A stretch of DNA of 64,000 nt from Liolophura sinensis. Taxonomy: Eukaryota; Mollusca; Polyplacophora; Chitonida; Chitonidae. The position numbers were made by a program, and so were the translations under genes. Below are positions 1-64,000 of this stretch, piece after piece; position 1 is the stretch's first letter, and each line of letters starts with the position of its first letter. The DNA lies in NCBI RefSeq assembly GCF_032854445.1, contig NC_088295.1, positions 89,448,644-89,512,643 of the forward strand. Direction: 5' to 3'. The notes beneath the pieces were generated by a model that was not told where the DNA came from, searched no databases, and saw nothing but the letters and a program-made list of their open reading frames with translations.

Positions 1-1160
1 CTTTCCTTCAAAAACGTTTTTCTTCTTTTTGTGAAACTTTCTTCAGACCCCTGTTACATATGTTACAATACGTGACGTATTCTATCCTTCCACAGTTTAC
101 ATAAGTTATGGATGATTGCGAGGAACTGTTGTTTAATGATATAAAATTGTGACTATCTCTTTTAAGACTTCCGGAAATCAATAGGTTTGTGTTTTACTGA
201 GAGGTTTCCAAACATGTTCAACGGCTACACAATGGCACACTTTAAGGCACTGATTGCAGTTATACTTAACGATATACCAGAGATGCTTTTCCTGTGGAAT
301 TGCCGTCATTCGGAAATCATCGACCCAAAAGGGTGAACTATTCTGTGACACAATTAGGAAGGGAGTATTGTAGTTTTTAGATCAATGATCGTCATGAGTT
401 TTGATAAGGTGTTCTCATGGGATATGGTTTGTGAATTATTAGGAGCGTCAAGGGATAGAGTTATCCAAACAGCGTTTATGCGCTGACACACGCTATGACA
501 GTTACAGCACACTCGACAAGATCGATCGGCCTTTTTTGTATCATGTGATAGATTTATTCTGACACTGTAATTATTTATACAAATGTTTCCAGTGGGAAAA
601 GCGCCGATGAACGAAGGTCGTTTTGTTTGTGGAAGTTGTTGGGGCACGGTAAGCTATGGGTTCAGTAACCGCGACTTCAGCTTCATCCCATATGAACTTA
701 TACACGGGAGATTTAGCCAGGTGTTTTCGTACCTGTTTCATTTTCGTTTAATGTTGATTAGAACACCTATGGTGGAAGTCTGACAGTTATTCCTTGAGGA
801 TCCATGTTATTAATGGCCTGTACACAGATGGGGAGCGATCGTGGCATAAAATTAATGTCCAGGCTCATTTGTTCAGCAAATCAACAGTTCACAAGTACGT
901 ACACCATCTTCTCTAATCCTATACCGTAAACAACATTTTTTTTTCTTGATGTCAGTCCATGGTTAATCGTTATTTTATGCAAGATGGAAAGCAGTGTTGA
1001 ATATTTTAGTACATACCATCTCTCAGTGAAAATTTATGCAAAATACATTGTCCTTAAATTTCTTTTCAACATTGCACTATGTCCCAAACGAAGTCTTGGG
1101 GGCATGGAATGGCGGCATTTGTCTCTTTCGTTTCAGTGTCCATTTAGTGGCTCCTGACAT
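1..1160. other. intergenic, no gene seen
   Basis: I see no convincing coding exon. Open frames here are short, start at non-ATG codons and show no family resemblance or strong splice-site context. Confidence 0.5.
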
Positions 1161-1166
1161 TTAGTG

Positions 1167-1292
1167 ACTACGACCGCCGTGTTTTGTAAAGTGTGCCGAA
1201 GTACCATGTAGTGCTGTCCAGATTGCAATATTACGACTGCTATATTCTGTAAAGTGTGCCGAAGTACCATGTAGTGCTTTCCAGATTGCAAT
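1167..1292. repeat. tandem duplication, ~63 bp x2
   Basis: Two adjacent copies share AAAGTGTGCCGAAGTACCAT followed by GTAGTGCT and CCAGATTGCAATAT. They differ at a few bases. There is no evident coding role. Confidence 0.8.
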
Positions 1293-1392
1293 ATAGGTTA
1301 CCTGTCTAGTTAGACCGCTGTTAACAACAGGAGAATGACTTGGCGAAGTCTTAACCGGTCGGAAAGGCGCAGGGCAACTGAACACTGTCTAA

Positions 1393-1821
1393 ATGCAGTT
1401 CTATATGAGAATAAGCTTTGCCTTGAGGGCAAGATTGACTAGGATGCCACCCGTCCCATTAGCTGTTACAGATACAACCAACGTAAATTTAGACGTGCTA
1501 TTTCCGAAAGGATGCCAGCTACCTGCGAGCACAGTGGAAGTGTTGGTGACAGAGCCAGCTGCACAGATCTTTTGCAGTATGATGTCACGTGATCCTGTAT
1601 GGCACTCGATGACCGAGGTGGTACTGAGTGTTCACGCCAATGTGTGCAATATATGTAACTGCTTTAATCCTGTGGTAGGTGGAGAGATCTGTACAGGCTT
1701 TATGTGTAAGTCAGCGTGTTTAAGAAATAATGACTTAATTGAATGTTGCGTGAGGGAATATAGGATACAAGTAGTGGATGATTATTGCCAGCCCTGTATG
1801 GTGTCAGAATGTCAGATATAA
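1393..1821 (+). CDS. candidate cysteine-rich ORF, unknown
   Basis: This is a 142-residue frame from a true ATG, directly preceded by an in-frame TAA. The C-terminal half is rich in cysteine (CNICNCF near residue 85, a CC pair near 117 and CQPC near 134), unlike random sequence. I see no signal peptide and no family I recognise. It could be a terminal exon whose real start is a splice acceptor, a small gene, or chance. Its GC content is higher than the flanks. There is no upstream partner exon that I can support. Confidence 0.2.
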   Translation: MQFYMRISFALRARLTRMPPVPLAVTDTTNVNLDVLFPKGCQLPASTVEVLVTEPAAQIFCSMMSRDPVWHSMTEVVLSVHANVCNICNCFNPVVGGEICTGFMCKSACLRNNDLIECCVREYRIQVVDDYCQPCMVSECQI

Positions 1822-2945
1822 CAACAACAAATCATACAGGCCTAACATTACCAATAAAATTTATTCGATTTTCGTCTATGGAAATAATGATTATTTGTTT
1901 TACACCAATACTACCTCACCTTTGTAGAGAATGGAGTAGGCATGCGGTGGCAATGTGCAGTAATTCAGTTTTCGTATGAAGCGTTATATTCTGTACCTTC
2001 TGCGTGATTAAGCTTTGGTCAAGTAAGTCCTAGAGGTCAGCGGAAATGTGGTGATGTCTTTAAGACTTCGTGGGAAAATAGAATAAACATGAATCATCTG
2101 ATATTAAACCAGCTTTGCGCATCAGTAAAGCATCTTCGACCTGTATAGACCATTACTGAAAAAGATCTTGAATGCTACGGGCTTCGACAAAATTGCACGT
2201 GATTCAGACAAACATTTAGGTGACTTCATGTTTTAGTGCTCTTTATTTCGTCATCAGAAGTAATGCTCATCAGAAGGAATATTTTACTTTGCATCATATA
2301 TGCTATTACGTGACAATGGTTCATTTTACATATGTGTTTACGCTTGAATCCCAAACAAACAATCAGATTTCTTACTACTGAAGACACAAGGATTACTGTG
2401 TATAAAAATAGCAGGGAAGAATCTGTGCACAGCAAAAACAGGATGTCAGGTAGATGTAATGAGAAGAAATGATGTACATTAAATATTCAAAGGCTCTTAC
2501 GCTAAATAAAACCATTTTTAAGATGCCTTCTTCACTGTTTACGTTTAACATTGGTTATTAACTGACAGGACTTCTCTGCAATAGTTAGCCAAGTTTATTA
2601 TATTGATACTGGGCCTAGATTTTCAAAAGGTTAAAGTTATTATATGATAGTTGATCCGACAGTTCACTGTTTGTAAACAAAGTGCTATTATGAGGTCTGG
2701 CATTCTCTTACTGTTGATATTACGCATCTATCTGTAATGCTATCTTTGGTATTGTTATGGTGGTTAAAGGGTATATTAATGTTGACTGTCAGTGGATGAT
2801 AATCACCACCAAATTGCTGGCTAGCGCTATGATTACTTGCAGGCATTCGTCTGTGTTGGCATCACGGTACAGAAACCGATAATTTGGCATTAGCTGTTGT
2901 ATACCACTAGCTGGAAGTATGTGATGTGATTAAATCGGCATAGAA
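1822..2945. other. intergenic, no gene seen
   Basis: AT-rich sequence with only short open frames. No RNA gene, recognisable repeat or exon could be supported. Confidence 0.45.
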
Positions 2946-3165
2946 CTAATTCAGGCGTTCTGGGTTGGTTGAAGTCTTCAACTGATAAGATCTGGACAGT
3001 CTTGGAGAATCTGCCTTCAGCCTTTGCATGGCGAGTCTTTCCTCCTCACAAAGTTTCTTTCTCGTATCTCCAGGACCGTCTACAACAGAGTTCTCCAGAC
3101 TCCTGAGGGAGAAGCAGTCCTTTGTCAGGTGTCGTACCCGTGGCGCAGGACTTGTGTCTCCTGGA
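2946..3165 (-). CDS. candidate terminal exon, unknown protein
   Basis: On the minus strand an open frame ends with TAG at 2946. Its residue mix looks coding, charged and Ser/Leu-rich (for example LCEEERLAMQRLKAD), and its GC content is clearly above the flanks. A possible acceptor (CTGTCCAG) lies near 3165; the frame continues to 3212 but has no ATG. I do not recognise the protein and found no upstream exon. If real, it is the C-terminal exon of a gene lying at higher coordinates. Confidence 0.3.
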
Positions 3166-3219
3166 CAGATGGTCTCTCTCAGGCTATTCAAGCTTACCTT
3201 TCTTTTCACCAATCCCCTT

Positions 3220-4876
3220 TCAGGAGACTTTAGCTTTTCTCTGGTTTCCTATCACAATTTGCATATAGATTTCTAGATATATAAAAACCAAGCTCAGCAC
3301 AGCTATCTCCCACCCCTGGGACATCCTTACTTTTAAGCAGCCAGTGCTGTCAATTTTGTGATTACTGTAGGAAATTTCTTCTAAGTCCGTCTTTCCGGAT
3401 CTTTTAAAGAGAAGCTTCCTATTAAAATGGCAAAGTATTCTCGGGAGGACTGGGGTATTCATTACTGCTTGAAGTTTTAACAGAAGCCAAATTTAGCCCA
3501 GAACGTGTGCCGGATGCACAGAAGAAAAAAGCTAATCGAGTCGCCTCCCCTTACGATCCAATCTAGTCATCAGCCCTGAAGCACACACTGGTATTTCTGA
3601 CTTGCAAATTTTACCGCCTAGAGATAAGCATCATGAGCCGTGAGACGTAGACGCAGACTTGTAATGTGCGGTAAGGATTGCAAATTTTAGACCACTCAGC
3701 CTCATTCACACCACGGTGGGTTTTTTTTTACTTGTCATCTCATCGCAGACGCTTGTCTCATGGCTTTTATTCTACATTATCTTACAGATACGTTTGTATT
3801 TCAACACCAACACTAGATACACCGGTAGTTTGTCTCCGTTTAATGCAAGAAGGCGGTAAACTTTGGCTTATATTGTTAACACTGAAATCTGTAGGCTCCA
3901 TGGCCTGGTATAGGAAAAGGAATCATGAATATTTCACTGACCAGTAGCATCTTTACTACAATGCGCGTGCCTGCTGAACTAGGGATTCTCTCCTGCCCCT
4001 CACGTAACCGTGCCATTCTGCCAATAATCTTGTCACATATATGCTAAAAACAGATGCCTGTAGATAGACTGTGTTGATGAATAAGTAACGCGGTAGACTT
4101 CGTCTAAAGTGAACCATAACGTCACTGCATTGTCATGCAGAAAGTCTATATCATTTTTGCTTGAAAGCCAGTCTTGGAATTTGATAATCTCAAGGCTTTG
4201 TTTTGTTGTCCATAGATCATTCTGGATAATGGAAACCGCTTATACAAAGCACACCGGCGTGTTCATATTGCGGCGTGATGAAAAATGTCAAAGTATCAGC
4301 TATCGGTGTACAAGCTTGAACGGAAAGATCTAGTCTTCTCTCAACACAATATTCTGTCTGTTTTAATTCCATTCCAGTAGGTTTATTTCATCAAGGTACA
4401 TGATTTATCGGAACGCAAAATACAAATGGCGCACTGTGTGTTAACAGATAAATGCTCGGGATAAGAGTTCGTATTGTTGTTAGAAACATCGTTTGTTTAG
4501 CTAATCTCTTCTGCGGCTTTATGTACTCAAACTCAGTTCTTGTTATCCTGTCTAAGAATCCATCCAGAGAACTATGATATTCACTTGGCACTGTGTGGCG
4601 GTATGATGGCCAAACAATTAACGCCAGTTATTTACGGCTTAAGAAGTAAAGCAAAGACAGCTGTACGCAGTAGTCAAGTTTAATTCCCATGTACATGCAG
4701 TCAATACTATTTTCAAACACATGCACTGTCGGGTTAACATTGGTAGGGTAGGTGCGGACAGAGCGGGGCAAAGGCACATGGCACAAGAACGTAACTTGTG
4801 CCATGTAAAATCGCCATCTTTATGAGGTCGCAGCCGGCAGGGGAGGAGCTTGAGTGGGATATTGCTTATGTCAATG
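3220..4876. other. intergenic, no gene seen
   Basis: Nothing supportable was found apart from short open frames on both strands. Confidence 0.4.
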
Positions 4877-5111
4877 TTTTTTGCACTGCAGTAGTATCAG
4901 TATATAGCACGGGGGATTGGTCTGTTTGTGCACCGTTGACGAATAAGGTTACAGTTGTGTTATCAGGAATCCGTTAGTGCAATGCTCAGGTACATTTTTG
5001 CACTGCAGTAGTATCAGTATACAGCACAAGGGATTGGTGTGTTTGTGCACCGTTGACGAATAAGGTTACAGTTGTGTTATCAGGAATTCGTTAGTGCAAT
5101 GCTCAGGTACA
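4877..5111. repeat. tandem duplication, 117 bp x2
   Basis: Two near-identical adjacent copies. Each starts TTTTTGCACTGCAGTAGTAT and ends AGTGCAATGCTCAGGTACAT. The few differences (for example ATATAGCACGGGG against ATACAGCACAAGG) indicate a recent duplication. Confidence 0.9.
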
Positions 5112-5853
5112 TGTATACTTATACAAACGCGTTACAAAGATAACACCTGATGAGTTCATCCATCATATATTATTACAGGTTTTGGACAGATCATTTGGGT
5201 TTGTCTTGCCTTTCACTGGAGATATGCCCACATGTCAACCTCTGTTGCGACCGAGGAAAAATTTATTTTCATAGCATCTTTTCAGAATTAATTGCGCATA
5301 CTGGTTAAGTGAATCAAAAGTAACGAACTAACCGTTCCTCCTTATTTTTATGCACTTTATCCAGATTCACCCTCACTTAATGAGGTGTTTGTAAATCTTT
5401 ACAACATGTCCGACCGATCGTGCACTTGAATGAAATAAAGACGAGTGTACTTTACAATCACTTGGTGTAGGCAGTACCGATTGTAAGTTAAAGTTACGAT
5501 TACGATTTAAGCAATTCAAATTAATCTTAAGCTAACGATCACTTTGTGCTGTTGGCTTGGTGTACATGCGTAGGGATTAATGCAAACTTTCACTTGGCTC
5601 ATTTGTGTGAACTTGTACGCGTATTGAAACATCTGACAATGAACATGCTGGAATGGATGTCCATTGTCTATCGTATCTACATGTACTACTTTTATTCCAC
5701 TAAGATACCCAAACTATGCGTTAAATTGTTTGTGCACTAAAGAGTGCACATGTTACACATCTCACAGGCATTCTGTGTCTCACGGTTATTAGAATACCAT
5801 TGTTTCCTCATGAGTTTTTGTATGATATCAACCTTTGACTTTGTTTGTTTCAG

Positions 5854-6131
5854 AATTTTCCAGTCAGAGTTCCGCGCCGATTCCAGTGCCTGTCTATGGT
5901 GGTATTTGCACCAGTCGCAAGAACAACAAACAAATCGTCAGACAATTACGTCACTGTAATCTGAATTTTAAAGTTGGCCAGAAGTTTATGCTAACGGAGC
6001 TGGCTAATGACAACAAAGACACAGCGATGCTGGTCAGGAAACGAAAGGGCTGGTCTGGCTATCTTCGATTTTTGCCACCGATTGCTGAAGGCAAACTCTT
6101 AACAGGAAAAGTGCCAAAAGACGGCGCCTAA
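5854..6131 (+). CDS. candidate terminal exon, unknown
   Basis: A good acceptor (TTTGTTTGTTTCAG) ends at 5853 and is followed by about 90 open codons to a TAA at 6129-6131. The encoded stretch is basic (MLVRKRKGW near its middle) and unlike any family I know. It lies 330 bp upstream of the GPCR ATG on the same strand, so it could instead be untranslated leader of that transcript, or chance. Confidence 0.22.
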
Positions 6132-6457
6132 TGCAGGGTGTTGACCTGCTTACTGGAAGAGCCGCACCAGTTCCCCCGGGGCTATCTGGCCTAAATTGCT
6201 AAAGGGCAAAAGGATGGGTGTGTGACGTGGGCGCAGTAGGTACAAATCCTGAATGGACATAGACATTTAAGTGGTGGGATTATAAGCAGTAACAGTGGAC
6301 AATGCTTTTTACGTCTTATCAAATGTGAGTTCGCGTGGACTCTTTCATAATGTGACAGGACTCTCATCAAGGAACAGTTGAATGGACGTTCTTTACACCA
6401 GTGCAAAGCTGTGTAAGGACCTTTTACTAGTTCTTCGTCAAGTGGCAGTACGGAAAA

Positions 6458-7621
6458 ATGGTGTCATTAACAAATAATTCTACCATGTTCACCAACGACA
6501 CAGGCGCCGGAGGGACCCCTCCGATGCTGATCTCTTCATATTTCTACCCGCCAGAGCATGCATACGTCTTGAACGGCTACCTGACGCCTTTACTGACCCT
6601 GTTTACCATTATCACGAATATCATGGTCTGTGCCGTTCTGCTGAAGAAACATATGCGATCGCCGACGAACGCACTTCTAGTGGGCATGGCAATCTCGGAC
6701 ATGCTAACAGGCGTGTTTACACTTCCGGTTTTCATCTACTTCTTCACACTGAATAATTATAAGGATTATGTTCCTTATGATTGGTGTTGGCCTGTCAAGT
6801 ATTTCGGTATCATGATACCCACCGTTTTTCACACTGCCTCCATTTGGTTAACAATGGCATTGGCTGTCCAAAGATACATTTACATATGCCATTCTTTTCA
6901 GGCCAAAACTTGGTGTACAATTCCTAATGTTATCCGTGGCACAGTGGCTATTTACGTTATCGCCATCTTGTCCCAAGTCAGTCGGATCATTGAAGTGGAA
7001 CATTTGCCGTACGAATTGCCGTCACTTGTCCAGCCAAACACCTCAGTGGTGGGTTGCGTGGAGCGTCCCTTGCCATGGATTACACCACCATTAACCAGAG
7101 ACGTTTATTATAATATCTACTTTTGGTTTCGTGTGCTCTGCATTCATATGTTGCCGTGTATTTCGCTTGTCGTACTCAATGCCTTACTCATCCACGCAAT
7201 GAGAACGGCACAGAAGCGACGCAAACAGCTCCTCCAGCAAAACAAAAAGTCCGAATCCAAAAAGATCAAAGACTCGAACTGCACAACTCTGATGTTGGTG
7301 GCTGTTGTAGGACTTTTCCTCGTGGTTGAATTCCCGCTAGGGATTATTATGGTCTTTGTCATCATCATGAATACTTTCAACCTGAATTTCGTTTCTGCTC
7401 TGCTGATTAAGACGCTCATGCTTTGGGCAAACTTTTTTATTTTGCTTAGTTACCCGTTAAACTTTTTCATCTATTGTGGCATGAGTAGACAGTTTAGGGA
7501 AACGTTTAAGAGGATGTTCGTGAAGGGACCGATGCCGCTGGATAGAGAATGGTCTCAGTATGTCACATTAGCCACGGAGAATGGACGCACCCAGATGACC
7601 GGAGCTGAGACAGCCCTGTAA
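6458..7621 (+). CDS. sex-peptide/myoinhibitory-peptide receptor-like GPCR
   Basis: Class A (rhodopsin-like) G-protein-coupled receptor of 387 residues, a plasma-membrane receptor for a neuropeptide. The ATG has a good context (GAAAAATGG), and the N-terminus has Asn-glycosylation sites (NNST, NDTG). Seven hydrophobic segments are visible. TM1 carries ITNIMV, TM2 carries AISDM, and TM3 follows the conserved Cys in DWCWPV and ends LAVQRYIYIC in place of DRY. The second extracellular Cys is in VVGCVERP, TM6 has VVEFPLG rather than CWxP, and TM7 reads SYPLNFFIYCGMSRQF. The QRYIYxCH, TWCT and YPLNFFIYCGMSRQFRETF signatures match the insect sex-peptide receptor / MIP receptor and DMSR-like group; the exact ligand is inference. 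The reading frame is uninterrupted, with no introns. The C-terminal tail is short and polar. Confidence 0.93.
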   Translation: MVSLTNNSTMFTNDTGAGGTPPMLISSYFYPPEHAYVLNGYLTPLLTLFTIITNIMVCAVLLKKHMRSPTNALLVGMAISDMLTGVFTLPVFIYFFTLNNYKDYVPYDWCWPVKYFGIMIPTVFHTASIWLTMALAVQRYIYICHSFQAKTWCTIPNVIRGTVAIYVIAILSQVSRIIEVEHLPYELPSLVQPNTSVVGCVERPLPWITPPLTRDVYYNIYFWFRVLCIHMLPCISLVVLNALLIHAMRTAQKRRKQLLQQNKKSESKKIKDSNCTTLMLVAVVGLFLVVEFPLGIIMVFVIIMNTFNLNFVSALLIKTLMLWANFFILLSYPLNFFIYCGMSRQFRETFKRMFVKGPMPLDREWSQYVTLATENGRTQMTGAETAL

Positions 7622-10600
7622 TAGAGACATCTGATTTAATACCGAGGACACCAACACTGACATTTAGGGAAATTGTCAAGCCCCAAATTCGAGGTCCTAA
7701 AACAACGGGCTTTGCTAATGCATAACTGATGTATCTAAAAGACACAGTTGGCCTTTTTTTTACCAAAAGGATATAATCGGTGCACGGTGCAAAAAGATAC
7801 TCTAGTGTTGAGTACATCAGTCGGCAGGCCATAAAAGGTAATGTCTCACCTACCCATATTAAACTCGGGCATATATAGCAAGACGTACGCTCAATCTAGC
7901 ATGCCGGAAACATGCTAGGCCTACCTAGTCGACTTGCAGACACGCCCTAATCTACCGAAAGTTCAATCGGTCATTTGTACTGACAAGTATAGGCCTTCCT
8001 TCTTTGGTATGCTGAAACCGACACTGAATACAACATCTGCCATTGCAACCTTGATGTAGGCATCTTGATTAAGAACGACATCATAAACTGTGGTGTTTTG
8101 TGGGAACGTTAAATGAATGGTTGGAAAGAATTTGGTTGATGTTCTGAACAAAACATTCTGTAGGTGTATTAACGCCGTGAGATATGTAAGTCTGCCTTTC
8201 AAACGGTTCTGTCAATGACGTTTTTAAGTCACGTTCTTACAGACTTATACGTGCATACAATTGCTTGGCATATTATAGTTTTGTATTTACCTTTGATGCA
8301 TCGATATTCTATATCCACATCATTCTTTACCAGTGGAGAACCCAGTAACCCAAACACGTAGCTCTTGGCTTTATATACAGTTGTCAGTTTCTTCGTACAC
8401 CGATGAAAAGAAACAATTCTGAGAGTGCAAGCGTTATGAAGCAACAATATTGACCCGCTAAAACTGTAATTAAAAAAAAAAGAGGAGTAGTGCCGCCATC
8501 CATTTCGTGTTTTCCGTTTTTGGGGAGCAGCTATGTGTCATCACGGAATCGCCTGACCTTACATTGGTGACTTTCGGTTTGAGATTAGCGTCGGCCAGAC
8601 GATGAGTTTTCTCTTCCAAGGTGGTTTATGGTGCTTCTCGAAAGCAATTGCACCAAAGGTTCAGGCAAGATTATAAATATCAAGCAGTCTTGTTAATGCG
8701 GAGGTAACTTGTATACTTGGTTCAAAATCGCCCCGTATCTTACAGGGACGTTTTCTGATTTGCTGCCTGCAAGCGTGTACTAAATCGGGTTTTTCTCTCA
8801 TTCAGCCCCGTAAAATATGCTTGTATACCATGACTGACAGAGAGATATTACTCCTACACTGGCCAGTTGAAAACCGTCCTAGGCACAAGTATCCACTATT
8901 GTTACGTCACTGACCATTATAAGAAGTAATATATGCTCCGAACAATGCAACATTGCGAAGACAAGGGTGTATCTGACACCACACTTGCTAGTACCCTGAC
9001 CAAAGGGAAATGAAGAGGGGCATCTGGAGGAAGCTTTAAGGAAGCTTTCTTTAGGAAACTTCCACGGAAACACAGCTACTACGTTTGCTGTGGACAGTGA
9101 GTTTGGCTATTTGGCTAACAGTTAACTGCGGATACACTCCCTTTATACTTTAATGCCTGCATAGTGGGGAACAAAAGCTGGGCATGGAGCACAAAGACTT
9201 TAAGTACTGCTCTGCTGTCCCCAATTAAGTTGAAGAAGTAACAGCGTTTCGTTTACCTGAGGAATTTAAGTTTGGCCTTGCGAGCAAATAGTTTCAAGTC
9301 GTATCACCAATTGTCACAGAGCCTACTCGGTGAAGCAACGGTTGCATTTTCAGGAAAATATGCAAATATGTGCAACAAGTGTGGGATATCCTGGTTACCA
9401 TGACAACTGTTCTGCTGGGCCTTCTACCAAGTGTTTGAATACTTGTGTTTAGCTTTGTTTTCCAATGTTAGGACAGTTAGTTCATGACTACAGGCGTGGA
9501 AACTTCATGATATGATGGCCTTTATGGAAAGTCCGTGACACAACAATAACACAAGCTTGACACAATAAACATCGCTACAGATAAACGATCTTCGCTTTGA
9601 CGTGGACAATCCGTCACTTACTTTGCCACATTACCCTCGCGGTATCCCGGTGTTTCAGGGAGTATGCAGGAAGTGGGAAGATTTAGACAAGATATGACAG
9701 GATGTTAATGCGTGGAGACAATAGGAGCGATTGACCGACCATCCGCCATTGCTAGGTTGAACAGCTCAATTGCTTCACATCTTTATAAGAAGATTCATGT
9801 AACAGAGACTTTGTGGATAAACGGTATTAGAGTTTATAAAAATATCGATATATTAATGTATTTATATAACATTATATGCTATTGTATTATAGTTTCAATA
9901 CGCTTACGCGTTCAGAACAACCTATTATATAGTGAGCAGTCAAATGATATATTATATATTTGTGTGATGAAACCGTTATGCCGTGGGGCATTTTGCGCAA
10001 CAGTTGTTATCTGTAACCATATGTTATACCTGGGTATTTCAGCTGTACACTTTGTCTGTCAGCATACTGTAGCTGTCACTATAGTTTACGTAAAGTCATA
10101 TTCTTCATATGCTTCGCCATGAGCCAGCTTCGCGTTAGCGCATGCATCATTGCCATGGCACCCAATACTGTATGTATTATATTGTGCCATGGTAGTTTAG
10201 TAAACGTACGTTACATATGCTGTGTGCAACAGGTGCCTTGTGCAGCAATCAATATTTCCACCATCATCACAATAATATAACAACTGAAGATTGTCTAAAA
10301 AGCCATATGGCTGACTGATGATCTCTTTTTTCATTTCAATACACATTTCTTAACGACATGGAAACAGCAGTGTAACTCCTGACGTTGACGCCGTAGATAC
10401 TATTGCCACATCGTCTCTTGTGTATTAGTCTATGGGTTACCTCAGGCAGAAAGTCTACACACAAAGAAGAATTATCTATGAGAATAGACATTCGAGGATT
10501 CTCATGGAAGGGATAAAGTTATTAGTCTGCCTGTTTTATTGTAAAGACAGTTGCTCCTTCTCGGGCATGCACGTTGCTTGCAATCCGTATATTCCATATA

Positions 10601-10878
10601 CGTATACATTTATCTGCCCGTTATTTTCATTAAGCTATTTTCGTTAAACGTGAGATTTATAAATTGTTAGGGTTATATTAACAAATGCCGTCTACATGTA
10701 TGTAGTCAGTTTCAATGTAGAATCAATGTCGTTTAAAAGGATTGTTGACATTTGTTTATGGTAACGTTTTCTTGCATTAAAACTGGATTAAAGAAACGTA
10801 TTCATTTACAAAAAAAGTATCATTTTTTTTCATTCCATTTTTCTTGAGATTCTTTGTATTTACGTATTCTTGGGAAAC
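7622..10878. other. intergenic, no gene seen
   Basis: Likely includes the GPCR 3' UTR at its start, though I found no clear AATAAA close to the stop. The rest is AT-rich with short frames only. Confidence 0.4.
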
Positions 10879-11169
10879 CTAAACGGTTGGGATTTCTTCC
10901 GTCTTTCCCCTGTATACCTCGCACACTAACCTCCAATGCCGTTCTGCAGGCCAGTCATGGACCATGACCCTGGTGTGGGCATAACTGGGAAGACGAATGG
11001 CCTGGAAACGTTTGTAAGCCGAGGATATATCATGGATGGAGGGGTCTTTTGGGAGAAATTTCCTAAGTGTTATTCCCAAAATACCACATCTACATGACTT
11101 AAGGCTCAGGCACCGCTGGCTGGAATCACGACAGTCATGGTCCCATGTAATGGACGGCCCCCGGGGCAA
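10879..11169 (-). CDS. candidate coding fragment, unknown
   Basis: A 96-codon minus-strand frame ends with TAG at 10879. Its composition looks coding (for example TRVMVHDWPAERHWR near residues 66-80), but it has no ATG and no recognised domain. A GT donor-like site inside it (TGGAG then GTTAGT) would shorten the exon. It could be a gene fragment or a relic of a mobile element. Confidence 0.22.
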   Translation of the reverse strand: MPRGPSITWDHDCRDSSQRCLSLKSCRCGILGITLRKFLPKDPSIHDISSAYKRFQAIRLPSYAHTRVMVHDWPAERHWRLVCEVYRGKTEEIPTV

Positions 11170-12114
11170 CGATATCCATATCTCTCTTGTCTTTAAATAG
11201 ACTGTGCTATTGAAGAGACGCCATCAGCAGGTAGGTGCCTGGGGCTAATGAGCTTGGAGCTGTCACCTAAGCGGAACACACAAGGAAAATTGTATTAGAC
11301 TCGGGTGCATTAGCATACTGACGGGATTTTATGAATAAAACGTCAGCGGTCTGAACTGACATGAGTCGTGAGAATCGCAGGCATACAAAGTCAGTAGCGT
11401 ATGGTAACAGCGTAGTTTTCCTCACATCAAAACTTTCTCAAGAGGCAATTAAAGTCATTCCATACCGGAGTACTAGTTGTAAACTACTTGAGTTCAGTAC
11501 TATGAATCACTCGGGTAAGAGGCTTTAAACTATTTTCAATCTTAATAATCGTTAGTCTGGCTTTTTCACTATCAGTCATATCCTAAAGCATAATAATTGC
11601 AGCTCATCAGTTGTTAATGCTGATATTCTGCAATAATAACCTACCGTTATGGTGCAATGCACTCCAATTTTGAGGAATCCATGTCACCAAAGTGCTGCCG
11701 CCACTGAAGTATCATGCGGAAGACACAAAGCACGACACCTCACTCAGTCACATTACACTGACCCGGGCCAACGCGTCATGTTTCCTGGCTCTAATCTCAT
11801 ACTACGAGGCAGGAGCAAGTAACATTTTAAAAGTAAGTCGTGTAAGGTGACCACCATAGAACATTTTATGAAATTTGTAAAGAACAGTTATGGAGCGGCG
11901 GCAGTATACAGTAAGAGACCAAAACCACACATGGATCGACCACGATCAGGAGAATGTATCATGTAAAGATAGATCAATATTACATACTGACCCACAAGGA
12001 GTAGTAGAGTTTATCGCTAAAGTAATACAGCTAAACAATAGCTTTCTGCAGAAGTAGTAAAGGTAACCTTCAGTAATAGGAAACCCCAGGACTGACCAAC
12101 AAGGAATATTAGAG

Positions 12115-12530
12115 TGCGCCTGTGATTGTTGAACAAGAAGTAGTAAAGGTAACCTCCAGTAGTAGGACAAAACTCCAGACTGACCAACAAGGAACATTAA
12201 AGTGTGCGGTGATCGTTGAACAAGAAGTAGTAAAGGTAACCTCCAGTAGTAGGACAAAACTCCAGACTGACCACAAGGAAACATTAAGTGTGCGGTGATC
12301 GTTGGACAAGAAGTAGTAAAGGTAACCTCCAGTAGTAGGACAAAACTCCAGACTGACCAACAAGGAACATTAAAGTGTGCGGTGATCGTTGGACAAGAAG
12401 TAGTAAAGGTAACCTCCAGTAGTAGGACAAAACTCCAGACTGACCAACAAGGAACATTAAAGTGTGCGGTGATTGTTGAACAAGAAGTAGTAAAAGTACC
12501 CTCTAGTAATAGATCAAAAAAACAGATTAG
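12115..12530. repeat. minisatellite, ~87 bp x5
   Basis: About five copies of a unit containing AGTAGTAAAGGTAACCTCCA, then CAGACTGACCAACAAGGAAC and GTGTGCGGTGATCGTTG. Because 87 is divisible by three, frames stay open on both strands. I treat those frames as repeat artefacts. Confidence 0.9.
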
Positions 12531-13164
12531 CCTTTAGGTAGTTGTATTGTGCAGACTGCTGTAATAGATAAACAGGAGCAATCAGAAGATGACATATCCC
12601 CCTGCACCTCACCAGTAAATCAAGGGTTTTTCTGTATGGGATTTTTCCCACCAATATCTATGACTATGATATTTAAGCCTACTATACTGTAAAAAAACTC
12701 AGGTCTCGCCATAATATGATTGTTCTATTGCTGAAGTGGCGCTAAGCCATAATCAATCATTCATTCAATAAATATATATGTTGTCACTAATACATAAAAG
12801 CCATTGAGAAGGTTACATGTTGAGCTGACAATGTCAGACTATACGTGTATCTTGAAAGGTGATAATTAATAAAAAGTAACCCTTTTAACACCGTCTGTAG
12901 ATCGGCATCGTTGAACAAAAGTTCGGCCATAAAGGAGTTTACAAGCAGGATGAACACTTTGAAAATAACTGAAGAAACGTACAATGTAACCCTTTGCAGC
13001 ACATGCTAAATATAGGCCTATATCATGTCCATCATGACTATAAATCACAAAAACCCCGATAAAAACTGTAGGAGGATATGCGGTCACAAGTACTGATTAC
13101 AAACAGACGGACCGAGGGATAGGCGTACATGCTGATCATTATATTCTCAGTAGAATGTGTGCCG

Positions 13165-14375
13165 AGGGAATAAAAACCGCAGATGGACCAACACGAAATG
13201 TTACAGTATGTACAATAGCAAAACATCAAAACTACAGATTAGTCAACACAGCAGACCGTGTCCTGAGGCAACAAATTTTGCAAAACTACATACTGGCTAG
13301 CACAGCAGACCATATCCTGCAGCAATAGATCACAACTACAGACTAGTCAACACGCAGGAGGAGATCAAAACTACAGATTGGTCAACACAGCTTATCGTAC
13401 CCTCAGAAACAGATCAAAACTACGGATTGGTCAAAACGCAGGAGCAGACCGTATCCTTCAGCAACAGATCAAAACCAGACACAGGTCAACACAGCATAAC
13501 TTATCCCGCAGCAACAGAACAGAACTACAGATTGGTCAACACAGTATACCGTATACTGCAGCAACAGATCAAAGTTACAGATTGATCAACACAGTAGACC
13601 GTACCCTCAGAAACAGATCAAAGTCACAGATTGGTCAACACGCAGGAACAGACCGTATCCTTCAGGAAAAGATAAAAACTACAGACTGGGCAACACAGCA
13701 TACCGTATCCTGCAGCAACATATGAAAACTACAGATTGGTCAACACAACATACCGTACCCTGAGAAACAGATCAAAACTAGATTGGTCAACACGCAGGGG
13801 AAGACCGTATCCTGCAGCATACAGATCAAAACTAGATTGGTAAACACGCATTATCGGATCGTATCCTGCAGCAACACATCAAAACTACAGATTGGTCAAC
13901 ACAGCATACCGTATCCTGCAGCAACAGAACAAAACTACTTTGTCAACATGGTATACCGTATACTGCATGAACAGATCAAAACTACAGACACAGGTCAACA
14001 CAGCAGACCATATCCTGCAGCAACAGACTAAAACTAGACACAGGTCAAAACAGCATACCTTATCCCGCAGCAATAGAAGTAAACTACAGATTGGTCAACA
14101 CAGTATACCGTATACCGCATCAACAGATCAAAATTACAGATTGGTCAACACAGCATACCCTACCCTCAGAAATAGATCAAAACTACAAATTGGTCAACAC
14201 GCAGAAGAAGACGTATTCTGCAGCAACAGATCATAACTACAGATTGGTCAACACAGCATGCCGCATCCCGCAGCAACAGATCAAAACTACAGATTGGTCA
14301 ACACGCAGGAGCAGATGTATCCTGCAGCAACAGATAAATGCTACAGATTATTCAACACAGTATATTGTATCCTGC
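13165..14375. repeat. minisatellite, ~45-50 bp, over 20 copies
   Basis: Degenerate copies of a unit built from AACAGATCAAAACTACAGAT, TGGTCAACACAGCATACC and GTATCCTGCAGC. Variants alternate between CCTGCAGCAACAG and CCCTCAGAAACAG endings. The core (CTACAGATTGGTCAACA) resembles the CTCCAGACTGACCAACA core of the 12.1-kb array, so the two arrays may share an origin. Confidence 0.9.
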
Positions 14376-14399
14376 ATTAAACGGTTTGATTATTAAACA

Positions 14400-16200
14400 G
14401 ATCTATATTACTTGTAACCAGAAAACAGACTAACCCAACAACAAGGGTGTACAGTATGTTGACATTACAGCGTACTAAGCATGTACAGACGCCTAATCCT
14501 GTAGGTTCGTATGTTTATCAACTGTTAAGGGCACAAGGCTTTGTTCTAATATTTTTTGTTGAGAATAGGCACAGCTGAACACTGTGGAACATAAATGAGG
14601 AAAACAAGTTGCCTAAATATACAGGTTAATTATACAAAAGTATACATTTTCCATTTGTGTTAAAAATAATATATCATCTAATATTATAATAATTAAGATC
14701 ATACAGTATTATTTAATAACCTAAACCACTGAGAACAGGGGCGTTAAGAGAAGGTGATATTAGTCCATTCGTCATCTACGTGAATAAGCCATAGTAGTTT
14801 ATTCTTAATTCGCTGGAGACGTCGCGGTTTAGAATCCAGCCACTGTTTACTTGGGTTTTGTCAAGTTTTGTTTACCGCGGATTTTAATTCTCTATTATAG
14901 TTTTACCGATGGTTCCCCGCTATTCTGACAAAGATTTCACTCCTAAATCTGGGCAGTTCGTTTGTCACTCTAACTCGCCGCTGTATAGCTGACACAGCAA
15001 AAGGTAAAATAAAAAATACAGCTTTCTAATGTAAGCCTTCCACTTCTAAAACACAGTGCAGAATTCTGTTGCATAGATGTACCTGTACAAGGATTGAACA
15101 TATAGTACATTACATATTGCAAAAAAAATGCGTAAAGCCCAGAATCGTCTGTAATGTTGCATATTTTGGCGCGTCAGTTGGTAATGGATGTGAATATTTC
15201 TTCAGGCTGTGACAGAACTTTAATTTATAGTACAAGTTGTAAATCGCATTTATATATCCTCTTAACTTATCTATTGGAATTCTCAAAGTTCATTTATACA
15301 TGAGTCAGTAAGATAATCGACTGAATCGGTAAAATAGATCTTGGCTTATATTTCAATACTATATAAAGGGATACTAGATACGGACAACCAGACTGTACAA
15401 CCACGTCCCCACCAGGATTTTTATAACCTCATACACTACCTTAAATCTGATTTGTTATCGTTGCTGTCAAACACTGAAGACATCATTTACAACATCCTGG
15501 CTACCTAGCAACACACTGCCCCACTATATGACCGCTCTCCTGTGTGTACGCCCTGTGACATTTCCCTACTCTATTCACATACAATGGAGATCTTATTTAA
15601 TCAGTGATTCTCTTGTACTTGTTCAAGGAAGCCGGCTTTGTTCGGGCACGCTTGTCGTTGTTTCCATGATCAGACATAGTACTTTTTTGTCTCATACAAC
15701 GGTTCAGCGCTATTGTATCTTCTGTCAAATGAATTCGGGGGGTGGGGGGGATTTCTGTGCGTGAGACTGCAGTGAACAACTCCTTCTTCTAAGATGGCTG
15801 CTGAGTTTCTTAAAAGGATGTCATTGGTCAGTTTTTACCTCTAACCATTGGACTAGGAACTGATGGAGGAAAATTCGGAGAGTATTTCTCATGTAACATC
15901 ACTTAAAATATATCTCTAAACTACCAATGTACCCCATCAAATACTATAAAATGTACTTTTTGTTTGATTGTATATCTTAATTACATGCAGACAAGTACAT
16001 CCAGATAACTGTCTTATCTATTTCTCGAGCACCATCCTGTCGTCAATCGACACCCACAGACAATATATGCTGTCAGTTGTCAAACGCTGAATAGTCGGAT
16101 ATGGGTTATTGTTCCCGTCCTATAGAGCAGTATTCAGTTATATCATACTTTGTTCACGCCGACCACATGCTGTGAGTTATTTCCTCAGGGGGATTGAAAC
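14400..16200. other. intergenic, no gene seen
   Basis: AT-rich, with no supportable exon, RNA gene or named repeat. Confidence 0.4.
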
Positions 16201-16431
16201 TCACAATAAAACTTTATTGGTTAATATCGATTTGAGCATGACCCAGTCATCCGGTAAACTTCTAGGCACGTAGGCACTGCAAAATACACGCCTATACATA
16301 TACCCTTCTAACAGATCATCAACTTCAACAGCCGCTTCACAATGGCAGTTGAAAAATCTCGCTCCAATCTCAGTATATTTATATTCACACAGCGATTCGA
16401 CAACGTGTATGACAAAACCTACACTCTCCAT
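16201..16431 (-). CDS. candidate small ORF, unknown
   Basis: A 76-codon frame from a true minus-strand ATG to TGA at 16201. The residue mix is plausible (Cys, Trp and Tyr present, no low-complexity runs). An AATAAA lies just before the stop, inside the frame, so a polyadenylated transcript would lose the stop region; that argues for chance. No family is recognised. Confidence 0.2.
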   Translation of the reverse strand: MESVGFVIHVVESLCEYKYTEIGARFFNCHCEAAVEVDDLLEGYMYRRVFCSAYVPRSLPDDWVMLKSILTNKVLL

Positions 16432-18373
16432 TAACCTTTAAATTTCAATGTTATTGTTTAATGTCATTGATTTATTGATTTTCTTTTTAAAATAGACTGT
16501 ATTCAGAAAACCTATAAATGGTAATGGAATGGAGCAAGCTGCAATGTTTATTTTACTGAAAAATTTTGAGCTATATTTCAGTTTAAAATTTAGATTTCGT
16601 AATAATCCCAGATATCCACATTTTACATATAATATCTGAATGTGAGTTCAGTTTTATAACTGGAATAAGTTGCGAAGCAGACGTCTACTTGTTCTCTTGT
16701 GCCATGGAGAACTGTCGCAGATGTCAAATGCTTTTACGACCTTATGTCTTATTGGAACTAGACACGCTGAAACTGTTTATGTCAAGAGGAGCTTTTCCTG
16801 GGGAGATATCTGAGTGGTCATGTCAGGGAAGAGAGAGAAAAAGGACCTAGAAAAATACTAGATCTTTGCGATTTGTAAAATATCTTTCAGATGCGACTTG
16901 TCATATTTGTAAGTTAAAATTACGCATACTGAAAGACATAACGTCAAAATGAATTTCAAATCCGCTTTTTGACACTAGTGTGTAGTGTAAATGTTGTATT
17001 GTGGTTCAACTGGTTCGAACTTCAAAAATAGAAAAAATCTATTCATTTAAATATTTTTCTCAGTGGAATGTGCTTATAGCAGAACTATAAATACGTTTTC
17101 ACATTTCGTTGTCCTATTGCAAAAATGCTGCAGTACTTTAACAGTTTTGATTTTCGTAACAGATTGTTTCACTTCGACCATATTTGTGTTTGATTGAAGA
17201 AAAGTGCATTTGGCTTTGTGTAGTGGTACTTACAACTGTGTTGCAGGACCTGGTCAAGTAAGAGCGCCCAGCGTACGTGAGTTTCAGGAGCCGATTACCT
17301 ATCCTGACATTGGTAGACTTCCTCAGGGTTCATCGGACCTTAGTTACAATAACATGTTAACGACCCTCCTATGACCGTTTCAGCAGTCTAACGTTCGTTG
17401 AAGACCATTTGTCTAAAACTTGTCCAAAGAGGTTTGCCCATTAAATTGATTGCTATGAATTTCTTGGGCATGTCATTAAACAGCAATCAAAACGTCAAAG
17501 TACTGTATTGAGTTTGCCACAGAAATGACAGACGCATTTATAAAGTTCAAGGCAAGAACAGCACCGGTTTCAAGGTTGTGTTGAAACCGGTGACAAATGA
17601 AAAACAAAAAAAAGGGCAAAAGTTGATATTTTATTTACACCGACCGACTTTATGCTGCGTTACACATGATTAATATATAAAGTGGCCAGATTTTAAAGTG
17701 TTGCCTGACTTGTGCGAGCTTAGAGCTTAGTGTATTGAAGCACACGCTGAGAATTACACTCACACCAATGCCTTGTTGTCGCTGTGACACCCATTTCAAC
17801 CGATATTTGCGCTCAAAATAGTGTCATCATCAACCATTACCCATTATGTCAATTTAATAGCTTAAATATGACAGTGTAAACGCGATATGTACATAACTAG
17901 GGTCGTGTATCGTACTGATAAGGTAACCTAGGGTGACAGAGACTACAACACATTCTCATGAAATCTACTATTTATTACAAACACTTCACAATATTCTCTG
18001 CTTAGGCTGATGTATGAACTTCACCTACAGTTCATAACGACGCCACAGTGTGCTGTAATTTGTGAGAAAGCAGACAAGCATTATTTATGCTCAATAGTTG
18101 AGCTAGAATTACTGGCATATAGACTTATAGGCAGGAAAAGGGTTTTACTGATGTAATAAGCAAGATATTTGCAACATCATGTTCAAGAAACGCACATTAA
18201 AGATAGGCTATGTCCTCAAATGCGACAAGGTTTCCATCGTGATCACGTGTTCAAGTAAACCGTTACACCTGGTATAACCCGTAACGCTAAAGTTATAGTC
18301 GATCACTCATGTGGCGTCATTTCGAATCTTCGAATCTAAGATATCCCCGTTTGGCAATAGAGTACAACATATA
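16432..18373. other. intergenic, no gene seen
   Basis: No open frame long enough or repeat clear enough to report. Confidence 0.4.
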
Positions 18374-18443
18374 CTGACCAAATGTTAGATGCATAATAGC
18401 TGCATTAACTGACCAAATGTTAGATGCATAATAGCTGCATTAA
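18374..18443. repeat. tandem duplication, 35 bp x2
   Basis: Two perfect adjacent copies starting CTGACCAAATGTTAGATGCA. Confidence 0.95.
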
Positions 18444-18959
18444 CTCTGGTAGGTTTTCCTTCCCTTTGCTTTGTCTCGTATAATATAAGCTTCTGTATAC
18501 TTTAGTACAGTTACAACTTTTCTTTCATTTTCCTTTCCGTATCGTTCAGTATTAACTATCGGTAGTTATGATGCAGTTAATGGAAAGACCTGGGTGCTGT
18601 ACTACTCGTAATGTGAGATACCTTCAGCGCCTTATTTCAAACAAGCGTTGCAGATTTGTTGCAAAACTACCACCTGTAAAGGAGAGGTAGAAACACCATA
18701 CCGCCATCGGAGTCATTGTGACTATCGGGTTCCACCTTCCATGGATCGATGACACCACGCTCGTCTGTTAGGGAAGGGGCGCAACTTTGGGAAATCAATA
18801 GTATACAATGATTTATTCCCCTTATTTGTTAAGCCAACGTTTATACTACTATCCGTGAATATGCTCCACATATGCTTTACGCTGCTGTTAGTACTCGGCA
18901 TGCTTGCTTTTTCGACCCTGCAATATATAAGAAGTGGCCAAGCTCGGATCCCACCACCT

Positions 18960-19420
18960 TCCCAATTAGACGCTTTCTTCGCCAGGCACATTTTTACAAG
19001 GCGATTTCTTCACCAGGCATTCTTTTCCTCCACAAGACGCTTTCTTCGCCAGACACATTCTCAACGCGACGATTTCTTCACCAGACAATTTTTTCCTCCA
19101 CAAGACTTTTTCTTCGCCTGACACATTCTCCACTAGACGATTTCTCCACCAGACAATTTTTTCCTCCACAAGACGATTTCTTCACCAGGCATTCTACACA
19201 CGACGATTTCTCCACCAGCCAATTTTTTCCTCCACAAGACGTTTTCTTCGCGATATTCTCCACAAGATACTTTCTCCAGCGGACATAGTTTTCACTTGAC
19301 GCTTTCTCCACCATTTATCACCAAACGCTTTGTTCACCAGACACTTTCTCATCAAACATATTCTCCGTGAGAATCCCACAGGACGATTCTCCACTGGACA
19401 TATTCGCCACAAGACGACTT
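18960..19420. repeat. minisatellite with CTTC/CCAGAC motif
   Basis: A degenerate array of short units such as CGATTTCTTCACCAGACAAT, TTTTTTCCTCCACAAGACG and CTTTCTTCGCCAGACACATT. Frames on both strands remain open through it; I read them as artefacts. Confidence 0.85.
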
Positions 19421-19514
19421 CTCGGAAGGATATAAACCGGGCAATATAGCATGAAGGGTAAGCAACAACAGATTGTGATAGTCGGTCACATGTAACCGGT
19501 GTGGCTTCCTCCAC

Positions 19515-20412
19515 CATACAGTTTCTCCACTGTACACATCTTCCATCAAACCAAACTCACATTTTTCATCAGACCACCCTCACATTTTCCATCAGACCAC
19601 TTACCTTTTCAATCAGACCATTTATATTTTCGATCAGATCAGTTTCACATTGCCCATCAGGCCACGCTCCCACATTTTCCACCAGACCACGCTCCGACGT
19701 TTTCCATCATACCACACTCACACATTTCCATCAGACCACACTCACACATTTCCATCAGACCACAGTCTCACACTGCCCATCAGATCAGTCTCACATTTTT
19801 CATCGGACAACACTCACATTTTCCATCAGACCACACTCTCAAATTTTCTATCAAACCACTTACGTTTTCAATCAGACCACTTACATTTTCTATCAAACCA
19901 CTTACATTTTCTATCAGACCACACTCTCAAATTTTCTATCAAACTACTTACATTTGCCATCAGACCACAGTCTCACACTGCCTATCAGACCACACTTTCA
20001 CATTTTCCATCAGATCACACTCTCACATTTTCCATCAGACCACACGCACATTTTCCATCAGACCACACTCGCATTTTCCATCAGACCACACTCACATCTT
20101 CCATCAGACCTCACTCTCACATTTTCCATCAGACCACTTACATTTTCCATCAGACCAGTCTCACACTTTCCACCAGACCACACTCTCACATTTTCCATTA
20201 GACCACTTACATTTTCCATCAGACCACACTCACATTGACCATCAGACCACAAACTCACATTGACCATCAGACCACAAACTCACTTTGACCATCAGACCAC
20301 ACTCACATTTTCCATCAGATCACACTCTCACATTTTCAATCAGACCACATCACGCTGCCCATCAGACCACACTCAGATTTTTCATTAGACCACACTCACA
20401 TCTTCCAAAAAC
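19515..20412. repeat. minisatellite, ~25 bp, ~35 copies
   Basis: A long array of a unit like CATCAGACCACACTCACATT with TTCC at the join, with variants CACTTACATTT and CAGTCTCACACTGCC. It shares its CCA/GAC/CACA texture with the preceding array, from which a 100-bp gap separates it. The long open frames here on both strands come from repetition. Confidence 0.92.
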
Positions 20413-23400
20413 ATTGTTTTTGCGGACATATTACGATATTGCCCCCGCCCCCACTGTCCGTTATATCTGTGCCTAATTTGTTTTTTGCCACAATATTGTC
20501 TCCTACGGTCTCTATGCCAGCATTGTTTTTTTCTGGTCATGTCACGATATCCCCCCCACCCCCGGGGGTTTTAAGAGCAAGAAGCTTACTTACGTTACAG
20601 TATACAGAGATATTTATTTTAATTCTAAGAACTCTCTTACTCATATGTGACAAAATATTAAACATTACCGTTGAAGTTCAAATCTTAAGTCCAGAAATAA
20701 TAAATTAAGACTATGATTTAAATTTAAAACAGCTTGATCTTTGGACAAATATCAGGCGGTCTCTGTCTACAGTTTTCCGGCCGGGTCCCACCTTGTCGCC
20801 AGCTATCCGACGGTCTTTATGCCAACACACACAAACACACATACCGCACCTCAGAAAGGGTTAGTCGATATGTACATGTAGCCACCCTAGTTCAAGAACT
20901 AGATTCAATCACGTATTCGCAATTATAAAAGTGAAAAGATCGTGGTAATTTGGCAGGCAATTTGGTTTAGGTCAAATATTAGGCATCTGTCTTCCTTTTT
21001 TACCGTTCATTGTTATCATAACAAAACAAAATCACATAAAATAAATCACATTTATTTGATTTTCATTCCTTTCAGTCAAAAATAACTTCATCTTTATACA
21101 GCAACTATATCTCCATACAGAGGTAGCTAGGCGTTTGCTGACAGTTTATGTAAACAATACATGACAACTACATGTATAACGAAATCAATACTGAATGGCT
21201 TCATTAATTATTCACTTTGATAATATTCCGCTAACAGTAAAATCATTAATAATTAGTTCTAGTATTGACCCTACTGACCGAATTGGCACGTATAATAAAT
21301 GGAAATACATTAAGTACATTCTACATCATCCACTGCTCTAAAACATAAACACTTTGAAATGGAATGATAAAAAATGACAAAGGAACATGTGGTTCACACT
21401 GCTGATTAAACCTACGATGCAAAGCCGCATACCCGTCAAAGAAGTAAACATGTTTCACAATCGAGACACAAACTCTAGAATGTTCTTGCACAACCCCACT
21501 CAATTCAGTTTCCTATCCGAAAAACCACATAAAACAGATGCTGGATTTCATGCAAGAAAGTATACGTAGTACTACATGTTTCTTATAAATATTAGTGTTT
21601 GGTTTCCACAATCTTACGGTCAGTTACACTTCTTTGGTTTTATCTATTTCAAAGTTGCTTTTCAGCCAATACAGCTGGGCACAGAGCAGATTTCATGCAC
21701 TGCATACAACTGTACATGCGGAAAATATTTATATTCCTCAATAAATAGACACTGTACATGAAGATCCTCATTTTATTAAGAAAATATATCAGATCACTTG
21801 TGCCACATTTTCAGGATAAGGATAACACAGAGCTCAGCTTGAACTGCACAAGGTCCTCATCTTTGTATATATATTCGTTCTGATCAAAATAAATCCATTA
21901 TACACGAACTAATGTCCCTGATCAGATTAATAGCACAATCACACTGGATGTTTCTGGACGTATGAAAACAATTCATAAATATATATGTAAATCATTTATT
22001 AATCTAATGAAGATCAATTATCAATTATGTTCTGATAATTCCATGAGAGAGGTTTTATGCACACTCACAGACAAGCAGAAGAAAACAGAAAGGTTACAAC
22101 GGTTCCAAGCAAAGCTAAGAATCCAACAAATGCCACAAGTTTAAATATCTAAGAGCAAATTTCTGATGACATCTACTGATAGGCTCGTATACCACTGACA
22201 ACTAAAACTAATTGGTGAACGGTGTGCTCATGGTATACAGTGCAACAACATTACAGTTCAGAATGAAAGTACAGAACTTTATCCGATTAGTCATTCAGTA
22301 ATACAGGTATAGCTACCGTCTGTTAAAAGAATCACACTGACAACACTAACACGCCCAAACTGCCAAACTCTCAGAACTGTCAAATATGGTATTCACATGG
22401 CTTTTTTGGCTTATTGCTGGAAATCTGGATGGCTGAAAAACAGTACTTTGCTTGATGTAACCTATTTGTCTGACAAAATTTAGGTTTTTATGTCAACGCA
22501 ACATGGTGATGGGCATAAATTGTCTTGTGAGAATACTCTGTGAACATGATGTTAATGGCAGAAAGAATCCATTGAAAACCATTTACAAAAGTGTTTGCAA
22601 GAGTACTTTCCTTCCAGCTTTAGAGAAACAGTACATCATCAAATAATTGTGTGCACATACAAACTGGGGAGTCTGAAAATATGTTCACTGAAGATTATAG
22701 ATAACACCAATAGATTATCTTTGAGAATTATGCTTCATAATATAGGGATATTATGTTGCTGTACAGATTATGAATAATTTGTTTAGCATTTGCAACAAAG
22801 CATGGCTTTGGACTTATGTCGCCATGCAGCAGTTATTTATTAACATCAAAATTATTTAGACAACATTTCCACGCCTTTGGGCACAAGTAAAATGGCAAAT
22901 GTTCAGCTATCCATGGTCTCGCGTGATATGAGTGAATGTCAACCTACATGTACGGCCATTGTACATGTAAGGGACTTAAGGAAGATTTGTTTTGCACTGG
23001 GTGATCTCTCAAAAACAAAAATAATAATATTATTATTATCTAACGCTTTTACAGGAAAAGGCCTAAAAATTAAAGCAGGCATCATTTAATAGACTAGTTA
23101 AAACGATGCATAAATATACTATCATTTGTTTTGTTTAGATTTTTGTGAAGAAAGATAACGTCGTTCAAACGTTTGAATTCTAATGTGGGCTTTATGGACA
23201 TTACCATCATAGTTTAGGAACTCTGACGTCCCAGGAAGATTTTCCAGCTCAAATCACGACCCTGAGTGTTGGAATAACTCTTTCTACCCATGACTAAAAG
23301 ATTACTGAATAATGTTCGCAAGAATTCCTTCCTTATGGTCAACACCAGAACAAAACCGTATGAACCTTACTTCATATTTTAGCTTTCTGTTACTTTAAAT

Positions 23401-23834
23401 GACATAAAAGAAGTGTTGACAATTTCAAAGGGAGTTCTCAATAAACAACCCCACCCTCTCTGACATAAAGCTCAAATATGATTTTATACAATACTTTAGT
23501 GCAAGAAGAGGTTATGACTACCATAACTAAACAGGTCATTATGCATATAAATGTAGATTGGAATTTTAGCACCACTTCAAACATTTGGGTATTGCTGTAA
23601 ATAGAAAAACATTAAAACATTTTAAAGGCACAAATCATTGGTTAAGCTTAATTCCAATTGACAGATGAATAAACACGTAAATGCATGTTGGCAGCATAAA
23701 GTTAAAACCTGATGGTGACGGTAAATTGGCACCCCATTTATCTCAATGCATATGATTACCTTGTAGAAATTACCCCAGATTACCCAAGTGTACATGTATC
23801 CAAAAGTGCCTCTGTAGGGCTTCTACATGTGGAG
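20413..23834. other. intergenic, no gene seen
   Basis: Short, very AT-rich frames only. A C-rich patch lies near 20540-20570. No exon or RNA gene could be supported. Confidence 0.4.
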
Positions 23835-23837
23835 TGA

Positions 23838-23880
23838 GTGAGTGAGTGCTTGGGGTTTAACGTCTCTACATGTGGAGATT
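23838..23880. repeat. short fragment of SINE tail
   Basis: GAGTGAGTGAGTGCTTGGGG followed by TTTAACGTC is the terminal block of the tRNA-headed SINE seen full length at 25.9-26.3 kb. Only this end is present here. Confidence 0.75.
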
Positions 23881-24077
23881 TTAATGTTCCATACACATTG
23901 AAATATACAGGTTTAGCATGATAGACTAAGTTTAACAGTTAACACAGTTGTCATACTGAAATACCTGTAACCATTTACATGTACATCTATGATGCACTGA
24001 AAGACTATTTGACCATTGCAGGGGAACCATGCTCCTCATTGAGCATGTCTCAAACCAATCTGCTGCATAATGAGAAC

Positions 24078-24250
24078 TTTGTGGATCTTCTGTGCATATC
24101 CAAGGAGAACTGTGGATCTTTTGTGCACATCCAAGGTGAACTGTGGATCTTTTGGGCACATCGAAAGAGAACTATGGATCTTCTGGGCTAAGGAGAATTT
24201 TTTGGATCTTCTGTGCCTATGGTATCCAAGGAAAACTTGCAGTTCTGTAC
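24078..24250. repeat. 31-bp repeat beside LRRC58 stop
   Basis: Three regular 31-bp copies (GTGGATCTTCTGTGCATATC then CAAGGAGAACT) are followed by several degenerate ones. The unit resembles the plus-strand sequence over the last codons of LRRC58 (CCAGGAGAACCTTGCGGATC at 24364-24383). It falls in the probable 3' UTR of that gene. Confidence 0.8.
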
Positions 24251-24358
24251 ACGTTAGGCGAACCTAGTGGCTAACCCAGGAAAGCTTTTTGTCTTCTCCA
24301 ACAGAAGTTTGTGGATCAGTAGTGTTTATCCTGGGAGACGTATGTGGATTTTAAATGT

Positions 24359-27300
24359 TTACCCCAGGAGAACCTTGCGGATCTTCTGAGAGGCGGAGTC
24401 ATCATCATCTGTGTCTGACTCACTGGCCTGTACTGACGGGTGAGCTGCTGTACACTGCGGGGAACATAGGTACTGCATCAATGGGATCCGGTATTTTCCA
24501 CAGAAGTCCACAAACTTCACATGCTCCACTCGGGCTGAGAAATACACCCCTACAAACAAATGCAAGACTGAATGAATGAATCAGTATGGCTTAACGCCAC
24601 TGCGGTAATATTTCAGCCATACAATACAAGCTTGAAAGTAAGTCATGTAATATAACGACAAAAATAAATAAATAAATATTGATAAATAATATAAATAACT
24701 AAATATATACAACCTTCAGGTGAACAGATCTACAGGATTTATCAATTATGTACATGTAATTCTTCTATTAATTCCTGCCTTCCACCACTTCATCATTATG
24801 TGTGCCATATTTCCAATCTGCATGTTCACAAAAGCAAAACAATGTCCCTTTTATTTTATGTCTGTATAACCAATAATCCTAATCAAAATTTGAGAGCGTT
24901 CCCAAATAATAATTAGGATAATAATTAAAACTTTAATAGTGCCTGCATGTACATAACATCTGATCATGTATTTTAGTAGGTACTTCTATGGGAGGACAAC
25001 TCTGCTGTGTCTGTCTTACCTTTACATTTTGGGTTGACACATCTATGGGCACTCTCCAGATAGTGGAGGAGGTTGCCTGGCAGGTCGTGGTGGGAGTACT
25101 TAACCTTTTCAGATTTGATGGTGCGGCCAGAGAGTTCCAGCAAGGAGGGCGGGTTGTGCACCATCTCCTGGACAAACTTCATAATCAGTGGGTTGTTTCT
25201 CAGACTCAGTTCCACCAAGTTCAAGGAGACAATCTCTGGAGGGAGTGTTGACAGGCAGTTGTTGTGGAGACTGAGTGACTGGAGGCGGCGCAGACTGACC
25301 AGGGTAGGGGGCAGACTCTGCAGCTGATTGTCACACAGCACTAGGCAGGCCAGGTTCTGTAGCTGACCCACCTCAGCTGGAATCCCAGACAACTGGTTAC
25401 CTCCCAAGTACAGGTTCTGCAGTCTGTAACAAATCAGACATAAAAAGTGGTTAGTGCTTGACAGGTGATATTGCAGTCTACACAACTGAACATTTATAGT
25501 TTAAATCTCGATAAAGTTAACAAACGTTGTATGAAAGTGAGGCATTAAATTTCACTCAAATGACAGTGGTCATGCAGGTTTATGGGTGCCCAGAGCTCAC
25601 CACTGAGCTTCGCCAGACACAGTACTTGACAACTCTATTAACTTAAAGCCCCAGTAGAGACGGCAAGAGTTTGATTCAAACATGGCACAGGATTTAAAAT
25701 CGGACAAATCTCGACACAATGAATACAATTAATCATCCTGGAAGTCATGAGTTGAACTACATGTAATCTTTGATTGTTTCATTGCTTTACATGTTAACGG
25801 ACAAGACCTACACATGTACAATACACAGTACTTTTCACCACACGGGTATCAAAACATCCTTTCTACTCAGTTGCAACCTGACCAAGCCCACGAGTTAGTA
25901 AGTCTAACGGAGTGCGGGAGTGCATGAGTGAGTGAGTGAGTGAGTGCTTGAGGTTTAACGTCACACTCAACAATTTTTCAGACATATGACGACAAAGGAA
26001 TCCTTGGGGTATATGTAATGTACCTCCTTGTTGCAGAATGTATTTCCACTGCTCTTTTATCATGTGCTGCTTCACTGAGACGCCTTAGCGAAGGCAAGTA
26101 AGCCGCCCCGCCCAAGCCATTATACTGATATGGCTCAACCAGTTGTTGCTCTATCCCTTTCATGCTGAATGCCAAGCAAGGAAGTTACAACTTCCTCTTT
26201 TAAGGTCTTAGTTGTGACTCCATCCAGGATTTTACCTTGGATCTACCGCTCCAGAAGGGGACACTCTACCAACTGTGCTATCGCCACCAGCTGTGAATTA
26301 TCACACTGATGTACCACATGCTTAACTTGTATTATACAACACAGAACCATATGGTTGACATGTCTATGATTCAGCTAGATACATGTACACAGTCGTCTGT
26401 TCACACCCCAAATGTGTGACACCAATCCTAGTGTTATACAGTAAGAGTTCAGGCTACAAAACCAGAGAGACTCTACATTTTGTCTCAATGATATGAAAGG
26501 TGTAAATATCAAATCAATACACTTCTATGTCAAACACAAATAGTTTGTCATACTTCATATGGAGGTAATGCAGAGCTGATGGCTGGGTTTTCATAACTGA
26601 TGTGCTACCCTGTGAGCTTTATGTGGCTGATCTCATATAGCTGACCCACTGACCCTGTTACAATTAATGCTAGAGACACATATACTGTCTGCAAATTTAG
26701 ACCAACAGCATCCTGGGACAAAGAAACATGTCATATCTTGTTACAAAACCAACCTGCCTCATGCCCTCCTGGGCTCCTACATGTACAACACTGACCCAGA
26801 TAATATGTTTACAGGATAATTCACCACAGCCCATCAGGGGCACACTGTTTGCAACCTCAGTACAGATGTACTAGGTCAGCTGATTCATATGTACATACAG
26901 GTATATTCCAAAAGGTTACAACCTACTTAACTGTGACTGACATGCACATGAACGGAAAACCAGCACCCAATTTATCTGGACATTATCAAATAATATTGAT
27001 ACCATGTATGTATCATAATAATATGAAAAACCAAACACTACCTGTGCCTGTACCCTCTTGTATCAGAGTTGGAATTTTAACATATTATACTCTGTTGTCC
27101 TGCACTTGGGCAAGAAGCAGCCTTGTCACGAGGCCTTTCCCAGCTAGGAGAAATGGAAAATAATGTTGGCCAATGTCAAAATCATGAACAGCTAATATTA
27201 TAAAATATTATGTACATCTGTTGAAGAAATTAATACTCAAATAAGTTCAAGGCCGACATTTATCTGTGGGTAACCTAAGTGCATTTCTTCATTTCATATC

Positions 27301-28252
27301 CTGCACAAAATCAAATGATGGTATAGAAAGATTATTCCGCAGAAAAAAAGCTGGTGCTACTTGAACACAGATTTGAAAATTTTTCCGAAGAAAATAACAA
27401 TACACCTCAGATAAACTTACAAAATTTGGACATTTCATTAGCATCAAATCACAGACACTTGTAAGGTCAAAAGCAACTGGTCTAGATCTTAATCCCAGGT
27501 GCCACAAACCAGGATTTGGATAGCCAATCTTTTCACCTATGTGACCTTACTCAATGGGGCTGCACTCGGATAAGCTCAACCCCAACCTTGACACCTTGAC
27601 AAAAAGAAAGGCACAGTTCTAAGCCAAAATACATGAAGCCTGCAATGATGGATGGAGTTGATGAGCCTGAGCTCTAGGACAACTATCTGTTGGCCTAATT
27701 CAGTCACACAATCACAATGGAGCACCTGTTCACCAGAGCTATGGGACCATAAGCAGCTTGTACCAATAGGTCTATTTGCATAACCTTCATTTTCCACCCT
27801 ACTAACATGTGCTTGCAAATGATATCATATCACATTTGAGTACATGGTGACACCCATAGAAAGAAGGCTATAGTGCAGGCTACTGTACAATAACAAATTT
27901 TGCTGTACAAACAGAATTGCTGTCAAGGCAGAATCTGACCCTAGACTCCTAACTATGAAGCGAACATTTTAAGCACTGTACATGTATGTAAATTAATGTA
28001 CATTTCACATACATTTTACATATAGTACAACAGATTTCATGACATACAGCCTGTAGCATTATTGTCATCTTAACTAAATGAGCCTTTTCCTTATGAATGT
28101 CCTGACTCAAACATCAAAATGATATACATACATTCCTATGTTAGGAAATTGTACAGATCACAAGGCCCTAGAAGCTAATAAGGCCAATAATGTGTTGTTC
28201 CCTAAAACAGTTACACAACAGCTCCACCAAACATCTCCGAGCTGATATTTCT

Positions 28253-28304
<52 letters not shown>

Positions 28305-28878
28305 GACAGGGGACATCATTTGATTATCACAGTGAACAAACCATCAGTATCAAACCTGCACATCGTCACAAGCCAAATCCTCACCTTGTCAAATGTTTCA
28401 CCTCACTGGGTAAAGATTTCAAACAGTTTTGTCCCATGTACAAACTCCGCAGTCTTGAGAGTTCTGTGATTTGTATAGGCACATCAATGAATCCGTTGCC
28501 ACTGAAATTCAGGATTTCGAGGGCCTGCAATGAACCGAAATCTTTCGGAATAGATTCTGTATCTAGCAGGTTATTTTTGGCCGACAATGTCCTAAGAAAA
28601 GACAAACTACACAGCTCCGAGCTGAGATGTGACATTTGATTGTTGCTCAAGTCCAGTGTGATCAAATTTTTGAACATTGCGATTGATCGAGGAAGCACAG
28701 TGATAGAATTGTGATCAAGCTGAAGACTTTTCAGTTGGTGTGCACATGGCATGAGAAACTCTGGTATCGCGTCCAGTTCGGAAAATGACAAATCCTCTGC
28801 GTTTTCGCCATGAAATTCACTGTCAGACGAACTACAGCTGCTCAAGCCGTCCAGTGACATGGAGCCCGGCGAGGCCAT
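24359..28878 (-). CDS. leucine-rich repeat-containing protein 58
   Basis: Three exons: 28385-28878 (ATG at 28878, donor CAAG/GTGAGG), 25020-25423 (acceptor TTGTTACAG, donor AAAG/GTAAGA) and 24359-24549 (acceptor TTTGTAG, stop TAA). Phases match, giving 362 residues; vertebrate LRRC58 is of similar size (about 370). After an acidic Ser-rich N-terminus, about eight LRRs run to about residue 245 (LKSLQLDHNSITVLP, LQNLYLGGNQLSGIP). They are followed by the family-specific DLPGNLLHYLESA segment, a Cys-rich patch (CVNPKCKG), then VKFVDFCGKYRIPLMQYLCS and the conserved end KVLLG. The Cys residues suggest metal binding. It is a predicted intracellular LRR protein; the vertebrate family is thought to act as an adaptor, which the sequence itself does not show. 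Intron 1 (~3 kb) carries a SINE and an AT run. Confidence 0.96.
25920..26290 (-). mobile_element. tRNA-headed SINE, near full length
   Basis: Read on the minus strand it begins with a tRNA-like head (GATAGCACAGTTGGTAGAGT, A-box-like, then a B-box-like GGTAAAATCC). It continues with AGTTGTAACTTCC and the CATTATACTG region (plus-strand reading) and ends in GACGTTAAACCTCAAGCACT plus CACTCACTCACT. It lies in LRRC58 intron 1. A second, truncated copy is at 51.3 kb and a tail fragment at 23.8 kb. Confidence 0.85.
28255..28302. repeat. (AT)n microsatellite
   Basis: About 24 uninterrupted AT dinucleotides just downstream of the LRRC58 exon 1 donor, inside intron 1. Confidence 0.97.
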
Positions 28879-30034
28879 CGCTGATCGAACAAGGCGTTAC
28901 TTGCTATCTCTCTCGTACACAATTCACTTACTAGTGAAGGCCCAAGGTAATGGTCAAAATGCTACTCTATTCAACACTCCGGCTGTGTCAATGAGTTGTT
29001 GCACTGTAAGAATAAATACAATACTTAAGAGCACGACACAGAAGACCGGCTTCCCTCCCCCGAGTAAACTTCCACTGTGACCGAGCACATGACCTCTCCG
29101 GTCCGATTATTCCCGGCTGAGGCTCCACACGGTCATGTGTAAAGATACGTATTATCCAGCAAATAACTTTATGTGCATCGACACCTTAATATAAATTTAC
29201 CAATTTTGTTCATGTACTAAAATTGGACCAAAAAAAAAAAATAAATTGCCCAAATTAATATCCACGACATAAGGTACATAATATTATTTTTTATGGATAC
29301 TTCGTTGAGGCCCTCAGGCTCTTGTTTTCTGGATGTTTGGGAGCTAGGTCAAACGGGTACGTCACCAGCTGAAGTGACGTCATGGCCTGGTTTCACATCG
29401 GAATATGGTTTGCATGCCAGTTTCACGCAGCTGTCACGCTCTGAGGTTGAAACACGATAGGTGATAACGTACAACAAGGAGTGACTTGCAGATCGCCTGA
29501 CAATTACAGCGTGGCCAATCAGTTGAATGAACAATGCTTTCCTTCAACTCAATGGCATCTTGTGGAGTGCTGTACAAGGAATAAGCTGGGGCATATCATT
29601 AAACTGTAAATAAAATAAAAAGCACCGTGGACATTTCAGAGGAAAAAGGTGACGTCAGGGTTGTCTTAGCCAATCAAATAACTTGTGAACTATCCCGTCT
29701 TTAAATACGTTAACGTCATATGTCAGACGCGACCTTTCATTTCTGGGAAAACTTAATAACACAAGGTGAAAATATTATGTATATTAACAAATTCCCTTGC
29801 ACGTTGATATATCTCTATGCGTGCATGAAACATGAAACAAACATGAAAGTGAAGTTCACCTTTCTTTAAATGAGTCAAAGATCCAGTTCATTATTCTGGA
29901 GTAGTCCTGTACAATATAAATAAATAAAAATAACGGTAAATAAATAATAAGACATTGAGCACAACTTTAGCAAGTTCATTTGATTCATTCACTTTTATGC
30001 TTACATGTATACATCTAACCCAAACAATGACAAA
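28879..30034. other. LRRC58 upstream region, intergenic
   Basis: Contains the expected LRRC58 5' leader and promoter (minus strand, leaving 28878). I see no clear TATA box. Beyond about 29.1 kb no gene is visible. Confidence 0.4.
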
Positions 30035-30912
30035 GGGTCCGATACATTAAGGCGGAGAATGGGCCTCGGAGAGGTACGGGAAAAAAAAGTGCAAAGGTCT
30101 AAATGCGATCACAATACTGTAAATCAGAAGAATAAAACTTGGTCGGATCCGCATCAAGTTATATGGCCATAGAAGAGATGGTTGCTTTTTAATAATCCGC
30201 CGAGAGTTCACTCTAGATTAAAAATGCCAACTCAAACATTCAAACGAGACAGAGTTATTAATCTGCAGTATGAAGGTGGTTAACCAGAAAAATATTTTTA
30301 CTGAAACTTTCATGTATGTATTTTTACATTCTGTCAGAGTTTCGTTTTGGTTAAAATTTGTCTTGATATGTAAAACAAATCCACATGTGATCAGCTTTCT
30401 CATACACTTGGCAAGTTTATATTTGGCGTATTTTTATCATAGTGTCTCAGCCACCCTTCATATTACAGTGAACTAATAACATCCCTACTGAGAACAGGTA
30501 GCACCTCGAGGAAGAGTTCGAATATTTTTTCTTTTTCCAATTTTTCTTTAGAATCATGCTTTTGTGTAAGCAAAGATGTCGGGCTTCTTGCATTAAATAA
30601 GTGTTATATCATAAATTAGACTGGAAAATTGTTAACGTATGGTATGCGTAACATGTGGCAACTATAGCGAAATTACCACTTTCCGATTTTATGGTCTATA
30701 CATAGCTTCAATGCGTCTTTGGAGCTGTATAAGTTGCATGATTCTTTTCCTATATAACAGGAAAAGAAGAGTAAAACAGGAGTGAAAAAAGAAGTGGCCT
30801 TTCGAGTTTGCCAACAACTGTCAGTCACACTTACATGTATATAGCTAATTTCGCTTCTTGGGGTGCATACAGCAGTTTCTTGCATTGGGACCGATTCCCG
30901 CCTTATCATACA
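30035..30912 (+). mobile_element. DNA-transposon-like element, copy 1
   Basis: It starts GGGTCCGATACATTAAGGCG and ends with the approximate inverted form GACCGATTCCCGCCTTATCA near 30890-30910. The interior aligns with copy 2, for example AACCAGAAAAATAT then TTTACTGAAACTTTCATG. No transposase frame is present, so it is a non-autonomous copy. Confidence 0.75.
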
Positions 30913-31169
30913 AGACGTCTATCTTTATCCCGGATTTAACCAACTAAATTACAATTATATGTGTTTGAGAGAACGAGAGTACTGAAAGAAAACAAACGAT
31001 TTAAGAATTTGAAAATAGATATACATATTAACCAAGGCCAAGTTCAATTCGTATTTTACATGGAGACAGTTTCTGCATGCATGTCAACAAATATAGCATG
31101 GAACATGTATGTGGTATAGGCTTAACTGTTGTAATGATATTGTAGTTGAGTCTAAATTTCATTTCAGAA

Positions 31170-32275
31170 AGGGCCTGGTACGCTAAGGCGGAGAATCGGC
31201 CCCAGAGAGGTACGATAAGAGAGTGCAAATTTCATATTCCCATCACAGTTCTGTAAATTTCCAAATGAGAATTATAAAACTTCGTCGAATCACTCATAAA
31301 AGTTATATGGCCATAAAATAGATGGTTGCTTAGTAATAACCCTCCAAAAATGCACTCTTGATCAAAAACGCTAGTTTTTTTTATTCAAATGAGGCACTGT
31401 GTCTTTAATTTACAATATGAAGATCAACGTTAACCAGAAAAATATGTTTACTGAATCTTTCATGAGTGTATTTCTACGTGCTGACAAAGTTTCGTTCTGG
31501 CTAACGTATTTTTTCATATGTAAAAAATAAACTTGATAATGTGACCAGTTTCGTCATATTTTGGCAAGTTTAAAATTTGTTTTTCGGCCATAATCTGTCA
31601 GACATCCTTCATTGTACAGTGAACTAACGAAGTCAATATGGAGAGCAATTCAGTCACAATGGAAAGAGTTCGAACATTTGTTCTTCTCTCATTTTCGGCA
31701 ACATATTTTTTTGTGAGATAAGATATAAGCTCATGCATTAAATAAGTGTTATCATGAATTAGAATGGATAATTGTAAAGTTATGGTATTACGTAACGTGT
31801 GTCAACTATAGCGAAATCATACGTGAATCCTGGTTGAGTGCACATGCCGTCCTCTGGCTATCATTAACTTTAACATGTTATGCGTAGCAGAAGTATAAGA
31901 CTGAACAAATGTTATGTATCTGTTTAATTGATTGGTGTATAAATAAGTGACCATTAATTTCTCAGAAAGTTACATTTGTGGTTCAGTGAATTTCTCCTCA
32001 CTACAGTGTCCGATGCAAAAGGAGATATATCAGTACAACTAGAGCAGACTACCACTTTTCGATTTTATGACCTATACTTTGCTTCAGTGTTTGGGGCTTT
32101 ATAAGACGCATGCTTGCCATATGACATGAAGAGAAGAGTAAAACAGAACTGAAAAAGAAGCAGCTTCACAAGTGTGTCAGCAGCGGTCACTCACAGCTAC
32201 AATCAGTTTCGCTTCTTGAGGTGCACACTTTCTTGCAATGGGGCCGGTTCCCAGCCTTACCATACCAGGTCCTTT
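31170..32275 (+). mobile_element. DNA-transposon-like element, copy 2
   Basis: Terminal inverted repeats of about 33 bp. The left end begins GGGCCTGGTACGCTAAGGCG, and the reverse complement of the right end begins GGACCTGGTATGGTAAGGCT. The interior matches copy 1 over most of its length, with about 200 extra bases near 31.8-32.0 kb. There is no coding capacity. The target-site duplication could not be decided by eye. Confidence 0.78.
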
Positions 32276-32905
32276 TTAAAAACGCTTTGCCGTAATTGCC
32301 AGTACGGATTGTACATCTCTCCAAATATTGAATTTTGCATGGGTGTCTATGTTTCTGTAAACTTGAATTTGTTCTGACATGCTCGGTAACTCTATAGGCC
32401 TAATCGCGTCATTCACGCATGGTGATCATAAAAGGCAAAACGGGGTCCACGTGAATTCAACGTAAGTTCTCGGGTTATAGAAAAAAGTCTCGCCTAATTG
32501 GATAAATTGATAACATAGCCATACTTTCAATTATATCTCAATGTACATGTCAAATTTACATGTGCATGTACTTATTTGGCACTGCCATCTCTCAGTTATA
32601 CAACATCACAAATATCAGCAGTTATGCTTTCTAAAGTTCATGTGGGATGCTTCATCAATGCCTGTATATGTATACCGACATTATACTGTCTTTTGTATAT
32701 AAGCCTAAAATTTTACCTCAATTGCTTGATAGAAAATACACAATTTTATTTTCTGTTAAAATGTGTTAAGTGTGATGACAACACATGCAGCATTTGGAAC
32801 ATTCTAAACCATTAAAACGCAATTAACATGACTGCAAATTTCTTTTACCTAATTTTGCTTAAGCCATGGTACTAGGAGGTGTGTAGTTTGCTACTATTCA
32901 AGCAT
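32276..32905. other. intergenic, no gene seen
   Basis: AT-rich with short frames only. Confidence 0.4.
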
Positions 32906-32907
32906 TT

Positions 32908-33078
32908 ACAGCTCATGCTGGCTTCCTCTCCGGCCGTACGTGGGAAGGTCTGCCAGCAGCCTGCGGATGGTCGTGGTTTTCCCTTTGGCTCTGCCCGCTT
33001 TCCTCACACAATTATGCTGGCCGCTGTCGTATAAGTGAAATATTTTTGAGTACGGCGTAAAACACCGATCAAATAAAT
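32908..33078 (-). mobile_element. dispersed element (GTGTTTTACG family)
   Basis: The minus strand reads GATCGGTGTTTTACGCCGTA, then CTCAAAAATATTTCACTTAT, GGCCAGCATAATTG and finally GGAAGCCAGCATGAGCTG. This is a common mollusc-type short interspersed repeat. A second, truncated copy abuts it, and others are at 41.0, 46.6 and 60.9 kb. Confidence 0.85.
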
Positions 33079-33099
33079 CAAACAAATCAAATATAAATG

Positions 33100-33252
33100 A
33101 TGGGTAAGGTGTGCCAGGATGATCTTGGGTTTTCCCAGCTCTGCCCGGTTTCCTACTACCATAATGCTGGCCGCTGTCGCTTAAGTCAAATATTCTTGAG
33201 TACGGCGTAAAACACCAATGAAATAAATAAATAAATAAATAAATAAATAAAA
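33100..33252 (-). mobile_element. dispersed element, truncated copy
   Basis: Same family and orientation as the neighbour: (TTTA)n, then CATTGGTGTTTTACGCCGTA, ending near GGGAAAACCCAAGATCATCC. The 3' half is missing. The AAATA tetramer-like run at 33221-33250 (plus strand) is its A/T-rich end. Confidence 0.82.
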
Positions 33253-33529
33253 ATGATAGAAACTGGCAAGAGGCCACATTTCACTGTGGCTATCGGCCAG
33301 CTATCGCACTCGCAGCGCTGGTTTTTCTCTCTGTGTTGTGCGTCTTTAGATGTATTTATCATTTTAAATCTTATTTTTACTCGTATATAGAGCTTATACA
33401 CTTCGATGCTGACTCTGTGTTTGACTTGTGGATAAACAATAATATTCATGTAGCTTTGTTGGACTTTTTACTGAACTATTTTAATATTTTATTCGTGTAG
33501 ATGTTCTACCCAGCCAATGGTCTTACAAC

Positions 33530-33805
33530 GTACAATCTTAAGAAAAAGGGTTCTATATGGAACTATAAAGGGTTCTAAAAGGGTTTTTTGGTGCTACAAA
33601 GAACCCTTTTGAAAAGATTCAATATAGAACCCTTTAGATATGGTTCGTGACCATGGAATCGGCGGTAAAATAAAAAAAATGGGTTCGGATACAGAACCGA
33701 CTGGGCGTTTCAGAACCCTTACGTGCGCTGGAGATGAAAAGGGTTCAATACAGAACTCACGGGAGTGGCAAAGAACCTCCTTTGAACCCTTTTTGTTAAG
33801 GGTGT
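33530..33805. mobile_element. palindromic element with GGGTTCT motifs
   Basis: The ends are inverted: CTTAAGAAAAAGGGTTC on the left and GAACCCTTTTTGTTAAG on the right. AGGGTTCT and its complement recur about ten times inside. It looks like a foldback MITE. Confidence 0.65.
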
Positions 33806-34490
33806 ATACATGTACATTTATCACAACAATCTGATACATTGTCATGGAACAGTGTATAAACAACAAATATAAACAATACTATAAACTACATATTCGTCTC
33901 CGCACATCAACAGCTCAATTATGACTGTAGCGTCCACCTTAAATTCTTATAACCTGGAGAGTTGGCATTGTCTCGTCCCTCCCTTGGTCCCATGTCAGTA
34001 TGCCTTAGCTACAGCTGCGTTACGTGTATGGTCGGCATGCATGCACAAGTATCCTCGTCATGCTGTTTTAGTGCATGAGGTACATGCATGTATATGCAGC
34101 ACCATGTATATGTCGGAATGAGGACCGATACAAAAAAAACACCGGTGTGTTGAACAGATACCGCAACTGTTAATTAACACTCTCATGGCATGAAAAGATA
34201 TGAGCATGTAGCACATCGTCAGCGCAAAGAAGACACCAAGTGTCCAAGACACCCTCATCGGACAGCTGCAGAACTGAGTAGCTCTCATTCCCATTTATGC
34301 AGTTTATACATAACGTATTCTACCAAACATTGCCTAAAACGTGTCTCAAGGAACAGTGCTTCCTGAGCCAGTGCGTCAACTGAACTTGTTGGCCTATTGC
34401 TGGGATAGTATAGCTCCGCTGGCTTAATGTCAGAAACTTATAAGACGACCCAAAAAGGTAAAACATTCATTTTCACCTCGATTTCCGCCT

Positions 34491-34709
34491 GTGAAAGATC
34501 AGAACTTCGAACCCTTCTACCCTCGCCTATACGGCTGGAATATTAATTCCTCTAACTCGGCACCACCCCACCCTTCCACCGTCGAACAGCTCCAAACCTC
34601 CACTGAAGCAATGTATACGTCAGAAGATCGACAAATGGTACCCTGCTCCAGTCACTCTGAAATATCTTTCATTTTTCCCCCTACATTTGACACTGCAGGA
34701 TGGGGCTAA
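34491..34709 (+). CDS. candidate terminal exon, unknown
   Basis: An open frame with coding-like composition (FEPFYPRLYGWNINSS near its start, ending FDTAGWG) lies after a pyrimidine-rich stretch and a possible acceptor (GAAAGATCAG near 34501). It has no ATG and no recognised family, and it is the only plus-strand candidate here. Chance is possible. Confidence 0.2.
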   Translation: MKDQNFEPFYPRLYGWNINSSNSAPPHPSTVEQLQTSTEAMYTSEDRQMVPCSSHSEISFIFPPTFDTAGWG

Positions 34710-34829
34710 TCACTCCACTAAAAATGTAATTTTCAGAAATATTCTTGAGCATGCAGTTATGCACCAATCAATTAAATAAATATATAACAAATGGTCAGTC
34801 TTATACCTCCGCTACACATAACATGTTAA

Positions 34830-35245
34830 TTTTAATGATATATCTTTACTCACACAAAAGTATGTTGCCATAGAAAAAAATAACCACAAAGATTGGAGCT
34901 CTTCCTCGAGGTGCAACCTGTTCAACCTGTGAAGAATGCGAAGAATGCCTGACAGGCTATGGGGCAGAAATACGGATTCTAAAATTGCTAAAATATGACA
35001 AAACTGATCACATTGCAAAGTTTATTTTGTACACATGAAAACAAAGATAACCAAAGAGAAACTTTGATAGGGCGTAGAAATGCACACATGAAAGTTTCAG
35101 TAAAGATATTTTTCTGGTTAACGTTGATCTTCATACTAAATTGAAGACTCAAAAATGGCGTTTTTGATCGAGAGCGTACTTCTGGTGGATTATTTGAATA
35201 ATGTGAGGGATATTGAAATTTTCCTCACTGTTGTTATATGACTGA
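34830..35245 (-). mobile_element. DNA-transposon-like element, partial copy 3
   Basis: Read on the minus strand, this matches the interior of copies 1 and 2 (GAAGATCAACGTTAACCAGA, AAAATATCTTTACTGAAACT, GCACCTCGAGGAAGAGCTCC). No inverted ends were identified. It lies just downstream of the sulfotransferase stop and probably forms part of that gene's 3' UTR. Confidence 0.75.
35021..35026 (-). promoter_or_regulatory. possible polyadenylation signal (AATAAA)
   Basis: The nearest minus-strand AATAAA below the sulfotransferase stop at 35292, 266 bp away. It sits inside the transposon-like copy 3. The corresponding position in copy 2 also reads AAATAAAC. Confidence 0.35.
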
Positions 35246-35291
35246 CACTAGTAAATTACATGAAATAAAAAAATATAAACACGGAACCATG

Positions 35292-38200
35292 TTACGAAAA
35301 ATAAAACAGCTTTACTTGATCTGTTGATCTCTTAAATAAATAGTCTGGCTCTGGGTCATAACCAAACAATTTGAAGTCTGGTTCATATATATCTCTGATT
35401 TGTCTGAGGTCGTCCATCGAGACTGTGCTGAAAGCCTCCACCAGAGCCTCTCGTCTGTTCAGCAGGACCGACATATTGCCAGAGCTGCGCTGGTAGGCCT
35501 CGCGCATGAACGCCAGAACATCAGCGTGTGAGACGCTGAATAGGAGACGCCATTGACGAGGCAGCTCTATGTCTTTATTTATCATACCCCTTACCTGAAG
35601 TTTCTTTAAAAGCCTGCGAAGAGCATCAGGGAATGGCATACAGTATCTCACCGATGGGGGGAAGAAACGAAAAAAATTATCAACATTCATTTTAAGGCGA
35701 AGCATAGCGGTTTCCCTGGGCATGTCTTTAAAAGTTGTTTGAGGTAAATACCGCCTAATGATATAGTCTCCTTCGGTACTGATTGTTTCCAGCTTAGCGA
35801 TTATGTCATATTCCAGTTGACAGGGGCTACACCTCTGGTATATCGGTTTCCAGTGCTGATCGGAATTTCCTCGTTTTATGTCGAATATGACGTATTTTAC
35901 GAACTCTGAGAACTTCACATTTTGCCCACAGCGAAGAGACAGTGCTCCCGCGTTTGGGCGGAACTTTCGGATGATTAACTTCCCGAGTTTCCAGTAGAGC
36001 GGGTTTGGAGAGTAGAATTTATCGATGAACGCCGCTAGGAGGCGTGTATAAGGGTTCCGAACAAGAAGGATGGACTTGTAATGTTTTAGAAACCAGTAAC
36101 CCACATCAAACTCTAGGTTTCGTAGATGTAGAGTGGATTTGTTGGCGCCGACGTCCGCCAGACGATCGTGATGGCTGGTTGGCTCTTCCCACAATTTATT
36201 CTCTAGCAACAGGTTTGACCAAAACGTGGAGGCGATCTTGGGCACGGGACAGTAGGCGAGGTGGTAGCGTTTGCTGATCACCAGCCTCTTCACAGATCCA
36301 TCTCCTCGCCACAAGGCCGCCTTGCTGGCGCACCGCCTCAGCAGGACACGGCGTCTGTTAAGGAAGACGTGACTCAGATTCACGTCATTTCCGGTGTCCA
36401 CTACTTGGAAAGTGTCAACTCTGGTTTCCACCTTGCCCTGAATTTAAGATAAAACATTAGTAGTAATTTCGGTAGCAAAACATAACAATAGCAGTTTGAT
36501 AATTGGGAAATGGTCACACATAACCAGTGAAATAAAGCATCTTGTCATTTTACATCAGTTAGGGCTTTATTCTAACCATTCATGTATATAGATGCTTCAA
36601 TAGTAACAAATCATGGGCCCCCTAGCACCATGTTGCTAGAGGCATACGGTATAGGCCTAAGTTCCTCGTTAGGTTTCCTAGTTTATGTTATGTGCATAAG
36701 AGATGTTACTGGAGACGTCCATCGCTTAATTTTAAACCATTTTACAAAGTAAAGTGGAGTCCATCATAATCTACACACTAGCTTGTACTGACATCATTCA
36801 AGATTAAATGTGAATAATAAATAAAATGGTAAATTGCACAAATGCTATAAGCACAGGAATTAAATGTTCATTGTTTAACAAGAATAAGTTGTGCAAAATT
36901 ATATACCAACTACCTGGTGTATCTGTGTTGGAATGGGTGATCCTTCCACTCGACTCGGAGATTAATTTACATGACCCTTATAAAGTTCTATACAGTCTGA
37001 AGGAGTATAATGTAGGTGTTGACAGTGTGTAGACAGCACGTTAACTTTCTGAGCAAAGTCACAGTTTTATATTCTAGTAAGCACCATGTTCAAACTTATG
37101 AAATATCACAAATGAAGAACGAATTAAACCAATAATGAGGAAGGAAAAACTTATATGTAACTATATTTTGTCGTATATAACAATGCTGTATAACTAGGGC
37201 ATTTTTATTTGGAATAAAGAGCATGTACATGTAGACTCGGCTGTGCTCTCCTCTCAAGAATATTATACTTTTTGAAAACGTTAAATGTTAAAATGTCCAC
37301 TGTTAAAATGATATAACAAGGTAAGTGCTGTAATATGAGTTAAACATGTTAAACATGTTAAAAATGTTACGTTACCCAAGCTGTGGCTTTATGGTCTAAC
37401 AAGATTTATAACATGCATAATGCAACATATAAAACTTTCATGTCATATATGGTAGTGTTAAATTACGACACTGTCTCATCATTCTGTAAAGTGTTAACTT
37501 TCTAAACTTCGGAAAGTGTTATGGAAGATGGAGTAATCTTGGCGGGTCAGTGATGAATATATTACCTGATGAACCGAATCTTCTGGTATGATATGCTGGA
37601 CACCAACACCTGACAAAAACAACAGCAGCTAGTTAACTACGGAAGCCCATAGTGGACATATTGCTACCTCGCTACCTCGACCTTTCTAATACAGGGCAAG
37701 GCTGCGAGGTAACGATGCAGAGAAGCGAGCTAACGAGGTAGAGAGGCAACGATATGACTTGCCTCGGTACGTCGCTACGTAGCTTGACTACCTCGCTTAG
37801 CTACCTCTTCTACCTCGCTACCTCGCCCTTTGTAAAGGCCGAGGTAGCAGGCCTTGTAAAGGCCTTTGTAAAGGCCGAGATAGCAAGATAGCGAGGCAGC
37901 AAGGCAGTGAAGCAACAAGGTAGCGAAGTGAGGTAGCGAGATTGAGGTAGCAAGATGTCCTCTATCGGCCTCCATACTAAACAGATTAGAATAATAAACA
38001 AGCAAAGTGACTCCGCAGAAATTCATTTTGACCATCTCAGTATTTTGACTTAATTCATCCTCAGGAGAGCTGTGTTTGGTTTCATATCAAAGCATATTTA
38101 TTAGATGAATGCTAAGGAGAACTGTTACAGGATGTTAACAGAATTAACACTTGTGCTTTTCCTGTTCTTATATAAATGAAATCCTTTAATCTGTGTCCCA

Positions 38201-38325
38201 CCTGGCAAGTGTTTGAGGTACACACCAAAAATCACACCCATGACAACGGCGAGTGACAGCAAGAGAAACAAAAGCAACGGCTTCCTCACGAGAATAGATT
38301 TGACCTGGACCCTTACAGCTGACAT
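35292..38325 (-). CDS. carbohydrate sulfotransferase (CHST8-14/HNK-1ST family)
   Basis: Three coding exons: 38202-38325 (ATG at 38325, donor CCAG/GTGGGA), 37566-37609 (44-bp micro-exon, acceptor TTTTTGTCAG, donor ATCAG/GTAATA) and 35292-36437 (acceptor TTAAATTCAG, stop TAA). Phases match, giving 437 residues. It is a type II Golgi protein: a short basic cytosolic tail, then a single membrane anchor (LLLFLLLSLAVVMGVIFGVY, residues about 17-36), then a lumenal catalytic domain. The PAPS-binding 5'-phosphosulfate loop is CPVPKIASTFW (about 119-129), and the 3'-phosphate site is LLVRNPYTRLLAAF (about 180-193). The family block HWKPIYQRCSPC follows. It should transfer sulfate from PAPS to a glycan; the acceptor sugar cannot be told. 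KIASTFW departs from the usual KVACTNW form. Confidence 0.93.
37650..37965. repeat. GAGGTAGC-rich repeat in intron
   Basis: A degenerate and partly palindromic run of CTACCTCG and its complement CGAGGTAG, with three copies of TTGTAAAGGCC. It lies in sulfotransferase intron 1, about 40 bp upstream of the micro-exon acceptor on the minus strand. Confidence 0.8.
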
Positions 38326-38940
38326 CTCCACTGAAATACATGTACGATGAGAAATGTGTAGTAAAGGAAAACAGCTCTTACAACATGTTTTAGTAGTATT
38401 TTCCATTCGGTGGTACATATTAAATCTTTATGCATGAGTATACCACTGGGGGAATTTTACGGAGTACATCAAGACGTTCTACTGTAACACCGCAGTGCTT
38501 ATGAACCGCCTACTCGTATATCCTTAGCTAACATACACCAACAAGTGTGACGTAATACATGTCTATGGAAAACAGAAAAACAAAAAAGAGTAGACCTTAC
38601 CTAGATATGAGCCGCTTTGTTAAAAGCGAGAATGAGTTTCACAATTTCTGCATTATGTAAATCTTCGGGTAAACCTTTAGTGTTGAGTACAAACTTTAGT
38701 GACGAAAAATAAGCCAGTGTAAATCCTCAGTTTTGTGAAATCATGAAATCATGAGAGGGTATACATAATGCAGAGCCGATACAAAATCTTACTTGCTGCG
38801 CCACGTGGAACACAGGTTCAGTTCATAACATCCATGGTACTGGAGAGGGTTCGATCTGCAGAATGGTCGCTTACCTTGTACAGGAACCTCCTGCTAGTTG
38901 TCAATAGCTTCCCCGTCTCCACCGGAACACCGCCTTATCA
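38326..38940 (-). promoter_or_regulatory. sulfotransferase 5' leader, probable noncoding exon
   Basis: The first coding exon appears to begin at an acceptor at 38330 (TGTATTTCAG), five bases before the ATG. A strong donor (GTACAAG/GTAAGC) ends a likely untranslated exon at 38875, and another donor-like site (ATCTAG/GTAAGG) is near 38602. The transcription start is not resolved. Confidence 0.4.
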
Positions 38941-40040
38941 ATAGCCCGGCACAAAGAACTGGAAATAACTTCTATTGTCAGCTTCGTATCTATCGTGAGA
39001 CCAAGAGACGGCATAGGTATATCTATATCCGTGGATTGCCTTCACGCAGTGCTTAAGATAGTGCTATCCTGAACGCCCCTTTAAAACATAAGATGTATAA
39101 CTTGTCCATCCATGTGCCTTCTTGTGTCAGATGAACAGTTGTTTCCAGGCGTACAACTCGCGCTGGGTATACGGGGAATTCTCTGCATGGAGATGCACTT
39201 GTACTTTCAGGTTCCCTGGAATCAACTGTCAGCTGATTGGAAAAGCCTGGTTGACCACTACCGTTGTACAATGAAACATGTACCTGGCATAATTCAGTTA
39301 CGATTGTTATTCGCGTTTATTAACACTGATATTACCCCATACGCAAGCATCAGGTGAATGTGGGCATATTTATCGGGTATGAACACATACTTGGGCATGC
39401 ACTGAGAGCTTGTGGACATACCGCAGCATTCCCAGCATCACCACAGACAGTCAATGAGACCATGTGCTTCAACAATTAACATACATGTAGCTGATTAATC
39501 TCTGTTGCTGTTTCTTTAATAAAATATTTATAACATTATTAGTCTGGATGGGTGTAAGTACAAAATCAGAAATGACCGAGAGAAAATTTTCACAGCCACT
39601 CTGAAAACCTATATTAACCGGATAACTAGATTTTAAATAGTGTTAAGCAAAGAAAAACCTTGAAATTACAGAAAACACAAATAACATAATCAAAGGCAAG
39701 TAAATGTTTTTTGTACGTTTATTGAATTAATTTTCAACACATTTCCAGTTAGAAATTTAGAAGTTAGAAGCGTTGCCATTTTATAGACATTTAGACCTTG
39801 TAGCAGCTCACTTGAGGTTATCTGCAATATGTACGTATCGGGAACTTATAGTTACTGAGTTATTACAACGTTATTATATTGTTCATATATTTCAGATTAT
39901 ATATGCAACATGACCATATCACACACGTCAGATTATTCTACATCTATATCATTATATATCAAACAAACACAGATATACAAGTACAGGTAAACCATTTACT
40001 ACAATACCGTTTGTAATCTCACCAATATACCAACAATAAT
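38941..40040. other. intergenic, no gene seen
   Basis: AT-rich. No exon was supportable on either strand. Confidence 0.4.
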
Positions 40041-40041
40041 C

Positions 40042-40192
40042 TGGGACCAGTGCCCGCTTACAAGAAGCCTTCTTAACGTTACGAGCTCGTGACTACTATG
40101 GCAACCGGCCATATAGGCATTACGTCGCCATGGCCGTTATATGGTTCTTAACGTTAAGTGGGCTTCGTACAAGTGGGCCCTGGACCTCACGA
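40042..40192. mobile_element. MITE-like element with inverted ends
   Basis: The left end GGACCAGTGCCCGCTTACAA, with GAAGCCTTCTTAACGTT following, is mirrored by the right end AACGTTAAGTGGGCTTCGTA with GGGCCCTGGA. A further partial copy of the end sequence (CACGAAGCCCTCTTACCGTT) follows to about 40300. Confidence 0.7.
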
Positions 40193-40360
40193 AGCCCTCT
40201 TACCGTTACGTGCATGTAACTAACATATCAAACAGCACTGTAAACATTACATCGCCATGAGAACTACGTACTGATAACGATAAGAAGGGTTCGTGCTAGT
40301 AAATCCTAATCCTAATCCTAACCCTGATCAGTGTACACGTGCAAGTTGCCTTACTTACAA

Positions 40361-40866
40361 GTTGTAACGCAACACCCACATTCACTGGACGTTGTAACGC
40401 AACACCCACATTCACTGGACGTTGTAACGCAACACCCACGTTCACTGGACGTTGTAACGCAACACCCATGTTCACTGGACGTTGTAACGCAACACCCATG
40501 TTTACTGGACGTTGTAACGCAACACCCATGTTTACTGGACGTTGTAACGCAACACACATGTTTACTGGACGTTGTAACGCAACACCCACGTTCACTGGAC
40601 GTTTTAACGCAACACCCACCTTTACTGGACGTTGTAACGCAAAACCCACCTTTACTGGACGTTGTAACGCAACACCCACATTCACTGGACGTTGAAACGC
40701 AACACCCACCTTTACTGGACGTTGTAACGCAACACCCACGTTCACTTGACGTTGTAACGCAAAACCCACCTTTACTGGACGTTGTAACGCAACACCCACG
40801 TTCACTGAACGTTGTAACGCAACACCCACGTTCAATGAACGTTGTAACGCAACACCCACGTTCAGT
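40361..40866. repeat. minisatellite, 30 bp x17
   Basis: Very regular copies of GTTGTAACGCAACACCCACG plus TTCACTGGAC. The 30-bp period keeps several frames open, giving 10-residue repeats on both strands. It lies between the sulfotransferase and the adhesion GPCR, with no splice or start context, so I do not call it coding. Confidence 0.95.
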
Positions 40867-41009
40867 GGCTGCCGGCGTATCCACGTGCATGTAACGTTAC
40901 GTACGTTTGCGACCTATGTTTTTATACATTAAACATGTTAAAAATGCGCTTGTATTGTTCCACCAGAAAAAAATTTGTTACAATATTCGCATTTTAGGTA
41001 AAAAGTGAC

Positions 41010-41080
41010 ATTTATTTATTTATTTGATAGGTGTTTTACGCTGTACTCAAGAATATTTCACTTATGCGACGGTGGAAATA
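41010..41080 (+). mobile_element. dispersed element, 5' fragment
   Basis: TTTATTTATTTATTTGATAG, then GTGTTTTACGCTGTACTCAA and GAATATTTCACTTATGCGAC: the first ~70 bp of the family seen at 32.9 kb, truncated after GACGGTGG. Confidence 0.8.
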
Positions 41081-41159
41081 GCATTTTGAACACATGACTA
41101 AGATATACTCAAGTCTATACGTTATTCACAGCGGTATTGGGAAATAGTACTCAGTTGTG

Positions 41160-41308
41160 GCCCATCCCCAAGATAAGCATAGCGCCATCTGGATGTAGTT
41201 TAAGTGAAGATAACTCAGTGGGAAATGTCACTGAGTAATGGAATATATCACTTATTTATCTTCCCTTAGATAACATCCAGATGGCGCTATGCCTACCTTG
41301 GTCATAGG
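41160..41308. mobile_element. palindromic hairpin element
   Basis: The arms AAGATAAGCATAGCGCCATC (then TGGATGT) and ACATCCAGATGGCGCTATGC are inverted copies separated by about 80 bp; outer GGCCCATCC/GGTCATAGGCC is also roughly inverted. It looks like a MITE. Confidence 0.75.
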
Positions 41309-41825
41309 CCATATATGAGTATTGTCTCCTACTTGGGCTGCTTTCCCATAGACAGATATCCAGGCCGTTAACACAAGCACCTTAACACGTTTCCCATAGA
41401 AGTGCAATAGTCAAGAATGTTGTCAAGTCCCTTTGTAAATTAGCACATTTCAAACGGTGTGTGTATTGGAAAACCAATCTTTTCAAACACATTTTGGGTA
41501 CAGGTAGTAACTTGTTACCGCTCACCATAAGTTCGCATCATCTCAGCTTCAAAGTAATTTGCATAGGGGACTAAGGGAAGTTAAAAATAAGTATTATATC
41601 TCTTTAAGCTAATTACATATGTTTACAAAAAGACATCGGTTTTGTAAATATCAAATGATTAACCAAATAGCAATGTAGTTGTCCATTTGCTTGCAACTGT
41701 GTCCTTGGTTGACCATCATCTCTCCGTGAGTCTTCTTCCGAGTATTTTTATCGAAATTTCTATTGTGCAATCCGGTAAATTCCTAGCCCTTCTTGGCCAC
41801 GTTTTTAAGGTTCTCAATATGGACG

Positions 41826-44800
41826 TCAGAGGAGTTTGTTTCGACGCTTTCTTCTTTGGGCGGACTGGCAGGCTGGTCGACGGACGGGGGGCTGCAGAAA
41901 GCGGTGCTTCCAAGCAGCTCGCACCTGTCCACTTCTGATCATGTGGGCAACCAGAATCAGGAAACCCTGTTCGGTGCAAGCAATGGTTACGGTAAAAAGT
42001 GGACAAATAATTCAGAAGCGTTTTTAAAACTGTTCAATACGGTTTGTAAAAGATTTCAATTTATCGCTGTCTATTTTTATCACATTTGGCGTCCGAAAGG
42101 TCGTATTATTAAGGGCATATTATTAAACCCTCATTCATTGTAATCACCTATACCAGGCCAAACCTGTACGGCATTGCTGACTCACCTGGGCTGGGTTAAT
42201 TATCGTGAAAATGTACTGGAAGAGAACTGTGCCAGGTCCGATAGGGGCCAGCCCGAAGATCCAAGTGAACCCCATCACGGGTATCAGTGAGACAATGGTA
42301 CAGATTTGGTGCCTGGAGTCAACAGAAATAACAACATCTCAGTGAGACAATTTGTACAGATTTGGTGTCTGGAGTCATCAGAGATAACAACATTCAGTTA
42401 GACAATGACACAGATCTGGTGCCTGGAGTTAAGAGAGACAACAACATCTTAGTGAGACAATGATTATACTTGGTCCCAGGAGTCGAGAGACACAACAACA
42501 TCTCAGTAAGACAATGATACAGATTGGTTCCTGAAGTCAAGAGACACAACAACATCTCAGTAAGACAATGATACAGATTTGGTTCCTGGAGTCAAGAGAC
42601 ACAACAACATCTCAGTGAGACAATGATACGGATTTGGTGACTGCAGTCAAGAGAGATAACAACATATCAGTGACACAATGGCACAGATCTGGTGCCTGGA
42701 ATTACCAGGGATAACAACACAACAGTGAGACAATAGTGCAGATCTGGTGCTTGGGGCCAAGAGAGATAACAACATATCAGTGAAGCAATGGTACAGAACT
42801 GGTGTCTGGAGTCAAGAGAGACAACAACATCTCAGTGAGACAATGCTACAGATCTGATGTCTCGAGTCAACAGAGATAACAACATATCAGTGAGACCATG
42901 GTGCAGATCTGGTGCCTGGAGTCAAGAGACACAACAACATATCAGTGAGACAATGGTGCAGATCTGGTGCCTGGAGTCAACAGAGATAACAACAACTTAG
43001 TGAGACAATGGTGCAGATCTTGTGCCTGGAGTCAAGAGAGATAGCAACATATCAGTGAGACAATGGTGCAGATCTGGTGCCTGGAGTCAACAGAGATAAC
43101 ATGTCAGCGAGACCATGTTACATATATGGGCCCAGTTTCATAAAGCGGGGTACAGCCCTTCCTTTATCGTACATTTGTCGCACGACATCTCTGAGAAACT
43201 GGGAGTTATGAAGTTTGGAGAAATAACAACGTATCAAGACAGTGTTAAAGAGATAGGTGCTCCAAATTTAAAGAGAAAACATTATATCTGTTCGGCAATG
43301 ATACAGATTTGGGAAATCTGGAAATCTTGATATCTTTGATTGTGTTAAGGTGACGTTTAACACATGTATTAATGAAATACGCTAACGACATGTCAAACAC
43401 TGGGCTTTAGTGTTGCTATAGTCTTGTTGATGTAATTCTTGTTCCGGTGTACCTGAGAATCTGACAGCACGGTACGGCACGGTTCCGATCATGACGCCAA
43501 CTGGCCCTCAGAACCATCACGAAGATCGTGAAATTCACCTACAACGACAGAGTAGTTACGTTAGGATCTCATACGGAAAATGCAAGCGATATCAGAATAA
43601 GGAATAAAAGTACAATAAAACATAGTGTTATATATAGCAATAAATCTGTATTACACAGTAGGCCTTAGACAACAGCTATAAGCTGTTATCACATGCCAAG
43701 TCTCGTGCTTGTGTTCCCGGCTTAACTTACCTGACCTATCTTCATGCTGGGAAATTAGTTTGATCTTCTTAAGCTAATTACACCACCCAGTTAGACCTAT
43801 ATTAATTACCAGAAATATTTGATTAATCGGATTACTGCTGCTGGCATATTGTTTCTCGTATAATGCGATATTACAAGAATATATAGGCCCTGCACAGATA
43901 GACAAAAGTAGAAGTTCATACTTTTAGGCGTGCAGGAAAAGTTTAAATAGTGTACTAAATCTCAACTCTAGAACCCGTATTGTGCTGATGTTATGTTGCT
44001 TTCGTTTCATGTTTGCTTACGGGGTAAATCCAGATTCATTCTTATCTCTGCCGTGGATGATCTTCACAGCAGCAGGTTGACGACAGTAACACTATACACA
44101 TAACCAATACTCATAACTCCTTCATCCACATGTAAACTGAAGCATGTTACTGCAACTATATACAGACAGAGGCTCTAGAATAGGGTATGTACCAGGCGGG
44201 TAAATATATGTACACTATTCTACAATATTAGTCTTATGTCAGTGAACTGTTTATGCACTGGGCGCAATCTGCAAATCATCAGTAAACTAATGTGAGCAAT
44301 AAAAGCAATTAGCAGCCATCCTGATAATCCCAGATTAATGCGTCGTGATCGATGAGATGAGCTGACAGATAGGTCTCTTGATGACTCATATATTAAAACA
44401 GCCAAGCAAGTGATGATACGCATTGCAGTTCATTGCTGATGAGTTTTCCTTTTTATGTGTGTGTAACCCTGACTCTTGGAACCCTAGGCGAGTTTTTCAC
44501 ATATTTAAAGCGTTTACGCATTGTTGATTTCCTGTTCCGATATTGGGGAGTACCGAATGTAAATAGTAAGCTGGCGATTAGAAACTCTGAATAAAAATGA
44601 AACAAGGATAAAATGTTGACGACTTTTACGGATCTTCAAAGATCTATCAGCATATTTCTGATTGCGTGTTATTAGAGGGCCACCTCTGTAGTATTTATGG
44701 TAGTTGTATTATAAGAGCAAGAACGTAGAAGTCGAACCAGGAGCAGCGACCAGTTTCACAAAGCGGCATACTTTTTTGTTTATTGTTCATTTGTCGTACG

Positions 44801-47800
44801 ATATTTTGTAGGTTACTGTTACAGTACCACTGTGTTATAGGTGCAATTATCGTACATGTGCGACATCTTTGTGAAACTGGGCCCAGGTGTGCATGTACAA
44901 CGGCTTATCGTCTCTCGGGTAGATCGAAGTGATGTTTGAGCTATATAAAACATCTCGAGGAAACATACCAAAATGGAAATGTTTTTCAAAGCTTACAGGA
45001 TCGTATTTTGCTGTCCACCTGTACTGTCTTTGACAAGCGCCCTATCGAATCAGAGAATACAGACTATGATGCTCGCGACAACTGAACTTACCGCCATGAT
45101 GAAGAGGACGGGTGCCACAAAGGCCCAGTGAGACCCATTAATGTGGGACAGCCAGCATCTGAGGTGAAAAAATTATACAATCAGACGTACAGTACCATAA
45201 CAGTATCGGGTAAACGGGAGATACAAACACACAAAGTACAGTATATACGTGAAGAGACGGAGATACAATCAGACATAGTACCGTACAATATGTGTGGGGA
45301 GGGAGAGATAAAAACACACGTAGAACAGTATATGTGTGGAGAGAGAGGGTACAATCCGACATAGTATAGTGTATGTGTGGAGAGAGGGGGTACACTCAGA
45401 GATAATACCATACAATATGTGTGCAGAGAGGGGGATAAAAACACACACAGTACAGTATTTGTTTGGAGAGAGGGGATACATTTAGACACAGTACAGTATA
45501 TGTGTGGAGAGAGAGGGAATACAATCAGACATAGTACACTATATGTGTGGAGAGAGGGGATAAAAACACACGTAGAACAGTATATGTGTGGAGAGAGAGG
45601 GTACAATCCGACATAGTATAGTGTATGTGTGGAGAGAGGGGGAACACTCAGAGATAATACCATACAATATGTGTGCAGAGAGGGGGATAAAAACACACAC
45701 AGTACAGTATTTGTTTGGAGAGAGGGGGGATACAATCAGACATAGTACACTATATGTGTGGAGAGAGGGGATAAAAACAAACATAGTGCAGTATATGTGT
45801 GGAGAGAGGGTGATACAATCAGATATAGTACAGTATATGTAGGGAGAGAGATGGATACAATCAGACACAGTACAGTATATGTGGGGAGAGAGGGAATAAA
45901 AACAGACATAGTACAGTGTATGTGTGGAGAGAGAGGGTAAAACAGACGCAGTACAGTATATGTGTGGAGAGAGGTCCACACTGCCAATGATGCTGACACT
46001 TAAATCGTTCACACTGCCAATGATGCTGACACCTAAACCGTCTACACTGTTAACGATGCTGACACTTAAATCGTCCACTCTGTTTGGAACCCAGGACATT
46101 GTCAAGACATCTTAGTAACTGCTCTCCCTGTACTTACTCTGACAGTGAGGTTATCACATGCACGTTATCTGCCTGTTGCAGTCTGGGTACTCACATGTGT
46201 TCCATACCGTAACCCTTGGGGTTGACAAGGGCGCATATGAGCACGATGAGGAGAGGCAGAAGCCAGCCGGTCAATACGTACATATAGCGCCTTTGCCAGT
46301 TCGGGCTTCGGTTCCCTAATCTCATCTGACGAGGAGACCAAACAATCACTGTTAGTGTCACTTATACCATATACATGCATAAAAGCAAAAGAGGAAAGAA
46401 AATAAATGAACTGAATTTACTGATGCCACTTTGTTTGACACACTTTGATCCAGAGCGCTGGCTCAGACGTACAAAGCGCTCGATCTCTGCCTCTGTCAGA
46501 CCATTGCCTATTAGGTCGACTGTTCGATTTCAGCTTTCGCTACACTGCCGGTGACTTTAAATCAGGAGTTTTGTATGATAAAATGTGCCTGGCTAAAGTT
46601 GTGGTTTCTTTGATTAGAGTTTTACGCCATACTTTCACTTAAACGACGGCAGCCAGTACTATCGTGGGAGAAAACTGGACGTCAATGCCCATCTACAGGC
46701 TGCTGGCAGACCTTTCTACGTACAAACGGAGATGAAGCCAACATGAGCTGGACTAGAAAACCACAGTGGTCACAGTGGTGAGAGCTTTCTGGGTCATCGT
46801 GCTGCGTACTGCAACTAAGACAAGTGAAATAAATATTTATAACTCAATGAGAAGCCTGTACCTGGACATGTTACCAGACAGTGCTTACAAGAACCTCGGA
46901 CTGCTCTGAGGTTAATCACGTCTTGTTTAACGATCTGGGTACAATACACTTATATTATTATTTTGAAATGCAGCGCCTCAACAGCTTACCTTCAGAAATA
47001 AATGAACACCATACACTAACATCCAGAAATGGAAGCACAGGAAGAAGTAATGCAGAACCCCGGCTGCCATCCTGCACATCGTCTGCAAAACAGTACCATG
47101 TGAATTTAGAGACAGCCATTTTGCCATGAAAGTCTTACATGTACATGTATGTTTATACATATATCCGGGCCATGAAAGCAAACACATTTAACAACAACGA
47201 TATGGCCATTGTCCAATCAGTCCACTAAAAGGAAGAAGTATGGATGGACAAACTGATTTAACTCTGACAAAAGGCAATTAAGTTCGTTTAAAATTAAATA
47301 TTTGGAATTATTTTTGAAAATCTTGGTTTATATTTTAGAAACTTTCTTTAGCAGTTTTGGTCACAGATATTCTCCGAACTTTGTATTATATACATGCACG
47401 TACATTATCCGGGTAGGAGTTCTCTATTCCCAGGTAACAGGTCTGCGAGCAGAGAAGCGACACGGCGATGTTCGCCACAATAAACATGCTGTCACTGCGC
47501 AACCTACAAGCAATAAATCAATGAGGACCGTGCACTAGAAAAACCTGTAACTTGGATAGTGCACTCAAACCTTTAAACAGGACTAAGCAATATGTACTTT
47601 TAGTCAGGATCACACACATGTATAATGAATTTATGTGAAAGATCATGACTTTTCACTTTTAAAACGTTTTATACTGGCTTTGGACCCAACTGGTAAATCT
47701 TTACTGTTTCAGTTTAGAAAAGAAAAACACTGATAATATAATAATAATTAATTATACAGGAAAATGCTAGCAAACATAATGAGAAATGCCGTTGAATTTC

Positions 47801-48726
47801 AGGAAAAGCTGCAGTGATGTTCTTTATAACACAGAGTCCTTTTGTCTTGTCACAGCCCGTAAGAGTTGTTTCAGTGTAGAGATGTAACAGTAAAACTGGT
47901 TGACTCACGGTAAGAAACAGACGAGGAATATGGTGAGCATGACGCCCATGACGGACAGGCCACAGCCCACCATGGTGATCCTCATTAGGGCGTCTTCAAC
48001 GCTGGCGTCCAGCTGTAAACAGAAACGCACAAAAGACAATGTATATCTAACGAGTGAAGAATGGCAACGTATTGAGAAGATAAGATGCAACTAGGAGTCA
48101 CCCGGGTATTACGCACTGTGGATGACGACTGGGTCTTACACTGATGCTGGTAAATCGTTTAGACAATGTAATAGACAACTGGATCTTGCATTGATAGGTC
48201 TAAATTGTTTGTATAATTTAACTGAAAACTGGGTGTTATCCTGACATTATCATCAAATAATGGATGGTGGATGGTAATCTGACAACTGGGTCTGGTCTGA
48301 TCAAGACATTGTCGCATTATATGGATGATATAACAGAAAATCGGGCCTACTCCTAAAGTTAGGATTCATTATACAGCAGAAAACTGGGTCTTATACTGGC
48401 ATTATCATCAGATCGTATGGATGGTAATCTGACAAGTGGTCTGGCCTGATCAAGATCATGTCACACTATAGGGATGATCTAACAGAAAATCGAGTCTCTT
48501 TCTAATGTAGGACTCATCATACAACAGAAAAATGGGTCTTATTCTAATATTATCAACTTGAGAACAATAACAGAACAAACAACAGATTACTAGGGCATAC
48601 TGTCAAGCTCTGCTAGCGTGGATGGGAGAACAAATGATTGTAACCTACCGTGACATTTCCCATGTGCATGAGAAACCCATAGTACGGCATGGTGAATTGT
48701 GTACGCTTGTCACCGGAACTGGTTAG
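41826..48726 (-). CDS. adhesion-type GPCR (class B2), seven-TM region
   Basis: Nine phase-matched exons: 48649-48726, 47909-48012, 47404-47503, 46990-47082, 46195-46325, 45092-45158, 43453-43538, 42186-42312 and 41826-41966 (stop TGA). Together they give 308 residues. The first exon carries the end of the GPS/GAIN region (LTSSGDKRTQF, GFLMHMGNV). TM1 is ALMRITMVGCGLS. TM2 begins LRSDSMFIVANI. TM3 is TMCRMAAGVLHYFF with FWMLVYGVHLFLK. TM4 is GWLLPLLIVLIC with NPKGYG. The extracellular Cys and TM5 are ICWLSHINGSHWAFVAP and VNFTIFVMVLRA. TM6 is LIPVMGFTWIFGLAP. TM7 is GFLILVAHMIRSGQVRAAW. These match the adhesion family. The tail is short and basic (QRRKRRNK). The N-terminal ectodomain is not resolved; only ~3.9 kb separates this gene from the SLC16 stop. 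The start given here is an exon edge, not an ATG. Confidence 0.88.
42313..43105. repeat. minisatellite (~55 bp x~14) copying TM6 exon edge
   Basis: Unit (plus): CAGATTTGGTGCCTGGAGTC, then AAGAGACACAACAACATCTC and AGTGAGACAATGATA. On the transcribed minus strand each copy holds CTCTTGACTCCAG/GCACCAAATCTG, i.e. the 3' splice site and start of the real TM6 exon (starting at 42312), plus ATTGTCTCACTGA from inside that exon. The array fills most of the intron 42313-43452. Confidence 0.92.
43128..43212. mobile_element. partial palindromic MITE (CAGTTTCA family)
   Basis: GGGCCCAGTTTCATAAAGCG, then TCGTACATTTGTCGCACGAC and CTGAGAAACTGGG: a shortened copy of the 44.75-kb element. Confidence 0.65.
44747..44884. 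mobile_element. palindromic MITE (CAGTTTCA family)
   Basis: The terminal inverted repeats are CAGTTTCACAAAG and CTTTGTGAAACTG. Inside, TTTGTCGTACGATATTTTGT and TATCGTACATGTGCGACATC also mirror each other. About 135 bp, in an adhesion-GPCR intron. Confidence 0.82.
45172..45975. repeat. minisatellite (GTGTGGAGAGAG), higher-order 258 bp
   Basis: Units of about 42 bp built from ACAGTATATGTGTGGAGAGA, GAGGGGATACAATC and AGACATAGT. A block including ACACACGTAGAACAGTATAT recurs 258 bp apart (about 45308 and 45566), showing a second level of duplication. On the transcript it is rich in CCCTCTCTCTCC. It begins ~14 bp from the acceptor of exon 45092-45158. Confidence 0.9.
45976..46085. repeat. 33-bp repeat x3
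   Basis: Three copies of CACTGCCAATGATGCTGACA plus CTTAAATCGTT with minor changes, adjoining the previous array in the same intron. Confidence 0.88.
46612..46830 (+). mobile_element. dispersed element (GTGTTTTACG family)
   Basis: From AGAGTTTTACGCCATACTTT through CACTTAAACGACGGCAGCCA, CAGGCTGCTGGCAGACC and GAAGCCAACATGAGCTGGAC to GGGTCATCGTGCTGCG. A near full-length, diverged copy in an adhesion-GPCR intron. Confidence 0.8.
48110..48560. repeat. degenerate tandem repeat, AAAACTGGGTCTTA motif
   Basis: Several diverged copies of a block with GATGATATAACAGAAAA, CTGGGTCTTA and ATTATCATCA. It lies in the intron just upstream (minus strand) of the TM1 exon acceptor. Confidence 0.75.
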
Positions 48727-48911
48727 CTGAAAGCAAACACGCTAATGTTTTAGTGTGGTTTATAATAGGTAGGTACATGTAGGTTTTTTTCCTGAAAAGG
48801 GATGTCAAAGGAGAGAAGTGCACGATTGTGTGCTTAGAATAATGCATTTCTTTTTCGATCCCTAATGTGCTGAGATTGTTCCAGTTAAGCATACACAGAA
48901 GTCCAACTTAC

Positions 48912-48949
48912 CTGTGACAGAGATGCTCTCGTAGTGATACCGTTACGAC
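48912..48949 (-). CDS. candidate GPS mini-exon of adhesion GPCR
   Basis: A strong donor (GTCACAG/GTAAGT) ends at 48912, and a weak acceptor (CACACTTCAG) opens at 48949. The frame that joins the next exon reads GITTRASLSQ, and the junction reads SLSQLTSS where a GPS normally reads CxCxHLT. The phase is compatible, but the acceptor lacks a good pyrimidine tract and a TGA lies just upstream in this frame. It could be spurious. Confidence 0.32.
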
Positions 48950-49370
48950 CTGAAGTGTGCTCTCATAGCCTGGGTTGTTTTGTAACGGTGATGCCCAAAG
49001 GGTCATGATCATTCCGCTAAATAGGGTGAGTAGGTGACACACGATTGGTTCATAAGCACGCATTGATTTGGGGATTAAGTTGGCTTTCTCATCTGCCCAA
49101 ATCCTGGCTTGTCACATCACTGGAACTTGAACGTGTCTCTCGTCATTCCAATCACAATAACTACACAATCAATCCCCAATGAGACCATGTCACGTATATA
49201 TCATGTGCGTATTCAGTCGTCAGGATATTGACATCAGTACACCTGATGTTTGCAGGAATGCCCATTCTATCCAGATACAGCCCATAAAAACACGATGTTA
49301 AATATTTCTTCATGGCTATAATATTGAATCATATGACTTAGCTGATATTTAAAAGTTGGCTGTTTATACA

Positions 49371-49512
49371 TCTTTCACAAAGCGGCGAACGGCATTTAAA
49401 GTATTGTACATTTGTCGTACGATATTTTGTACGTCACTAGTACCGTACTAGTGTGTTATATGCGCTATATCGCACAAGTACGACATCTTTGTGAAAGTTG
49501 CCCCAGTGCCCA
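49371..49512. mobile_element. palindromic MITE (CAGTTTCA family)
   Basis: CTTTCACAAAGCGGCGAACG on the left and GACATCTTTGTGAAAG on the right; ATTTGTCGTACGATATTTTG inside, as in the 44.75-kb copy. A degraded fragment (GCCCAGTCTCACAAAGATG) follows at 49503-49560. Confidence 0.78.
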
Positions 49513-49974
49513 GTCTCACAAAGATGTGGTACAGGTGCAATAATCCCACATATAGGACAATGTTAAGAATTGCCCCTTTCTGATACCAATCTGTTATCCA
49601 ACATCTTTTCCTCCAGCAAATATAAGATCATTCTTCGCCTACTACATTGTCTTCCATACATGAAGTTATTTTGATTAGATGGAATTTTTTAACATGTGGC
49701 ACATGTGGCATATTTTCTTTTGGAATGTTATCGAATATAACTTATGATGTTTCGAGGATACAAAATATTGAAAACACATCTGTGTTCTTTGAATGAGAGA
49801 GCATTTAGGGATCAAATGTTTAACACGAGCTGTAAAATATAGTTGCTTTATTTGCAATATTTTAGTATTGGGATACTTCGCTTTATACAGAAATGGGGGG
49901 TTGAGGGGGGTGGGAGTGTGCCTATACTAAAATGTTGTTTAAGTGGCAGTTTTACATTACAAATGGTTTAGCCG

Positions 49975-50145
49975 AATGCCTACACTAAAATGTAACGTAC
50001 TGGTGGCATTTATACAGTTCTTCAGCGGTAGTGTATATAGAGGTGATGTAATTAAATGTCTACACTAAAATGTAGCGTACTAGTGGTATTTATACAGTAC
50101 TACAGAGGTAGTGTATATAAAGGTGATGTAATAAGATATCCTACA
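49975..50145. repeat. tandem repeat, ~80 bp x2
   Basis: Two copies with CTACACTAAAATGTAGCGTA, TTTATACAGTACTACAG and GGTAGTGTATATAAAGGTGA, plus a flanking partial copy. Confidence 0.85.
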
Positions 50146-50701
50146 CTACATCTTCCCGTAGTGTAGAGACGCCGTTTTAGCAAGTACTTAAGCTATAATG
50201 TATAGTTTAGGCGGAACTTCTACACTTCGTCGACATTAACCCTGCGCTATCCTTAAAGTGTGAAAATGGAACAGAACGAAAACTGGTTTCAGAAAATCAG
50301 ATGAAAGAGCGAGAACACTTATTTGCAAATACGTTTTTCAATTTTTTGAGGAAAAAGGGGTATTTTTGCTTTGGTGGGTATTTCTGACCACCTCTTAGTA
50401 CGTAGAACCTTATATTGTGCAGAATAGTGTTCCAAATTATTTAAATGTAAATTTGTTGTTTGTATTCAAACACATGCATTTAATCTGAATTGTGATAATA
50501 TTTATGAATATATTAAAATTTCAATTTTACTGACAATGTACTGAAGACCACATTTACAATTCACGTTTTGTGTTCTTCATGTGAACTTTATGTAATTTCC
50601 ATGTTTTTCTTCATCTATTTTGTACTTCATATCACATAGATCTTTATGCGAAAGAAATAAAGGCAATAACGTTGCAGTTAACACAAACATAACCGACGTA
50701 C

Positions 50702-50812
50702 CTATTCGGACACCATCCGAACTCCGCAATCCGCCAATTTTGAATCACATCTCTAGAACACCTTGTACGCTTTTGAACAACAGATGTCAGATCTGTATTT
50801 CTGACTGTTAAA
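50702..50812 (-). CDS. candidate ectodomain exon, unknown
   Basis: Acceptor CCATTCTTCACAG, donor CCGAATAG/GTACGT, open frame of 36 codons (QKRTRCSRDVIQNW, EFGWCPN). It is on the same strand and in the interval where the adhesion-GPCR N-terminus should lie. The phase (one base in, two bases out) does not directly prove linkage. No domain is confidently recognised. Confidence 0.28.
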
Positions 50813-51318
50813 CTGTGAAGAATGGAACAGGCTTCAGATCTACCACGCACACCAATTCATAATGCAGTCACAACTCACTGTATGGCAAACACCATTGCAT
50901 GATGCACTCATTCGTCTAATGATGATTTAGTTTTAATTCATGTTTAATCATAACATAAGATTTAACATAAGATTTTGAGGAACTCTTTGTGCTCAAAGAA
51001 AAACGAATCCGGTTGATATTTTCAATCATGTTTTATCATAAAATATCAAATATAGAAAGACACATGTAGGTATTCTCCGAATCCGCAACAATCAGATTGT
51101 ATTAACACATATGCACATAATCATCATGCACTGGCGACTTCCGGTGTATACATGTACGTGAGAAATAATGTCCATCGACTGCCCAATATCGAGAAGTAAT
51201 ATAATTGACATTTGATGCTGTGTTTGTTGCTGTGTGCTCTGGATGATAAATATTAGCCCAGAGATAGGTTAGCCATGTTCCCAGCTAAGCTTCTACATTA
51301 ACAGCTCTTATTTGTCAC
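50813..51318. other. no gene seen
   Basis: AT-rich interval between the candidate ectodomain exon and the SINE; nothing supportable. Confidence 0.4.
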
Positions 51319-51319
51319 A

Positions 51320-51555
51320 ACGGCCCCGATGGCAAAGTTGGTAGAGCGTCCGCTTCGAGGGCGGTAGATCCAGGGTTAATCCTGGGTCGGACCACACCTA
51401 AGACCTTAAAAGAGGAAGTTGTAACTTCCTCGCTTGGCGTCCAGCATGAAGCGGATAGTGTAATGACTGGTTGACCCGTATCAGTATAATGGCTCGGGCG
51501 GTGCGGCTTACTTCCCTTCGGCAAGTCATCTCAGTGAAGCAGCACTAAATAAAAG
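51320..51555 (+). mobile_element. tRNA-headed SINE, truncated copy
   Basis: Head CCCCGATGGCAAAGTTGGTA / GAGCGTCCGCTTCGAGG (A-box-like) and CCAGGGTTAATCCTGGGTC (B-box-like), then AAAAGAGGAAGTTGTAACTT and the TCAGTATAATGGCTCGGGCG region. It stops after GAAGCAGCACTAAATAAAAG, lacking the GAGTGAG end present in the copy at 25.9 kb. Confidence 0.85.
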
Positions 51556-52596
51556 TGGAACGAAGGAACTGGGGTGCCTCGAGTAAACCGCTCACCTTTG
51601 GTAATTTACTGGTTATCTTTGTCACACATAAGACGTTAGAATTAATAGAAAACTACACAAATTGAGCATAAATGTTAGCAATTAAATGAATGCACTTGTC
51701 TGGGTGATGCCAGAATGTATTCTTCTATTGCATCCGGTCATTTTGTTAAATATGGCACAACTATTCTTATAATTACACATAAAACTTCTATTAGACTAAC
51801 ATGATATTATGTTAATTATGACACAGTATTATGTTATAACAACGGAATAAATACTTTCTGTTCAAATTAACAAATTTATGTTTTTGAGCGCGAACAAATG
51901 AATGAGTAAGGCCAGTATGGCCATATTGCAGCCGTCATTGTGCGGCTCGAGTAGAATACACATGTTTTTAATACGTAATTAACCTCTTTGGAGGCCACAA
52001 CGTAACGTGAACAACCGGAATTAGACAAGTACATCTACAACTAAAGAAGATGTGCTCGAGTCTTATAATGTAGTCACTCAATGAGAAATCCCTCCTCTTT
52101 TACATATGTATACGATGGAGAAAGTCGTGTCTTCCGGCATTTTCTGCCAAAAGTATATATCCATTTGTTGCTACCTTGGTCTGTTTCCCATGGAACCGGT
52201 CTGTTGTCTAACTATCAAGGCTTTGAAATATTTTTAAGTCATAATTCGTCGTAATTCGTTTGCATTGAACAATTTCTTTTCTAATTATCCAGGAATCAAA
52301 CCAACATACACTTTTTGCTGCAAATTAGAAGGTTGTCTTTTATTTTTTATCATAATTCTTCAAGCACTTCTTCAGGGGCATCTTCCGCTTGCTATCAAGA
52401 GTTATGGCCTGTGTTTTGTTGTTGAGGCCTCAGCTCAAAACCTGACTGCAGAAATAACACAGCCATCATTTTCATCTATGCTTTGTGCTATAGGAATGTC
52501 ACAGGTTTTCAGCCTACAACTTTGTCAGTCTTGTTACTTCAAGATGTTAGACATGACAGATGTTATCTGAACCTTTTCCTGACGGAGATAAGCTTT
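51556..52596. other. no gene seen
   Basis: Includes a 101-codon plus-strand frame at 52265-52570 that I do not accept as a gene. Confidence 0.4.
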
Positions 52597-52602
52597 TTTA
52601 TT
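52597..52602 (-). promoter_or_regulatory. polyadenylation signal (AATAAA) of SLC16 gene
   Basis: Minus-strand AATAAA, 101 bp after the TGA at 52703-52705, a normal distance for a short 3' UTR. Confidence 0.55.
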
Positions 52603-52702
52603 TTCATTTACTGAATTTTGGCAGTTCTGTTGTCCACAGATTCCATAAAGGTATTTGTGTAGTATGAGCTCTTTGGCCTTTTCTATGCATCTTGTGCTAG
52701 AT

Positions 52703-55686
52703 TCAATCGCTACATCTTCTTCTGGACTTCTTCAGACACTTTTCGACGGATCGTATACAGACACAGGTGAGCATTCCCAGAGTGTACACGGCCGCCGTCA
52801 GCAGGTAGGGGGGTAGATAAGACTGGGTGTGGTCATACAAAGCACCTGTAAGGAAAAGTAATCACATGCAGTTCTTTTCATGGGCATATAAATATCCTTA
52901 TCATATATACAACATATTTACCATATCTTGCAGGAGGGTGCAATACTCTGGCTATGTTCTCTCCAAGGGTACAAGGTCGATAACAATTTCAATACGAACG
53001 GCTTACATTGATGGATTGGAAATTAAGTCTCTATATGTAAAACATATTTTACATATAGAGGGAAAAAATCTTGTGTATCGCGTTAAGGATCACTCCAGAT
53101 CAATAAGTTAATATACGTACTACAATGAATATGAGTAACAAAAAATTCACAATTTTGAAAATGAGCGCATCAGTATGTTCATTATACTGAGTGTAGAATG
53201 ACTACATTCGCTGTAAACGACACAAGTTACCATCTCCATTTGCTGCCACATGCAGAACATTCCCTTAACTCCAATGTGAACTAAATAAGACATCAATAAA
53301 TTTTGCAAAGAGGATAGTACGGAACCCTGTTAAGACTATCACCGTGTCATTCTTGTTCCATTGTAGTATCACCCAACGATGGGCCGATAAACGATGGGAA
53401 GATGCTACGCAGCGATAGTCATCGCCAATGGTCTGCTAGCCCTCGGTGAACACAAGCCTATGTCTACTGTGTTCATCTTGAAAACTCCGGGAGATACTGG
53501 CAATGTCAACATGATCAAGACAACTCACTCAGGTTTGAAATCGTGATGATTGGCAATGTGTGCCTTACCTGAGATTGGAGGGCCAACAATGAATGCAAAG
53601 CCTTGAACAAATGCCACGATTCCAAATGACTTTGTCAGCTTAGAAATGCCCAGAACATCAGCGAGAACTATCGTTCTTAAAGACACACATCCGCCTACAA
53701 CATCAACAACATCAAAGAGGATTATGGAAAGGTGACATAAGACAACAGTAGGACAACCCTTAAAAGGTTTCGCTGGAGCAATTCTGTTTGAGACTTGCAT
53801 GTACTTTATCCTCCCAACTAGAGGGGCAAAATTACGACGATTTATGAACAAGAACACATAGTTTTGATATGTATATTTTTCACACCAGATAAGGAGATAC
53901 ATCGAATGTTACAACTGATAATGGCGTCAGCGAAACGTCCACGAAAATATCGTATAATATAAGAAGGACATTACCCATACACAAGCCGAAGACACACGAA
54001 CACACCACAAACAGAGCGAAGGAGGAACAAAACGGCATGAGAGCAGAAGATAAGCCATCCAACAACAAGGCGCATGCGTATATAAGGACACTGTCGATGT
54101 TTTTGCGATTTGCCAACCATCCAGCAATCAGCCGGCCAAGTATGTTTGTACCGCCGACTATGGAGACTAGCAGAGCTGCTTGCATGGTCGACACCCCACG
54201 TGAGACAGCCAGGTCAGGTAAAAACATCACAGCTGTGCCTTGTCCTGACAAAACATAGAGAGTCATGGGTTTACAGACAGGTTAGGTAAAAACATCACAG
54301 CTGTGCCTTGTCCTCACAAAACAGAGAAGTTATGGGTTTACAGACAGGTCAGGTGAAAACATCACAACTGTGCCTTGTCCTCACAAAACAGAGAAGTTAT
54401 GGGTTTACAGCCAGGTCAGGTAAAAACATCACACCTGTGCCTTGTCCTCACAAAACAGAGAGGGTTATGGGTTTACAGCCAGGTCAGGTAAAACATCACA
54501 ACTGTGCCTTGTCCTTACAAAACAGAGAGGGTTATGGGTTTACAGCCAGGTCATGTAAAAACATTACTATTGTGCCTTGTCCTCACAAAACAGAGAGAGT
54601 TATGGGTTTACAGACAGGTCAGTTGAAAACACCACAACTGTGTCCTGTCCTGACAAAACAGAGAGAGTTGTGGGTTTACAGACAGGTCAGGTGAAAACAC
54701 CACAACTGTACCTTGTCCTGACAAAACAGAGAGAGTTGTGGGGTTTACAGACAGGTCAGGTAAAAACACCACAACTGTACCTTGTCCTGACAAAACATAG
54801 AGAGTTGTGGGTTTACAGACAGGTCAGGTGAAAACACCACAACTGTGCCTTGTCCTGACAAAACATAGAGAGTTGTGGGTTTACAGACAGGTCAGGTGAA
54901 AACACCACAACTGTGCCTTGTCCTGACAAAACATAGAGAGTTGTGGGTTTACAGACAGGTCAGGTGAAAACACCACAACTGTGCCTTGTCCTGACAAAAC
55001 ATAGAGAGTTGTGGGTTTACAGACAGGTCAGGTGAAAACACCACAACTGTGCCTTGTCCTGACAAAACATAGAGAGTTGTGGGTTTACAGACAGGTCAGG
55101 TGAAAACACCACAACTGTACCTTGTCCTCACAAAACAGAGAGAGTTGTGGGTTCACAGACAGGTCAGGTGGAAACATCACAATTGTGCCTTGTCCTGACA
55201 AAACAGAGAGAGTTGTGGGTTTACAGACAGGTCAGGTGAAAACACCACAACTGTGCCTTGTCCTGACAAAACATAGACAGTGACAGATTTACAGCCCGTT
55301 TGGGTAAAAACATCACAACTGTGCCCTCCCCTGACAAAACCGGGTTGTGAATTTTCAACTAAATCAAATAAAATCACCATAACTGTGCCCTGTCCTCACA
55401 AAACAGAGAGAGTTATGGGTTCACACCCAGGTCAGGTAAAAACACCACAGCTGTGCCTTGTCCTGACAAAACAGAGAGAGTTATGGGTTCATAGCCAGGT
55501 TAGGTAAAAACACCACAGCTTTGCCCTGTTTCGTTACCAGTAATTTCAGTAACAATACAAGTGTGCATTGTTATTGAAGTAGGCAGTGACCATTGCTGTG
55601 TTAGGTGTTAGGATTTACTTCCCTTTATAGGTTACACGATCGCATTGATTTTCCTTACCATTTATGTAGTAAATTCGTCAACACCA

Positions 55687-55767
<81 letters not shown>

Positions 55768-58032
55768 AATATGCAGCTCTTCAACATTTCAAAAAATCAA
55801 CCAAGCATGACCACCATTTTTTAGCTGTAGTTGTTGGAAGTCATAGCAAATTGTTGGTGAGTTCCAGGTGTTGGGTAGTAACACTGACCATAAAGGTTTC
55901 AGCTCTATCCAAAACAGACAATGGTCTTACATATTTTAACTTGATGCAAAATGGTAGAGCAGAAATATATAGTGTATCACAACCCAAAATGTCTGTGTGG
56001 TAGTATTACCCAATTAGTGCTCCTTCCCTCTTCAGTTCGGAGGCAAATCTTGGACACAACTGCCGCATATTTAACCAATAAAAGGGTTTGTAAGCCCCAT
56101 TACAGACCTTTGCATGAAGTACGATACTGACCTGTCCAGCACACCATGGTGACCAGCAGCATAAGGAAGCGGCCGTCAGTTATCAGGTCTTTATAAGCCT
56201 GCAGAATCAAGCCTCGTCTAGACGATTCTTTCTCAGCCAAGGACTGTTCACGTGATGCTTGATTCTGACTTGAGTTGAAACTGGCCATGTTAATCAGGAA
56301 GGACACCATGTTCGGATCTCTTTGATATTCCGGTAGGTTGTACAGACTGCCGCTGTAAAATATATCCTTCCTGTGAAGAGGGTGTCCGAAGATTTCCTGC
56401 AATGTTTTTGGATTATTTCCCTGAACCTGTAAGCTGTGAAGATGGAAATCACTCTGGTACCTCCGAACCTTTGTATCACATTTAGAGGTCATTTGTTCGA
56501 TACTTCTAGATAGCCTGAGCTGATTGTCGGTAACGATGAGTCTGTCCACACTAGAGAGAACTTTAGTCCGAGGTACGTGTATATTAGGCGGAGTATTATC
56601 GAGGCCCTCAGACACCCGTATCACAGGTGGGGGTGCCTCACAGGATTCACTGTGGAGAGGAACCTTTTCTGGCGGAATTGATGTTGTCGACCTATGGCGT
56701 CCATTTTTCACAAAATATGAAGTACATCTAGAGAAAATATTGGAGGGCTCTTTGACAAGGGGACGAACTAAGGCTGCACACACGAGAAGGTTGCACACTA
56801 TCCCTGCTGTAATGAGCACACTTCCCTGCCAGCCGTATGAGATTACCACTCGTTCCGACAAGTAGGAAATCGCAAATGTTCCTAAGCCCGAGCCACTGGT
56901 TGCTATGCCCGTTGCTAACGCTCTTTTCGTGTTAAAATGAAGTCCGACGGCTAGAATAGCCGTTATGAAGGTCAGACCAAATCCAGCACCTGGTTAAGGA
57001 GTCCACAGGAAATTGCAAGTTATAAAGTGGCAATATAAATGGGGTTTGCTTTACGTGATTAAAGTATTATGTGAGCTGCCTAGAAAATGGAAAAATGTTC
57101 AGTGGACGACATGTTAAAATATGGCTTTATATATCGAATGCATACAGCGAATGCTCAAAAGAAAATCAACACAACTCAAGTTACAGACGGGCAAATAAAT
57201 AGTCACTGGGATGCTTATTAGACGATGTTCAATATTGAAATATACCATACCTCCGAGTACACCGAAAGTAAAGATTAACGTCTCAATGTTTAGAGAAAAG
57301 ACGCTGAAGAAAAACCCAGCTGTTGAAATGAGGCTGCCCAAAATCATCACCTGTCGACAGCTGAAAAACTCCAGTAGTAGGCTGACCGCTGGTCCTGAAA
57401 CACACAGTATGGGGACCTGAAAACACTACCAGTGTTAGTGACGACGATGTTGTATACACCTGTTTTGATTTTATCCTGCAAATGAATTATTTTCTTATGC
57501 AACGTAGAAACAATAGACTGCCATAAACTGAATTAAATCTCGCCGAGTCATCTTCCCAGGCTGCAGCATTTACAAACAAGCATGCTGATGGCTACAGACT
57601 TTCATGTTTACCTGAGGCCCACAGGCCCACGTTAGGGGAGACCAGTTTACTTTACAGACAGACAGGTTTAAGGCCGAAACTGCTAGGCTTACCCATAAAC
57701 ATGCACGTGCCTACCAAACTGGAGCCTACCCAGGCTGTCTTAGACCTGGTCTCATCAAAGTACTCCAAAAGGCTCAGTAAGAGGACTCCGAAAGAAAAGA
57801 TGACGCCGTCAACGATAAAGTTGGCGATGAAACAGGAGAGACAAACCATCCAGGCCCAGCCCTTGTCAATGTCTGGTCCGGCCACGGCCTCGTTCACCTC
57901 ACGCCCCGTCAGCTCGCCCTCTGTGTCTTCCCATGTTACGTGGTCCTCCTGACCGTCATCTCCCGTCGGCTCCCTTTTCTGTACATCCACATTCTCCTGG
58001 TGTGGACAGTCCCCCTCCTCATTTGGGGACAT
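52703..58032 (-). CDS. SLC16-family monocarboxylate transporter-like protein
   Basis: Six phase-matched exons: 57693-58032 (ATG at 58032), 57251-57394, 56132-56989, 53975-54244, 53569-53694 and 52703-52845 (TGA). They give 626 residues, long for the family. It is a plasma-membrane major-facilitator transporter with about 12 TM segments. After an acidic cytosolic N-terminus comes the SLC16 signature as DKGWAWMV (residues 56-63) entering TM1. Then come AWVGSSLVGTCMF, VMILGSLISTAGFFFSVF, GAGFGLTFITAILAVGLHF and RALATGIATSGSGLGTF. A large cytosolic loop separates TM6 and TM7 (exon 3). The C-terminal half has MQAALLVSIVGGTNILGRL, VLADVLG and GPPISGALYDHTQSY. The family moves monocarboxylates or related solutes; the substrate is not inferable. 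DKGWAW replaces the usual DGGWGW. Intron 3 carries a decoy-exon minisatellite. Confidence 0.95.
54245..55540. repeat. minisatellite (67-68 bp x~19) copying SLC16 exon 4 edge
   Basis: Unit (plus): TGTCCTGACAAAACATAGAG, AGTTGTGGGTTTACAGACAG, GTCAGGTGAAAACACCACAA, CTGTGCCT. On the transcribed minus strand each copy reads CTATGTTTTGTCAG/GACAAGGCACAG and on to CCTGACCTG, reproducing the acceptor and first ~40 bp of the real exon 4 (starting at 54244). The copies nearest exon 4 are closest in sequence to it; the far end (55.3-55.5 kb) is degenerate. Confidence 0.95.
55690..55764. repeat. (TA)n microsatellite
   Basis: About 37 uninterrupted TA dinucleotides in SLC16 intron 3. Confidence 0.97.
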
Positions 58033-59240
58033 TTCACTCAGGCAATCTTATCCTCACCTAAGGAGAAACAGTTACAATATTAGTTGCGCGCCACACTTCA
58101 ACAGTTTAAAAGTGAATGGAAGGTGGAAGTTTATGCATAATGCTTTTGATATCGTTATTTGGTGTTCCTACTTCTAGATACAACACAATTACTAGTGCTG
58201 ATACTGGTTGTTGTCTCTCTGCGGTTTCGAAACCCCAACATCAGAACATCAGGCTCCTAATCGCCTGCAATATACATATCAACCGTCTAGACCAGCGACC
58301 ACAGTCAGATTCCTAATCGCCAGCAATAGACAATCAACTGTCCAGACCGTTCCACCATTGGATCTCCCGGCAAAATAGGAGGTAGTTGACCGATAGGTTG
58401 AACGGCTAACATATATTACACTTCTGTTGGTCCGCAAAAAGCACAACTTCGATAGCTGAACACATCAGAACAATATTCAGCTCTACTGAATTTGAAAAGT
58501 GAAAACACAAATAGCAATAATACTGTCATTTAAAACAAATGACAACAAATAACGTAACCTGAGTTATTCGGAAAGAGGGATGGAAATAGACCTAAACGGC
58601 CACAGTCATTCTTTGCTGACATAGTTGATGAATCATCAGGGTATCCTACGAGGCCAGCGGAAGCATATATCTTGACGCATATATCTTGAGGAGTGGGATT
58701 TATTCACAATAGATATTCCATTGTTCGTCACAGATTTACAAAACAAAAAAACAAAGCAAGCCTGCCCTTGCGATTCTTTACATGCAAGTGATGCCGTTAC
58801 TAAAGTGATTGCACTTGGTGATATATTATTCTGTTTTTGTTACTCATGTAATAGATAGGAAGCGGAATGTTTCCTCGATACATGTAATACCTACAGCCAA
58901 ACATGTTCACCGTGGTTCTCTCCCATTAATCAATCCGTCACCACATTCTGTCCAATCATTCACGCTCCTTCGAGTCCAGGACTTAACAGAAAGCTAGGAA
59001 ACAATACCAAATATCGTTAACAATTCAAAGAAGCACTCAAAAGGGTGAATACATCAAAGGAATGTGTACTTACGTAGGGAAAAGTTTTGCAGATTTCAGT
59101 TGATGTAAGTCTGTATAAAGCTTTTTGGGAAGTCTGAAGTCTGTGCTAGTCATCGCTCACCTTCTAAAGAACTATTGTCGAGAGATGAATACAAAACATC
59201 GTCAACAGCAGAAGTGCTGACCGCTATGGCGGCAGTTTGA
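58033..59240 (-). promoter_or_regulatory. SLC16 gene 5' leader, probable noncoding exon
   Basis: The first coding exon appears to extend to an acceptor at 58057 (TTCTCCTTAG). A donor (TTTAGAAG/GTGAGC) at 59161 would end an untranslated first exon whose start is not resolved. No ORF upstream fits. Confidence 0.35.
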
Positions 59241-59282
59241 CTACGGAGGGAAGTCATTTCCGCATTTGTAGAATTAAAGTTT

Positions 59283-59332
59283 GGTGTGTGTGCGTGTGCG
59301 TGTGCGTTTGGTGCGTGTGCTTGCGTGTGCGT

Positions 59333-59378
<46 letters not shown>
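59283..59378. repeat. (GT)n / GTGC microsatellite
   Basis: A run of GT dinucleotides with GC interruptions in its first half, then a pure GT tract. Confidence 0.95.
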
Positions 59379-59381
<3 letters not shown>

Positions 59382-59399
59382 TTTTCTAATAATTAGCAT

Positions 59400-60829
59400 C
59401 AGGACATGAGAAACATTTCATTTAGTAACGATATTTACGAGTCTGATATTTTCTATTTTCTGCTACCACTTTAGGCTATTATTCGTAAAAACAGAATATT
59501 TTATTTGATTAGGTAATATGGACTTTTTGTCCCAAATCTCCGGTAGATATGCACGCAATTGCAAACGTCAATTTGTTGATAAATGCAGTTTTTTGACTGC
59601 GGTAAACAACAGCCGCGCGTGGTCTTATAACGAGAGTGTAGTTTTTTTAACAGTGACATACTATTGTCCATTTTGACGCAAACATTCCGCAAACATTAAG
59701 ATGAGACATGTTTATCATTTAAGCCATTCGAGATGAAGAGGTGCACTCTGTTACTGATTCTAACAGCGTGTCATCATGTCAGTTAAGCTTGCCTGAGCAT
59801 GCGTATTTAATCACACATAAACAGCTCTACTGAGGGCAGTCATACCGGGTTACTGCATACACAATCAAGCCTGAAGCGGAAATGTCGTGCGAAGAGAAGG
59901 AGTAACCAGTTCAGCGCGTCATCTTGCGTCAATGCAGAACAAAATGCATCATCAAACTCAAGGTGGAATCGTCATGAATGCACACAGAGAAATTATGCTA
60001 ATTCAATTAAATCCCGTCGTATCAAATTATGTGCGGTAGGAATATAAAACTTACTCCATAAAGAATGTGGCGCAAGAAAAGCGAAACTTCTTAGTTACAA
60101 TATTCCCCAAATGATGTTCTAATTCATTTAAGCACGTGACACTATCATATAGTGAGTGACAACAACTTTACAAGACATGCATCACGGGAATTAACCCATT
60201 ATACCTAGTGCAACGGTGTAACAAAGTATCCGAATTTAGGTCGTCCGTCGGAAGAAAAGGAAAATTTAAATTTTGCAATTTTTGCCATATGTACAAACAA
60301 CTACACTTCAAAACAAAACAGTGGGATACTGACCATAAGTGCATGTTCTTGTTACTGCAATACATAAGATTACAGCTTAGGGATTAAACACAGATCAGCC
60401 ATGACTGTACGGTAGTTGACAAATGGTCCCAGTTAGGGTTTTAATCCAACTGTTCGTTTAAACGCTTAAAGAGAAGCAACTTACAACCCTTAGCACTGTC
60501 ATAGCTTAAGCAGAATTAGGTTCAAAAGGGAATTTTGTTAATTGCAATTTATTTGACGTCACTGATTTAGAAATATTCAATATGCCGCATTTAATCACAC
60601 ATAAAAAAATGCAAAGAGACCATGCTTCGGGCATCTCCTTCTGACGTAACAGCGACAATCCGATCCAGATACCCCAGTGGTACATCCTAAAATATAAGTC
60701 ACACATAAATACAGGTGACGGTTTCCCTATAACTCTTGGTAGGATCATCCCTGTTGCAAAATACTTCATTTATACTTCAAAATACTTAATATCACGTATA
60801 GCGCAATGCCAAACGAGTCTCTCCCCAGC
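59400..60829. other. intergenic, no gene seen
   Basis: AT-rich, short frames only. Confidence 0.4.
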
Positions 60830-60990
60830 AGTCGCTGTGCATGCTGGCTTTCTCCCCGATCGTAGGTGGGAAGGTCTACCAGCAACCTACGAGTTCCCCC
60901 AGGCTCTACTCGGTTTCCCGCCACCATGATGCTGACCGTACTGGTATAAGTGAAATATTCTTGAGTTCGGCACATAAAAACAATCAAATA
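60830..60990 (-). mobile_element. dispersed element (GTGTTTTACG family)
   Basis: The minus strand reads from the CTCAAGAATATTTCACTTAT block through GGTCAGCATCATGGTGGCGG and GGTTGCTGGTAGACCTTCCC to GAGAAAGCCAGCATGCAC. Diverged copy. Confidence 0.82.
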
Positions 60991-61214
60991 AAAAACAAAC
61001 TTCACATGAGAGATGTCGACATGCCATTGGGTGATAGTAGCCTGGCACAGTTGTCGGCACTGTCGCAATTTCAGCCGTTACACAGCATTTGATGACAGAT
61101 GTATGTCTATATGTTTGTCACTGATGGAGATAACTGCCCTGTGTGTCTATCTCTACACCACTGATAGTCATAATAGCTAGTCATCCTGATAATGTATGCG
61201 TGTTTAGTTCGCTA

Positions 61215-62325
61215 CGCAGCAAATAAACAAGGTTTGATAACAAATGTCTGTATGTCTCTCTGTATACCATTGATGGTGATAACTGCTGTGTATGTTTCTC
61301 TGTATACCATTGATGATGATAACAGCTCTTTATGTCTCTCTGTATTCCATTGATGTTGATAACCGCTGTGCATGTCTCTCCGTACACCACTGATAGCGAT
61401 AACTGCCGTGTATGTCTATCTGTATACATAACTTTTTTATGGTGATAACTTTTTGTCTGTATACCATAGATTGTGATAAGCGCTCTGTATGTCTCTCCGT
61501 ATACCACTGAAGGTGACAACTGGTTTGTATGTGTGTCTGTATACCACTGCTCTGTTTTTCTGTCTGTATACGACTGTTGTGTTTGTCTATATACCACTGA
61601 TTGTGGTAACTGTCTGTCTGTATACCACTGATGGTGATAACTGCTCTGTATGTCTGTTTGTATACCACTGATGGTGATAACTGCTCTGTATGTCTGCCTG
61701 TATACTACTGATGGTGATAACTGCTCTCTGTGTCTGTCCGTATCTCATTGATGGTGATATCTGCATTGTATGTGTGTCTGTATACCACCCATGGTGATAA
61801 CTACTTTGTGGGTCTCTCTGTATACCACTGATGGTGATAACTACTTTGTGTGTTTGTCTGTATACCATTGATGGTGATAACTGCTCTGTATGTTTGTCTG
61901 TATGCCCTTGATGGTGATAACTGCTCTCTATGTCTATCTGTATGCCAATGATGGCAATAACTGCTCTTTGTCTGTCGGTATGCCATTGATGGTAATAACT
62001 ACCTTGTGTGTCAGTCTGTATGCCATTGACAATGATAACTACCCTGTGTGTCTGCCTGTATTCCATTGATGGTGATAACAGCTCTGTATGTCTATTTGTA
62101 AGCCACTGATGGCAATAACTGCTTTTTGTCTGTCTGTATGCCATTGATGGTAATAACTACCCTGTGTGTCTGTCTGTATGCCATTGATAGTGATAACTGC
62201 TATTTGTGTCTGTCTGTAGTCCATTGATGGTGATAACTACCCTGTGTGTCTGTCTGTATGCCATTGATAGTGATAACTGCTCTGTATATCTGCCTGTATT
62301 CCTTTGCTGTACAGAAGTGCTGTTT
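61215..62325. repeat. minisatellite, 40 bp, ~27 copies
   Basis: Unit TATACCACTGATGGTGATAA, CTGCTCTGTATGTCTGTCTG. The period is exactly 40 bp over long stretches (for example 61621, 61661, 61701, 61741, 61781). Long minus-strand frames inside are artefacts. Confidence 0.93.
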
Positions 62326-62581
62326 ATCTATATGCCAGTCATCCCCTGATAAATCACGCGTGTCTGGTTCCGGATGAAGTCACTAGCAGCCAACACCCAG
62401 ATTCACTTGTTTCTACGAAATATGCGGCGTAAGATTTCACACGAAATCCATAGGCCTACACTGGTTACGGAATCCCTACAGCTCTACCTGAGCTTGCATG
62501 GACAGTGTAATGAACTGAGCAATGTCCAAAATGTACGGCAACCGGATACATTTCTTTAGAGGTTTAAGAAAAGGCTGCGGG

Positions 62582-62611
62582 GGCAGAAATCAAGGTACTA
62601 TAAATGAGAAA
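62582..62611 (+). repeat. 30-bp direct repeat, left copy
   Basis: GGCAGAAATCAAGGTACTAT followed by AAATGAGAAA, matched exactly at 63727-63756. Confidence 0.85.
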
Positions 62612-62619
62612 AGCTAATC

Positions 62620-63726
62620 ATGAATTCGACCATGATTTCAAATACTGTGAGAACAAAGAGATATTACCACTTTCTCTTACATTAAAAAGCTGCAATGAAT
62701 CAAACGGGGCAACAGGCAGAGCAAGAACAAATTGGCTTGAAAGGTTTCCATGCCGTTAGAAGGCAGAGGCACGTGTTCCAAACTTCCGTTGAGAGAGAAT
62801 GCCTGTTGAATGGTTCTGAAGTGAAACTGAGAGTCGGGTTGTTGTCGGAAGCCTAACACGCTTTCATATTTGGAACACAGATTGGATTTTGAGTGAACCC
62901 ACTTGCCTCAGGCATGCATTCTTCCAGGCTTAGCAGACTTTGCGGAGGTTGTGTACAAGCTCTAAAGAGGCATACACAGGACTGCGATGAACGTAACTTT
63001 TTATTGTGAGGAGTATTGCCCTTTCATCTACTGTAGTCAATTGGGTATTCGTGTAATGCATTTTTAACAGCCAACTCCCACTGACAGAGCTTTTATTCCA
63101 ACAAATAAGTGATTAGAGGAATATGGTTTAACCTTATTTTGAAAGTCGATGAAACTGTGTATTAAAAAGTATTATACTGAGAAAAGCATGCCGCACTTAA
63201 AAAATGATGAATATTAATTTACCAAGGTATTATAGTTTTCAGCTGTGTAGCTTTTCTTTGTGCATGTATATGTGTGGCTTATTATCATCTCCTAGATACG
63301 AGACAAACCAAAATATTTCCATTTCACCTTGGCACAACATTGTATTTACTTTATCATTTTGAGCAGGTATTTACCCGTACGTAGCAACTTGCTAAACATA
63401 TATAATGATCGTTTATGTAGGTCTATATGCATGTACTTGTTTCCTGTGATTTATTGGCTGTACCATATTGAAAAGTTTCAGAGACGACATGTGTCAATGT
63501 CTCTTACATCAGTATGATTTGTACTAATAACTCATTTTTTTCATACTATATTCTTCTCAACTACAATATATTTTAGGTCAAATAAAACACTTACGATATC
63601 GATTAATTTTGAATTGGCAAGAACTGAGAATCAATGATTTCTTCTCGTGAGTAGACCCATTATTATATCAAACGTGCCCTCGTCCTTGTGACCATCGTTT
63701 CAGATTTTCAATGAAACAATGGCTGA
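62620..63726. other. no gene seen between direct repeats
   Basis: AT-rich with no open frame of note; bounded by the exact 30-bp direct repeats. Confidence 0.4.
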
Positions 63727-63756
63727 GGCAGAAATCAAGGTACTATAAATGAGAAA
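63727..63756 (+). repeat. 30-bp direct repeat, right copy
   Basis: Exact match to 62582-62611, at a spacing of 1145 bp. Confidence 0.85.
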
Positions 63757-64000
63757 GATAATGTTCATCGACAAATGTATTTCTCATTAAAATTACGCAT
63801 AACTTTTATAGCATTTAAAGGCAACAACTGACAGCCTGTCACTCCATTATAGTTTACTGTAGTTTATTGGTGGAAGGGTAACATGTGCTTTCTTCAGGGC
63901 TAAATTTCTGGTACATAGTGATTTTCTTGTTTCTATATCATCGAGTTGTCATCCCTTACCCAACTTTCAGATGTCCTGGGATAAAACTCGGTATTGTTTC

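What the first reader, a model, noticed from the sequence alone, without database searches (positions are those of the whole stretch)
41826..58032. Common pattern: minisatellites seeded at, or ending on, intron 3' ends
Several intronic arrays sit at the acceptor end of their intron: SLC16 intron 3, the adhesion-GPCR introns before the TM6, TM4-5 and TM1 exons, and (outside this span) the GAGGTAGC repeat before the sulfotransferase micro-exon at 37.6 kb. Two of them contain copies of the exon edge itself. One possible mechanism is local slippage or R-loop-linked duplication at polypyrimidine tracts, with purifying selection sparing only the real exon. I know of no described family with this behaviour, though I cannot search.
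Basis: inference. Interest (0 to 1): 0.8.

Follow-up and report, generated by a model that had tools for sequence, protein, structure and literature searches.

The report
Chiton minisatellites copying exon edges ("mirages")
Two introns in this chiton DNA are filled with tandem copies of a stretch that spans the start of the next exon, a pattern already described in amphioxus, and a sample of other genes shows no special clustering of such repeats close to intron ends.

Summary
The sequence observation holds for two of the five cases. In SLC16 intron 3 (54205-55529, 68 nt x 19.6) and the adhesion-GPCR intron before TM6 (42284-43101, 55 nt x 14.9) each unit copies the 3' splice site plus 28-40 nt of exon edge. 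The TM5 array has no exon copy, the TM1 repeats are not a detectable array, the sulfotransferase repeats are weak. The acceptor rule fails: among 135 hand-picked exons at 122 other loci, arrays cross 3 of 115 acceptors and 2 of 106 donors; cover within 200 nt is 6.3% on both sides (p = 0.98); edges are crossed less (2.3%) than intron interior (7.0%). The kind is known: amphioxus "mirages". The genome matches the chiton Liolophura japonica, so this extends mirages to a mollusc. Best explanation: ordinary minisatellite birth at places unrelated to splice edges; those straddling an edge survive because only the copy joined to the exon is usable (0 of 87 AGs in the two arrays give an open frame). 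Against a flat picture: over 0-1000 nt arrays are denser upstream of acceptors than downstream of donors (9.9% v 4.5%, p = 0.026), wholly from 400-1000 nt (12.0% v 3.5%, p = 0.002); unexplained.

The parts
54205..55529 (-). Minisatellite, 68-nt unit x 19.6, in SLC16/MCT intron 3; each unit = pyrimidine tract + splice AG + about 40 nt copied from the exon-4 5' edge
   Evidence: TRF; unit layout; copies and frames; a genome search returns only itself
53975..54244 (-). MCT exon 4 (real exon; acceptor TTTTGTCAG|GACAAGG)
   Evidence: boundaries and frame; edge residues align without gap to solved MCT2 from the third residue of the exon on; paralogue L021 has GHASILTYVPDLAVSRGV at the same acceptor; MFS_1
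42284..43101 (-). Minisatellite, 55-nt unit x 14.9, in the adhesion-GPCR intron before TM6; each unit = pyrimidine tract ending in CTCCAG + about 28 nt of the TM6 exon edge
   Evidence: TRF; layout; frames; none of the 40 scored genome matches other than itself covers the unit
42186..42312 (-). Adhesion-GPCR TM6 exon
   Evidence: boundaries; joined TM3-TM7 exons match 7tm_2, E 7e-35
45220..46082 (-). Two adjoining arrays (41-nt and 33-nt units) filling 83% of the TM4-TM5 intron; no exon copy
   Evidence: TRF; edge test
45094..45158 (-). Adhesion-GPCR TM5 exon
48150..48530 (-). Degenerate repeats upstream of the TM1 exon (acceptor 48012); not a detectable tandem array
   Evidence: by eye; TRF at score 30 finds no such array
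37663..37960 (-). Short imperfect GAGGTAGC-type repeats upstream of the sulfotransferase micro-exon (37609-37566)
   Evidence: Sulfotransfer_2 in the main exon 35295-36443, E 2.8e-38
40361..40868 (.). 30-nt x 16.9 array between the sulfotransferase and the coding end of the GPCR gene: an array outside the recognised coding introns

Best explanation
These are ordinary young minisatellites in a minisatellite-rich genome. A short segment is tandemly duplicated (slippage, unequal sister exchange or repair), and the array grows and homogenises locally. Seeds fall in introns and outside the recognised genes without regard to the splice edge. When a seed happens to span an exon edge, every unit carries a copy of the splice site and of the exon's first (or last) bases: a 'mirage' in the sense used for amphioxus. 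It is tolerated because the copies lie on the intron side and only the copy joined to the exon body gives an open reading frame. Shown: unit content, no second locus found for the units, the old coding nature of the MCT exon edge, equal array cover near acceptors and donors within 400 nt, occurrence at both edges, no open frame from any AG inside the two arrays. Inferred: the duplication mechanism, its timing, and actual splice-site use.
For: Unit layouts. Genome searches: one search returns the MCT array alone (1 candidate); the 39 other scored hits all lie at query 58-145, in a flanking element, none in the unit. MCT edge residues GTAVMFLPDLAVSRGV align without gap with solved MCT2 and the paralogue keeps PDLAVSRGV, so the exon is the source. 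Frames: a stop follows from 18 of 18 recognised MCT copies and 14 of 14 TM6 copies; of all AGs in the array parts, 0 of 56 (MCT) and 0 of 31 (TM6) stay open to the exon's end. Sample of 135 exons in 122 loci: copied edge, gapped score 22 or more, at 3 of 115 acceptors and 3 of 106 donors (one donor weak, exactly 22); TRF arrays cross 3 of 115 and 2 of 106. Cover within 100 nt 4.7% v 5.8% (p = 0.70), 200 nt 6.3% v 6.3% (p = 0.98), 400 nt 6.8% v 5.9% (p = 0.70); edge crossing 2.3% v 7.0% interior, difference -7.6 to -2.0 points. Null: 0 of 221 shuffled flanks and 0 of 132 exon middles reach 22. 72 arrays, 7.8% of 281,182 bases, in 46 of 122 loci. The paralogue L021 has no array at its exon-4 acceptor but one in intron 1: arrays come and go.
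Against: Over 0-1000 nt the upstream side of exons is richer in arrays than the downstream side (9.9% v 4.5%, p = 0.026), all of it from 400-1000 nt (12.0% v 3.5%, p = 0.002); after cutting flanks at neighbour exons 11.1% v 4.9% (p = 0.023) and 14.5% v 4.4% (p = 0.005). In the first 86 exons alone the 900-nt difference was 9.6% v 5.7%, p = 0.19. It is post hoc (five ranges), seen in four families and absent in SNF, and highest far from the acceptor, but unexplained. For donors alone the edge deficit is not significant (-5.0 to +0.03 points). All three array-bearing introns in the span have the array nearer the acceptor. No transcript evidence. The genome DNA search skips simple repeats and common words, and only 40 of 73 candidates were scored, so uniqueness of the TM6 unit is likely, not proven.
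Confidence: 0.8

Rival explanations
1. Acceptor-seeded expansion: polypyrimidine tracts or R-loops at intron 3' ends start the duplications, so arrays cluster at acceptors.
For: Two of 13 acceptors and none of 12 donors tested in the window are copied; all three array-bearing introns in the span lean to the acceptor; arrays are denser 400-1000 nt upstream of exons.
Against: No excess within 0-400 nt of acceptors; cover rises with distance from the acceptor (4.1% at 0-50 nt, 13.0% at 800-1000 nt); donor-edge arrays exist (L073, L077); arrays also lie outside the recognised genes.
Confidence: 0.08
2. The arrays belong to a transposable element or satellite family that inserted near acceptors and later donated the splice site and exon edge.
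For: A dispersed element of about 70 nt, hairpin-like by eye, sits directly beside the TM6 array.
Against: No further place with either unit was found (one candidate; 40 of 73 candidates scored); the MCT exon edge is old coding sequence.
Confidence: 0.03
3. The decoy acceptors are used: the arrays are banks of alternative 3' splice sites that tune expression by yielding unproductive transcripts.
For: 11 of 18 MCT copies and 11 of 14 TM6 copies keep CAG at the boundary; the five MCT copies nearest the real exon have GAG or AAG, as if silenced.
Against: No transcript data; neighbouring copies share ancestry, so five weak copies may be one or two mutations; TM6 shows no such pattern (its two nearest copies keep CAG); amphioxus RT-PCR was taken to show that mirages do not disturb splicing (PMC3087553 passage).
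Confidence: 0.09

Closest known systems
[quoted passage not shown] The Adh paper of 2002 (title seen in a reference list) is not held.
   Same: Minisatellite-like unit spanning splice site and exon edge; either exon edge; many copies keep splice signals; homogenisation inside the cluster
   Different: Here in a mollusc (chiton); 15-20 copies of 55 and 68 nt (BflGb6: 150-160 nt, 3 or 6 copies by haplotype; Adh3 units 10-72 nt); no transcript test and no length polymorphism test here
Variable internal tandem repeats in human segmental-duplication genes (PMC2812944, passages)
   Same: Minisatellites that, at exon-intron boundaries, may create novel introns through cryptic splice sites
   Different: Half lie in coding sequence; on average about 30-nt units repeated 4 times; compared among recent paralogues
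Intronic minisatellites without exon content, e.g. earthworm metallothionein intron 1 (PMC12783039, passages)
   Same: Like the TM5 array: tandem units inside an intron
   Different: Reported as conserved between two species, with 'reflective' monomers; the TM5 array is head-to-tail

Membership tests
Mirage (tandem duplication of an intron-exon boundary) | Unit spans the splice edge and contains exon sequence | tested here: met
   SLC16 and TM6 arrays; not met for the TM5, TM1 and sulfotransferase cases (edge scores 13, 10 and 12)
Mirage (tandem duplication of an intron-exon boundary) | Tandem, minisatellite-like, with local homogenisation | tested here: met
   TRF; MCT adjacent copies 0.899 identical v 0.867 three or more apart, TM6 0.829 v 0.812: small difference, weak in TM6, not tested for significance
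Mirage (tandem duplication of an intron-exon boundary) | Copies do not disturb the mRNA | not testable with these tools
   only frame logic: a stop follows from 32 of 32 recognised copies
Mirage (tandem duplication of an intron-exon boundary) | Both exon edges can be affected | tested here: met
   not in the window itself (0 of 12 donors) but in the same genome: donor cases L073, L077
Mirage (tandem duplication of an intron-exon boundary) | Copy-number instability between alleles | not testable with these tools
   one haploid assembly only
   6.3% v 6.3% cover within 200 nt, p = 0.98; 6.8% v 5.9% within 400 nt, p = 0.70. Over 400-1000 nt there is an upstream excess (p = 0.002, post hoc)
Transposon-borne repeat | Unit dispersed in the genome | tested here: not met
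   1 candidate; 40 of 73 candidates scored; none beside itself covers the unit; the search skips simple repeats and very common words

The most novel reading that the evidence does not exclude
Mirages are a steady, genome-wide by-product of minisatellite turnover in chitons (about 2% of splice edges sampled), giving genes spare splice sites next to real ones; selection silences the decoys nearest the real site (five of five nearest MCT copies GAG or AAG; GG in place of GT in the three donor copies of L077), and now and then a decoy is adopted, moving an exon edge or making an intron.
Probability: 0.15. Interest if true: 0.6.

Novelty: new member of a known kind. Interest (0 to 1): 0.35.

Why it matters
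In the open-licence papers I could search, mirages under that name came up only for cephalochordates; a mollusc with the same structures suggests they can arise wherever minisatellites are frequent. They place many copies of a splice site beside the real one, a natural test of how the spliceosome chooses and of the idea that tandem duplication makes new introns. The negative result matters too: a striking pattern in one window is not borne out as a rule about intron ends in an independent sample.

Tried and rejected
Acceptor-seeded model: tested on 115 acceptors and 106 donors; no excess within 400 nt. Transposon origin of units: genome searches gave no second place for a unit, with the limits told above. 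Exon acquired from the array: rejected for MCT because the edge aligns without gap to MCT2 and to the paralogue; not tested for TM6. Gradient of copy similarity towards the exon: Spearman -0.45 (p = 0.06) in MCT and +0.40 (p = 0.15) in TM6, no consistent direction. Whole introns inside the fetched flanks: 65 views, 6 array rows (5 distinct arrays) at relative positions 0.19-0.91, too few to tell. Literature: 480 papers, 20 listed; mirage, minisatellite, amphioxus: 2 papers; 19 papers, 15 listed; chiton, minisatellite, intron: 2 papers, both on Theileria by title; 5 papers, none on point by listing; 2 papers: the amphioxus and the human one. No report of mirages in molluscs came up in these; that is not proof of absence.

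Rows dropped and doubtful rows: of 135 exons, 20 acceptors scored under 1.0 and 29 donors under 2.0 on a hand-made splice matrix and were left out. Exons were picked by hand from family hits (short open frame, as a rule no stop inside; a few had one), not at random, and several are paralogues. In L013 the acceptor is uncertain (two candidates 27 nt apart, both inside the array); in L073 the real donor may be the copy 45 nt earlier. In one search two rows were set at the wrong base (one MCT row, one TM6 row); one search repeats the frame test with these mended and over every AG, and its counts are the ones used.
Full report
What is there. The span holds two minus-strand genes: a monocarboxylate transporter (SLC16/MCT; start 58032, last exon near 52703; MFS_1) and an adhesion-type GPCR (stop 41826; 7tm_2). 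Of ten introns I delimited in them (MCT intron 2 left out, the TM1-TM3 stretch not resolved), three hold arrays: MCT intron 3, GPCR TM4-TM5 and the GPCR intron before TM6, filled to 68%, 83% and 69%.

Two are exon-edge arrays. In MCT intron 3 each 68-nt unit reads, on the gene's strand, AAACCCAYAACTCTCTCTGTTTTGTCAG|GACAAGGCACAGYTGTGRTGTTTTYACCTGACCTGKCTGT, with variants; the last unit runs into exon 4. In the GPCR each 55-nt unit carries a pyrimidine-rich stretch ending CTCCAG|GCACCAGATCTG, and the last runs into the TM6 exon. The exonic parts of the copies are 70-97% (MCT, 18 copies) and 75-93% (TM6, 14 copies) identical to the real edge. The TM5 array has no exon copy (edge score 13; 50 for each of the two real cases). 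The TM1 and sulfotransferase cases do not hold as arrays ending on acceptors.

Direction of copying. A genome search with the MCT array returns only itself. The TM6 query has 39 further scored hits, all to a roughly 70-nt dispersed element beside the array and none to the unit (40 of 73 candidates were scored, and the search skips simple and very common words). The MCT exon edge encodes GTAVMFLPDLAVSRGV, which aligns without gap to MCT2 of known structure. The paralogue in L021, whose recognised exons begin about 27 kb from the window gene, has GHASILTYVPDLAVSRGV at the same acceptor. So the exon is old and the array is derived from it; for TM6 this was not tested. L021 has no array at that acceptor but one (65 nt x 14) in intron 1, where the window gene has none: the arrays are younger than that duplication or turn over fast.

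Which copy is used. If a copy were spliced to the preceding exon, reading would meet a stop in 18 of 18 recognised MCT copies and 14 of 14 TM6 copies; over every AG in the array parts, 0 of 56 and 0 of 31 stay open to the end of the exon. This is frame logic, not transcript evidence. CAG stands at the boundary in 11 of 18 MCT copies and 11 of 14 TM6 copies. The five MCT copies nearest the real exon carry GAG or AAG. It could reflect silencing, but neighbouring copies share ancestry, so one or two mutations would be enough, and TM6 does not show it.

Is there a rule about acceptors? I took 135 exons of five families (7tm_2, MCT, SNF, kinesin, P450) from 122 places, as a rule with 1000 nt on each side. 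115 acceptors and 106 donors passed a splice-matrix threshold. An edge counted as copied if a 60-nt window across it had a gapped match scoring 22 or more within 1000 nt; 0 of 221 shuffled flanks and 0 of 132 exon middles reach that. Result: 3 of 115 acceptors (L002, L013, L067) and 3 of 106 donors (L073, L077 and a weak one, L027). Arrays found by TRF cross 3 of 115 acceptors and 2 of 106 donors. Intron-side windows 150-900 nt away reach 22 in 81 of 680 (upstream) and 31 of 628 (downstream). By the crossing test edges stand at 2.3% and interior at 7.0%; the difference has a 95% interval of -7.6 to -2.0 points (acceptors alone -11.9 to -2.0; donors alone -5.0 to +0.03, not significant). Array cover within 200 nt is 6.3% on each side, p = 0.98. 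So arrays do not seek acceptors; they are under-represented at exon edges, as purifying selection on exons would give.

What goes against a flat picture. Over 0-1000 nt the upstream side is richer (9.9% v 4.5%, p = 0.026), wholly from 400-1000 nt (12.0% v 3.5%, p = 0.002). It stays so after cutting flanks at neighbour exons recognised by tblastn (11.1% v 4.9%, p = 0.023; 14.5% v 4.4%, p = 0.005). In the first 86 exons the 900-nt difference had p = 0.19. The range was chosen after seeing the data, one of five. Four families show it (7tm_2, MCT, kinesin, P450); SNF, whose sampled exons are mostly N-terminal, does not. A gradient along genes is a guess I could not test within the letter limit. 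It is opposite to what seeding at the acceptor would give, since cover falls towards the acceptor (13.0% at 800-1000 nt, 4.1% at 0-50 nt).

Organism. The mitochondrial order nad3-nad2-cox1-cox2-atp6 read from L076 (genes named by my own reading of the ORFs) fits, from memory, the ancestral molluscan one. Contig lengths 96,433,062, 60,359,117, 58,388,612, 37,343,639, 32,819,725, 28,395,274, 25,057,479 and 19,479,325 and the count of 632 contigs equal those printed for the chiton Liolophura japonica (PMC11068029, passages); two large contigs and the total (609,464,459 v 609,495,693) differ slightly. That assembly is from PacBio HiFi reads, which makes misassembly of 1-kb arrays unlikely, though I could not see reads.

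What it is. The structures fit the mirages described in amphioxus globin and Adh3 genes (PMC3087553, passages) and mentioned for troponin C and PGBD5 (PMC3902484, passage): tandem units spanning the splice edge, at either edge, with splice signals kept in many copies. Those passages say that splicing is not disturbed and propose that such arrays may give rise to new introns. I file the two arrays as mirages, newly seen in a mollusc as far as the searches listed under Tried and rejected show. The TM5 array is a plain intronic minisatellite. No special acceptor mechanism is needed.

Noticed in passing
122 sampled loci, 400-1000 nt from exon edges: Arrays cover 12.0% upstream of acceptors but 3.5% downstream of donors (p = 0.002, post hoc). 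Cause unknown; perhaps a gradient along genes.
   Followed up: partly
window 43126-43188: A roughly 70-nt dispersed element, hairpin-like by eye, directly upstream of the TM6 array, with 39 further scored matches in the genome; a similar stretch lies near 44750-44885 by eye.
   Followed up: partly
window 54312-54581: The five decoy acceptors nearest the real MCT exon 4 are GAG/AAG; of the 13 farther copies 11 are CAG.
   Followed up: partly
L077 (donor edge at position 1370 of the sense strand): A kinesin-gene donor mirage: three intronic copies of the exon end, each with GG where the real donor has GT.
   Followed up: partly
G000:C1:89534073-89547131 (L021, L035): Inverted MCT paralogue about 21-35 kb beyond the window end (exon 1 hit may belong to a separate gene), with its own 65-nt x 14 array in intron 1 and none at the exon-4 acceptor.
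   Followed up: partly
window 12050-20407, 40361-40868, 61247-62306: Large minisatellites outside the genes I recognised (best periods about 23-87 nt); arrays of period 8 or more cover 12.5% of the window.
   Followed up: no
G000:C99: Seven COX1 matches spaced about 15.5 kb apart in one contig: a tandemly repeated mitochondrial genome, probably an assembly artefact.
   Followed up: no
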